Below the pieces are notes generated by a model. The model did not search any database. It had not been told where the DNA came from and worked only from the letters and a program-made list of their open reading frames with translations. Below are positions 1 to 64,000 of a stretch of DNA of 64,000 nt, one piece after another (the stretch's first letter is position 1; every line of letters begins with the position of its first letter). The stretch comes from Arenicola marina (lineage: Eukaryota; Annelida; Polychaeta; Arenicolidae). The DNA is taken from NCBI GenBank assembly GCA_964019135.1, contig OZ025258.1, forward strand, positions 14,725,771-14,789,770, given 5' to 3'. The translations under genes and the position numbers were made by a program.

Positions 1-3000
1 CTGGGGTGTATTGGACAGGGGCTGGGGTGTAATGGACAGGGGTTGGGGTGTATTGGACAGAGGCTGGGGTGTATTGGACAGGGGCTGGGGTGTATTGGAC
101 AGGGGCTGGGGTGTATTGGACAGCGGCTTGGGTGTATTGGACAGCGGCTTGGGTGTATTGGACATAGGCTGGGGTGTGTGGGACAGGGGCTGGGGTGTAT
201 TGGACAGCGGCTGGGGTGTATTGGACAGGGGCTGGGGTGTATTGGACAGCGGCTAGGGTGTATTGGACAGGGGCTGGGGTGTATTGGACAGGGGCTGGGG
301 TGTATTGGACAGGGGTTGGGGTGTATTGGACAGAGGCTGGGGTGTATTGGACAGGGGCTGGGGTGTATTGGACAGGGGCTGGGGTGTATTGGACAGCGGC
401 TTGGGTGTATTGGACAGCGGCTTGGGTGTATTGGACAGGGGCTGGGGTGTATTGGACAGGGGCTGGGGTGTATTGGACAGAGGCTGGGGTGTATTGGACA
501 GGGGCTGGGGTGTATTGGACAGGGGCTGTGGTGTATTGGACAGGGGCTGGGATGTATTGGACAGGGGCTGGGGTGTATTGGACAGGGGCTGGGGTGCATT
601 GGGCAGGGGCTGGGGTGTATTGGACAGGGGCTGGGGTGTATTGGACAGGGGCTGGGGTGTATTGGACAGGGGCTGGGGTGTATTGGACAGGGGCTGGGGT
701 GTATTGGACAGGGGCTGGGGTGTATTGGACAGGGGCTGGGGTGTATTGGACAGGGGCTGGGGTGTATTGGACAGGGACTGGGGTGTATTGGACAGAGGCT
801 GGGGTGTATTGGACAGGGGCTGGGGTGTAATGGACAGGGGTTGGGGTGTATTGGACAGGGGCTGGGGTGTATTGGACAGGGGTTTGGGTGTATTGGACAG
901 GGGCTGGGGTGTATTGGACAGGGGCTGGGGTCTATTGGACAGGGGCTGGGGTGTATTGGACAGGGCTGGGGTGTATTGGACAGGGGCTGGGGTGTATTGG
1001 ACAGGGGCTGGGGTGTATTGGACAGGGGCTGGGGTGTATTGGACAGGGGCTGGGGTGTATTGGACAGGGGCTGGGGTGTATTGGACAGGGGCTGGGGTGT
1101 ATTGGACAGGGGCTGGGGTGTATTGGACAGGGGCTGGGGTTTATTGGACAGGGGCTGGGGTGTATTGGACAGGGGCTGGGGTGTATTGGACAGGGGCTGG
1201 GGTGTATTGGACAGGGGTTGGGGTGTATTGGACAGGGGCTGGGGTGTATTGGACAGGGGCTGGGGTGTATTGGACAGAGGCTGGGGTGTATTGGACAGGG
1301 GCTGGGGTGTATTGGACAGGGGCTGGGGTGTATTGGACAGGGGCTGGGGTGTATTGGACAGGGGCTGGGGTGTATTGGACAAGGGCTGGGGTGTATTGGA
1401 CAGGGGCTGGGGTGTATTGGACAGGGGCTGGGGTGTATTAGACAGGGGTTGGGGTGCATTGGACAGAGGCTGGGGTGTATTGGACAGGGACTGGGGTGTA
1501 TTGGACAGAGGCTGGGGTGTATTGGACAGGGGCTGGGGTGTATTGGACAGGGGTTGGGGTGTATTGGACAGGGGCTGGGGTGTATTGGACAGGGGCTTGG
1601 GTGTATTGGACAGGGGCTGGGGTGTATTGGACAGGGGCTGGGGTGTCTTGGACAGGGGTTGGGGTGTATTGGACAGGGGCTGGGGTGTATTGGACAGGGG
1701 TTGGGGTGTATTGGACAGGGGCTGGGGTGTATTGGACAGGGGCTGGGGTGTATTGGACAGGGGCTGGGGTGTATTGGACAGGGGCTGGGGTGTATTGGAC
1801 AGGGGCTGGGGTGTATTGGACAGGGGCTGGGGTGTATTGGACAGAGGCTGGGGTGTATTGGACAGGGGCTGGGGTGTATTGGACAGGGGCTGGGGTGTAT
1901 TGGACAGGGGCTGGGGTGTATTGGACAGGGGCTGGGGTGTATTGGACAGGGGCTGGGGTGTATTGGACAGGGGCTGGGGTGTATTGGACAGGGGCTGGGG
2001 TGTATTGGACAGGGGCTGGGGTGTATTGGACAGGGGCTGGGGTGTATTAGACAGGGGCTGGGGTGTATTGGACAGGGGCTGGGGTGTATTAGACAGGGGC
2101 TGGGGTGTATTGGACAGGGGCTGGGGTGTATTGGACAGGGGCTGGGGTGTATTGGACAGGGGCTGGGGTGTATTGGACAGGGGCTGGGGTGTATTGGACA
2201 GGGGCTGGGGTGTATTGGACTGGGGCTGGGGTGTATTAGACAGGGGCTGGGGTGTATTGGACAGCGGCTAGGGTGTATTGGACAGGGGCTGGGGTGTATT
2301 GGACAGGGGCTGGGGTGTATTGGACAGGGGTTGGGGTGTATTGGACAGGGGCTGGGGTGTATTGGACAGGGGCTGGGGTGCATTGGACAGGGGCTGGGGT
2401 GTATTGGACAGCGGCTAGGGTGTATTGGACAGGGGCTGGGGTGTATTGGACAGGGGCTGTGGTGTATTGGACAGGGGCTGGGGTGTATTGGACAGGGGTT
2501 GGGGTGTATTGGACAGGGGCTGGGGTGTATTGGACAGGGGCTTGGGTGTATTGGACAGGGGCTGGGGTGTATTGGACAGGGGCTGGGGTGTATTGGACAG
2601 GGGCTGGGGTGTATTGGACAGGGGCTGGGGTGTATTGGAGCGGGGCTGGGGTGTATTGGACAGGGGCTGGGGTGTATTGGCCAGCGGCTAGGGTGTATTG
2701 GACAGCGGCTGGGGTGTATTGGACAGGGGTTGGGGTGTATTGGACAGGGGCTGGGGTGTATTAGACAGGGGCTGGGGTGTATTGGACAGGGGCTGGGGTG
2801 TATTGGACAGGGGCTGGGGTGTATTGGACAGGGGCTGGGGTGTATTGGACAGGGGCTGGGGTGTATTGGACAGGGGCTGGGGTGTATTGGACAGGGGCTG
2901 GGGTGTATTGGACAGGGGCTGGGGTGTATTGGACAGGGGCAGGGGTGTATTGGACAGGGGCTGGGGTGTATTGGACAGCGGCTAGGGTGTATTGGACAGG

Positions 3001-6000
3001 GGCTGGGGTGTATTGGACAGGGGCTGGGGTGTATTGGACAGGGGTTGGGGTGTATTGGACAGAGGCTGGGGTGTATTGGACAGGGGCTGGGGTGTATTGG
3101 ACAGGGGCTGGGGTGTATTGGACAGGGGCTGGGGTGTATTGGACAGGGGCTGGGGTGTATTGGACAGGGGCTGGGGTGTTTTGGACAGCGGCTAGGGTGT
3201 ATTGGACAGGGGCTGGGGTGTATTGGACAGGGGCTGGGGTGTATTGGACAGGGGCTGGGGTGTATTGGACAGGGGCTGGGGTGTATTGGACAGGGGCTGG
3301 GGTGTATTGGACAGCGGCTAGGGTGTATTGGACAGGGGCTGGGGTGTATTGGACAGGGGCTGGGGTGTAATGGACAGGGGTTGGGGTGTATTGGACAGAG
3401 GCTGGGGTGTATTGGACAGGGGCTGGGGTGTATTGGACAGGGGTTGGGGTGTATTGGACAGCGGCTTGGGTGTAATGGACAGCGGCTTGGGTGTATTGGA
3501 CATAGGCTGGGGTGTGTGGGACAGGGGCTGGGGTGTATTGGACAGCGGCTGGGGTGTATTGGACAGGGGCTGGGGTGTATTGGACAGCGGCTAGGGTGTA
3601 TTGGACAGGGGCTGGGGTGTATTGGACAGGGGCTGGGGTGTATTGGACAGGGGTTGGGGTGTATTGGACAGAGGCTGGGGTGTATTGGACAGGGGCTGGG
3701 GTGTATTGGACACGGGCTGGGGTGTATTGGACAGCGGCTTGGGTGTATTGGACAGCGGCTTGGGTGTATTGGACAGGGGCTGGGGTGTATTGGACAGGGG
3801 CTGGGGTGTATTGGACAGAGGCTGGGGTGTATTGGACAGGGGCTGGGGTGTATTGGACAGGGGCTGTGGTGTATTGGACAGGGGCTGGGGTGTATTGGAC
3901 AGGGACTGGGGTGTATTGGACAGGGGCTGGGGTGTATTTGACAGAGGCTGGGGTGTATTGGACAGGGGCTGGGGTGTATTGGACAGGGGCTGGGGTGTAT
4001 TGGACAGGGGCTGGGGTGTATTGGACAGGGGCTGGGGTGTATTGGACAGGGGCTGGGGTGTATTGGACAGAGGCTGGGGTGTATTGGACAGGGGCTGGGG
4101 TGTATTGGACAGGGGCTGGGGTGTATTGGACAGGGGCTGGGGTGTATTGGACAGGGGCTGGGGTGTATTGGACAGGGGCTGGGGTGTATTGGACAGGGGC
4201 TGGGGTGTATTGGACAGGGGCTGGGGTGTATTGGACAGGGGCTGGGGTGTATTGGACAGAGGCTGAGGTGTATTGGACAGGGGCTGGGGTGTATTGGACA
4301 GGGGCTGGGGTGTATTGGACAGGGGCTGGGGTGTATTGGACAGAGGCTGGGGTGTATTGGACAGGGGCTGGGGTGTATTGGACAGGGGCTGGGGTGTATT
4401 GGACAGAGGCTGGGGTGTATTGGACAGGGGGTGGGGTGTATTGGACAGGGGCTGGGGTGTATTGGACAGGGGCTGGGGTGTATTGGACAGGGGCTGGGGT
4501 GTATTGGACAAGGGCTGGGGTGTATTGGACAGGGGCTGGGGTGTATTAGACAGGGGCTGGGGTGTATTGGACAGGGGCTGGGGTGTATTGGACAGCGGCT
4601 AGGGTGTATTGGACAGGGGCTGGGGTGTAATGGACAGGGGTTGGGGTGTATTGGACAGAGGCTGGGGTGTATTGGACAGGGGCTGGGGTGTATTGGACAG
4701 GGGCTGGGGTGTATTGGACAGCGGCTTGGGTGTATTGGACAGCGGCTTGGGTGTATTGGACATAGGCTGGGGTGTGTGGGACAGGGGTTGGGGTGTATTG
4801 GACAGGGGCTGGGGTGTATTGGACAGGGGCTGGGGTGTATTGGACAGGGGCTGGGGTGTATTGGACAGCGGCTAGGGTGTATTGGACAGGGGCTGGGGTG
4901 TATTGGACAGGGGCTGGGGTGTATTGGACAGGGGTTGGGGTGTATTGGACAGAAGCTGGGGTGTATTGGACAGGGGCTGGGGTGTATTGGACAGGGGCTG
5001 GGGTGTATTGGACAGTGGCTTGGGTGTATTGGACAGCGGCTTGGGTGTATTGGACAGGGGCTGGGGTGTATTGGACAGGGGCTGGGGTGTATTGGACAGA
5101 GGCTGGGGTGTATTGGACAGGGGCTGGGGTGTATTGGACAGGGGCTGGGGTGTATTGGACAGGGGCTGGGGTGTATTGGACAGGGACTGGGGTGTATTGG
5201 ACAGGGGCTGGGGTGTATTGGACAGAGGCTGGGGTGTATTGGACAGGGGCTGGGGTGTATTGGACAGGGGCTGGGGTGTATTGGACAGGGGCTGGGGTGT
5301 ATTGGACAGGGGCTGGGGTGTATTGGACAGGGGCTGGGGTGTATTGGACAGAGGCTGGGGTGTATTGGACAGGGGCTGGGGTGTATTGGACAGGGGCTGG
5401 GGTGTATTGGACAGGGGCTGGGGTGTATTGGACAGGGGCTGGGGTGTATTGGACAGAGGCTGGGGTGTATTGGACAGGGGCTGGGGTGTATTGGACAGAG
5501 GCTGGGGTGTATTGGACAGGGGCTGGGGTGTATTGGACAGGGGCTGGGGTGTATTGGACAGGGGCTGGGGTGTATTGGACAGGGGCTGGGGTGTATTGGA
5601 CAGGGGCTGGGGTGTATTGGACAGGGGCTGGGGTGTATTGGACAGGGGCTGGGGTGTATTGGACAGGGGCTGGGGTGTATTGGACAGAGGCTGGGGTGTA
5701 TTGGACAGGGGCTGGGGTGTATTGGACAGGGGCTGGGGTGTATTGGACAGGGGCTGGGGTGTATTGGACAGAGGCTGGGGTGTATTGGACAGGGGCTGGG
5801 GTGTATTGGACAGGGGCTGGGGTGTATTGGACAGAGGCCTATGGTGTATTGGACAGGGGGTGGGGTGTATTGGACAGGGGCTGGGGTGTATTGGACAGGG
5901 GCTGGGGTGTATTGGACAGAGGCTGGGGTGTATTGGACAGCGGCTAGGGTGTATTGGACAGGGGCTGGGGTGTATTGGACAGGGGCTGGGGTGTATTGGA

Positions 6001-7348
6001 CAGGGGCTGGGGTGTATTGGACAGGGGCTGGGGTGTATTGGACAGGGGCTGGGGTGTATTGGACAGGGGCTGGGGTGTATTTGACAGGGGCTGGGGTGTA
6101 TTGGACAGAGGCTGGGGTGTATTGGACAGGGGCTGGGGTGTATTGGACAGGGGCTGGGGTGTATTGGACAGGGGCTGGGGTGTATTGGACAGGGGCTGGG
6201 GTGTATTGGACAGGGACTGGGGTGTATTGGACAGGGGCTGGGGTGTATTGGACAGGGGCTGGGGTGTATTGGACAGGGGCTGGGGTGTATTGGACAGAGG
6301 CTGGGGTGTATTGGACAGGGGCTGGGGTGTATTGGACAGGGGCTGGGGTGTATTGGACAGAGGCTGGGGTGTATTGGACAGGGGCTGGGGTGTATTGGAC
6401 AGGGGCTGGGGTGTATTGGACAGGGGCTGGGGTGTATTGGACAGGGGCTGGGGTGTATTGGACAGGGGCTGGGGTGTATTTGACAGGGGCTGGGATGTAT
6501 TGGACAGGGGCTGGGGTGTATTGGACAGAGGCTGGGGTGTATTGGACAGGGGCTGGGGTGTATTGGACAGGGGCTGGGGTGTATTGGACAGGGGCTGGGG
6601 TGTATTGGACAGGGGCTGGGGTGTATTGGACAGGGGCTGGGGTGTATTGGACAGAGGCTGGGGTGTATTGGACAGGGGCTGGGGTGTATTGGACAGGGGC
6701 TGGGGTGTATTTTACAGGGGCTGGGGTGTATTGGACAGAGGCTGGGGTGTATTGGACAGGGGCTGGGGTGTATTGGACAGGGGCTGGGGTGTATTGGACA
6801 GGGGCTGGGGTGTATTGGACAGGGGCTGGGGTGTATTGGACAGAGGCTGGGCTGTATTGGACAGGGGCTGGGGTGTATTGGACAGGGGCTGGGGTGTATT
6901 TTACAGGGGCTGGGGTGTATTGGACAGGGGCTGGGGTGTATTGGACAGGGGCTGGGGTGTATTGGACAGGGGTTGGGGTGTATTGGACAGGGGCTGGGGT
7001 GTATGGGACAGGGGCTGGGGTGTATTGGACAGGGGCTGGGGTGTATTGGACAGGGGCTGGGGTGTATTGGACAGGGGCTGGGGTGTATTGGACAGGGCTG
7101 GGGTGTATTGGACAGGGGCTGGGGTGTATTGGACAGGGGCTGGGGTGTATTGGACAGGGGCTGGGGTGTATTGGACAGGGGCTGGGGTGTATTAGACAGG
7201 GGCTGGGGTGTATTGGACAGGGGCCGGGGTGTATTGGACAGGGACTGGGGTGTATTGGACAGCGGCTGGGGTGTATTGGACAGGGGGTGTGGTGTATTGG
7301 ACAGGGGCTGGGGTGCATTGGACAGGAGCTGGGGTGTATTGGACAGGG
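1..7348. repeat. 21-bp minisatellite array, about 350 units, cut by window start
   Basis: The whole segment is a head-to-tail array of a 21-bp unit with core GTATTGGACAGGGG followed by CTGGGGT. Variants include cagcggctt, cagaggct, cataggct, gtgtgtggga and gtaatgg. Because 21 is a multiple of three and the unit lacks stops in all six phases, it gives very long false open frames on both strands, such as GVYWTGA, GCIGQGL and CPIHPSP heptads. A few irregular units (near 961 and 7095 one base short, near 5838 one base long) shift the phase. Variant blocks recur at 171, 3509 and 4769, showing segmental amplification inside the array. The array lies in the intron upstream of the guanylate cyclase exon at 7593, so it is not read as protein. 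Confidence 0.97.
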
Positions 7349-7592
7349 CATATTTCCTTACAATTTTAAAAACTGGATCAGCCTTCACGAATGAATTAGT
7401 GACGATCGACTAGGCTCAATGCACAGTTGTCTACATGTACATGCAAATTTATATAATATCCAAATATGTCGTGCGTATGAATATTACTGGATAATGCTAT
7501 CATCTCCGAAGAAGCAAAGGGTCGTGTACCTTGTAAATAAATGGCTCTTAGTCACGCAAAGGAACGTGATCATGTATCATTTATACCTTCAG
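7349..7592 (+). other. 3' end of an intron upstream of the guanylate cyclase exon
   Basis: Unique sequence between the 21-bp array and the acceptor at 7591-7592. The pyrimidine-rich run before the acceptor reads tttataccttcag. No other coding signal was seen here. The 5' end of this intron lies outside the window, so its size is unknown but exceeds 7.5 kb. Confidence 0.6.
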
Positions 7593-7678
7593 AGCACAAG
7601 ATCCACATAAGTGAGACGACGAGAGCGTTATTAAGCGCGGACTTCGTTACGCAAGAACGAGGACAAATTGATGTTAAG
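7593..7678 (+). CDS. Guanylate cyclase, penultimate coding exon (C-terminal part of catalytic domain)
   Basis: The exon encodes HKIHISETT, then a linker RALLSADFVTQ, then ERGQIDVK, and ends AAG|gtaagc, a near-ideal splice donor. This order (K-I-H-I-S-E-T, hydrophobic linker, E-R-G-x-I-x-V-K) is the conserved stretch just before the last strand of the class III guanylyl cyclase catalytic domain, best matched by receptor-type enzymes that make cGMP from GTP. The next exon found on this strand, at 28087, starts with GKG and restores the family motif VKGKG...TYWL exactly, with a phase-0 junction. The acceptor is the AG at 7591-7592 (two bases complete a split codon) or possibly the AG at 7593-7594. 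The GTP- and metal-binding exons must lie upstream of the window. Whether the enzyme is membrane or soluble cannot be decided from this part. Confidence 0.85.
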
Positions 7679-8751
7679 GTAAGCATAGCATTCTTTGAAA
7701 ATGGCGGGTGCGTGGGTCCTGGATACTCAATAATAATGACTCTTTAATAACCGAAGATGCGGGCCCTATTACAAATCATTTATTTATAACAATTAAGCAG
7801 TATATGTCAAGATGAGGAATGGAACAGTTTAAGAACATTAATGTATGACGTATAGTTGAGTTGATGACAAACCAGTGTTGTAAAACGTGGCGTTGTATGT
7901 ATGGTTGTCCTGTGTTCCTGTATTTCGAAAAAAAGACCCCAAAAAACTTATGTATTGGTACCAAAATAATGGTTCTAAGCCTCTTAATTTTCGAAATATT
8001 AAGTAATTTTGTTTTTCTTGTCCGCCATCTTGAAAAATGGCGGATGATAATCAATAATGTGCTTTTTTGACATCTGCGTACCCGAAAACCTATGGACAGG
8101 CATCACAATAACAGTTTTATCCTTCTTAGTTTCTAAGATATCGCGTTTCATTGGTGTGATTATCCATCATTTTGAAAAATGAGCGCCATAGCCGTCAGGG
8201 GTCAAGTCTGACATGAATTTCGGACATGTGTGGCCAATTTCATGCTTTTACCACAAAATGCATGATTTTATTCCATAAATTTGTCAACTTAAAAACCACT
8301 GTGAAAGTGCGATTTAGCCAGGCTTCGAACAAATAAAGTAACCCTCTGCCGAGTACGAACATATCGGGTTTAATTATCCATTACAAATTAATGTTCAACT
8401 AATTATACAAACATGCCATGCCATCGTTTAAGAGCAGCATTACTGGGCCCCAAGATAATATGTGAGCAGCCCCCCCCCCAGCGCCTGTGGAAAATAGTCA
8501 CTTCAGGATTTGCAGTAAGGGCAAGGTGAAAAACTGTTAAAGTGACTTTTGTTTTCAATGCTATGAGGAAGAATGTCGTTTTCCATGCAAAAATTAGGCC
8601 ATCTGAGATATGGAGCCGCCTCCTCGGTCGTAATAAAATGGTGAACCCCCGTATCCCCCCGAACTCCCGCCCCCGTTGGCAAGTTTTCAGTGAACCCCAC
8701 CCTCTACTTTTTAGATCTGCGCCTGTGCTGCCTACAATATATATAGGCGGC
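7679..8751. other. Intronic unique sequence, poly(G)-linked repeat fragment at 8560-8700
   Basis: No gene seen. At 8560-8625 there is a copy of a dispersed repeat with the phrase aggaagaatg...gcaaaaattaggcc, also found at 17290, 18276 and, reversed, at 51375-51465. A poly(C) run lies at 8470. Confidence 0.5.
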
Positions 8752-10271
8752 CGGGCTGTCCAGGGGGGCAGGCTGTCCAGGGGGACCGGCTGTCCAGAGG
8801 GACAGGCTGTCCAGGGGAACCGGCTGTCCAGGGGGACCGGCTGTCCAGGGGGACAGGCTGTCCAGGGGGCCAGGCTGTCCAGGGGGACCGGCTGTCTAGG
8901 GGGCCAGGCTGTCCGGGAGGACAGACTGTCCAGGAGGACAGGCTGTATGCGGCCAGGCTGTCCAGGGGGTCAGGCTGTCCAGGGGGCCAGGCTGTCCAGG
9001 GGGCCAGGCTGTCCAGGGGGGTAGGCTGTCCAGGGGGACAGGCTGTCCAGGCGGCTAGGCTGTCCAGGGGGCCAGGTTGTCCAGGGGGCAGGCTGCCCAG
9101 GGGGACAGGCTGTCCAGGGGGACAGGCTGTCCAGGGGGGCAGGCTGTCAAGGGGGGCAGGCTGTCCAGGGGGGTAGGCTGTCCAGGGGGACAGGCTGTCC
9201 AGGGGCACAGGCTGTCCAGGGGGACAGGCTGTCCAGGCGGCTAGGCTGTCCAGGGGGCCAGGCTGTCCAGGGGGCAGGCTGCCCAGGGGGACAGGCTGTC
9301 CAGGGGGACAGGCTGTAGGTGGCCAGGCTGTAGGCGGCCAGGCTGTAGGCGGCCAGGCTGTCCAGGGGGACCGTCTGTCTAGGGGGCCAGGCTGTCCAGG
9401 GGCCCAGGCTGTCCAGGGGGACCGGCTGTCCAGGGGGACAGGCTTAGGCGGCCAGGCTGTAGGCGGCCAGGCTGTCCAGGCGGCCAGGCTGTCCAGGTGG
9501 CCAGGCTGTCCAGAGGGACCGGCTGTCCAGGGGGCCAGACTGTCCAGGGGGACAGGCTGTATGCGGCCAGGCTGTCCAGGGGGTCAGGCTGTCCAGGGGG
9601 CCAGGATGTCCAGGGGGCCAGGCTGTCCAGGGGGGTAGGCTGTCCAAGGGGACAGGCTGTCCAGGGGGACAGGCTGTCCAGGGGGACAGGCTGTCCAGGG
9701 GGACAGGCTGTCCAGGCGGCTAGGCTGTCCAGGGGGCCAGGCTGTCCAGGGGGCAGGCTGCCCAGGGGGAAAGGCTGTCCAGGGGGACAGGCTGCCCAGG
9801 GGGGCAGGCTGTCAAGGGGGGCAGGCTGTCCAAGGGGGACAGGCTGTCCAGGGGGACAGGCTGTCAAGGGGGACAGGCTGTCCAGGGGGACAGGCTGTCC
9901 AGGGGGACAGGCTGTCCAGGGGGGCAGGCTGTCCAGGGGGGCAGGGGGGGCAGGCTGTCAAGGGGGGCAGGCTGTCCAGGGGGACAGGCTGTCCAGGGGG
10001 ACAGGCTTACAAGGGGGACAGGCTGTCCAGGGGGACAGGCTGTCCAGGGGGACAGGCTGTCCAGGGGGGCAGGGGGGGCAGGCTGTCCAGGGGGTCAGGC
10101 TGTCCAGGGGGGCAGGCTGTCCAGGGGGGCAGGCTGTCCAGGGGGGCAGGCTGTCGAGGGGGGCAGGCTGTCTAGGGGGACAGGCTGTCCAGGGGGGCAG
10201 GCTGTCCAGGGGGGCAGGCTGTCCAGGGGGGCAGGCTGTCCAGGGGGGCAGGCAGTCCAGGCGGGCAGGCT
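8752..10271. repeat. 17-bp minisatellite array, about 89 units
   Basis: The unit is GGCTGTCCAGGGGGACA, with frequent variants ending ggca, ggcca or cggcta. Seventeen is not a multiple of three, so three units make a 17-residue pseudo-repeat in each frame, and the open frames on both strands are by-products. A marker block (ggctgtatgcggccagg followed by gggtcagg) occurs at 8941 and again at 9555, indicating a higher-order duplication of about 614 bp. The array lies inside the guanylate cyclase intron. Confidence 0.95.
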
Positions 10272-10816
10272 TTGGAAAACTAAAGACATCGCTTCTTCGA
10301 AATCTTGAACATGTCATTGTCAACAAAGATTAATCGGACATTGCAAGATAATATACGACTGGGGAGGAATATATGATTTGATTGTAAAACGTCAAAAACA
10401 AGTATTCTGTTTTCCTACACAGCAAGGGCATTAGTCGAGGATGTGCTTTACAGTCAGTATTAGACAAGAACAAACATGGCTAGGTTTATAAAAAAACAAC
10501 TAGTCGCTATACAATCTTGGAATCCATCTTTTTATGAGAAAACGCGAAAAGTGAAGTAAATTGTAATATGCTAGATAGAAACTGATAAAAACTGGATGTA
10601 ATATGTTGCCTCCCCAGGTATTTTTTATTTTATTTTATTTATATGTTGTTCGGAAGTAGGTAAACAACTGCATAGAATGAGCTGTCGAGTGAAACACGAT
10701 TGGGTACATTGGTTTAGAATAATAAGCTATAGATACACCACCCATTGTTGTCAAAAGACATTTGATGTTTCTATGTATCGGCAAACAAAAAACACAGCAC
10801 AAATATTCCAATGTAA

Positions 10817-10945
10817 ATATCAAGATATCAAATATCCCATTGTTGATATCAATATATCAAATATCCCATGGTCGATATCAAGATATCAAATATCCCATTT
10901 TCGATATCAAGATATCAAATATCCCATTGCATCAAGATATCAAAT
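10817..10945. repeat. 29-bp tandem repeat rich in GATATC, about 4.5 units
   Basis: Units share atatcaagatatcaaatatc followed by ccatt and a short variable end. Decayed copies run on to about 11036. The repeated GATATC is self-complementary. No coding meaning is seen. Confidence 0.85.
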
Positions 10946-11060
10946 AAACAAATTTACACACTATGTCAAATATTTCAATGTGAATACCAAGATAGCAGAT
11001 ATCCCATTGGTTGTATCACGATATTAGAAATGCCCTTGTTTATTCAAGATAAGCTGTAAA

Positions 11061-14000
11061 CGTACACGTTTAAGATGGCGGCAAGCCATGGCTTTTAGCT
11101 TCAAGCCACTGATTGTGTCGCCCTTCACATGGGTCATAAAAGTACATGTTTAAGATGGCGGCAAGCCATGGCTTTTAGCTTCAAGCCACTGATTGTGTCG
11201 CCCTTCACATGGGTCATAAAAGTACATGTTTAAGATGGCGGCAAGCCATGGCTTTTAGCTTCAAGCCACTGATTCTGTCGCCCTTCACATGGGTCATAAA
11301 AGTACATGTTTAAGATGGCGGCACGCCATGGCTTTTAGCTTCAAGCCACTGATTGTGTTGCCCTTCACATGGGTCATAAAAGTACATGTTTAAGATGGCG
11401 GCAAGCCATGGCTTTTAGCTTCAAGCCACTGATTGTGTCGCCCTTCACATTGGTCATAAAAGTACATGTTTAAGATGGCGGCAAGCCATGGCTTTTAGCT
11501 TCAAGCCACTGATTGTGTCGCCCTTCACATGGGTCATAAAAGTACATGTTTAAGATGGTGGCAAGCCATGGCTTTTAGCTTCAAGCCACTGATTGTGTCG
11601 CCCTTCACATGGGTCATAAAAGTACATGTTTAAGATGGCGGCACGCCATGGCTTTTAGCTTCAAGCCACTGATTGTGTCGCCCTTCACATGGGTCATAAA
11701 AGTACATGTTTAAGATGGCGGCACGCCATGGCTTTTAGCTTCAAGCCACTGATTGTGTCGCCCTTCACATTGATCATAAAAGTACATGTTTAAGATGGCG
11801 GCAAGCCATGGCTTTTAGCTTCAAGCCACTGATTGTGTCGCCCTTCACATGGGTCATAAAAGTACATGTTTAAGATGGTGGCAAGCCATGGCTTTTAGCT
11901 TCAAGCCACTGATTGTGTCGCCCTTCACATGGGTCATAAAAGTACATGTTTAAGATGGCGGCACGCCATGGCTTTTAGCTTCAAGCCACTGATTGTGTCG
12001 CCCTTCACATGGGTCATAAAAGTACATGTTTAAGATGGCGGCACGCCATGGCTTTTAGCTTCAAGCCACTGATTGTGTCGCCCTTCACATGGGCCATAAA
12101 AGTACATGTTTAAGATGGCGGCAAGCCATGGCTTTTAGCTTCAAGCCACTGATTGTGTCGCCCTTCACATGGGTCATAAAAGTACATGTTTAAGATGGCG
12201 GCACGCCATGGCTTTTAGCTTCAAGCCACTGATTGTGTCGCCCTTCGCATGGGTCATAAAAGTACATGTTTAAGATGGCGGCAAGCCATGGCTTTTAGCT
12301 TCAAGCCACTGATTGTGTCGCCCTTCACATGGGTCATAAAAGTACATGTTTAAGATGGCGGCAAGCCATGGCTTTTAGCTTCAAGCCACTGATTGTGTCG
12401 CCCTTCACATGGGTCATAAAAGTACATGTTTAAGATGGTGGCAAGCCATGGCTTTTAGCTTCAAGCCACTGATTGTGTCGCCCTTCACATGGGTCATAAA
12501 AGTACATGTTTAAGATGGCGGCAAGCCATGGCTTTTAGCTTCAAGCCACTGATTGTGTCGCCCTTCACATGGGTCATAAAAGTACATGTTTAAGATGGCG
12601 GCAAGCCATGGCTTTTAGCTTCAAGCCACTGATTGTGTCGCCCTTCACATGGGTCATAAAAGTACATGTTTAAGATGGCGGCAAGCCATGGCTTTTAGCT
12701 TCAAGCCACTGATTGTGTCGCCCTTCACATGGGTCATAAAAGTACATGTTTAAGATGGCGGCAAGCCATGGCTTTTAGCTTCAAGCCACTGATTGTGTCG
12801 CCCTTCACATGGGTCATACAAGTACATGTTTAAGATGGCGGCAAGCCATGGCTTTTAGCTTCAAGCCACTGATTGTGTCGCCCTTCACATGGGTCATAAA
12901 AGTACATGTTTAAGATGGCGGCAAGCCATGGCTTTTAGCTTCAAGCCAGTGATTGTGTCGCCCTTCACATGGGTCATAAAAGTACATGTTTAAGATGGCG
13001 GCAAGCCATGGCTTTTAGCTTCAAGCCACTGATTGTGTCGCCCTTCACATGGGTCATAAAAGTACATGTTTAAGATGGCGGCAAGCCATGGCTTTTAGCT
13101 ACAAGCCACTGATTGTGTCGCCCTTCACATGGGTCATAAAAGTACACGTTTAAGATGGCGGCAAGCCATGGCTTTTAGCTTCAAGCCACTGATTGTGTCG
13201 CCCTTCACATGGGTCATAAAAGTACACGTTTAAGATGGCGGCAAGCCATGGCTTTTAGCTTCAAGCCACTGATTGTGTTGCCCTTCACATGGGTCATAAA
13301 AGTACATGTTTAAGATGGCGGCAAGCCATGGCTTTTAGCTTCAAGCCACTGATTGTGTCGCCCTTCACATGGGTCATAGAAGTACATGTTTAAGATGGCG
13401 GCAAGCCATGGCTTTTAGCTTCAAGCCACTGATTGTGTCGCCCTTCACATGGGTCATAAAAGTACATGTTTAAGATGGCGGCAAGCCATGGCTTTTAGCT
13501 GCAAGCCACTGATTGTGTCGCCCTTCACATGGGTCATAAAAGTACACGTTTAAGATGGCGGCAAGCCATGGCTTTTAGCTTCAAGCCACTGATTGTGTCG
13601 CCCTTCACATGGGTCATAGAAGTACATGTTTAAGATGGCGGCAAGCCATGGCTTTTAGCTTCAAGCCACTGATTGTGTCGCCCTTCACATGGGTCATAGA
13701 AGTACATGTTTAAGATGGCGGCAAGCCATGGCTTTTAGCTTCAAGCCACTGATTGTGTCGCCCTTCACATGGGTCATAAAAGTACATGTTTAAGATGGCG
13801 GCAAGCCATGGCTTTTAGCTTCAAGCCACTGATTGTGTCGCCCTTCACATTGGTCATAAAAGTACATGTTTAAGATGGCGGCACGCCATGGCTTTTAGCT
13901 TCAAGCCACTGATTGTGTCGCCCTTCACATGGGTCATAAAAGTACATGTTTAAGATGGTGGCAAGCCATGGCTTTTAGTTTCAAGCCACTGATTGTGTCG

Positions 14001-14270
14001 CCCTTCACATGGGTCATAAAAGTACATGTTTAAGATGGTGGCACGCCATGGCTTTTAGCTTCAATCCACTGATTGTGTCGCCCTTCACATGGGTCATAAA
14101 AGTACATGTTTAAGATGGCGGCACGCCATGGCTTTTAGCTTCAAGCCACTGATTGTGTCGCCCTTCACATGGGTCATACAAGTACATTTTTAATATGGTG
14201 GCTTGCGATGGATTTTAGTTTAAAATCACCGTTTGTGTCTCCTTTCACACGGGTCACACTTGGTGACAAA
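11061..14270. repeat. 80-bp satellite array, 39 good units plus one decayed
   Basis: The unit boundary phrase taagatggcg recurs every 80 bp from 11071 to 14111. A fortieth, diverged copy begins at 14191. Units are about 97% alike, so the array is young or well homogenised. Each unit contains the palindrome GCCATGGC and, in 34 of 39 units, AAGATGGCGGC, which matches the known consensus of the zinc-finger factor YY1. Five units (starting near 11551, 11871, 12431, 13951 and 14031) carry ggtgg in place of ggcgg. The unit is interrupted by stops in translation. It lies in the guanylate cyclase intron. Confidence 0.97.
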
Positions 14271-15036
14271 ATGTTACACGATACACGACGCTCATTTTCC
14301 TCTTACGCTTTGTGGGTTGACCATGTAAGGCCGTCGTTAATAATCACAAACTAACGTGCGCTGTGCAGTAAATGAAGCTTATTTGTCGGGGGTCACATTT
14401 CGCTGGAAACGGCCATCCAAGGGGCGCGTGCTTACCAAGGCTTGAAGGACCTTGCTCGTGGAAATCTCGTCGAGATCTCGTGCGATACCCGGTGCAGCTT
14501 TTCTGACGGTCACACCGAGCATTGTACAGAGACAGGCAACACGCTAGGTCGACGCACGATATAAGAGAGTGAGAGGCATGTAGTAATTAACATTACCTGA
14601 GCTTCAGGCCAAGGTTGACGTCAAGGTTTGCACGATCGCCGCTCCTTACCATGCTGAGAGTGAAAATATATTAACTGGAAAGGGCGCCAGCGCTTTTTGT
14701 GGGCTTTTTTGTGAAAGACGCTTTATGAATTGTCATGTTACAAATTGGACAATCAACAGGTAAAGAAATGACAGCGGGGTTCCATGGTCTCATTGTTGGG
14801 GTGCCAGCCTGAATTAATTAAGTTTTCAGCCTGACAAAAATCATGCGCAAAACAAAATCTATGAACAACAGAATAATGATTTTTTGTATCACCTTTGTTT
14901 ACCCAGCGGCTGAAGCTATTTTCAGGTATGTTTGCTTATATACGAACGCGTATATGTGGCATCACCAGGCGAATTGGAAGCCGCAAGAAATTTAAGGTAT
15001 GAATAGCTGTTATTGCGAAGGTTAGACATCTTTAGT
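14271..15036. other. Intronic unique sequence, no gene recognised
   Basis: A short minus-strand open frame at about 14375-14525 (from MLGVTVRKAAPG to a stop) has no recognisable motif and is not called. Otherwise nothing was seen. Confidence 0.4.
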
Positions 15037-15271
15037 TTTGATAATTCAGTCGCCTTGAGGGCTCTGACCACCTGAGAGCCTAACGGCTCGTGGATCGGTG
15101 GTTCGAGCCCCGCTGGGGCCAAGTCTGTGTGGTCACAAGATAAAGATCCCATGTCCTTCTTTGCAAAGAGTAGGGGGTTACCCCTGGGGACATGGCTCGA
15201 TTTTCCCCTTCTCCCATTGAAGCGATATGAGCAACAGTGGTTAAAGCGTCCTGAATATATAACCAACCAAC
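15037..15271 (+). mobile_element. tRNA-derived SINE with (AACC)n tail, 5'-truncated head
   Basis: It contains the internal promoter box B (ggttcgagccc near 15100), the family body (caaagagta...ggggttacccctgggg, then gcgatatgagcaa) and the 3' end gttaaagcgtcctgaatata followed by aaccaaccaac. The box A part of the tRNA-like head is missing or diverged. Related copies lie at 24998, 37808, 42271 and 43766. Confidence 0.85.
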
Positions 15272-16243
15272 TTGACATTTCACTCTCCAAAAATTTAATA
15301 CATAGAAATACAATGATAAAAAATCCAAAATACACGTTGATACATTGGGATCTGCAGTTTCACCTACCCCCCCCCCCTCCCCTCCGCTCACCACACACAT
15401 ACACCCTTCCAAGCTGGCGCCAGTTTTGTGATTATGATTGTCATGTACCCATGTCCCTGACCGAGTATGGGTAACCAAAATTCACATCGAAAATATATAT
15501 ATGGGTGACGTACGCTTTTTCAAACACACCACACGACCAACAAAGCCTTATCTACGGCATATCTATAGTATTATATAGAGTATATATCCCGCCGAAAACC
15601 GTTGGCCATCCAAAGACATCCCAACGGGAAGGCACGCCTAAAATATCGTCGAAATTAAGCAGACTGCAACCAGGCCCACATGGTTCCGGTTTCCTGTTCC
15701 GGTGCGACCACCGGTGTTTGGGATAGGCGTGTGATGGAGTCTTTCATCGATGAGGCTTGTTTCCATGCGTCTGCGTGACTACAGGACAAGCTGCTTTGCA
15801 CTCCCGCGTTGCAGGCAACCGCCCCCCCCCCCCACCTCGTTCACAGACACTCCCACCCGCCACCCCCCGCCCCCAAGATCTTGCCATTAAGTGTCAAGTT
15901 CAAGGCCCTAACTCTTGCAGCGAGGTTTTTGGTGTGGAGGATGGAGGGAAGGGGGGTGGGAGTGGGGGGTCGGGGGGGGGGGGGGCTACGGTGCGAAATG
16001 ATATGTAATTGCCCGTTTGCGCAGCACGGAAAATATGTTGTTCACCTGCATAAGATATGCCAATAAATTACTTGCTAAAATATGCCCAGGTATTTCCATG
16101 AAATACGTCCATCAGAATATTGATGAAAACTTTGTTCAAATTTGCCGTAGTAACTTTTCTTCCGGCTGTTACGCGCCCTCCAGCCCCACCTCAACGCAAA
16201 CCTCCACTCCCCGCCCTTTGGGCTTTAAATGACCCTCCCAGAC
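15272..16243. other. Intronic spacer with poly(C)/poly(G) tracts
   Basis: Homopolymer C runs at about 15367 and 15820 and a G run near 15970 give proline- and glycine-rich false frames. A segment at 15655-15735 faintly resembles 5S rRNA (see findings). No gene is called. Confidence 0.4.
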
Positions 16244-16400
16244 ACAATAGACCGATCCAGGCTGTCAATCGTTCTTTGACGTCACTGTTCTTTTTATCAC
16301 TTGTACCTGCCATCAGCTAAGATTGTCAATTTCATACTCAGGATTAAGGAAAAAAGGACTCCAGCGTGGGCGGGGCTTAGTGTTTAGATCGGTCTATTGT
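16244..16400. mobile_element. MITE, 157 bp, TIR ACAATAGACCGATC
   Basis: The segment begins acaatagaccgatc and ends with its exact reverse complement gatcggtctattgt. The two subterminal ends differ: the left has ccaggctgtcaatcgttctttgacgtc, the right has ggcggggcttagtg. The same pair of ends, in the opposite order, bounds the neighbouring copy at 16415. No coding capacity. The family of the mobilising transposase is unknown. Confidence 0.8.
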
Positions 16401-16414
16401 AGATGCCACAGCGC

Positions 16415-16684
16415 GCAATAGACCGATTCACACTCCGACACTAAACCCCGCCCACGCTTGCCTCCTTATTCCGTGAGCGTGAGTATGAAATTGACAATCA
16501 TAGCTCATAGTAGGTACAATTGTGTAGAACTCATCTCTGAAGCTGACAAGAAAGTGAAATGCTGCTTTGTTTGTCCGACTTGTTTGTCGGACATAACGCA
16601 CGTGGAAGACCTTTTTTCACTACATGATTGGGTAAAAGAAACAGTGACGTCAATGAATGATTGACAACCTGGATCGGTCTATGC
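16415..16684. mobile_element. MITE, about 270 bp, same family in inverted orientation
   Basis: It begins gcaatagaccgat and ends atcggtctatgcg, with the subterminal motifs of the 16244 copy in reverse order (cactccgacactaaaccccgc at the left, tgacgtcaatgaatgattgaca at the right). It carries about 110 bp of interior absent from the shorter copy, including a small hairpin (gtccgacttgtttgtcggac). It lies 14 bp from its neighbour. Confidence 0.8.
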
Positions 16685-19573
16685 GAGTTTGATCCCATTT
16701 CATTCTCAAGCTGCAACACGGCCGCCTGGTGTCTCGATCTGGTACCACTAACTGCCAATATATTCCAATCCTAAGCACTGATAACTGTTTCCACAGTCAT
16801 TGTCAAATACTGCCTAGCACCGTCCAGCGACTAAAAACTTTGGTCAGTGACCAAAGTGGTCATTATTATGTCTTTTGCAGTAGTCTTTTATAGGTATTGT
16901 TCATGCTTGTTGGCTCTAATGCTCGCCTTGGTGACTGAGAAAAGTCAATCAATTCTCACGGCACGCTCCAGTTTAGCTTGTATTACAATTGGGTACTCTC
17001 ATAATCGCGAGATTTAAGGCATCGGGCGTCGTTTGTGTTATGGCAGTATCGCATGTTGCCAAATATCTTTGATGTTACCTGCGCACCCTTTATATAGGCC
17101 ACGCCAGGAGCAGATCTAGGGGAGAGAGGGGGGGGGGGTTAGGAGGGTTGCAACCCCCCCTACTCTTTGGGAACGCGGGCATACGGTCTAAAACTTGGGC
17201 TTTCGGACGAAATAAATCGCAAAATAGCATTTCGCAGATTCAACCCTGTGGCGGATCCATGGGGTGGGGGGGGGGCGGGGGCGTTATTGAGGAAGAACGC
17301 TGTATTTCCCCGCAAAATCAAGACCATCTTACCTGAGGTGTAGACCACAACCCCCCCCCCCCCCCGCACCCAGGTTGTAAAAAAATTGGTAGACAGCCGA
17401 GATCATTCCCCCCGCCCACCGGTCGCAAGATTTTAGAGAACAGGAAAGCCCCACCTTCAGGTCGCAACCCTTCCCATCCCCCCTCATTTCCTAATTCCTA
17501 GATCCACTCACGGACGCACATATGGAAATGTCGCGTGACTAAAGGTGCGTCACGTGACTAATGGTGCGTCATACGGTCGACGGGTAAAACATCAAAATCA
17601 GGTCGTCTACTAAATTTGGCCTCCCATAACTTACTTGTTTCCCTGCTTCTGGGAATAATGATCGGCGTGATCTTTGGCAATCAGGGCTTTTCACGCAGTA
17701 CCCCGGTATAATGTGCCGTCTCTCTGGCGTGGTATAGGCACAGAAACGTCAGTTGGAACTGGAAATTGATTGAAAACTCTGGGTTAATAAAGGCACGCAA
17801 GGTGAGACTCGTGTCGTATCTAACGAAAACAATTGATATTTATGTTTAAGACTGTCAGATGGAACTAGCAAATATTGTCTATCGTCTAGACGATCGTTGG
17901 AACTAGTGCACGCAGAACGCCTTTAGACAATTGTCTGCTACGAACAATGTGAGGGTTTGCCGTGCGGGGGCACCTTAGGTCATCCCACTTGGTGTGCCAT
18001 ATATTTGTCAGGGCCCACTTGTACTATCTGAGATCATCCTATAAAGAAGAATTCCTAAATCGTTGACGCTATGAACTAATTTTCTTCGTCGTTCACAAAG
18101 CTGTAACGGCGATTGGGTGTCTATCGTGTCGTGATAACACGATCCTGTATTTTATTAGTCCATCTAATGTGTTCCGTTAATCCACTTAACGCAGTAATGT
18201 GCGATTTCCGCGTGCAGATCATCTCAAGGGCGGATCCAGAGGGGGTCCAGGGGGGCCGGACCACCCCACCCTTTTTGAGGAAGAATACCGTTTTTTAATG
18301 CAAAAATTAGGCCATCTGAGGCCTGGACCGCCCTTTTTTGAGGAAGAACGCTATCTGAGGCGACGTGAATCCCCCCCCCCCCACCCCTATGCTACATGGA
18401 CATTGGAAAATGCTACCTTATGACCTTGACCTTGATGGTTGATCGTTTGTCGACTTGGAAGACAAAGAGTGTAACTAACTATTATAATTAATAGAGAAAG
18501 GGGGAAGGCGTTGAGGAAGAGGGGGTGGGTGGGTAGGGACACCACACAGAGAGCGGGTGCATTTAACAAATCTGGTACGCACCAAAACATGTCCCACCGG
18601 ATACCAGTGGCGGATTTCACGAACCCAATTTAGACGACTATACCTGGGCTTAGTTGGCTAAAGTTACCATGTATGGGCGATTTTAGTCGACTAAGCCCCG
18701 TAGCCGGCTACGGTTGAACGTGAAATAGGCCAAAGAGAGAACTCTGCTATCTTCCCTGGATCTGCCCGTGGAATCAACCAAGAACTAACAGGCCAAAGTG
18801 TAACCATATCCCCCTGAAAATTAGCCCTAATTGCATGCTTCCGGTCTAATCACACTTCCGGTCTCTCCGTCCTTGACAGGGATATAGCCTATAGTCTCAT
18901 ATAGCGACCCCGTTGCCTTGACAACACGACTTTTGTTGTATATGTATAGATAATACGTTATCTTTCATTTATCGACCAAGTCATTTTCCGTGTCAGTTTA
19001 ATGCCCTTTTGCGAGAGAAGCCATTGGCTCGATTTTCGGCTTGCGAAATAAAGGTGGAAAATCTTTGATGCCCATAGAAAAGCCCGGCAATCCGATGACC
19101 TTACGATGCCCTTTGCACAGCGCATCTTAACAGGCCGATCGGCTTAATAGCTTAATAGCTTAATACCTCTCTGGTAATCACGGGCCCAATGACTGCAGCC
19201 TTTAATTCTCCTCCGGAGGACCCGCGTCATCTTCGACTACATTTGTCTTGGCTTAATTGGCAGTTGACCTCGATTGGGAGAACCGCGGTCGCAACCGGAC
19301 CGGATAAAGAATCCATTCTCCGCAGCAAATGACCCCCCCCCCCCCACCCCCACTTCCCACACACTTCCAGTGGAAGTCTTCTACCCTTTAGCCTTTACCA
19401 CCATATGAAAATAACTTCAGCGTCTACATTGTTCTACGATATCGGATGTACGGGGTTTGTTAAATGGGAACCATGTCGAATTGCACCGTTATATAATATT
19501 ATCCTTGTTGTGTGGACATCAGATTTGTTAGATCGTGTTGACTTTGTTCGAGATTCGACGTGTATATTGGTCT
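16685..19573. other. Intronic spacer with poly(G)-linked dispersed repeats
   Basis: At 17105-17175 and 17240-17340, and again at 18225-18375, there are copies of a repeat with ggcggatc(c/t)a, long G or C runs and gaggaagaacgct. A short 10-bp repeat (gcttaatagc type) lies at 19141-19170, and a poly(C) run at 19331. No gene was recognised. Confidence 0.45.
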
Positions 19574-20806
19574 CATCTCGCTGGTCTTCATATTAATGGT
19601 AGCCATCTCGCTGGTCTTAATATTAATGGAATTCATCTCGCTGGTCTTAATGTTGATGGAATCCATCTCGCTGGTCTCAATATTAATGGAATTCATCTCG
19701 CTGGTCTCGATATTAATGGAATTCATCTCGCTGGTCTCAATATTAATGGAATTCATCTCGCTGGTCTCAATATTAATGGAATTCATCTCGCTGGTCTCAA
19801 TATTAATAGAATCCATCTCGCTGGTCTCAAAATTAATGGAATTCGCTGGTCTCAATATTAATGGAATTCATCTCGCTGGTCTCAATATTAATGGAATTCA
19901 TCTCGCTGGTCTCAATATTAATAGAATCCATCTCGCTGGTCTCAAAATTAATGGAATTCGCTGGTCTCAATATTAATGGAATTCATCTCGCTGGTCTCAA
20001 TATTAATGGAATCCATCTCGCTTGTCTCAATATTAATGGAATTCATCTCGCTGGTCTCAATATTAATGGAATCCATCTCGCTGGTCTCAATATTAATGGA
20101 ATCCATCTCGCTTGTCTCAATATTAATGGAATTCATCTCGCTGGTCTCAATATTAATGGAACCCATCTCGCTGGTCTCAATATTAATGAAATCCCTCTCG
20201 CTGGTCTCAATATTAATGGAATTCATCTCGCTGGTCTCGATATTAATGGAATTCATCTCGCTGGTCTCAATATTAATGGAATTCATCTCGCTGGTCTCAA
20301 TATTAATGGAATTCATCTCGCTGGTCTCAATATTAATGGAATTCATCTCGCTGGTCTCAATATTAATGGAATTCATCTCGCTGGTCTCAATATTAATGGA
20401 ATCCATCTCGCTGGTCTCAATATTAATGGAATTCATCTCGCTGGTCTCAATATTAATGGAATTCATCTCGCTGGTCTCAATATTAATGGAATCCATCTCG
20501 CTGGTCTCAATATTAATGGAATCCCTCTCGCTTGTCTCAATATTAATGGAATTCATCTCGCTGGTCTCAATATTAATGGAACCCATCTCGCTGGTCTCAA
20601 TATTAATGAAATCCCTCTCGCTGGTCTCGATATTAATGGAATCCATCTCGCTGGTCTCAATATTAATGGTAGCCATTTCGCTGGTCTCAATATTAATGGA
20701 ATCCATCTCGCTTGTCTCAATATTAATGGAATTCATCTCGCTGGTCTCAATATTAATGGAATCCCTCTCGCTGGTCTCGATATTAATGGAATCCATCTCG
20801 CTGGCC
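19574..20806. repeat. 30-bp minisatellite array, about 41 units
   Basis: The unit contains tctcgctggtctcaatatta followed by atggaattca. Thirty is a multiple of three, so frames stay open in several phases and give false repeats (GLNINGIHLA forward, MNSINIETSE reverse). A unit lacking five bases (ggaattcgctgg) occurs at 19841 and at 19956, marking a duplicated 115-bp block. The array lies in the guanylate cyclase intron. Confidence 0.96.
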
Positions 20807-20884
20807 TGGTATTAAATGAAAATATCGAAATTGTCAGTGGCATCACAACATTGACCAATCAGGGCCGGACCACCGCAATTTGAA

Positions 20885-21090
20885 ATTTGTTAATCCGTTT
20901 TCGTCTTCTCATCCCAGTTTTGATACATTTATTTGTTAACCAACTCGTAGTTGGCTTGGATCTGGTTTCCCTCATGATATAGACCACTTAATGTCAATTG
21001 TACGGGTTTGTATTGTTCGTATGGTGTGATAATGTGCAGTAATAATATTTTTAAAGAAAACATATTTAACTTTACAACGCAAACAATATT
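20885..21090 (+). repeat. Dispersed repeat, copy 1 of a direct pair
   Basis: It shares with 22143-22360 the phrases cgtcttctcatc, gttaaccaactcgta, ctggtttccctcatgatata and acaacgcaaacaatat in the same order. The two copies are 1.26 kb apart and clearly diverged. Nature unknown; no coding frame. Confidence 0.7.
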
Positions 21091-22142
21091 GCGACGGATG
21101 GGGGGTTAGAATGTTTACAACCACGGGAGGGGGGGGGGGCTCTGCTCTCGGAAAATCTGCGACCGGGGGGGGGGGGGGAGGGGGGATACGCCACAGGTTT
21201 CATCTACAAGATGTCACTTGTTCGTCGAAAAACAGCTTTTACAGTGTATGCTCAAGTTCCCAAGGGCGGCTGTGGTTGCATCCCCCCAACTCCCACCCTC
21301 CTCCAGCCCCTAGATTCGCCCCTCCCCATGTCCGTTATAAGGAGAGCATGATGACGCAAGAGACGCCAAGATCAACGGCTTCCTATGTGTTTTTTTCTAA
21401 TACGGGAAGACCTTGGAGATATAAATATATACCAGCTGGCGAAGGTAATTGCACAGTGAATGTAATTTTCAGGGTCCAGTATGGTCCTGTCGGGAAGGGT
21501 TAGGGGGGCGGTTAGAAATATGGGATATTAAGTGGGTGATTGGGGGGTGGGTGGGGGGAAGGGGGCAATGGGTAAGGGGCGGTGAGATCATATAGGGGGC
21601 ATGTCACCACATCAATCACCGCTTCCGGCTATGCCCCATCTAGCCATATACGTATTAGTGATTAAGATGGCGATCACACGTGGCAGAACTATGGCCTTGA
21701 CCTTGTCCTTGGCTCCGCATCAACGACGGGGTTAGTGTCCGTCTCGAAGAAAGTTGCTGGCCAATCCCTGTTTACGTGTGTGCCCGCCCCATCTGGCCAC
21801 ACTGGACCATCTAGCCATCTATTGGGCCTGTCAACTGTCCACCAGCCACACACAATATCTCGGGCGCTTCAGTTGGTTTTCATTATCCTTGATTAATAAT
21901 ATTAAAGCGGGTCAGCATGTAGCCGAGAGCGGGAATAATCGACGCAGGCGGCTGGCCCCCAAGTTATCCGGCTTAATTGGTTGGTTACGCCGACCACCAA
22001 CCCAGATGATGGGGGCTGAAGCCTGGTCACGGCTCCCAATCAGGTGCTCGTTGGATTGATACCGGCCTAAAGCCACCAAAGAAAAGTTGGCGTCGCAATT
22101 TTACGAGATAAAAATAACGAGATAATCTAGGCTCTTAATTAT

Positions 22143-22360
22143 TATCAATCCGGTTTTTTCGTCTTCTCATCGCAGTCCTACGCATTTATCTGTTAACCAA
22201 CTCGTATCTGGCTTGGGTCTGGTTTCCCTCATGATATAGACAATTTTGATGTCATGTATTCCTCGCACAGTTTGTATTGTTGGTATGGTATAATAATGCT
22301 CGAATAAGAATATTTCCAACAAAAAAATGCTATTTAAATTGACAACGCAAACAATATAAG
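22143..22360 (+). repeat. Dispersed repeat, copy 2 of a direct pair
   Basis: Homologous in the same order and orientation to 20885-21090. Between the copies lie poly(G) runs (21128, 21165) and unique intronic sequence with no recognised gene. Confidence 0.7.
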
Positions 22361-22770
22361 GAGATACGCACCCCTTTATATAACACCTGGTATACGATGC
22401 GACTTTGTGATGTTAATGAAAATTACATGCCGTGATACAGTGTGCGACACTAAAGCTCGACCGGCGGACCGAATCGAGTATTTCACTGGCCGGTCGAGTG
22501 TTAATGCCGAGACACCGAACCGGTCGGTCTTGTACCTATTTCGTCGCACTATAAGCTCTATCGGATACACTAGCTCTTTCAGTAATACCAATCTTTTATT
22601 TTTATTAAATATACGGTGCGTGAGCAAGCTGCTTAGACCTATTCCAGCGAAAGGGCTGTACCGTCACCACGGGATCTGATCGAGACCTTACGAGACAGGG
22701 ATATTATGCTCTGCTTCAATGCTTTAGCCTCAGCGGCCTGTGCTGCTTACCTCCCGGCGTTTGCCTCTCG

Positions 22771-22955
22771 CCACTCGCTTGACACAAAAAAATCGGTAAA
22801 AGCTGTACTTGGATGCACAATTAACCACTGAATTTAATTCGTATACCAGCATTATAACCACCCGCCACTCGCTTGACACAAAAAAATCGGCAAAAGCTGT
22901 ACTTGGATGCACAATTAACCACTGAATTTAATTCGTATACCAGCATTATAACCAC
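22771..22955 (+). repeat. 94-bp tandem duplication, two units
   Basis: The phrase ccactcgcttgacac starts at 22771 and again at 22865. The rest of the unit, through taattcgtataccagc and cattataaccacc, is repeated almost unchanged, so the duplication is recent. Confidence 0.9.
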
Positions 22956-23958
22956 CAGAGCAGGTTTATGTAATATATGAGCGGTGGGACAGATGATAAA
23001 CCCGAGTGCGGCTGTTTCATGAGTGACTGTCAGTGTCAGGCGAGCTAATGTCTTCTGTGGGTTTTCCCTGTCGTATGACGTAATACTGAAAGGGCACGCA
23101 GTGCAGACATCCTATTGGCATCATTTGCCATAACTCAATTATCCTCTCACACAATGGGGAAAAATGCGGCGCTTTGTGAAAGAGGACAAGCCGCCGACAT
23201 ACACCTAACAAAAAACTTAAGTCATACCTTGCATTATGGATTTGTTGGTTGGGTGTGGCCTGCAATAGACACACCCAACAAAAAATAAAACGCCGTCGGC
23301 GAAGTCAAAAATGCATGATCGCGAATTTTCAATCGATATCACATGATAAAATGTTGTTTTTCCCGACTGTAATTGCGCTTTGGTATCAAACAGCATCGTT
23401 AACGGGCAGCACAGCGGGTCTCGAGGGGGACTCTCGCGTCTCAGTCACGCGCGAACATGTTCGGCACATCCAGATTGGTCCCCTTCTGCTTCATCTTTTT
23501 GCTTTTGTTGCGTGGCTACAAATTGCTGTCGGACATATCCGTGCTTAAGTAGAAGATTTTTTTTTTATATATTTTTTTTTAGTTAAACATCATTTCTTTT
23601 CTGAGGTTCCCCTCGAAGGGATGACATCGAGCAGGGTCAGTTTTTGAAAGAGTTTTGGGATGGGCACTGTACGAATCACGGCGTGAGTCGTTGCTGTGGC
23701 TTCCTTCTGTCTGTCTGTCTCCGGTTGTGTCCGGTCCGTGTGATGAAAGGATGCTCGCGTTGAGCCTGATTCGGACATGCGTTGCTACTAGCACCCATGT
23801 AGCAGAAAACATGTATCGATCCTCGATGAGGGAATCTCACAGCGGTTCAGGCTGGCAGGTTGGTGCTGGAAGCTTGGTGCCAAGTACTGTGCCCTGAGCA
23901 GCATTCAAAATATGAAACTGTTGAGCATTGCACTGCGCAGACGCATATTGAATTGTCA

Positions 23959-24084
23959 ATGCCGTTCTATGGGCGTTCTATTGGAGACATTTTGTTGCCA
24001 TTGCCGTTCTATGGGCGTTCTATTGGAGATATTTTGTTTGCATTGCCGTTCTATGGGCATTCTATTGGATATATTTTGTCTTCA
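23959..24084 (+). repeat. 42-bp tandem repeat, three units
   Basis: The phrase tgccgttctatgggcgttct recurs at 23960, 24002 and 24044. Downstream to about 24520 the sequence is AT-rich with short repeats of aattgaattcaatac. No gene. Confidence 0.85.
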
Positions 24085-24810
24085 ATAATGATGGAAGAAA
24101 CGCATTTTATTGCAGGTTTCATTCTCATTCTAAAGTATGCCCATTCACTACAAATTTCATTGAATCCAATGTCAATACAAAGTAAGCTTTAATCAATATA
24201 AATTTTATTTAATTCAAGTTTCATTCACTACAAGTTTCGTTCAGTACCAGTTGCATACAATATAAGTTGCATTCAATATAAGCTCCAATCAATTAAGCTC
24301 CAGTCAATATTCAAATTTCATTCTATATATTTTATTTAATAAAAAATTTAATTAAATAAACAATTAATTTAATAACAAAATAATTAAATAAAAATCTAAT
24401 TAAATAAACAAATAAGTAAATACAAATTGAATTCAATACAAATTGAATTCAATACAAATTGAATTCAAGAAAAATTTCATTCAATAAAAAACTTATTCAA
24501 TAAAAATTTCATTCAATGTATTAAAATGTGACGTTTTCACTCAATTCCACTCAGTATTTGTTTTATTCAAAACATAGACAACCGTAGAACCACCGTGGAG
24601 TTGCAGTTAAGCCACCATAGTTTCGTAGAATGATTGATATACTAACGCAAGGTCGGTTCTACGAACTGGAGTGTCAGCTCGTCCGGAGGCCTACGCACCA
24701 CTGCGCTTTACAACGTTACTCAAGCCTCATTTAACGCCGTTCGCCACAGACGCGACTAGTCCTACTTCGTAAACCCTGACAAGCCCCACATGCCCAGCAT
24801 TATCTGTTGA

Positions 24811-24865
24811 CAATAGACCGATCCAGGCTCTCAATCATTCACTGATGTCGGAGTATTGATCGGTA
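24811..24865. mobile_element. Internally deleted 55-bp MITE derivative
   Basis: It starts caatagaccgatccaggctc and ends gtcggagtattgatcggt, which is the reverse complement of the other subterminal end of the MITE family seen at 16244 and 16415. The two ends are fused with almost no interior. Confidence 0.6.
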
Positions 24866-24997
24866 CTAGAGCTAGCGATGAAAGGCGACAATCTGTGGCC
24901 ACATGGGACTCATTCCATGAGATTGAGATTGTCTCAGAGCACTGACGTGCCTGCCGTGTTATTTGACATCACCTAAAGGGACCATCGGCTCAGATAG

Positions 24998-25255
24998 TTG
25001 GTTGGTTGGTTACTCAGGACGCTTTAACCACTTTTGGTTATATCGCGTCAATGGGAGAAGGAAGGGAGAGTGGAGCCATGTCCCCGGGGGTAACTACTCT
25101 TTGCGAAGGAAGAAATATAATCTTTATCCTGCGACCACACAGACATGGCCACAGCAGGGCTCGAACCACCGATTCACATGCCGTTAGGCTCTCAGGTGGC
25201 CAGAGTACTCACTAAACGCGAGCGCTCTAGCCCACTGAGCTATCGGGCCGGCCCC
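24998..25255 (-). mobile_element. Full-length tRNA-derived SINE with 12-bp target-site duplication
   Basis: Read on the minus strand, it has box A (tagctcagtggg) and box B (ggttcgagccc) at tRNA-like spacing, the shared body, and the 3' end gcgtcctgagta followed by aaccaaccaacc. The element is flanked by cggctcagatag at 24986-24997 and 25256-25267, a perfect 12-bp direct repeat typical of target-primed reverse transcription. It is the best preserved of the five copies and defines the family ends. The (AACC)n tail suggests its LINE partner recognises such a tail rather than poly(A). Confidence 0.92.
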
Positions 25256-25282
25256 CGGCTCAGATAGACAAGACAGGATTGG

Positions 25283-25410
25283 CAATAGACCGATCCATAC
25301 TCCGACACTAAGCCCCTCCCACTCTTGAGTCCTGTTTTCCGTAATCGTGAGTATGCCTTATAGCGTTATAACGGTTATAATGACGTGCAGTTGTAACCCG
25401 AAGCTGTCAC
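25283..25410 (+). mobile_element. MITE fragment, one end only
   Basis: It begins caatagaccgatccatactc, then cgacactaagcccc, matching the left end of the 16415 copy for about 120 bp before similarity is lost. No opposite inverted end was found. Confidence 0.6.
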
Positions 25411-28086
25411 ATAATTAATTACCTATGGCATGCCAGCCGGTGGTGGTGGGGGGTGGGGGGGCACTACATTACCACAGTGGTGGGGGTGCGCCGCCCACGC
25501 CATAGAGAGCATTTGGAAGGCGAGAGAAAAGTGCGCGATTTTGTGGTCACTGAGAGAGAAAATATGTTGGATAAAAAGGCATCTAAAAATAGACTGACAT
25601 TCATGACAAGGTATCTGGAGGTTTATTATTTGAACACTTTCGATACCAACTGGACTATATGGTCATATATAAGTCTCAAATGGTCACATCGAGCGACATT
25701 GCAGATTTCTGCTTCGGAGATTGAGGGACAAAAGGCGAAAAAGGGGGTAATTTGGGCGCCACATATGTATATAACTAACTATATGTAATGCCCCCACCCC
25801 ACCCCCCTTCGGGCCTTTCAGCAATTATTCACCCAACGTATAACCTTCAAGAGATATCCATCCTCCTCCCTAAGATGATGGAGATGTGGCCTATTTTGCA
25901 GTAAGTTGGGTTTTTCGTTGTTTCGGCGCCATTTTTGCTTATGGCGAAAGGAAGCTGATTTGAGACTGGCTGAGCTGACTGCAGCCATTACCTGGATGCC
26001 CCGTCGCTCGGCTCAGAATAGTCTGACCTTTTGTATGCATTGACGTAAACCTCAGCCCATCGTGATGGACTAATCCCTCTCGGCTGAAGAGTTACCCTTC
26101 CCATCTTGCGGGTTACCAAAATTTCCTCATGAATATTTACAATATGCGGCTATGGCATATATATATACAACATGGCTCTCGGTTGTAACCGGTATGACGG
26201 CAACGAGCACCAATTGTGATGACGTAGTACACATCAATCTACGCCTTTCCTACCAGTGACGATCCCTACTTAATACCAACATTTCGACCTTTTATGGATG
26301 TAATAAGAACATGAATCAATCTTCTTTATAATCATTTATTAATCTAAGCCGCCGTCAATCGAGGCAACACAATTATAGACACGACGGAAGCCATAACAAT
26401 GAAATCGCCTTGCAAAGGCCCTTTTTTCTCCTCGGTGAGAGAGTTCGCCGTCTGCCCGCGTTAGGTCTTTGATGTGCCTTTCTTACAGTAGTCGCTATTG
26501 TGGACTTACCAAAGCCTGCTTTCGCGAACGAACAAGGCTAGAATGGAAGGATTGGCAGTAGATTCAATATGCATTCGCTGCAAGACATGAACAAAATTCC
26601 CACAATAATAACTATGCACGAATAGGTTTCTAATTGTCCGTAGACAAGACTACAAAGTATGGGGGGGGGGGCGCATTGAAGCAACACCACAAAAGTACTG
26701 CCGCTATGCCGCTGTATACCTCAACATAGCAATTTTATAATGATCTATAATTAACATCTGACTTGTGGATCATTTCACTAACCTTTATTCGTAAAACGCC
26801 TTACCTGTATTGCCTGGCAGCAGAGGAAGGAAGGAAAGAAAGTCGAAGTTATCAGTATTATTTTATTATTTTAACAGTATTGTCCGGAACAAAACATTCC
26901 CGAATTTGGCTAAACGCTATGCTAATAATCGCTGTATAACGCTTATTTCGGTTGCTCGTAAACATACAATATATCGTCACAAATGGACATGGACATGGAC
27001 AACATAGGGTTACGATTCCGTAACTCTTGTCCAGGGTGTTATTTCAATCTCGTAACTCTTGATGTTAATTTAGCATAAGTATATGGCAACATGGTCAATA
27101 ATATTGGTGGAAAATAAATTGCACGAAGATGGTTGCACCCCAATAACTGCAACACAACGCTTATTTCCGTTGCTCGTAAAATTACGACCTATCGTTATAT
27201 TAGCATGTAACAAATACGATTACGAGCTCGTAACTCTCACGATCACCTGGTCTGTGAATGTAGGCGCATGCCAGATACTCAGAGTAAGCCACAAGGGGTT
27301 GGTGTGTAAAGTATTGAAGCTCAATTAAACCTATTAAATGCCCTATACTATTAATATATATATGTAATGATGGTATGCAAATTTGACATAATTTTTTTTT
27401 TATTGATGAATTTTTATGTTTATCAATCAACAGTTAAAAATTACACGGGGAATAAACCACCAAAACTGCTTTATCTTTTAAATAAAAGCCGATATCAGTA
27501 CCACCTGTTCAGTTTGCTATATCTGTTCATGCTTATCACACCGACCGTAACGTTATCGCGACTACCAATTTTCTATATTTCATTCCCTTTAAAGGCCCCT
27601 AAATGATAGATCTGGAAAATACTACATGTAAGCATACGGGAAAACAAGATGGTTTAGTTTTGTGATTTTGACAATTAATAAAGAAAAATATTTTTTCAAA
27701 ATTTTAATCATTCTCACATTGAGGTAAAACCACTTGTGCTGAATAGTAATTCTAACGTGTGCAACTACATCCAGATGCAGATTTTGCTCCCGTTTTCCTA
27801 TTTCCCGACCATTTTCCTCGGAGAAATCGCGGCGTAAATTCGCCTACACCTCCCTCGTGTAGCCATGTGGGTTGCATCTTGTACATGACGTCACATTTTA
27901 ATACATGTATTCATGGGTTGCCTAATTCTCAAAATATCGTGTTTACTGACCTCTCGCGCATATTTAAATGTTACAGGTGGTTGTTACGTTTGGCATCTTA
28001 GACCAATAATATGTGATAGTTGCTATCATCAGTAGTTTTATTTTTGTTTTCATCGGGTCTTTAAGCCATATGTTCTCTTCTTGCAG
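25411..28086. other. Intronic unique sequence, last part of the large intron
   Basis: Poly(G) run at 26659. The phrase acgcttatttc(g/c)gttgctcgtaaa occurs at 26939 and 27159, part of a diverged 220-bp duplication. A candidate 68-nt minus-strand exon at 26510-26577 is described in findings but is not called. The strong pyrimidine tract and acceptor of the terminal cyclase exon end this stretch. Confidence 0.45.
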
Positions 28087-28146
28087 GGCAAGGGACTGAC
28101 GAAAACCTACTGGCTGCTCGAGAGCACACCTTCTACGCCACGGTAA
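28087..28146 (+). CDS. Guanylate cyclase, terminal coding exon (GKG...TYWLL to stop)
   Basis: The acceptor is tatgttctcttcttgcag. The exon reads GKGLTKTYWLLESTPSTPR and then the stop TAA at 28144-28146. GKGxxxTYWL is the closing signature of guanylyl cyclase catalytic domains, directly after the VK that ends the exon at 7678. The tail after TYWLL is only eight residues, shorter than in many receptor cyclases, which often carry longer C-terminal extensions. A GT follows CCACG, so a further splice is formally possible, but the in-frame stop reads directly across it and a terminal exon is the simpler reading. The AATAAA at 28801 could serve as polyadenylation signal. Confidence 0.87.
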   Translation, partial: GKGLTKTYWLLESTPSTPR

Positions 28147-28149
28147 CAA

Positions 28150-28650
28150 CTATAGCCATGGAGACCCAAGTGACCAGGACTACAGAAAGAGCAATAATGA
28201 GAACAATCACAGCTTCAACCATCTTTTTCAATTCATGTCGATAATATTCAACGACACGCAGCTTTTTCTCATAGAGAACCCAAGTGGCCACGAGCCGTAT
28301 TCATAATCGCCACTTAGGCTAGCGATTATCGGGTTCAAAATACATAAAGTAGTCACCCAAGACATGGATTTTCTGAATTAAGAAAGTGCCAAAATTATCT
28401 TGAAGAAGATTTCTAAATCATGAACACCACCACAACGATCTGATGAGGCTAAGACGAAAATGCACTTTTCGTACGTAAATTACGTAAATAACTAGGGAAT
28501 TATGAATACGGCCCCAGGACTACACTAGGGTCACCGTAATGTTAACCATCGCAGCAACCATTTTGTTTAATTTATATGTAGGGATAATATTCCATGACAC
28601 GCAGCTTTCGTGACCTTAAACATGTCCATGGTAACGTGCAGTGGCCATGA
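28150..28650 (+). repeat. Tandemly duplicated 3'-flanking unit of the cyclase gene
   Basis: A unit of about 120 bp (acccaagtgaccaggactac ... acgacacgcagcttt) is followed by a second copy (acccaagtggcca ... ccaggactac ... catgacacgcagcttt) split by the MITE at 28294. A partial third start (cgtgcagtggccatgacc) follows. This may be 3' UTR sequence. Confidence 0.7.
28294..28512. mobile_element. MITE, 219 bp, TIR GCCGTATTCATAAT
   Basis: It starts gccgtattcataat and ends attatgaatacggc, a perfect 14-bp inverted pair. The interior has no coding frame. The neighbouring duplicated unit at 28150 shows the uninterrupted sequence, so the insertion postdates the tandem duplication. Ends of this type are widespread in non-autonomous DNA elements of marine invertebrates. 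Confidence 0.8.
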
Positions 28651-28800
28651 CCACTAATCCCACCACCTCTAACCGGCGGGTGTTACTGACGTGAAACCAT
28701 AATATACGACTGTCCATTATCTTTCCCAGCAGAGACTTTTGTGCACTAGAAAATGTAGGCAATTTTTGAGAGGCCGAAATTCAAATCTTTTGGGTAGATT

Positions 28801-28806
28801 AATAAA
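28801..28806 (+). terminator. Candidate polyadenylation signal AATAAA for the cyclase gene
   Basis: First AATAAA after the stop codon at 28146, about 655 bp downstream. Position and hexamer are the only support. Confidence 0.25.
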
Positions 28807-29272
28807 GTTTGACCATTGAAGATTAAATATTGAAGCAATCTGGATGGTTGCGTAAACTATATGACTCAAGTTTTGCGCGCTTTTATATAGCCTGAAAAAT
28901 ACTGTAATGTTTTCGCCGTAGTCACAGGTTCCAGTTTAATTGTTGACCATGTTAATTATAGGCAGGTGAATGCATTATTTATCGAAATATTCAGGTGAAT
29001 TAATAGTTTTGAGAAAGGAGGTAACCAGTGCGTGTTCGATGTGCTCAATTAATAACATCAACAAAAACGTGTAGTTAGCATATACCCAATTCAGTGCTAG
29101 CTCAATGGATGAGGAAGACTTCCCCTGCCCAAATCTTAAATTGCCGTTTTGTTATGTGGTGCGTTTGGTCAGTTTTTTCGTGCTTTATCCTCGTGGATTA
29201 TTTCCATTGTGTAAATTCTAGTCCAGAAGATATTGGTATCGTTATACCGCCACTGTGTTGTAATGCGTAGTA

Positions 29273-30375
29273 TTTGCAGGCCTTGGGAGGCCGACCGCCG
29301 GAGGATCCTAGAATCGCCGGTGCGTGCTGTAAAGCGGTGTGCATATGTAGGCTCCACACGGCTGGGCGCCGGAGGATCCTAGAACCGCCGGTGCGTGTTG
29401 TAAAGCGGTGTGCATATGTAGGCTCCACACGGCTGGGCGCCGGAGGATCCTAGAACCGCCGGTGCGTGTTGTAAAGCGGTGTGCATATGTAGGCTCCGGA
29501 CGGCAGGGCGCCGGAGAATCCTAGAACCGCCGGTGCGCGTTGTAAAGTGGTGTGCATATGTAGGCTCCGGACGGCTGGGGGCCGGAGGATCCTAGAACCG
29601 CCGGCGCGTGTTGTAAAGCGGTGTGCATATGTAGGCTCCGGACGGCTGGGCGCCGGAGGATCCTAGAACCGCCGGCGCGTGTTGTAAAGCGGTGTGCATA
29701 TGTAGGCTCCGGACTGCTGGGCGCCGGAGGATCCTAGAACCGCCGGTGCGTGTTGTAAAGCGGTGTGCATATGTAGGCTCCGGACGGCTGGGCGCCGGAG
29801 GATCCTAGAACCGCCGGTGCGTGTTGTAAAGCGGTGTGCATATGTAGGCTCCGGACGGCTGGGCGCCGGAGGATCCTAAAACCGCCGGTGCGTGTTGTAA
29901 AGCGGTGTGCATATGTAGGCTCCGGACGGCAGGGCGCCGGAGGATCCTAGAACCGCCGGTGCGTGTTTTAAAGCGGTGTGCATATCTAGGCTCCGGACGG
30001 CTGGGCGCCGGAGGATCCTGGAACCGCCGGTGCGTGTTGTAAAGCGGTGTGCATATGTAGGCTCCGGACGGCTGGGCGCCGGGGGATCCTAGAACCGCCG
30101 GTGCGTGTTGTAAAGCGGTGTGCATCTGTAGGCTCCACACGGCTGGCCGCCGCAGGATCCTAGAACCGCCGGTGCGTGTTGTAAAGCGGTGTGCATATGT
30201 AGGCTCCGGACGGCTGGGCGCCGGAGGATCCTAGAACCGCCGGTGCGTGTTTTAAAGCGGTGTGCATATCTAGGCTCCGGACGGCTGGGCGCCGGAGGAT
30301 CCTAGAACCGCCGGTGCGTGTTGTAAAGCGGTGTGCATATGTAGGCTCCGGACGGCTGGGCGCCGGAAGAACCGT
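29273..30375. repeat. 71-bp minisatellite array, about 15.5 units
   Basis: The phrase ggctcc(gg/ac)ac recurs every 71 bp (for example 29350 and 29421). Each unit carries gccggaggatcctagaaccg and tgtaaagcggtgtgcatatg. Minus-strand frames through it are false. Confidence 0.95.
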
Positions 30376-30930
30376 AAAACCGCCAGTGCTAAATGTATAT
30401 TTCTATAAATAGCCAAACTCTAGCACATGCACGACGCATGAACACGCAACGGATGTTCTACGGTAGTCTAGGACTGAACGTTCGATGGTTATGCATATAT
30501 GGGTACATATATATAACATATCGTTTTTACATTGACATATTAGCCAGGTATTATCGTACAAACCTCGAGTAATGTTAACGGTGATTTTGATTATAAAGAA
30601 TTAAAGAGGTAATTTTTTTAAGATTGGATTATAAAGGACTCGGTTCTCACTGTTTTGTTCGCTTAGGTGAACGGTGGGTGCGTTCTTCGTCGGAGAGATT
30701 TATTAGTTGTATTATCTGTATATTATCTCAAGCAGACTGTTATTGATTGCTATTTGTACACAAGAATGTCGTGTATCTATGTGATTACTAACACATATTT
30801 CCACGATTCATGCATATGCGCTATCGATATCACTTATTGTATAGCTCGAATATGTATTACATGTATAGTACAAATGTATGTACATGTGTAGTGCAAATAT
30901 GCATAATGTGTACATTTAAAATATGTATTT
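30376..30930. other. Intergenic AT-rich sequence, nothing recognised
   Basis: No supported gene or repeat. Confidence 0.4.
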
Positions 30931-30934
30931 CTAT

Positions 30935-31250
30935 GTAGTTCAAATATGTATTATATTTATAATTCATTTACGTATTATATTTATAATTCATATACGTATT
31001 ATATTTATAGTTCATATATGTATTATAATATATAGTTCATTAGGAACTGACCATTTACATGTTTTGGTTGATTACCTCATGAAATAAGTAATGTTTACAA
31101 AACACAAAAAAACAAATGAATTCAATTTGTATTATGTATTATTATGTATTATATCTATAGTTCAAATATGTATTATATGGTTAGTTCAGATATATATTAT
31201 ATAGTTCAGATATATATTATATGTATAATTCAAATACGTATTATGATTTA
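30935..31250. repeat. AT-rich 24-bp degenerate repeat
   Basis: Units of the form ttcatatacgtattatattt plus atag recur at 30960-31040 and again at 31135-31250, separated by less regular sequence. Confidence 0.7.
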
Positions 31251-34200
31251 CAGTTCATTACGAGATGGCATAAAATATATGATGTTGACAAAAAAAATGC
31301 GTAGTTCAATTAAGTAATATACGATTTTATTAACTCAAACTGCCATCGTAAAAAGGACAACGAATAATTTAATACACTGGACTCAAGCCCCAAAGGATTG
31401 CTCAATATTACTCTGACTGAATTCTCATTGGCGAAATTAGCGAAAAAAGGTTTAGTTTTGGAACCTCATAATGATATAACATGTCTTGATCTTGATAGTT
31501 TCTTGGTGCAACGTGTTATATTGTCAGAAGTCACATTTAAATCGATATTAAATGGTACAAGACCCATATGCGTATGTGCAAAATATAGAGGACAACTACC
31601 AATCAGAAGGGTTAACTTTACACAGTTGATAACGAACGAAATGGACGTTCCGTCGTATTGTACCTTAAGTTGTTACTTGAATATTTTCCGAATTGAATGG
31701 CTGTGTTTCGTTCTTTGTTGTCCGAATTGAATGTTACTTAAGCATTGATCGAATAAAATATATTTTCTTTATATCTTCTATGTCTTCTAGATAGTTTCTC
31801 ATTTCCTGATAAAACCCGATTGTCGGATTACTTCGTAAGCTTATTTTACACCTTGGAATTATACAGAACCAATGATTTCGTTTGACAATAAATATTTTAT
31901 ATTTGTGTATTTCTAATAATCGCATACAGTATCTTTGGCTACGTGGCGCACGCACTCCACTTTAGTCTGCTCCCGAAACCACCGCTACGTGGCGCTCACT
32001 CCACTCGGCACATAACATCAAAAACCTTGCTGCCAGGTCTTTGATTGCATGGAGCTGCGTAGCAAGGAGCTACGTACGTGTGACAGGCGAGACGCCGATT
32101 ATCTTGCCCGAATAGGCTTTTTGTAGTTGCAAAACTATGATTTATGGCGGTTGTGATGGGGTTGTGAGTAATGTCCCCTGAGGACAACCAGCGGCTATAT
32201 GTTTATGAACATTTACGTCAATAATTGTTGCCATCATGTTATTCGCGCTAGCATATTATGTGACGGTCGCCAGATAAAGATTTTCATTTCTTGGCACTAA
32301 TATATCCCTTTTGTACCTGGCCCCTTGCCTACAGGACAAATAGGAGGGAGGGGGGGGGGGGGGCGGGGGGCGCATAGGAGGAAAAAGTGCATAGTGTATG
32401 TTTTTTATGCAACTGGCTCATTTGCAAGTGGCGTCGGCGCATCTATTTTTTGGCTATATTTATGACCCATTAGATTAATGATCGAGAGAAAACTAGTCAC
32501 TGACGCAACAACAAGGAAAAATGGGGACCTATTGTAACTGCCTCATTAGCAATGGGTGTTGGTGCATCCATTATTATTTTTATCTTTTTGAATAATAATG
32601 GTTGAGACACCGCCATTTACAAGGAGAGCTCAGGAAAAACTTGTCTCATTGGTCATTTGTAGGCCAAAGTCCCCGGCACAGGAGGCAGAAAATAGACGTT
32701 TGTCTTTTCGACCATTTCAGTGCACACGAAGGCCAAAGTGAACAAAGAAACCTTACGAGATAATTATCTGGGGTTGGGAGTATTCTTAACACTTTTTCAT
32801 TCACAAACCAAACGGCGGATCAAGTATATTGAACATGGAAGAGGGCGAGGATAATAGGGGAGACGGGGGGGGGGGCGGGGGGTTCTACTTTGGAAAGGTA
32901 GGTGTGTTCAACGATTTTTTTCACGGCCGCAGGCAGTATAGGTGGAACCGAAAATGCAGGGGATTCACATAGAAAGGGCGGCGGTCTTATTAAAAATGGG
33001 GAGGGGGGGAGGGGCTCCTGTCTAAACATGGGGGGGGGGGGGGTGGCTGATACATAGCTCATGCGCTGATACCCGACGCGCGAGAGAACCACGAAATACA
33101 ACCCAATTGAAACCAGGAATTGATGGGAGTGTCTGTGCATCGTGTAGCTATTTGTCCGTATCAAGACATCGCCTACCAACACACGTGTTAAACTCCTCTG
33201 TTGTTGCCTACATATAAATTCCGTTTGCAATAAACAACACGAATTTTTTCTCGACACTCGCTCCACCATTTTGGTTTGTTTCTCAACAACAAATATAAGG
33301 CAACGAAAGAGAAGCGGAACACTTGTGGAATTACTTTTCATCATTATTGTTAGTAGACGATTTATTTATAAGGGCTAAAATGCTACACGATGCAAGGACA
33401 ACAAACGTGGGAGAGGTTGCTCACCTCGGACAAAAGCGGCCGGGAGGAAGTGGGGGTGGGAGGGGGGGGGGGGGGGGGTGCAAGGACCCAAGGAATTTCT
33501 GCAATTTATCGCAATATTGGATTTTGTGCACTTTTTAATCAACTATAGACGTAATGACTTCAAGGGGCACGTTATGCCAGTGTCCCTCGCTCGGCGTTTC
33601 TTACGTCGAAGTCAAATAACGAGCGCGTTATGACATACTGGCAGTCTCAAAGTCTAGATCGCAATCTTCTTCTATACTAATAAAATGAAGCTGTTTGTCC
33701 CACTATGCCGCTGCATGCAAGAGCACATTGGCATCAGCAGCCGCCTTGAACCTATATCCAACCGAACCACTGCATGCACTGCATGGTCCGCCTTGGCTGT
33801 ATCAACATTGTCGCTCTTACATGTGTCAACGCTATCGCATGTGTCAACACTACCGCTGGGTGCTTATCACCTTATCCCGAGCATAATATCGCTTTACGGT
33901 TATTATCCCGCAGGGTGACCATGTCTGCGGCGGGCTACCTTGCTTGGTGCCAACAGTAATACTGTTTCTCCCAACGCCTTATCGTCCGAACCGTCATCAG
34001 AGCAAACAAATCCCGTACTGTCAGTAGCAAGAGAACGAACTCTGCCCGGGGAACCTTGCCTATAATACGCTTCTCTTAACATCAGTCACAGCAGTATAGT
34101 TAAGCGGACTACACGTCAATTCTTTAGATGCAACCAGGACGTCAGGCAGATTTTATCCACTGAAGGTAGTAGTACTACGTTAAATGACGAACAACGGACG

Positions 34201-35284
34201 GGAAACAGCCCCCTTTTTTTTAACTCTATCAAGCCCTGTTTTTTACTGAATCAATGTATGAGCTTGGGCCTTAGTTTACTGGACTGATATTCGTTTATTT
34301 GCGTGCTTTAGCCTTAATTTGTCTTTTGTACTGGATGCACAATAATTGCACAGAAACTGTTTAAATATCCTTAACATTTATGTCCCGTTATTCAGTAGCT
34401 CCCGGTCTCAATTTATGTCAATATGATTATCGATATTATTTCTGCCCAATGTCTACCTTCTGCCTGCTACTATTTGACTCATAAAACAAAATACTGTCAT
34501 ACTGTTACTTCTTTCGCTTATTACTACGAACGCTAGACGCGGCTAGTCGCCTAAAGACGGCACTCCATGAAAAGCTTATGGCAAACCATTCGTACCATAT
34601 TGTTATTACAACTAACAATGCTTCCTAAAACTTTGCCTAATACGCTAAGAGCCAGGTTTTTTTTGCGCGATAAGAACGAAGTTGCCTGAGTGAGAAGGCT
34701 AATTTCCTCATCCAGAAAAGCAGAAGGGAGGAGTGGTAGTGGTGGGGGTGGGGTATTGAGCTGCTGCGATTTGTTGTTCCCCTTTTTGACGCCAAATGTG
34801 ACCTCAAGTCCTTTAGGACGAAACTCTAAAGCCCGCACACAATGCTTCGTGATAACGAAACACAACAATGCTTTATCTTATCTTGACAATAAACAGAACA
34901 GTACGGGTGGGAGTAAAACTTACACTTGGACGCGTTAAGCTCCCTGGTATAATGAGCAGAAGCCGGGTGAAGTAACTGCATGGCCCATGATGACCAGAAG
35001 TTGATATTCAAGACTTTCAGTACATTATGTATTGCAAGTGAGAGGGTGAAGAGTTAGATGGTGTAATCGTTAGCAGTGCAATTAAACATGACATTCGCCG
35101 ACCTGAACCCTGGATACAACGACATTAATGGCTGGATATAGCAAGTGACCCCCCCCCCCCCACCCCACCCCATCTTTCCGGCTGTTCTTTAATCCATTCT
35201 AGACCTGCGCCAGTAGGCGTGTACACGATGAAAGACATGTGCAAGGTTCTCACTAATTGCATGAAATGAAAAAGATAGAGTTTT
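31251..35284. other. Intergenic stretch without a supported gene
   Basis: The 110-codon frame at 31398-31730 has no recognisable domain. Poly(G) tracts lie at 32350, 32866, 33030 and 33460. A small duplication (ctacgtggcgc...ctccact) lies at 31938-32002. Nothing else was recognised. Confidence 0.4.
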
Positions 35285-35285
35285 A

Positions 35286-35395
35286 GGCCGCTTTTGTGCA
35301 CCTAAGCACTGGGCCAAGGAATCCAAGGCCAAGGAGACGACGACGGGTAAACAGATGTGCCCTGGTCTGGATTCGAACCCAAGAACTCCCCCCCC
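35286..35395 (-). mobile_element. Second SINE-like family, fragment
   Basis: It shares ccgcttttgtgcac and the following aag with 53060-53218 and ends in a tRNA-like box B on the minus strand (gggttcgaatccag). Truncated next to a poly(C) run. Confidence 0.45.
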
Positions 35396-35499
35396 CCACC
35401 CCCCCCCCCCCCACACACATGCACCTATTATATAGGAAGATCTGCGGACATTTTTACAGGTACGGATTCAGGAATATTGAAAGGAAGCAGAGTAAATTT

Positions 35500-35955
35500 G
35501 GATAGGAAGTGAAATGCAGGCGTGGGGAGCAGAAGAGGGGGTGGGGCGGGGGGCAATTTGGGTAGATAGTGAATTGAGGGGAGGCATTTGGGCATGTAGT
35601 GAAATAAGGGGGCGGTAATTTGGGTAGGTAGTAAATTCAGGAGATGCCTTTCGGTAGTCAGTGAAATGGGGGCGTGGGTCAAGTTGCGTAGGCCTAGGTA
35701 GTGAAATTGGGGGTTGGGGGCTAATTTGGATTTGGATAAAGTAGAAAAATAGGTTGGGTAAGGTAGGTAGTGAGGCGGGGGCGGGGGGTGGGGGAGAAGT
35801 CACTTTGGTTAGGTAGTGAAATCGGGGATCAATTTGGGTAGGTAGAGAAATGGAGGGCCAATTTGGGCAGGTAGTGAAATGTTGAAGTGGGAGGTCATTT
35901 TGGGTAGGGGTGAAATGTTTGGGGGGGGGGGCAATTTTGGTAGGTAGTGAAATAG
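35500..35955. repeat. Degenerate tandem repeat, units about 33-43 bp
   Basis: Units read caatttgggtaggtagtgaa followed by atgggggg with many length changes; about 12 are recognisable. Minus-strand frames here are false. Confidence 0.8.
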
Positions 35956-37604
35956 ATCACACCAAAGATGGCGCCCTTTATGCATTGACAAAAGTAACTC
36001 GACGAAATAGGTGGGGGGGGGGGGAGGGGCGTCGGTCGCTCTCAGAAACCCTCCTATCCCCCTTTGGATCCGCACATACAGGAAGGTCCCCACAAATGTC
36101 ATGCATCATAACATGTATAATACATGAACGCTAGAGTCTTACTTTACCGGCAACCTGCGTAAACCGGTCAAAGCAGGTCGACAGTTGGTCGTAGAGTTCC
36201 ACTATAGACTACGGTTTGTAGAGGTTCCTCTGATTTCTCTCGGATCGATGGTTGCTCTTATTGTGTACTATGCTATCGGCACTATGAGGCGAATGCAACA
36301 GACCGCTGACTATTTACGGAATGATGTCGAGATCCCAGAGGGTTAGTGCTAATAGCGCTGTAGGCCTACAGTTCTCGGGGACCAAAAAAAAACCCCGTGC
36401 TCTTAGAACGAGTGCGCATCACGCTGGTGCCTTGCTGCAGCTACGTGACGCGCTCCCATTGTAGTCCACGTTTGAATGATGGAAACCAGCTGGTTGCGCG
36501 GTTTGTGAAGAAGAATCGAGTGGGTGTGAAACTACTTTTTGTTTCCTTTGGTCCAGGCATTGCTAACTATAAAATCATAATATAGTTAAAGTTAAGACAT
36601 ATCTCTCCATAATGCGTGTGGTCCGTTCGATGAGACTGTTGGAATCATTTTACTTTTTGAGGCAACTCATCGATGTTTACATTTCTGCGACAAACGGAAC
36701 ACCGTTGTCCTTGCCTGGTCAGTCCATATAAGGAGCGTTGTCACGTAACCATAGATACCGCGCGCAGTTATGCGAGTCATCATGATTATTATGTCGTACG
36801 ACATTTTTCAGTAGTTAGTTGTGTTTCCAAGGACAGCTTTAACTGATCTTGTGTGTGAAGCAGGTACAGGCCGTTGATGCTATGCATTAAGGTAGAGCAT
36901 AACTATGCCAGTCTCGTAGGGTCTCGATAAAATCCCGTAGTGACTGTACGGCCCTATAGAACCTCTCTATACGACTACTCGCCTATACCGTAGTTAACAT
37001 AACGCGTAGCCAGCGCGCTCAGACTGGGAGGAGGAGGAATGTATTTTACGAGGCGCATAATCCGAAGCTGTGTCCCTGAGTAGAAACGAGTAGGCAAGGA
37101 TTACCATCATTACCATCACCCCCGCCCCCCCACCTTCTCCGGTAGTATAAATTAACAATGAGCGCGTTATGTGTAACAAATTACGAACATACATACATCC
37201 CAATCCCCCCATCCGGGATGTATCATTGTCTGACCCTGCTGCCTAGCATTAAATAGCGTTGGCCCGCCGACGGTGTTAGGGTTCTTTTGACGAGTCTCGG
37301 TGCAACAGGTCGGCAACCGTAATATCTTGAATGCGTGCTACCACAATAACGAGCGCCTTTATTTTCCCACTTTATAGCCTTGACGACCATATAGCTGTGG
37401 GTGATCTGGTTCGTATGCCTGGCACCGTTTGACCCCAAGACGATCTACCGTAAATTTAACATGGCGCACACAAATATGGCAAGCCAAAGTGGAGTTACAT
37501 ATAGATGTATGTCCAACGATTTAATGAAATCTGTAAATAATTATAAAGAGAACAATGATAAATGCATAGCACTTTGACTGATCCATATTGAATTAGATAT
37601 ATGC
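35956..37604. other. Intergenic stretch, no supported gene
   Basis: A poly(G) run lies at 36013 beside a repeat fragment with ggatccgcac (36067). Otherwise it is unique and without a recognised gene. Confidence 0.4.
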
Positions 37605-39289
37605 ACATATGAATTAATGATATGTCCAAACCCGTAAATTAATGAATATGTTCAAATCTAGTAATGATATTTGCACATATCCCTAAATGATTTGCCCATA
37701 TTACCCATCATAAAAGACAAATTTAAGATTCAAGATTAAATTTAGGTCCCTAATTAAATTTCTGATATGCCGAAATTATTTGAATATATGTCCAAATGTT
37801 CCACCAGGGCCGCCCCGATAGCTCAGTGGGTTAGAGCGCGCGCATTGAGCGCTCTGGTCACCTGAGAGCCTGAATCGGTGAATCGGTGGTTCTAGTCCCG
37901 ATGTGGTCATGTTTGTGTGATCGCAGGGTAAAGACTCTTCTTCGCAAAGAGTACGGGGTTACCCGCGGGGACATGGCTCCGCTCTTCCCTTCCTTCTCTT
38001 ATTGACGCGATATGACAAGAATTGGTTAAAGCGTCCTGAATACACAACCAACCGTTGACCCCAAAAGGCAACAATTTAATGGAACAGGACGGCGAGCTCG
38101 TAGCGTTCAGGTCTAGACGTTATGGTTACCGGGCAAACAATGAATGTCATACATCTGTTTGTTCGTCTCTGTCTCCGGTCGTGACATCGTGTTTGGTGTC
38201 AGACAAAACGAAAACTAATGGCCGAATAAACAGGAGAAGGAGGTGGGGGGGGGGGGGTACTTGGAGCCCTCTATGGAATGGTTAATATCCAAAGAGAGAC
38301 AGTTCTGTATGCGGACAGAAAGTCTGGACATAAGTCGATCTAGTGTTTAGTTTCTGCTGATATCCGTTTACTTGCTTGATGAATCGGGTTATTTCCTGCG
38401 ACCATGTAACGAGGGAACAAGCCACGATAGACAAGGTTGGGTTGATGGATTAATTGTCCGATTTTAGGCCGATCTACTTTTTCTGATGATAATGTAAATG
38501 ATATATATATATACCAGGGTATCCTAATGTATCCCGTGAACGCAGACTATAACAGCCGCGAGAGGAGGAGGGTCGGAGGGGAATTTGTACTTCAAAAATT
38601 GGCTTTGAAAAAGGGGGCGTACTGTGTATTCGGCGTCAATGGTAGCTACGCCACTAATTGGTTGTGAGCCATTGTGAAGACACATCCGGGATAAACCCAT
38701 CTCGCACCTGACGACTGGGTACGTCTACAAACATTGATTTATAATTTCTCAGGGTGCCATTTCCTAAGGTTCGTGCGAGAGACTCGTATGACCTTGCCTC
38801 TCAAGTCAGACGGGCGGGAGTCTATATATTATTAGCAAAAATCTTCTATCCTATCACCGCATGATAACGCCTGATTGGTTGGCTGATGTGGTGAGGGAGA
38901 CTAGTGCTGATATAAACCCATATCGCAGTGGAACAAATGCTATTGATGTATACCTTCTGGGCAAATGTGTATTGAACAAAATGGCTTTAGGATCTCGAAG
39001 AAAATACGGTACAAGCAGTTGGCCGGTCGGAACGTAGTCGCATTCTAAAGAGGAACCCCCTAAACGGCATTTTAACCTCAAACACGTTTATTTAAAAGCA
39101 GGATACGATTATAATATGACAGATAATATATGATATGAAAGATGAAATATGACATAATATTGTTTATTCCTCCGTCTTCCTGCGACTAATTCCTGGCTAT
39201 AAAATGTCATTCGCCGACATATTTCAGAAGACCTATTTGCTTCGTTTTTTTATCTTTCACACGTACCACATATTCATTTATTAATGTCT
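37605..39289 (+). repeat. Left arm of a large imperfect palindrome
   Basis: This arm is the reverse complement, with divergence and indels, of 40777-42685. Matching landmarks include ttaatgtct at the inner edge (39281-39289 against 40777-40785), gaggaaccccctaaacgg (39051, reversed at 40963), gtccgcatacagaactgtctc (reversed 38299, forward 41590) and gaccccaaaaggcaacaa (38057, reversed 41809). The right arm has about 440 bp beside the SINE that this arm lacks. Confidence 0.85.
37808..38053 (+). mobile_element. tRNA-derived SINE in the left palindrome arm
   Basis: Head gccccgatagctcagtgggt (box A), box B-like ggttctagtcc, body ttcgcaaagagtacggggtt, and tail gcgtcctgaatacacaacc ending aaccaacc. 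It occupies the position mirrored by the SINE at 42271 in the other arm. Confidence 0.88.
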
Positions 39290-39294
39290 TGAAT

Positions 39295-40112
39295 CCAAAT
39301 GTCAACTTTCGTCCATGGCGCAAGTTCACCTGCCCCCCCCCCCCCTTCTCAACCACTCGATCTCTCCTCAACCTTCCCTCTTCCCAAAGTCGCAAGCTTC
39401 TGGCTCCGCTATTAGATGCATCATGTGCCCCCTTCCTAAATGTGTGCCCCTAAATTTTGCCTGGTTAGTAAATATCCACGACCCCACATGCTACCACTTT
39501 AGTCACAGCTAGGTAGCTGGTTTGGGTCCGAAGATAAACCGAACTACTCGGTCTTTTTTGAGAAGAAGCGCAGCATAGACTACCGACGGTAAACGATCTT
39601 AATTAGCACGATAGGTACCGACCGGCAAATTGCAGAAAGGGACCCCTGTTCTGTCTCAATGGGTCGTTATTATAAGGAAAGTGGGGTTATGGGATGAGTG
39701 TTCCCTTCATTCGGAGTGGACAGGGCCACTTTATTTCAAGCGTTTTAACTTAATTTAAAGGAACGGATTAAAATTGTATTTCAGAGGTTTGTTTAATCGC
39801 GATACGTTTAATGTAATCACGACATGTTTTTTTTTGGAGAAGGCCGTCGTTTTCTCCTTATTTATTATATTGGGCAGGTAGGTTTGCAATATGCGGATTG
39901 TTCCTGGTAGATTCAACCCCTCTTCCTCAGATTCCATCATACCCCCTCCCCCCCCCCCCCACTCCCCATACGCGCACGTGCGTTGTGAGCTATGCCGCGA
40001 TGGTAACGCTAAAACGGAAGAAAGGTGACCCGCAATTCACCGCCTACAATGATCATCAACTATTAAGTAAGGAAAGGGGATCAGCATCCCTACCGCCGCC
40101 CCCCCCCCACCC
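39295..40112 (+). repeat. Segment X, copy A, in the palindrome loop
   Basis: Its reverse complement lies at 60149-60973. Shared landmarks are ctttcgtccatggcgcaag (39306), ctaccgacggtaaacgatc, gagaaggccgtcgttttc and gatcatcaactattaagtaa. It contains poly(C) runs at 39334, 39945 and 40100. No coding frame was recognised. Confidence 0.85.
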
Positions 40113-40173
40113 TCTTTTTCACCGCCAATATCCGCTCGGTTGGGGCGTTTTACCGCCAAAATCCGCTAATAAT

Positions 40174-40348
40174 AATAAACTCCTAAATTGCTAACATGGG
40201 AAAGTGCATTCTGACCCTGGACGAGGGCGCCACCGGCGGACGGTTGCACCATGAAGTGATGAATCACAAACGCTGGCTTTAATGCATGGAGGAGGGAGAT
40301 ACAACCCGTAATGGGGTCATAATGTATGGAAGTGGACGAGGCTTAGAG
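40174..40348 (+). repeat. Segment Y, copy A
   Basis: It starts aataaactcctaaattgct and includes gtgcattctgaccctgg and aacccgtaatggggtcataa. It matches 60974-61105 in the same orientation, although segment X beside it is inverted there. Confidence 0.8.
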
Positions 40349-40776
40349 CCGCCGAACATCGCTTTCACGACGGAAATTGCGTCAAAATCATGCTTTTGTT
40401 CAAAACAACCACCCAATATCGGTGCATCAAATGTACGAAACAATCAGCTGCTCTCGGCTCTGCATGGCCATATATATATATATCAATGCGAGTAGCTTTA
40501 TTTGTGCGTGCCATGGCCTAAATAATTGATGTCACAATCCATTCGTGCCGCCTTGTTTTTGTGTCCTGGGCCAAGCGAATGTCTAAAACATCTGGTCAAA
40601 ACAATAGACTTAAAGCCGACAGACTATAACGATGAACACGTGTTTTGAATTAATCCAGTCGACCGCGGCTTTATGCCACACAGTGTCTGGTAACAATACC
40701 AGAGGAGGATTGAATTGGCAACGTATGAAACAGGAGGAGGTGTTGATCTATTTCCTGCACCCGCGATAACAAAACT

Positions 40777-42685
40777 AGACATTAATAAATGAAATTGTGG
40801 CACGTTTGAAAGATAAAAAAGCAAAACAAATAGGTCTTCTGAAATATGGGGGCGCTTGACATTTTATACCCTGGAATTAGTAAGACGTAGAAATACAGAG
40901 GAATAAACAATAACATGATTTTCTATTTTATATGAACGTTTTAGAGGTTAAAATGCCGTTTAGGGGGTTCCTCTTTAGAATGCGACTACTTCCCGACCGA
41001 CCAGCTACTTGTACCGTATTTTCTTCGAGATCCTGAAGCCATTTTTTTTCAATACTCCTTTTCAAAGAAGGTATACATGTACAGCATTTGTTCGACCGCG
41101 ATATCGGTTCATATCAGCACAAGTCTCCCTCACCACATCAGCCAACCAATCAGGCACTATCAGGCGGTAAAAGCACGTCAAATAGAAACGATGTAATGTG
41201 GCTTAAATGCACATTCTTACCAGGAAGCAATTACATAGTTATTTGAAAGTATATATGTCTATTAAAATTTTGCCAGTGGCGTAACTATCATTCACGCACA
41301 ATACGCAGTGCGTTCCCCTTTGTCACGGCAAATCCTCGACGTCTAAATCTCCCCAGACCCTCCTCCTCTCGCGGCTGTTATTGTCTGCGTTCACTGAATA
41401 GATTAGGATACTCTGGCATATCTATATGATGGATATCATAATCAGAAAAAGTAGATCGGCCTAAAATCGGGCAATTAATCTGTCAATAAAACCATGTCTA
41501 CAGTGGCTTGTTCCTTCGTTACATGGTTGCAGGAAATAGCCCGATTCATCAAGCAAGTAGATGAATATCAGCAGGAACTAAAGACATTCTGTCCGCATAC
41601 AGAACTGTCTCTTTTTGGATAATAACCCATGGAGTGCTCCAAGTATTCCCCCCGCTCCTGTTTATTCGGCAATTAGTTTTCGTTTTTGTCTGACACCAAA
41701 CACGACGTCACTACCGGAGACGAACCGACAGATGTATGATATTCATTATTGGCCCGGATACCATAACGTCTAGACCTGAATGCTACGAGGTCGCCGTCCA
41801 GTTCCATTAAATTGTTTCCTTTTGGGGTCACCGGCTCTTTATGATGATTTAACTGCACCTTATCATATCCTGCGCCTTGGCTACTAAATCGGGCAAGACA
41901 TAGCCGGGTGGTAGTGACGTCATGGGGACAAAGGGAAGCCAGCCAGCCAGCAATCCAAGAACGATAATTCGAATGTCGACAGTACAGGGAGGCAATTAGA
42001 CATATTTCTGTCCCCTTAGGATTGCAATTGACAAAAAACTCAATATTATATGTCGGTTTCCCGCAGCGATAGCGGACCGAAATTATCGTCAAAACGTCAC
42101 AATTGTAGACAATTATGAATTATTACGACTAGTTGTTAAAGGTTATATGTCGTTATAATTCAGTCTTGTTCAAACATAATGACGCGTTTTTGGTACCAAC
42201 GAGCACTAGGGCATGTGCTCGGGTTTCTCCTGTTTTAGGTTTGCGCACAGCAAGCCAACGTGGAGAATTTGGTAGGTTGTGTATTCAGGACGCTTTAACC
42301 AATTCTTGTCATATCGCGTCAATGAGAGAAGGACGGGAAGAGCGGAGCCATGTCCCCGGGGGTAACCCCGTACTCTTTGCGAAGAAGGACATGGGATCTT
42401 TGTCCTGCGACCACACAGACACGGCCACAGCGGGGCTCGAACCACCCATCAACGTGCCGTTAGGTTCTCAGGTAGCCACAGCGCTCAATGCGAGTGATCT
42501 AACCCATTGAGCTATCAGGGACATCAGAAACGTAATTAGAAACATCTTACAGTTTGCTTATACTGATGAATAATAGGATCAAATTATGTAGAGATATGTG
42601 AAAATATCGTTACTTGATTTAGACATATCATTAATTTATTTGGACACATCATTTGTTGGTTTGGACATTTCATAAATTTTTTGTT
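40777..42685 (-). repeat. Right arm of the large imperfect palindrome
   Basis: Reverse-complement partner of 37605-39289 (landmarks given there). From 41641 outward this arm is also the first unit of a direct tandem duplication. Confidence 0.85.
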
Positions 42686-43185
42686 GGCCATGGGGAGGTC
42701 GGTCAAATTTTGTTTACAACAAAAACCCTAGTCCCCCCCCCACCCCCTGGGTAGCAAATGATCCGTTCCTAAGACGGCTTTTGGAATTGATGCACTTAAC
42801 ATGGATGCTCTTGTGGGCCACGTCACGTCAATAGCTGGGAGCCCAACATCAAATCATGAACTGGGGATAGAGAAAGGGGGCGGGGTGGGTCTGCTTGCGC
42901 TGGTTGTGGCGCGTGCGTGCTGTTTGGTATTAAAACTCGCTCGAACGGTCTGTTTTCTTTCAAACAAATCCACGTCTTGCACATACGCATATGGGCCGCG
43001 GTGGGACTGCACTTTTCTTGCAAATCCCTTGATGGGTAATTAACCTGATGGTGTGTTTCCGCACCACTTGAGTTTTCGTGACAACAATGCATATAATAGA
43101 TTGACGACGCAAATTAGTAACACATGAATGTTCTATACGCGCACTTACCTGTAACAATCGGAGAACACACTATTCACACTATTCT
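41641..43185 (+). repeat. 1.5-kb tandem duplication, unit 1
   Basis: It starts aagtattccccccgctcctg and runs through a SINE and a GC-rich segment with an 80-codon frame to the repeat start at 43186. It differs from unit 2 by scattered single changes and several short indels, including about 40 bp at the SINE tail kept only here. Confidence 0.93.
42271..42522 (-). mobile_element. tRNA-derived SINE in unit 1 and the right palindrome arm
   Basis: Read on the minus strand: box A tagctcaatggg, box B ggttcgagccc, body with ttcgcaaagagtacggggtt, tail gcgtcctgaatacacaacc. Confidence 0.88.
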
Positions 43186-44640
43186 AAGTATTCTCCCCGC
43201 TCCTGTTTATTCGGCAATTAGTTTTCGTTATTGTCTGACACCAAACACGACGTCACTACCGGAGACGAACCGACAGATGTATGATATTCATTATTGGCCC
43301 GGTTACCATAACTACGAGGTCGCCGTCCAGTTCCATTACATTGTTGCATTTTGGGGTCACCGGCTCCTTAGGATGATTTAACTGCACCTCATCATATCCT
43401 GCACCTTGGCTACTAAATCGGGCGAGACATAGCCGGGTGGAAGTGACGTCATGGGGACAAACGGAAGTCAGCCAGCCAGCAATCCAAGAACGATAATTCG
43501 AATGTCGACAGTACAGGGAGGCAATTAGACATATTTCTGCCCCCGTAGGATTGCAATTGACAAAAAAACTCAATATTATATGTCGGTTTCCCGCAGCGAT
43601 AGTGGACCTAAATTATCGTCAAAACGTCACAATTGTAGACTATTATGAATTATTACGACTAATTGTTAAAAGTTATATGTCGTCATAATTCAATCTTGTT
43701 CAAACATAATGACGCGTTTTCGGTACCAACGAGCACTAGGGCATGTGCTCGGGTTTTTCCTGTTTTCAGGACGCTTTAGCCAATTCTTGTCATATCGCGT
43801 CAATGGGAGAAGGAAGGGAGGAGCGGAGCCATGCCCCCGGGGGTAACCCTGTACTCCTTGCGAAGAAGGACATGGGATCTTTATCCTGCGACCACACAGA
43901 CACGGCCACAGCGGGGCTCGAACCACCCATCAACGTGCCGTTAGGTTATCAGGTGGCCACAGCGCTCAATGCGAGTGATCTAACCCATTGAGCTATCAGG
44001 GACATCAGAAACTTAATTAGAGACATCTTACATTTTCCTTATACTGATGAATAATACGATCAAATCATGTAGAGATATGTGAAAATATCGTTACTTGATT
44101 TAGACATATCATTAATTTATTTGGACACATCATTTGTTGGTTTGGACATTTCATAAATTTTTTGTTGGCCATGGGGAGGTCGGTAAAATTTTGTTTACAA
44201 CAAAAACCCTAGTCCCCCCCCACCCCCTGGGTAGCAAATGATCCGTTCCTAAGACGGCTTTTGGAATTGATGCACTTAACATGGATGCTCTTGTGGGCCA
44301 CGTCACGTCAATAGCTGGAAGCCCAACATCAAATCATGAACTGGGGATAGAGAAAGGGGGCGGGGTGGGTCTGCTTGCGCTGGTTGTGGCGCGTGCGTGC
44401 TGTTTGGTATTAAAACTCGCTCGAACGGTCTGTTTTCTTTCAAACAAATCCATGTCTTGCACATACGCATATGGGCCGCGGTGGGACTGCACTTTTCTTG
44501 CAAATCCCTTGATGGGTAATTAACCTGATGGTGTGTTTCCGCACCACTTGAGTTTTCGTAACAACAATGCATATAATAGATTGACGACGCAAATTAGTAA
44601 CACATGAATGTTCTAACAATCGGAGAACACACTATTCACA
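43186..44640 (+). repeat. 1.5-kb tandem duplication, unit 2
   Basis: Same order as unit 1, from aagtattctccccgctcctg to gagaacacactattcaca. The 80-codon frame (44281-44523) differs from unit 1 (42801-43043) by one residue (M for T in SNKSxSCTY). With no homology recognised, this reflects recent duplication rather than evidence of coding. Confidence 0.93.
43766..44003 (-). mobile_element. tRNA-derived SINE in unit 2, tail shortened
   Basis: Copied with the 1.5-kb unit. The (AACC) tail seen in the other copies is absent here: the sequence passes directly from ctgtttt into caggacgcttta. Confidence 0.85.
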
Positions 44641-45134
44641 AAGGCATCTCGGATTTATTTCTTGGACATTACGGCCTGCTGTCTTGATACACAGAAGGTA
44701 CCACAATGAAGTGCACGAGTTCCACCTGGAATATGTTATTATGAAATAAGTGCTAGATAAGCAGTTTCGGCATCCCCCATCACCCTCACCTCCCCCGTGC
44801 GATGCAAATAGGAGGAGGAGTCAATTATTGATTGTGAAGGAGGTTATCGTTACCCTTGAAGGGGGAGAAGGATAGGTTTAGAAACATTAGGCCGGTGAGG
44901 GTGGAGGAATTTGTGGGAAATCTAGACGGTATGCGGGAAATGGCGGCACAGAGCACATGTCAAGATCATTACAAGATCATGATTATGTCAAGATTAATGC
45001 TACTCGGCGGTCAGTTCCTTTCTTGCAATCTACGCAACGTGCAATGGAAAATTACCACACATGTCTCTTTTGCATTCTATGATCGTTGAAACCTTCGTTA
45101 ATTCTTAGTTACCGTTGCATTTCATTGCCTGCAG

Positions 45135-45225
45135 AGGTCACCCCGTGGTCTAGTTGGTAGCGCGTTATCAGTGTCGAGCACACTCTGCTATACCAGTCCA
45201 AGCGGCCGGCGCGTGGTTCGAATGC
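45135..45225 (+). ncRNA. tRNA-like sequence, probably a SINE head or tRNA pseudogene
   Basis: It has ccgtggtctagttggtagcg (box A type) and gcgtggttcgaatgcc (box B type) about 70 bp apart. The spacing is too long for a plain tRNA and the arms do not fold into a clean cloverleaf by eye, so a functional tRNA is unlikely. Confidence 0.45.
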
Positions 45226-46299
45226 CACTCTTGCAAAGGGCGTGTGAAAGATCTCTGAACATTCTTCACAACCAGTAAGGGGTTTGTAGCGGTATGCTAC
45301 AGATTGTCAGAAATTCGACAGCGTAAAGAGACTTGCAACAACGTTTTTACGGTTTTATTGAGACTTAATGGTTATGTGAGGATTTGCTGTGTCCTTGTTG
45401 TATATTGCGATTTGTAACTGCAAGACAATAAACATTACATCAGTTCCTGTTATTACAACTGCCAATCATATATAACTATGTCTTTAAGTGAATTTGTGCG
45501 TATAAACAACTAATATAAATAATAAAAAGCAGTTCACACAGTCGGCGTCCCATACACATTGTAACATTAATATGGCCGATTTGGCGTGCCATACCTGATT
45601 TAATAACAATACCGTTATATTTGACAGATTAATCGCCATTGGATATGATGACCATTTAAATATTGATACAAATAATGGAACAGTTATAATCGAAAACAAT
45701 ACAGTAATTATCAGCCAAATACTTACAAATGCTGGCTTGTCTGAACAATTAAAGTCTTGCTGATGTTGACTGTCAACTTTAAAACAGATGTTTACCTTTG
45801 TTGCTAAGCTGTTCCAAAACGAGGCTTCAGAGGCTAGGCCAAGACAACATTAAGTCCACACAAATTAAATTACGTAATTAAGCAAGCGCGTGCCGTAAAC
45901 AACATCATAATCATATAACAATATACTATTCTGGACGTTACAAGGTTTCTTTTTGAGACATGACTCCACTCTACGTTGAACCTCCCCATTGTCGCGATAT
46001 CACGTATAATGAATCTCCCTTGAAAAACAAATATTATCGTCTAAAAGATTATTCCGAAGACGCCACTCGGTAAAACCAACGCCGTGGCCATTTCAGATTC
46101 CACGTTAATTTGTTTGCGGTTTAACGGCACGCTCAGCCCCAATTAAGCGAAACGCACTCAAACAACTGTCACGTCACTCACGGGGAGGCGCCATCGCTCA
46201 CTAGATTACTACCGCAGAGACTTGGAACATTTGAACGCGGAACCAGCCAGCCCAATTCTAGGAGACCCCATCTGGGATAATCCATAGGTGAAGTGCTGT

Positions 46300-46420
46300 C
46301 ATCTAGCGCGGTCTCTTAGAGACAGCTATCGCATATGTCCCCCAGTGGCAAATGCGCTCGTCTAGCGAGGTCTCTTGGAGACAATTATCGTATATGTCCC
46401 CCAGTGGCAAATGTGCTACA
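46300..46420 (+). repeat. 59-bp tandem duplication, two units
   Basis: ctagcg(c/a)ggtctctt, then atatgtcccccagtggcaaa, occur at 46303 and 46362. Confidence 0.85.
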
Positions 46421-48122
46421 ACGTGAGCGAAACGCCCCCTGTCGGGAGATTGTCTCGGCTACTGAATCGAGGGGTTGTTTTATGCATTCCATTTTATTTT
46501 CCAGGATAGTTCCTTGGCCACGGTTAGCCGATGCGTCCACAAAGCTGGCATAAAACGCCTCTTGAGACGTTCGAGTTTGTCGACATTTGCCGACATGTGT
46601 TGATGTCCCATCAATCGAAAGGTTCCACCGACGCCTGCCCTCTTCAGGCCTTGAAGAGTGCCAGCCCGTAGCTATGGAACGCCGTATGGGTACTGCATCT
46701 GAATCCGGTCAGCTTCCAGAGTTACGGTCAACCTCCAATTTCAGCTACGGGCAACATCATGACGTTACTGCGAAATAATTAGAGCAATGGTTGTTATCTT
46801 GTTTGCAAAATAGCAACCTCACAACTTTGTTGAACGATGTAGAACATTTGTCATGGCCGATGCACAGTCAGTTTCAAACAAATGACGAATAAAATATTGA
46901 ACTGACACTACCTTCCGCCATCTTTAGTTGACCGTATCTGCAGTTACGGGCCGCCATTTGAGAAAAGTGAATGTTGTTTAGTTAATGTATGCCTATCTTC
47001 TAATTACTATTTAATAAATCGGACAATGCGTTCAGTGAATTAGGTACTTGCATGAGCAGCATTAAATGCCTTGATCATCATGTTAGAATAGCCACAAACC
47101 CTTTTAGAGCCGCCGCCTGGTGCACATAAGAACAGTGTCTCATTTTAGTGTCAAGCTATTCGAAAACAGTAATAGAAAGTTTTTGTCAACCAAAGCAAGG
47201 AAAAGAAGCTGTACATTGGGTAAGGATATAAAATGATATTGGCATTGACTTAGGAGACTCCCATTAAGAGTCCAACTACATCGGTGGATAGCATGGGAAC
47301 CACAAATTAGCAGTAGGTAACCGTTCGCTTAGAGCTGTCAGACAAACAACTGGTGGTCATTGATGGTCACAATTTAGCATTTCGATGCTAAATGCCGTGG
47401 AAAATAATGAAAAGTGAAACTAGCTCATCATACTGTCCAACAAATACAACACTTACAATTTAACCCTGAAAACGAATGTCAGGAGCGGAAAATGGTTATT
47501 CTTGCTGCTCTAATTTGGCAATAAAATATGACCAATGTTGAGGTTGACATGAGCTGGACGCGCATTAATATGTGGCGTTTCTTCACCTTGTGCTTCTTTC
47601 GAAAGCCCATCTTTCTAAAGAAACATCGGCTCATTTTAATTATATAAGAAACCGTATACATATTGTATAAATATCAAATATATATCGTATATATATATAT
47701 CATATATATCATACATTGAAAACGGTTTAGGTCAGTATCTAGTGAGAAAAAAAACGGCGTGTCGATTTTTGAGTGACCTATGCGTCTCCTGCCACCACCC
47801 TCTAACCCCGCGATTTATCTGCTACTCAGATTTAAAAACAGTTCCTAGTGGCTATTTTTTTTATAATTGAGGCATGTTTATTCCAAACAGGCAAGAGGTT
47901 GCCCCCCCCCCTTCCCCTCTCACTTAGCACCCTCAAATGGATACGCGCCTGTTCTTTATCTACATACAGAATCACTTGAAAAACCATGCTCAGCTAGTTC
48001 TATAATTATAATGCAGACGGCCCTCCATACTGAATTAACTCGGATGCTGTGAGACACGCGCCCCAGCTCCCGATGCCACACCGAGCCGCACGCCATAGCT
48101 GCCACAGTGGGTCCGCGGTACT

Positions 48123-48130
48123 TTATAAAC
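48123..48130 (+). promoter_or_regulatory. Candidate TATA box of the GPCR gene
   Basis: TTATAAAC in a GC-rich context about 300 bp upstream of the chosen start codon. Supported by the motif and position only. Confidence 0.3.
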
Positions 48131-48423
48131 CGAGGTAGGAGCGCCGACGGGGTTACAGTCGATTCGCAGACCGAAAAGAGACTCTCCAGCTACGGAGTGC
48201 ACTCACATCACGCACGACAAGATATCTCCCCGGTGACCGATCACTGTACCAACGCTCACCTCTCGGCTGGTTGTTGACGGTAGCACGATTTACAAACCCC
48301 GAAACAAAAAGCCAGGTTACAATGGGATTACTACTACATGCTGTATGAGCGTCGTTGGTAACTGCTAACCACTGCCGTGGTGAATTACATTCCGCAGTGT
48401 ATTTACTATACGACCTTTGCAAA

Positions 48424-49536
48424 ATGGATGCGGAATGGAACGCGACTGTCGCCACCGCCGCGGTAGACGATACAGCGACCCCCATGGCGCTGTACTACAG
48501 CATCGCAAAATATCTCTGGCTGACCGTCGGATTCGTCATCTTAATATTCGGTGTTTGCGGCAATGTGTTGTCCTTCGTCGTTCTACAAACTGCCAGTTAC
48601 AGGGTGCAGTCTACGGGCTTTCTGCTGAGTACCCTGGCGGTGACGGACACCATGTCGCTCCTGACCGGCTTGCTGAACACGTGGATCGTCAAAGTGAGTG
48701 GATACAACCCTCGGAATGCGTCACACGTGTCCTGTAAGATACACATCTTTCTGACCTACTGCTGCCAGACCCTAGGGTGTTGGACTTTAGTGACCTTCAC
48801 CTTCGATAGGACTATTTCCCTGCTAATCCCCCTGAAATCCCGACAGTTTTGCACCAGGAGGCGCGTTATCATTGCCTGGTCCCTTGTCGCGTGTGTCTGT
48901 TGCGCATTTTACGCGCAGATTTTCTTCATTTTTTCAGTTAATCATTATCGCATTACCCCGCATTGGAACGTCACCGAATGTAACTTTGATATTATATATT
49001 TCGAGAATGGATACAGCCGAGTGTTTTACATGATGGATATGACTCTATTCTCCATTATCCCGAGCTTTGCTATCATCATCTGTAACATCCTGGTCGTCAC
49101 CAGACTGGTGCGGATGAAGCGACAAGCCCGCCAGCTCACAGCGCCATCTAGCGAAGACGACAACAAATACCGATCGACGATAGCGATAGTGATGACGGTC
49201 AGCCTCGTTTTCGTAGCCACCACGCTGCCGTACACCCTACACTTCGTCACTCATTCGTACATCACCAAGGAAACGCCGCTTCACGGGGCAATCGATCACG
49301 TGATCGGCACATGCGTCAAGTTGCTCTACTTTGTCAACAACGCCGTCAACTTCCTGTTGTACTGCCTGAGCGCCGAGCGTTTCCGAGGCGTCATGAAGAC
49401 CCTGTGGCCGTCCTGTCGGGCGTGGGTGACCTCCAGCAAGTACTCCAAGGACATACAGATGTCGCGTCAGATCAGCCGGACGAGTGTCACTCAGGTCACG
49501 GTTTTAGGGGTAAGGCCCAGTGCTGGGTCAGCATGA
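48424..49536 (+). CDS. Class A (rhodopsin-like) G-protein-coupled receptor, intronless, orphan peptide-receptor type
   Basis: A complete 370-residue, seven-helix plasma-membrane receptor. The start at 48424 is chosen because caaaATGG has A at -3 and G at +4; an in-frame ATG at 48355 would add 23 residues with no family support. Helices lie at about 31-55 (GN at 46-47), 64-89 (LAVTD), 107-130, 146-170, 200-226, 251-276 and 292-316. C104 and C186 can form the usual disulfide. N6, N98 and N182 are glycosylation sequons outside the membrane. Family hallmarks are altered: FDR at 127-129 replaces DRY, helix 6 has ATTLP where CWxP is usual, and helix 7 has NAVNFLLYCLSAERFR, a form known from FMRFamide-receptor-like invertebrate peptide receptors. 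The Ser/Thr-rich tail would suit kinase and arrestin regulation. The ligand is unknown, and an orphan peptide receptor is an inference. Confidence 0.93.
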   Translation: MDAEWNATVATAAVDDTATPMALYYSIAKYLWLTVGFVILIFGVCGNVLSFVVLQTASYRVQSTGFLLSTLAVTDTMSLLTGLLNTWIVKVSGYNPRNASHVSCKIHIFLTYCCQTLGCWTLVTFTFDRTISLLIPLKSRQFCTRRRVIIAWSLVACVCCAFYAQIFFIFSVNHYRITPHWNVTECNFDIIYFENGYSRVFYMMDMTLFSIIPSFAIIICNILVVTRLVRMKRQARQLTAPSSEDDNKYRSTIAIVMTVSLVFVATTLPYTLHFVTHSYITKETPLHGAIDHVIGTCVKLLYFVNNAVNFLLYCLSAERFRGVMKTLWPSCRAWVTSSKYSKDIQMSRQISRTSVTQVTVLGVRPSAGSA

Positions 49537-50652
49537 ATGAAGGAGTTATACAGGGAGGTAGCATTTCTCATTGAAATACACTTTTACCATTACATGATTC
49601 TTAACTTAGCTTAGCCATGTGATGTAAAGATTGCATTGTACAGTGACAATCTGACGCCTATCACGACCTTCTTAAGTCCCGTCCGGACGTTAGGTGTTTC
49701 CCATAGGTCTGTTCCATAGGTTTGTCCTATAGGTCTGTCCCATAGGTTTTTCCTGATGTTTTTGTACCTCACTGTCCACACGGTGCGATTATCCAATATG
49801 TTTTTTTCCTTGTTACCGAATCACATGGGTTCGTTTCTATCACGTGACAGAAAGACACGCACTGATTGGCCAAAGATCTGTAGATCTGACCTAGGGAAAT
49901 AGAACATTCCACCCGACCTATCGGCCATAAAAGAACCTCTGGGTATGTCCTAGTGCCTGTCAAGACGACCTATTTAGACTGGGTTTTGGACTTACGAGTC
50001 AATCAGTTGTGGATACAGGAAAGGAGGAGGGGGAGAGACTATTCATGAGCTGTAATGTAATTACAGACATACATATGCTAAATAGGTGGTGGGGGTCGGG
50101 ATATTTCTGTTTTCCCAACAAGTGTTCGAACAATTAATGCATCAACTACTAATCAATTCCATAAACTAAAAGGATACAGTACATCAAAACGAATTTGGAG
50201 TCCCGCAAGGTTCGGTCTCAATCTCGATAAAACTAAATTGACGGTTTTTAATGCCAGCAAAAGAAGGTTAAAATCCATGGCAATGTCACCCATCGTAGCC
50301 AAACTGTTATTCAAACTACCATGACGCAATATTTATGAGTACAATTAGATTATTGTCCCTTGTGGAAAAGACGCATTGGTCATATTCAGGTAAAATGTCG
50401 AGGGCGCTTAAAATAATCACTTGCGCGAGGAAAAACGTGCTATTTTTGCGGATTTGATATAATTATTTTAACTATTTTGTCATTGTTTTGAAATATATTT
50501 TGAAAAAAAAACGTCATCCACAAAAACTTTTCAAATATTGTCTGAGTTTATAAAAGGGGGTGTACATAATGCACAAGGTTCTTCCTTTCATATTAATATA
50601 AGTTGGCTTTTGTATTGCTTATGTTTAAACAATACAAGTAATCTTGAAATAT
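49537..50652. other. GPCR 3' flank, no further gene seen
   Basis: The stop codon is followed by unique sequence, with short repeats of cccataggtctgtcc type at 49696-49750. No nearby AATAAA was found; the first lies at about 50993 inside the inverted-repeat element. Confidence 0.4.
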
Positions 50653-51219
50653 ATATTGAAACGCGTAGGGACAGTTAAATCGCAGTTAATACATGTTGTT
50701 AAATATAAATATAATATTGAACAGATATCTATGAGATTTAATGGTGTACGAATATTTATTCAGTAGCTTGTTAAAGTTAATCGATAGCGTGAGTAATGTG
50801 ATGTTAAAACGTTTATCACATTAGCCCAAATAATCAATGTAAATATCGTCATGTTATGTTACTAGCACAACGATTGAGCCAAATATTCTCGTTGTTCCTA
50901 TTAATGCCTATCTCATGTCATTTTGGGCAAATAAGCCTTGACATCTGCTCGTGACCAACTAGTATTGTATTGTTAGTTATGGTACTTATGGCAATAAAGA
51001 CTATTACTACGGGCTGAAATAAGTTTTGTATGTTTCTTATTGTTGTAAAGGGGCCATTTGGGCTACAAGGTCACATTACTCACGCTATCGATTAACTTTA
51101 ACAAGCTACTGAATAAATATTCGTACACCATTAAATCTCATAGATATCTGTTCAATATTATATTTATATTTAACAACATGTATTAACTGCGATTTAACTG
51201 TCCCTACGCGTTTCAATAT
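50653..51219. mobile_element. 567-bp element with perfect 149-bp terminal inverted repeats
   Basis: The arms 50653-50801 and 51071-51219 are exact reverse complements over 149 bp, separated by 269 bp without a coding frame. The outer edge reads atattgaaacgcgtaggg. If the true ends are TTGAAACGCG, both sides are flanked by TA, as in Tc1/mariner-type insertions. It is a non-autonomous foldback or MITE-like element. The identical arms suggest very recent origin or arm conversion. Confidence 0.85.
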
Positions 51220-51224
51220 GGATC

Positions 51225-51470
51225 CAGGAATTTGAAAGGGAGAGGGTGGCTGGTCCATTAAATCTTGCGGCCGGGGGAGGGGCTCTGAACAAAATTGCGA
51301 ACGGGGGCTCCACCAGTTTTTAGACGATGGGAGGGGGGGGGGGAGGGTGCACGCCGCTTCAGATAGCGTTCTTCCTTAAAAAAAACGGGGTGGGGGGGGG
51401 GGGGGGGTGGGGTCCACGCCTGAGATGCCCTAAATTTTGCATTGTAAACTCCGCCAAAACGATGTCATGC
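51225..51470 (-). repeat. Poly(G)-linked dispersed repeat, reverse copy
   Basis: It contains cagatagcgttcttcctta and gccctaaattttgcatt, the reverse complements of phrases at 18276-18360 and 8560-8625, with G runs at 51330 and 51395. Confidence 0.6.
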
Positions 51471-53059
51471 CGTCTTTAAACGTGCATTATCGCTTGAGTG
51501 GATTGGTGTCGTTTGTGACGTAATACTTGATTAATGATAGACATTATGGTATTAAAGCATGCGTTAATTAAACAGTGTACAACACATATGGTTATTATGG
51601 TCGCGAGGCATGTGAATAAATGGTTATGTTCGAGTATTCCTCGCGTTTTTTCATCAGCTCCAAGGTCAATACACCAGCAATACGAGGATGATTATTGTGT
51701 AACGATATTCCCAAATACAGTGTACTAGGCTCATGTTAAACTTAGCGCTTGGTCCAAAATGACATTGGCACATGTTACTAGGCATAGAATGAATGAATCT
51801 TTTTATATCAACTTTATTTATTTTACGAGGTTCACAGCAGCGAATTCACATATTAATGTTCACCTGGGTACATCTTATATGGCATAGAGTTACCATTGAA
51901 ACAATATGCGGGGTGTAAATAATAACATAGAAGCTTATCGAGCCATAACCGTTTTGTTGTTGTTGAAGAAACCCATTTAGGGGGAGGGGGCATTTGGTAC
52001 ATGCTGCCCACCAGAGACATCGCTCAGCTTTGTCAGCCGAGCCATTCTCCTCTGTATTAGTTAGTATTGTTTTACATGAACTGAAGACTCACGATGATGG
52101 AGTCGTAACCGTTAAAACACCCACGCCTCCGTTCCCGGTGGAGGTAGTGTGAGGTTGAGGGAGGGGAGGAGGCTGTTTCAGAATGTACCAAAGGATCTAC
52201 AGGGCGCAGGGTGTTAAAACATGACGACGAAAGAAAGTGTCTCGATATTCGAACCTCGGATATGACTTTTATACGACGTTTATGTCACCAACTTCTGGTC
52301 GAAATTCGTAGTTGGACAATTGGATGCTCTGTGCTCCCTAGCCGGAGGTGATTGCAATAAGAATGCACTAAAGCGTCTATGAGAATGCGTTATGTTTATA
52401 GAGCATGATGGGGATAGAGCAAGGGAAGGGTCAAGATTAGGGGTCATGGTAAGGGCAGGAATAGGGCCAGCGATAGGGTTAGGAGTTAGGGAAAAGTAAG
52501 AGCAGGAGCGGAGGCAGGGATAAGGGTAGGGATATATGCAAAAGTAACAGCACGAGTAGAAGCAGGAGTAGGGGAAGGGGGTAAGGGTAGGAATATATGC
52601 AAGAGTAACAGCAGCAGAAGCAGGAGTAGGGGCAGGAATTAGCGGTAGGGGTAGGAGCAACCGTATTTTCTCTTTAGCACACATGCCTCATTTCTCCGCC
52701 TGGAAATCGGACTATCTATGTGTGGGTTCAACATCGGCATTTAGGAATAACCCTACATAACACGAACAAGTCTCTCTATATCCTCCCCCCACCCCCCCAC
52801 AACCAATTAAAATGAATCGTTCTTTTATGCCTCTCTTTTGTGCACACACCATTCACCATTGCTCACGTATTACTTACGTCTAACCTTTACCACCAACCTT
52901 TATTCCGCGGACACAAGCGCGGTAGGTGATCCCTCCAGTGCGCTGACGATTTAGTTAAGATTCCCTTCGATGTCAAAGGGTGCGGGTGACAGGTGGGGGG
53001 GGGGGCACAATCTAGCTGGGGCAACTCAACAATCGTTGATGGATTGATTGGTGTTTGAT
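51471..53059. other. Intergenic stretch, no supported gene
   Basis: Apart from the purine-rich repeat at 52430-52660 and a poly(G) run at 52998, no repeat or gene was recognised. Confidence 0.35.
52430..52660. repeat. Purine-rich degenerate repeat with a 61-bp duplication
   Basis: taagggtagg(g)atatatgca, then agtaacagca, occur at 52521 and 52582. The surroundings are scattered variants of gggtagg and gcagga. They resemble telomere repeats only superficially. Confidence 0.7.
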
Positions 53060-53218
53060 GCCGCTTTTGTGCACACAAGGGTTAAAGTGGGCCTTGGAAT
53101 CTCGCAGGGCGATGAAGGGTGAATTGACGAAATATACCCTAAATTAAGTTTAGTGCCTGGGCCCGGATTCAACCTCGCGATATGCGGTCTGGTGCGATAA
53201 TCACGATTGCCTAGCCGC
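53060..53218 (-). mobile_element. Second SINE-like family, fuller copy
   Basis: On the minus strand the head reads ggctaggcaatcgtgattat with a box B-like ggttgaatccggg. The body shares ccgcttttgtgcac with 35286-35395. No target-site duplication was found. Confidence 0.45.
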
Positions 53219-55396
53219 CCCCCGCCCCCCGACAGATTTTACTTGCGCAAAACTTAATAAATAAATACAGACCTAACCACTGGTTCATATTGCTTGTCAT
53301 CTGGATTAATTTAATCAATAATCTGATTGTAGATGCAATTTCCGTCGTTTATAGTCGAGGTGCACGCATACCAGTTTTAACTTTCTGCTGTGATATCGCA
53401 CATTCTTAAATCCATTAAAATGAATTGATGGGAATATAATGTCCATTAGCATTACAAATGTCTTTGAATTGTATATGTAATCAGTGCTATCAAGCGATAA
53501 CAGTTTGGCAATTAGATTAGCGTGGTCGCTTATATCGCGTATAGGCTGTAAGTGAATGTCCGCATCCACAGATAAATCATATATAATGTTTCAGACCGTC
53601 CGAAGAGGCATTATTTCGCAAATATCCGTCATTTTGGACAAAGCATGACTGGCGCAAATAATCCAAAAAATAATTTGGTGCTGTCTTGATTTTCTAGCGG
53701 AAACTAAATACAATATTTCCGATGCCTTTCTGAATGGCATACAGAGGATGTTACTTTCATTTACAGAGATGACAAATGTTTTCGAATTAATAACAGAATA
53801 TGTTGTGATGCAACGACGCTATCTCGATATGTTACCAAGCACTATCATAGCACCCAATAGCCCATTTTCTATATAATCGCCCATGCCTGGTGGGCTTCGC
53901 TACCCACCAATATGTTGTTCTTCAAGAGACAAAAAGTGGCTCTCTGTTGATAATCGTGTTAGGGACTATGTTACTGCCGCAGACCAGGCCAAACATCCAA
54001 CCCACACTGTAATATATCGGGAATGGGGGATCCACCGCCAGTGTGCTGAGTCTCCATTTCAGAAGCAAAGGGTGGAGTGGCGATGTGTATCTGTGGGTGG
54101 GAGTCGGTGATTGGGAGAGGCTTGATGGGGGGCGGGGGGTAATGGTTAGTGATAAAGGTGATTACAAAACCGCAAATATATAAATAAATGCTGCTCTCAC
54201 AGCGGCTGGTTGTTGACGTGTAGATTCATATATTCAATTTGCGCCTGAAAATGGTGTTTGGGGGGAGGGGTGGCGGCGTGAAGGCGGTGAGTAAGAGGGT
54301 GGCGGAGTGAAGGCGGTGGGTGAGAGGGTGGTAGAACCCAACCCCGCTCTACCTACACCTTGACCCTTCGATCTCCTCGACTCCCACTCGGGTATATCAT
54401 GCACATCTACTAGCAACCCCCGTCTTCTCCCCACACGCACTCCCTAGATAACCCCCCCTCCCCCCGCTTTCGCGAACCCACAGTCTGTGGATTGCTGGTT
54501 TTCCGCATGCTGCATCTGGGGTCGGTTTTTTTCTGACCACATCCCCAGGCCAATAGATTTGGAGCAGAATTATGGATCCTGTGTATTTTTTTGCCTGGTT
54601 CAAAGGATTACATTCTTTTCCTCTAATTTTCCTCTTCTGTACCTTATCGCGCCCGTGAACAGACTCGGGAACGGATTCAGTGTTAAAACCTGCCCCGCAC
54701 CATTAACAACATCTGGTCTCTGTTGTTGTTGATCCATATGGTGATATTTCACCCATTGAATCACATGCATAGCCACGCGAAACATATGTTGATCGTGACA
54801 CAAACATTCTAGGCCTAATATTTCCTTGTTTTAAGCCGTCCAAAAAATGAGACAGTTGAAAGGAAAATATAAACATGCCGCCACCGAACCAATGGGGCTC
54901 TTTTGTTTTTATGCATGATCTTAAAGTTGTATATAATTTCATCACTTTATATTTTATGCAGGGATATTAAGGGAAACAAATTAAAAAAATAAAATTAACA
55001 TGGTATATACAGGGTCAAGGATGAACAATTGCGTTTGTATATATGTTTTGTTCCATGGTACTGAGGCTTTTAGTGCAATTAACTTATTATTATTAATGCT
55101 GTATAATTTCAATATTGCTTTGAACTAAACAACAGCGCAATTGGATTTAACCAATGCACCGCCCAGACGACTGCATACTTTATCAGCAGCGTTCAGGGGC
55201 TCCAGGTCAACCTTAATACAATTCAATATGTGTGTAAATATATCGATCGAGATATAAAGTTTTTGCTCCATTCTCATGAAATTATTTTTAACTTTCCAAA
55301 CCCAACGCTTGAAACGTTTTAAATATATCACAATATCTGATGAGCTTAGTGGAGCAACCATGGCCTGATTTTCTGGAGGCCAACGGACACTGACTT
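53219..55396. other. Intergenic stretch, no supported gene
   Basis: It contains a GC-rich 35-bp duplication (gtgaaggcggtgngtnagagg) at 54275-54335. Several short frames have no recognisable domain. Confidence 0.35.
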
Positions 55397-55625
55397 GATG
55401 CTTGGTTAGTTGCTTGGTTGGTTTAAGCATTAACCTCTGTAGATTCCATTGCGATAATTAGGGTCACGATAGAGAGAAATCTTGTCTAAACATATTGTTT
55501 AACCCTGCATTAACATGATTTGCACAGTTGGGACTCGAACCACGAATCAGCCGCTAGGGCTGGCCTTGCAAGTTCCGCCCGACCAAAGCCGAACCCGCTA
55601 TCTAATAAGGGGGTGGGGAGGGGGA
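55397..55625 (-). mobile_element. Divergent tRNA-derived SINE related by its tail
   Basis: On the minus strand a box B (ggttcgagtccca near 55540) is followed about 100 bp on by gaggttaatgcttaaaccaa and a tail of aaccaagcaac type, like the (AACC) tail of the main SINE family. The body in between is different. Confidence 0.5.
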
Positions 55626-58600
55626 GGCAAGGGGTATTTGCGTTCCTCGGGATTGGGCTTTTCATTTCACCGTGAACTGGGAATGAGGAAAATAATTCTT
55701 CGTGACCCGGCAATCGGGTATTATTAATCGTGAACTGGGAATTTTAACATTAAATAATAGTGAATCGAGGAATCGTCATTTAGTATCTAGTAGGCGCCCT
55801 TCCATTGCATGCGGAACACGAACCCTCCTTGCCACCCCACCCTCCCTAATAGACCACGGGGTGATGTGGATTTCAATACTTGATTATAACGTCGACATCT
55901 GATTCTCTGAAATACTGATCTATTGATCTAACAGGATCTAAAGTGATCGCTGTTTTATCGAAGACACGAGCCGATTGATATATTGACCTAGACGCCCTAA
56001 CCACTACCATAGCAGGATAACATATTGCACCGAGCGATCTATATGGCGTTGTCGGTTATCTAGAGGCGGAACAGTTGCAGTTCGCATGTCTAGTTTCGTG
56101 TGACGCCAAAGCAAATTAACTAAACAATAATCCAGCATGGCGCATGTCCGTCCAACTAACAATAGCAATCGCAGCGCATTCTGTTTCTGTTCACATGCCA
56201 TACTTGCTGTTACCGTGTTACAACCTATAGCATCAGGGACATCTGTGAATGTATTGGAATAAAAGCTGTTCTAGGGCATCCGGTTTTGTGTGGGCTGTTG
56301 GGAGCTGGCTCACCCGTATGCTAGCGACCGGCAGTCTTATTGGCAGTTTCCTCTGTCAATCGTCAACCACCATCCTCCCATTTGTCTTCTTGTTTGACAT
56401 TGCAACAGTGACTTTTTCTTGTTTGTTCTGTTATGAATGCTTGACCGAATACAACGATTCTGATTGTCTGGTCTGACTACTGCACAGAGGACAGTCGAGA
56501 GGCCAGACACAGGTGGCATTTAGTAAAATATTATCACTATTTTTTTTTTAACTTTTAAATGTTATAATAATATAATAACCAGATATACTATACATGCTAA
56601 ATTACATATTGCAACTGGAACGTTATGCGCTGACCGGAAGGGAAGCCGCGCCACGTGGCCAGATTCATGCCAAATTAGTGAATCTGATATGTTACATTAG
56701 GGCTAGAACGGGTGAAACATGTCCCAGATTAGATGTCCAGACCCGGCTTCATAGCCAGGAACTATTGATCTTACCACTAAACCCAGGGAGCCCCCCTTTC
56801 AGTTGTTGAAGATTACTTTAACCATAGGGTCCGAAGAACGGGACAAAGTTGAACCGCGCCATTTCAGTGAAGGGTGAGGGGTGTAAACCCCATATTCTTC
56901 GCGAAAAAGGGTTTGGGGTCTCTATCCTGCACCAACATAATATTCGCACAGTTTGGGGGGGGGGGGTCCCTGCGGTATAGCTGGCATGGCAGTGCTCACT
57001 GGCCGATTCCCCGTGAAGCTCACTAAGGGGACGACCAAACTGTTGTGACCTACAACAGATGACCCGTTCCTGGGATTAGTTAGAGGTAAAGTTAGTGGCA
57101 GCTCGGCGTCTGATTTTTTTTATTCTCCGTTATCTTATTCGGTCTACAACAGATGAAACATTTCTAGGGTCGTGTTTAAGCTAAGTAACCCCTTTATGAA
57201 TTATGTATTATATAGAGGGAGGAACAAGACTGAGGTTATTATCTCTAATTTAAATACAATCTTTCGGCAGCCTTTATCTACAACAGATGCTACATTCCTG
57301 GGATATAGGCATAGGACAAGAGTAGGTATTTGAGAAGGGCTATGCGGTATATATGAAGGTATAGGCGCATGGAGCTAGTAGATTTAGATATTTATAATTT
57401 TATATTGAGGTAAGAAAATAAGTCTGTATTAGTATCGGCTAAGTGTAGACCAGTGTGACTGTGTGCATGTGTGATCCAGGTATACATGGTGAGTCCATGC
57501 AAACCTGAGGTGTGGATGTTCAAAGCAAGGGGGTGAATCCTCCGGCTTTGGGGCTGTGAGAAAATCCAGCAGAAACGTGGGACATCCACTACATGTTGGT
57601 GTACGAAACTGGAGCCTGGGGACCTGACATGCTAAATAGTTAAGGAGGCGCTGTGTATAAACTGCATAAATATCATAAGCTGTATATTGGCCATCTTGCG
57701 TTGTTTTGTGCCCACCCACACACCCACACACCCACACACGCGATCCGTTACAATGTCTTGATGAGAACAGACAAAAGAAGGTCAGCATGTTTATGAGCAC
57801 TCTGTTATAGTTATAGCACTTGGTAATAGCTACCTTATGCCAAACACTAGTTGCCGTGTCAGCAGCGATAATAAGTCGCCGCGATGGTTCGTGTGTGTGT
57901 GTGGGGGCGGGGGGGGGGGGGGGGGTCTGCCGAAAAAAGAAAATAGTCTGAGATAAAAGATAAACTATACAAAGTCCACTCCTCCGATTATTCATTCCGA
58001 CGGGGGCGTTTTTGAATGTAGTCTTTGACAGTCCAGCAACACATCATGACAAGGTTTTTGTTTGTTAAAGCTATTTCGGTGACAAACTATTTTTTGTCCC
58101 AATCCCCCAAGGAACTTGTTTGCACGCATCCTTCAAAGTGTCACGTTTAGCCTCCCCCCTGGCTGTCTCCCTGAGGAAGTTTAACTTGTAAGTGTTACGA
58201 AGCGACAGATTAGGTTTTCCCGTTACGTTGTCTCCAAGCTAGGCGTTGACTGCGACTAGCAGCTGGCACTGAACAATGCGAATGGGGATAGTGACAGCAA
58301 AACGCATTCGACTCCTCCCTAATGGCTGCAAAAATGGTGAATTTGTTTCATGCAATCTGACAGTTTCAGCAAAATGTTCAACTTGTTTTTCGCATGCCTC
58401 CATCAATAGAATTAGTGGCGTTACCAGCGTCAAGTAGCAATTTATGGAAGGCACATGTAGTAATAAGAGTTTTCTTGTCTCCAGTATTTAATTTGCTGTT
58501 GCTGCTGCTTCTATCATTATCACTGTGTTACATGTTGAGTGCCTCAAATTCAATATATTTTCACGGTCCCTTTGTGGATATTTCGCCAGCCATGACCTTC

Positions 58601-59198
58601 ACCTTCATGACGGAAGCATAGACAGTGACTAGCTCACAAAACAACGGATCAAACCACAGGTGCTGGGTTCGAATCCGAGCCAGAGCATTTGGGCATCCGC
58701 AGCATGTTTCAAACATCAATACTTCATCGCCTCAGGAGCTTCCTTGGCGAAGATAACCCATATATGTACAAAAAGCAACTTAATTAAAATACAAATTCAT
58801 CTCATTTCATAGCCTGTGCATAGCCACAGCAGCTGCTGACCATTTAGTGACATAGGTGTAATGGGGTATTTCCATGACCTAACGTGGGTGCCAGTCTCTT
58901 TGTGACGTACTTTGCCTAAGGTTACAGACGCGTGCCATGCAAAGTGCCTACATTTCAAATGCTTCAGTTCCCGACCAACTTTCTGAAAGTACGTATCTAC
59001 AAATTCGGGGAGAGAAACGACAGTTGGGGGAGAGGAACATACCTGATATATCTAGAATATAGCATTTGATATCCAGTGGAAGCAAATGGAGTATATGCTC
59101 CAAAAATATCTCAGTTTACATATTTTTTGTTGTAATATGAAAATATAACAATGTGAAAATCGTACTATATATTTATTGTGCATTTGTGCCTTACACGC
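55626..59198. other. Intergenic stretch, no supported gene
   Basis: It holds poly(G) runs at 56955 and 57910, a (CCCACA)n stretch at 57712-57739, and a tRNA-like fragment at about 58617-58690 with gggttcgaatcc but no clear cloverleaf. Long frames here are driven by homopolymers. Confidence 0.35.
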
Positions 59199-59526
59199 CT
59201 AACGCGATATGCCTATGTAAATCACGCGTAAACAAAGCCACACATGCGTAAGATTACAGCGTGAACAACCGATTTTTCCTAATTCGGTCAGGTCATGCGC
59301 TGGCCTATATTTACAGTTTGGGTAGACCATAAATCCAATACTGGGTCCCGCAGTAAACTGGGTGTATCCGGTGTACCCTGACTTTCTTCCCTTACGCGAA
59401 TGGTGGAGGGTTACGCCAACTATACTCCCAAACCGTGAAAAAGCTATCAAAGCACGTTTCATCCATGCCCGGGGGGCACTATTATACAAATCTGGTCGGG
59501 GGGTTCTGCGGAACCCCAGATGCCCG

Positions 59527-59665
59527 AGAGAGCGGATATTTGTGATGAAAAAGATATCCCTGAAAATGTATTTCATAGAGCGGGTTGGCGCGACAAAATA
59601 CTTCTTCCGAGCGGATTTTGGTCGTAAAACTCCCCGACCGAGCTGATATTGGCGGTGAAAAATGC
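59527..59665 (-). repeat. Degenerate repeat Z (caccgccaatatccgctcgg type), three units
   Basis: On the minus strand, caccgccaatatcagctcgg, acgaccaaaatccgctcgg and cacaaatatccgctctc follow one another. The same phrase occurs twice at 40117-40170, between segments X and Y. The 160-codon minus-strand frame through here is not supported as a gene. Confidence 0.6.
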
Positions 59666-60148
59666 ATCCATGCTTAAACAAAATTCACATTGGTCTATTT
59701 CCCAGACATCTCACCTCCGTGATATTTAGTTGCATAGTTCGGGATAATATACAGTTGGGCTAAAACATTATAACTTGGTGGTCGATTGTTGGGGCTCAAG
59801 CGTGTCATAGTCTTTTTCATCGGTGTATTTTTGTTTGCAATCGAAACACCACTGCCAGGCTGTAATGTTTGTAAAATATAGCAGTAATAATAAAAAGAAA
59901 TATATTCATTACCCGCGTGTCGCCACTGAATCGTCCGCTTTTATCCCTGTTGTTTTACCCGAGGCCGGTTTTCGGTGGTAAAGAGAATCCGCTGATACAC
60001 CCACACACGCTTCTCATAGAGGGCGCTGCGTCAACCTATAGAGTTACGCCATAATGCGCCGCCGATGGGACTGGGGTAAGCGTGTGTCTATGGGGTTTGT
60101 TTGGGCGTGGGAGAGGGGACGTGTAGGGGCGCGGAAAGGGATGGGGAT
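59666..60148. other. Spacer between repeat Z and segment X copy B
   Basis: A diverged Z-like phrase (ggtggtaaagagaatccgct) lies at 59973. No gene was seen. Confidence 0.35.
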
Positions 60149-60973
60149 GGGGAAGGGGGCGGCGGTAGGGATGCTGATCCCCTACCTTTACTTAATAGTT
60201 GATGATCATTGGTGGCGGTGAATTGCGGGTCACCTTTCTTCCATGTTAGCACTAACCATCGCGGCATAGCTCACATATCACTCACACGTGTGCGTGTGTG
60301 TGTGTGTGCGTGCGTGGTGGTGGTGGGGGGGTGGTTGGGGGGGGGGGGGTAATGGTAGGGCGTAATCTGAGGAAGAGGGGTTGAATCTCCCATGGGAAAT
60401 CCACATATTGCAGACCTACCTACCTAATATAACAAATCAGGAAAAAACGACGGCCTTCTCCAAAAAGAAAACATGTCGTAATTACATAAAACCTATCACG
60501 ATTAAATGAATCTCTGAAAGACCATTATAACCCTTTCCCTATAAATTAAGTTGAAGCCCTTAAAACAAGGTGACCCTCTTCTCTCCGAATGAAAGGAACA
60601 TTCATCCCTTAAGAGCCCCACTTTCCTCATAATAACGACCCAGTGGGACGGAACAGGGGTCCCTTTTTCTACAATTTCGAGTTAAGATCGTTTACCGTCG
60701 GTAGTCTATGCTACGTTTCTTCTCAACAAAGACTGAATAATTAGGTTTATCTTCGCGCCCAAACCAGCTAACTAGCAGTGACTATAGTGGTAGCATGTGG
60801 GGTCGTGGATATTTACTAACCATTGCAGTTACAATCTAGGACCACACATTTATGGAGGGGGCACATAATGCATATAATAGTTGAACCAGAAGCTTCCGAC
60901 ATTGGGAAGGCGTGGTTGAAGGGTGGTGGGGGGGCGGGGGTGAACTTGCGCCATGGACGAAAGTTTACATTTG
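60149..60973 (-). repeat. Segment X, copy B (inverted relative to 39295-40112)
   Basis: The reverse complement of copy A across its whole length, with moderate divergence and different homopolymer and (GT)n lengths (60286-60324). Confidence 0.85.
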
Positions 60974-61105
60974 AATAAACTCCTAAATTTTTAACATGGG
61001 ATAGTGCATTCTGACCCCGGAGGAGGGCGCTGGCCTTAGTGCATGGAGGACGGAGAGACAACCCGTAATGGGGTCATAATGTACGGAAGTGGACGAGGCT
61101 TAGAA
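60974..61105 (+). repeat. Segment Y, copy B
   Basis: It matches 40174-40348 in direct orientation, from aataaactcctaaattt to gtggacgaggcttaga, with an internal deletion of about 40 bp. Confidence 0.8.
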
Positions 61106-61779
61106 GGTGCGCCTTAAATTCGCCGGAAAACCTCGACATGAATATTCATGCTTGTTACGTCACCAGCATCCCGCCTCATCAATATTCATTGTGACCCCTA
61201 AATCGGCGTGCCCAGCAGCGCTATTAAAAGCACAACAAGGTGTTTTCCATGACCCTGACAAGCGGAAAGGGGTTTCAGATCATTCGCAATCGCAACATCT
61301 GCTACAAACTTGATATTTATACTGAAAAAGACAACATTCTCTCCACAACAGATTCTGACTGTACTATAATATAGGGCTACTGACAAGACAGAGTGGCCAG
61401 GACTCAGGGACGGTCTAGGAATTTGCGACACGGGGAGGGGGGGTGGGGGTGCACGGAAAACCCAACTTTTACCGCGTATGTTCAAGTTGCTAAGGGGGGA
61501 GGGTGCAACCCCCGTAACCTGCCCCTGGTGGGGGTGGGAGAGGTTTATCAGGTATCTATCTGGTCTGGTTTGGTGTGATAATTATTTAACATGCTTCCAA
61601 ACCTCTAGGGTTTTAGAAGACGGAGGGTGGAAGGGGGGGGGGGTGCAGAGGCGGATCTAAGGGGGACAGGGGGTTGTAACCCTCCTTTTAGGGCATACAT
61701 GTATAACACAATTCATTTTTGTTCACGCGTTTTTTTTTATTGCAGCATGTTTCTATGGTTAATAACGAATGGCAATCAA
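61106..61779. other. Spacer with poly(G)-linked repeats
   Basis: Copies of the ggcggatctaagggg and aaggggggagggtgcaaccc types lie at 61410-61520 and 61640-61680. A strong acceptor-like tttttttttattgcag at 61730-61745 has no convincing exon after it. Confidence 0.4.
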
Positions 61780-62415
61780 TGTTGAGACATTATACGTAAT
61801 AAGAGTGTGCGTGCATGGTAAAGATTGCTGTTATATACTGTAGGGGAACCGTAGTGGGGCGTTAGCGTGTCTGGTAATATTGGTAAGGCACCCGTGGGGA
61901 TAAAAGTCCAGCGAGACAGGTCGCCCAGTGCGCGGATCGGAGTGGGGTGGAAGTGACCACTGGATGGGGCTAGGGTGGTCTCCCGGGCGCAGGAAGGAGG
62001 TGGAGCGGGCCCCAACCACTTGAGAGGGAGATCCGCCACAACATCTGCGGGGTGGGAGCGGCATATTTTTAGCGGGAACACACACCGAGCATGACACCAG
62101 GCCAGGGGAGAGGCCAGGGCGTCCCAGGGGGTGGGGCGGGCCCTGCATATGTTAAATGTAGCGGGGTGTGACCAGGGTACTCCGGAGGGACGGGGAGGAA
62201 TTCTGATGGTGCCGGGGTGTAGGGGGGACCTATAAAAGAAGCGGGGCAAGAGGAGCGGAGGAGGAACTAGTGAGATTCACGACAAAGAGTAGGCAGATAG
62301 GGAATATCAGAGACAAAGAGTTGTAAAAAGAAAATAAACTCATAAAACGTTGCTACATCTCTTTGCTAAAGTGGTGTCGTGAGCTAAAAGTAGCCGACGT
62401 CGAAACCTCACAACA
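61780..62415 (+). mobile_element. Solo-LTR-like fossil of an LTR retrotransposon
   Basis: The segment runs from TGTTGAGACATT to CCTCACAACA, so its ends are TGTTG...CAACA. Inside, in the expected order, are a TATA box (tataaaag at 62231) and a polyadenylation signal (aataaa at 62333) followed by GT-rich sequence. The length of 636 bp suits a Gypsy-type LTR. No matching second LTR, polypurine tract or internal coding region was found nearby, so it looks like a lone relic. A target-site duplication was not evident. Confidence 0.5.
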
Positions 62416-62821
62416 CATTCACAGCATACATGACCGGGTTGGACTCTAAATTGTCAATATACATCAATACGGTTCGTCGCCGAGTACAGACACTCCGCCA
62501 GCTAGAGGTGCATGGAGGACGCGGCGATAGAGGGCGGTCCTATCGGGCGACACCTCCGACAGCGAAACTTGGCAGACGAGGGCTTCGGCATTCTAAAATA
62601 AGATGGTTTTATTTTGTCGCGTAATTGCTTACAGTGTAATTGACAAGGCGGGCATTAAACAAAATATGTGTACACTAAGACACATTTATACCAGCCGGTC
62701 TATCGTCCAGCCTTCGCGGAGCTCGTTGCTGGGAAGAAATAACACCGTGTTGGCGGTGAAAGGCCATTTATTTGTAAATGACGAAAATATATACACATCC
62801 ATATCGGAACAGCTATAGCCA

Positions 62822-63080
62822 GCAAGATGACATAAAATAAGTATAACCTTAAATGGTTAAAAGACCCATAAGGGCTACACAGTCCAACGTCACCTTACGT
62901 ACCCTTACGTAAGATGACGCCAGACCGTGTATACCTGATCTTGCGTATTATTACGCAAGATGACATAATATAATGGAAACTTAACCTTACGTAATGGTTA
63001 TACCGCCCCTCAAGGGGTGCACAGTCGAACGTCACATTACGTACCCTTACGTAACATCACGCCCGACTGTGTAAGTGAAT
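62822..63080. repeat. Two direct copies of a 125-bp unit with ACGT palindromes and a hairpin
   Basis: gcaagatgacataa(a/t)ata starts at 62822 and 62955. Each copy goes on to acagtc(c/g)aacgtcac and cttacgtacccttacgtaa-type sequence. Between them lies a perfect 10-bp hairpin, atcttgcgta/tacgcaagat, with a four-base loop (62938-62961). Lying just beyond the 3' end of the recombinase frame, it may be a terminal region of that element. Confidence 0.75.
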
Positions 63081-63160
63081 ATACCAGGAAGGTGGGGAAC
63101 AAACAGGCCAAAGGGGGCCCGGAGGGCCCACCCCCCACCCGAGACAAGGCTGGATAATTT

Positions 63161-63742
63161 TTATCGTGCAAGGGATGGGATACGAATATATTTCTTATAG
63201 GCATCCGACTTCCACCTACCCATCTGGGAAATTTGTAATTCCGAGAAACCCAGACTGGCTGCGGCAGTAGCTGCTCCGATACGGAAACTATGTGGTTTGT
63301 AGACGCAAGGGTCTAAGCCCAGGACCATTATGGTCCGACGAAAAATATTATTAAAATAATGGGTTGTGACGGGGGCACCATCGCGAAAAACAAACAGAGG
63401 GGCAGGCCCGTCAGGCCGAATCGCTAAATATCTACTCATAGCCTTAACCGGACACAGATCCGATCTCACAGCAGCTATTTTTAAAGTGGGGAAAGTATTA
63501 CCGCCACTGTGCTTATAAGAAACAAACGACACCAAGATGTGGGAGAAACTACCTTTCACCCGAACTAAGGCTATAAATTCGATTGCCGATGCTGCTCGGT
63601 TGCTGCCGCTGGTCAGAGAGAGGGATTCTCTCGGGATCACGGCTTGACCCCCGAAATGACCGGAAATGAGCACCCGGGAAGCAGCCTCGGAATCGACTTG
63701 ACCAGTGCACCGGATGTAAACACACACACGTGTAGGGTGCAT
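63161..63742 (-). mobile_element. Tyrosine recombinase fragment of a DIRS/Ngaro- or Crypton-type element
   Basis: The minus-strand frame ends in the catalytic half of a tyrosine recombinase: LCPVKAMSRYL, then PLFVF, then HSFRIGAAT (the H-x-x-R box at residues 151-154), GRWKSDAYKKYIRI with the tyrosine nucleophile at about 185. The HSFRIG...GRWKSDAYKKYIR signature is characteristic of recombinases in DIRS-like retroelements and related eukaryotic YR elements, which integrate through a recombinase rather than a DDE integrase. Only a C-terminal part is recognised, so it is treated as a partial relic. The rest of the element is not identifiable in the last 260 bp of the window. Confidence 0.8.
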
Positions 63743-64000
63743 ATAATACCGTAAATATCCGAATAGCAGCTGGATCGCCTGAATTAACAGTGTTCAGGTA
63801 TATATATATAATTACTAAACAGCTAAAGGAAAATTGGCTGTAATCTAAGATTATTCGCCCGCAGCATAAATATACTTATCGCGTTGCTCATAAGTTACAT
63901 TTTTACTGGGTACTTGTTACTATTGCATGCCGCATAACAGTAATCTGCAACATAGTGAAACCCTGTTGTTCCTTCGTGGGAGCGAATTTCCTCAGCAGCA
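63743..64000. other. Window end, nothing recognised
   Basis: AT-rich sequence with a short (TA)n run at 63800. It may belong to the recombinase-bearing element, but no motif was seen. Confidence 0.3.

Follow-up and report, generated by a model that had tools for sequence, protein, structure and literature searches.

An apparently intact NIT-domain guanylate cyclase gene with minisatellite-filled introns in the annelid Arenicola marina

NIT-domain guanylate cyclases (NIT-GCs) are described in PMC7400543 as proteins with two membrane helices around the NIT domain, followed by a cyclase domain, and as present in annelids. According to the digest PMC10584369, nitric oxide signalling in Platynereis photoreceptors requires NIT-GC1. 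Minisatellite growth within annelid introns is documented for earthworm metallothionein genes, where PMC12783039 describes minisatellites that expand the first intron and vary between gene duplicates of identical coding sequence, and a repeat structure common to two species. 'Mirage' minisatellites are described in the amphioxus Adh and globin genes (PMC3087553), and the account in PMC2812944 gives human duplicated genes, as recent paralogues, internal tandem repeats at exon-intron boundaries, which are tied to new introns and have a mean of about 4 copies and 160 bp. Relocation of introns via such junction arrays has been proposed for amphioxus globins and for human duplicated genes.

We analysed a window of 64,000 nucleotides of the Arenicola marina genome (contig OZ025258.1, positions 14,725,771 to 14,789,770). 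An initial annotation had placed the C-terminus of a guanylate cyclase in two small exons of this window, with a very long intron full of arrays between them, and both exons read as claimed. Exon D is translated as HKIHISETTRALLSADFVTQERGQIDVK and exon E as GKGLTKTYWLLESTPSTPR followed by the stop, and the two are contiguous across a phase-0 junction with splice signals (AAG|GTAAGC ... TTCTTGCAG|GGC). Upstream catalytic exons were looked for on the plus strand and found in order, so that exons D and E close the coding part of a five-exon gene whose exons A, B and C precede them on the same strand (Table 1). Altogether the five exons give 632 codons without a stop in one frame over four junctions, all of which are GT-AG and in phase. 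A chance occurrence of the motifs in exons D and E was rejected because exons B-E jointly match the cyclase domain (PF00211, Guanylate_cyc) at E 1.8e-51; the collinear upstream exons and the alignment to NPR1 described below tell against chance as well. In a scan from 7679 to 38000, exon E was the only AG followed by a GKG-coding start. The last two exons are real and form the terminal part of an apparently intact gene, which on paper would be spliced as drawn.

Table 1. Exons, intron D-E and repeats of the focal NIT-GC gene. Positions are those of the window unless prefixed C11.
Feature	Position	Strand	Length	Remarks
Exon A	C11:14705084-14706525	+ (same as D/E)		start codon, membrane helix, NIT domain, second helix, cyclase start
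Exon B	C11:14715933-14716144	+ (same as D/E)		cyclase domain
Exon C	C11:14721702-14721800	+ (same as D/E)	99 bp	
21-bp tandem array	1..7348, about 3.5 kb more upstream of the window	+	10,861 bp in total	unit CTGGGGTGTATTGGACAGGGG; in intron C-D
Exon D	7593..7678	+	86 bp	cyclase domain; end = IDVK
Intron D-E	7679..28086	+	20,408 bp	phase 0
17-bp tandem array	8754..10271	+	1,518 bp	in intron D-E
29-bp tandem array	10800..11051	+	252 bp	in intron D-E
80-bp tandem array	11057..14256	+	3,200 bp	97% matches; in intron D-E
Dispersed repeat	15050..15271	.	about 222 bp	in intron D-E
30-bp tandem array	19573..20804	+	1,232 bp	in intron D-E
AT-rich 16/32/48-bp array	24193..24517	+	325 bp	in intron D-E
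Exon E	28087..28146	+	60 bp	GKG...TYWLL; stop codon TAA at 28144-28146
AATAAA, likely polyadenylation signal	28801..28806	+		by position alone
71-bp array	29296..30389	+	1,094 bp	past the likely 3' end of the gene

The exon structure was compared with six paralogous NIT-GC genes (P1-P6). An earlier donor for exon C was discarded, as it leaves a loop two residues short; with GAAG|GTACGG as the donor, the loop has its usual length and the exon comes to 99 bp, matching the six paralogues. With boundaries placed by hand, exon C measures 99 bp in all seven genes. Exon D has 86 bp in the focal gene and P1, 89 bp in P2 and 92 bp in P5 and P6. The K|GKG phase-0 junction recurs in four of the seven genes, namely those with exon E located (the focal gene, P1, P2 and P6); within the stretches examined, P3 and P4 yielded neither exon D nor exon E, and P5 yielded no exon E.

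By its domain content, NIT followed by cyclase, the 632-residue product belongs to the NIT-domain receptor guanylate cyclases. The NIT domain (PF08376; E 1.7e-23, 84.7 bits with the cut-off at 24.9) spans residues 112-351 of the model, and the only two hydropathy peaks in the protein, at 69-87 and 370-388, flank it as membrane helices. Among solved structures, the best match of exons B-E is NPR1 (E 2.5e-56), collinear over junctions B-C, C-D and D-E, with gaps of one residue in exon B and two residues in exon D; this query included both residues at the C-D junction, which the Pfam query for the same exons lacked. Exon D alone (28 residues) had no match among solved structures. The motifs VETIGD and RYCLFGD are identical to those of NPR1, and DIVGFT is read in exon A. 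Both the GTP-specific residues of the class, the glutamate of VETIGD and the cysteine of RYCLFGD, and its metal aspartates are present. Candidates for the two conserved arginines of the NIT interface, in VERGTSA and GIQRALG, each occur in four of the five aligned proteins, the focal one included, with five of the seven NIT copies aligned. The product is predicted to be active and would make cGMP from GTP when its NIT domain senses a signal; judging from the family, this signal may be nitrate, nitrite or nitric oxide.

The 17-, 80- and 30-bp arrays previously annotated in intron D-E are all present. The 21-bp array in the upstream intron, given as at least 7.3 kb, is likewise present and is larger than stated: it starts before the window and makes up 94% of the 11,562-bp intron C-D. 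A fifth large array (31-bp unit, 1,110 bp) lies in the intron preceding exon C; this array and the NIT domain were absent from the initial annotation, partly because they lie outside the window. As far as the search reaches, the 21-, 80- and 30-bp arrays are restricted to this locus, which holds all 202 exact dimers of the 21-bp unit in the genome, all 18 matches of a two-unit probe for the 80-bp array and all 8 matches of an eight-unit probe for the 30-bp array. The dispersed repeat has at least 39 other near full-length sites with 88-90% identity, among 40 scored of 7,498 first-look candidates. Within the 21-bp array, identity falls nearly steadily with unit distance, from 0.954 at lag 21 to 0.905 at lag 336, as expected of local spread, and 74 distinct 21-mers occur in 516 windows of the unit length, a count inflated by register shift. 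Rfam gave no match in the window. Pfam checks covered 20 of the 78 listed open reading frames: all ten in the intron gave nothing above the cut-off, and ten further along yielded one receptor.

Comparison with the paralogues gives no support to the earlier view of the array load as exceptional. Measured over the seven NIT-GC loci (284 kb), which are not a random genome sample, arrays make up 8-55% of the gene span in the six paralogues versus 39% in the focal gene. A point of caution is that array-filled introns are common among the sister genes. Where measurable, introns C-D and D-E of the focal gene exceed those of all other family members: both range from 0.4 to 1.7 kb in P1, P2 and P6, and intron C-D is 0.4-8.2 kb long in the four paralogues with exon D located. 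The 10,861-bp array is also the longest among the loci examined, the next reaching 7,221 bp. In eight further cyclase loci (L001-L008; 27,981 bp, with exons at the centre) there is a single array, of 214 bp, so that a high array load may be a property of NIT-GC loci or of longer introns and not of the genome at large.

The arrays turn over between paralogues. P1 and P2, which are 80% identical over exons B-D, have no array in common in introns C-D and D-E; in P1, for instance, intron D-E is 1,731 bp long and contains an array of 1,466 bp, and in P2 it is 433 bp long and array-free. The two do have a 77-bp array at the acceptor of exon C in common, and not every array therefore turns over fast. 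A tree grouped P1 with P2 (98/99) and P3 with P4 (89/91); the P6 row was empty or wrong, and its placement carries no meaning. On the whole, the intron arrays look like fast-changing filler of a similar kind to that carried by the sister genes.

As a side result, tandem units spanning a splice junction, on either the donor or the acceptor side, were observed in five of the six paralogues (P1, P2, P4, P5 and P6, not P3). For none of the eight splice junctions of the focal gene does the gene contain another copy when as many as 5 of 24 bases may mismatch. The junction arrays of P4 hold about 30 and 70 copies. Junctions are not hot spots of array formation: 6 of 54 lie in arrays versus a mean of 15.9 under random shifts, and 6 or fewer were reached in 0.4% of shifts. 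Junction arrays are thus rarer than under chance placement, as selection against broken exons would give. One more junction, the exon A donor of P4, escapes this count because of the TRF edge but was recognised by eye. The position of the first cyclase intron differs between copies, being LY|S in the focal gene, P1, P2 and P5, Q|VV in P3 and P4, and further upstream in P6. P5, with its intron at LY|S, contains about 16 copies of a 51-bp unit with both the live LY donor and an AG|GT exactly at the Q|VV position. In P4, with its intron at Q|VV, the exonic part of a 42-bp unit (about 70 copies) corresponds to the LY|S-to-Q|VV stretch within two bases. It is a tentative and rather doubtful proposal that introns in the A. 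marina genome grow and move by way of tandemly duplicated splice junctions; if true, P4 and P5 would be a snapshot of intron relocation via junction arrays, in another phylum than amphioxus and human. Junction-spanning minisatellites, known from amphioxus and, on a smaller scale, from human duplicated genes, occur in an annelid too, within a family whose intron positions differ between copies, which makes array-aided intron movement testable.

We consider it highly probable that the focal locus is an apparently intact NIT-GC gene whose introns have grown by local minisatellites and are removed by ordinary splicing. The introns would have grown by birth and spread of minisatellites in place, most likely through slippage or unequal exchange. 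Ordinary splicing would suffice to remove them because the large arrays are without competitive splice sites. Scored with splice-site weights entered by hand, the best decoy donors in the 21-, 17-, 80- and 30-bp arrays reach 6.6, 6.0, 3.7 and 2.6 versus 8.4 for the weakest real donor, and the best decoy acceptors reach -1.0, -1.0, 1.1 and -0.4 versus 2.0 for the weakest real acceptor. None of these four arrays contains a site as strong as the weakest real one, and no ratchet-type AG|GT site exceeded the chosen thresholds in the four introns. These results, together with the lack of an array common to P1 and P2 in both introns, do not favour the burden on splicing that the arrays had been suspected to impose. 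Should the 21-bp array instead be regulatory, its G-rich sense strand would form R-loops or G-quadruplexes in the transcript and slow or gate splicing between exons C and D, and its length would tune expression. The strong strand bias is in line with this idea (G 51%, C 10%; when loops of up to 12 are allowed, the sense strand has 199 non-overlapping groups of four G-runs and the other strand 0), as is RNA folding that beats shuffled sequences in the 80-bp stretch (z -3.2, 0 of 200 shuffles) and mildly in the 17-bp (z -2.1) and 21-bp (z -1.9) stretches. However, only 6 groups remain with loops of 7 or less, and the 30-bp stretch folds no better than its shuffles (z +1.05). Since the 21-bp array is found in the focal gene only, and in view of the shorter C-D introns of the paralogues and the array differences between P1 and P2 noted above, we regard a regulatory role as unlikely and the arrays as probably neutral.

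A dead or mis-joined gene, with the exons as remnants and the full protein never made, might be suspected from the very long introns with their large arrays, and a full exon C was not found by search at a C8 relative, so broken relatives may exist. The uninterrupted reading frame with its in-phase GT-AG junctions and the collinearity with NPR1 speak against this, and we consider it very unlikely. Arrays of 10.9 kb are difficult to assemble, and their exact length is uncertain; yet an inflated or collapsed artefact of assembly is also very unlikely as the origin of the arrays, given the many unit variants and the identity that falls with distance, neither of which a copied artefact would show. 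The analysis yields a gene model of a NIT cyclase in which the two terminal exons could easily be missed behind a 10.9-kb array and a 20.4-kb intron.

Among known systems, the gene resembles the animal NIT-GCs (Platynereis NIT-GC1 and NIT-GC2, and placozoan forms), as far as their architecture is described, in having helices around a NIT domain (PF08376) and a cyclase of the natriuretic peptide receptor type; it differs from its own paralogues, where measurable, in its longer introns C-D and D-E. Like the earthworm metallothionein genes in the published description, it is an annelid gene with a minisatellite-enlarged intron, but it carries several unrelated arrays. In common with the mirages described in amphioxus, five of the six paralogues have tandem units across an exon-intron junction, whereas the junctions of the focal gene itself are free of them and the host is an annelid, not a cephalochordate. 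The minisatellites at exon-intron boundaries in the paralogues likewise recall those reported for human duplicated genes, with a much larger copy number in P4 than the human mean.

Exons A to E of the NIT-domain receptor guanylate cyclase gene form one frame of 632 codons plus a stop, and this gene model is well supported. The two tiny exons D and E of the initial annotation were recovered from the sequence exactly as claimed, with a phase-0 junction and GT-AG ends, so its observation of the two exons and the intron splitting them is correct. The catalytic exons that it expected upstream on the plus strand were also found: a cyclase-family search of the whole genome (867 Mb, 762 contigs) gave three matches continuing the domain in order, and tblastn with a paralogue as query recovered the same three places. 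The NIT domain lies in exon A (Pfam E 1.7e-23), flanked on both sides by a hydrophobic helix, and exons B-E encode the cyclase (Pfam E 1.8e-51). Among solved structures, NPR1 aligned with the B-E protein (2.5e-56) across junctions B-C, C-D and D-E, the gaps amounting to one residue in exon B and two in exon D. Junction A-B is based on the frame, on Pfam positions 2-39 followed by 41-182, and on the presence of this junction in paralogues too. A scan of window positions 7679-38000 for a rival GKG-type terminal exon returned exon E as the sole match; AATAAA occurs downstream of it at 28801.

The searched genome includes a mitochondrial contig (C762, 15,942 bp), whose genes lie on a single strand in the order nd4L-nd4-(rRNA region)-nd1-nd3-nd2-cox1-cox2-atp8-cox3-nd6-cytb-atp6-nd5 (names assigned by eye from translations). 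This type of order is the common annelid one. In cox1, also read by eye, AGA codons occupy serine-like positions and ATA codons methionine-like ones. On these readings the host is likely an annelid.

Seven NIT domains were listed by the genome search, namely the focal gene and six paralogues (P1-P6). Cyclase exons up to exon C are present in all six paralogues, and exon C measures 99 bp in all seven genes. Exon D was located in five of the seven genes and exon E in four, each time behind a lysine codon (K|GKG). The first cyclase intron is at LY|S in the focal gene, P1, P2 and P5, at Q|VV in P3 and P4, and further upstream in P6. Other cyclase matches and neighbouring features of the window are included in the table.

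Features of the focal gene, its paralogues and their surroundings (C, contig; L, analysed stretch; window, position in the 64,000-nt stretch, C11:14725771-14789770 on the plus strand)
Feature	Location	Strand	Description
Upstream cyclase match 1	C11:14706410	+	domain positions 2-40
Upstream cyclase match 2	C11:14715826	+	domain positions 9-112
Upstream cyclase match 3	C11:14721695	+	domain positions 107-142
Focal exons	D, window 7593-7678; E, window 28087-28146	+	A 1,442, B 212, C 99, D 86, E 60 bp; splice sites read from sequence
Focal introns		+	A-B 9,407, B-C 5,557, C-D 11,562, D-E 20,408 bp; splice sites read from sequence
P1	C2:42.22M (20-30 kb examined for each paralogue)		intron C-D 407, D-E 1,731 bp
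P2	C2:42.28M		intron C-D 1,366, D-E 433 bp
P3	C6:24.18M		
P4	C6:1.37M		
P5	C2:3.97M		intron C-D 8,184 bp
P6	C6:4.14M		intron C-D 1,124, D-E 900 bp
P1 junction array	L025		77-bp unit with exon C acceptor, 4.9 copies
P2 junction array	L028		77-bp unit with exon C acceptor, 8.8 copies
Related 77-bp-spaced place	C8:37520808-37522338		20 partial exon C matches among those listed, mostly ~77 bases apart
P4 junction arrays	L034 (C6:1367300-1377299), 1241-2347, 2351-2706, 3297-6203		at both ends of one intron
P5 junction array	L037 (C2:3965700-3975699), 1166-2006		51-bp unit with exon A donor, ~16 copies
P5 junction array	L037, 4944-5124		43-bp array, 11-base overlap with exon C donor
P6 junction array	L039 (C6:4134900-4144899), 2393-2686	- (as read)	55-bp unit with acceptor, 5 copies
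Cyclase matches	C5:41410901-41609352		four places on one chromosome, equal or near-equal scores; internal stops may be introns or broken copies
Cyclase matches	C6:35454051-37217581		as preceding row
Dispersed repeat	window 15050-15271		~222 bp; 7,498 first-look candidates across the genome
Rhodopsin-family receptor	window 48349-49536	+	395-codon single frame, 7tm_1 E 1.4e-23
Phage_integrase match	window 63161-63793	-	weak, under cut-off (E 0.0039); possible tyrosine-recombinase element

With arrays defined by period >=10, >=3 copies and length >=100 bp, nine of them make up 39% of the focal gene span. The initial annotation held that correct removal of four arrays from one pre-mRNA would be unusual; an exceptional array content is not supported by the paralogues, where arrays occupy 42, 15, 26, 55, 31 and 8% of the P1-P6 spans, respectively. 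Both the longest introns measured and the longest single array of the seven NIT loci belong to the focal gene; otherwise it is within the family range, its introns being long but of the usual kind. Altogether, arrays account for 32% of the 98,958 bp lying inside the seven gene spans; outside them the share is 21% of 185,042 bp (4% to 80% per locus). Each part has ten arrays of 1 kb or more. By contrast, eight other cyclase loci of ~3.5 kb (L001-L008, exon-centred, 27,981 bp) contain one array of 214 bp. Such arrays are thus usual at NIT-cyclase loci, and the claim is confined to these because the comparison covers seven NIT loci rather than a random genome sample.

The possibility that the arrays disturb splicing was considered. 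Scored with simple weights, the real focal splice sites reach 8.4-11.4 (donors) and 2.0-6.5 (acceptors); introns C-D and D-E contain four large arrays, in which no decoy donor scores above 6.6 and no decoy acceptor above 1.1. No decoy above the strong thresholds was found in intron C-D; the 20.4-kb intron D-E has four donors and eight acceptors above them. In RNA folding against shuffles, with one stretch per array, the 80-bp array folded better (z -3.2), the 17-bp and 21-bp arrays mildly better (z -2.1 and -1.9), and the 30-bp stretch no better (z +1.05). The 21-bp array is present in the upstream intron as annotated, with 'at least 7.3 kb' noted for it; it begins ~3.5 kb before the window and ends at 7348, totaling 10,861 bp. 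Because its sense strand is strongly G-rich, it might act through R-loops or G-quadruplexes, but G-run groups number 199 with loops up to 12 against six with loops of 7 or less.

On the whole, the picture for the arrays of focal introns C-D and D-E is one of turnover without conserved function. It is drawn from the restriction of the searched arrays to the focal locus, where all genome matches fell (202/202 exact 21-bp dimers, 18/18 for the 80-bp probe and 8/8 for the 30-bp probe), in a search that skips very common words and covered these three units among the focal ones, which also include units of 17, 29 and 31 bp. It is also drawn from P1 and P2, whose exons B-D are 80% identical and whose introns D-E nevertheless differ in array content; the counter-case is the 77-bp array that both carry at the acceptor of exon C. 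Annelid metallothionein genes with intronic minisatellites, as described in one report (PMC12783039), provide a precedent for the focal finding.

Of these results, the arrays spanning exon-intron junctions in the paralogues deserve further work. Units containing an exon-intron junction occur in five of the six (P1, P2, P4, P5 and P6), while none was found at the junctions of P3 and the focal gene. In P4, a 33-bp unit at the exon A donor is repeated ~30 times, and a 42-bp unit at the exon B acceptor forms two arrays of ~8 and ~69 copies. The junction units of P4 and P5 cover the stretch between intron positions LY|S and Q|VV. At the related 77-bp-spaced place, the matches listed include no full exon C. 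Random shifts place an average of 15.9 of the 54 junctions inside arrays, against 6 observed, and so offer no evidence that arrays are drawn to junctions.

Among the open-licence papers listed in literature searches, no title or abstract reports junction-spanning minisatellites in an annelid. In human duplicated genes, minisatellites at exon-intron boundaries have been tied to new introns, according to one study (PMC2812944). There is also a likeness to the amphioxus 'mirages', junction-spanning arrays that another study (PMC3087553) proposes as an aid to new intron creation: the repeated units of these five NIT-cyclase paralogues likewise hold an exon-intron junction.
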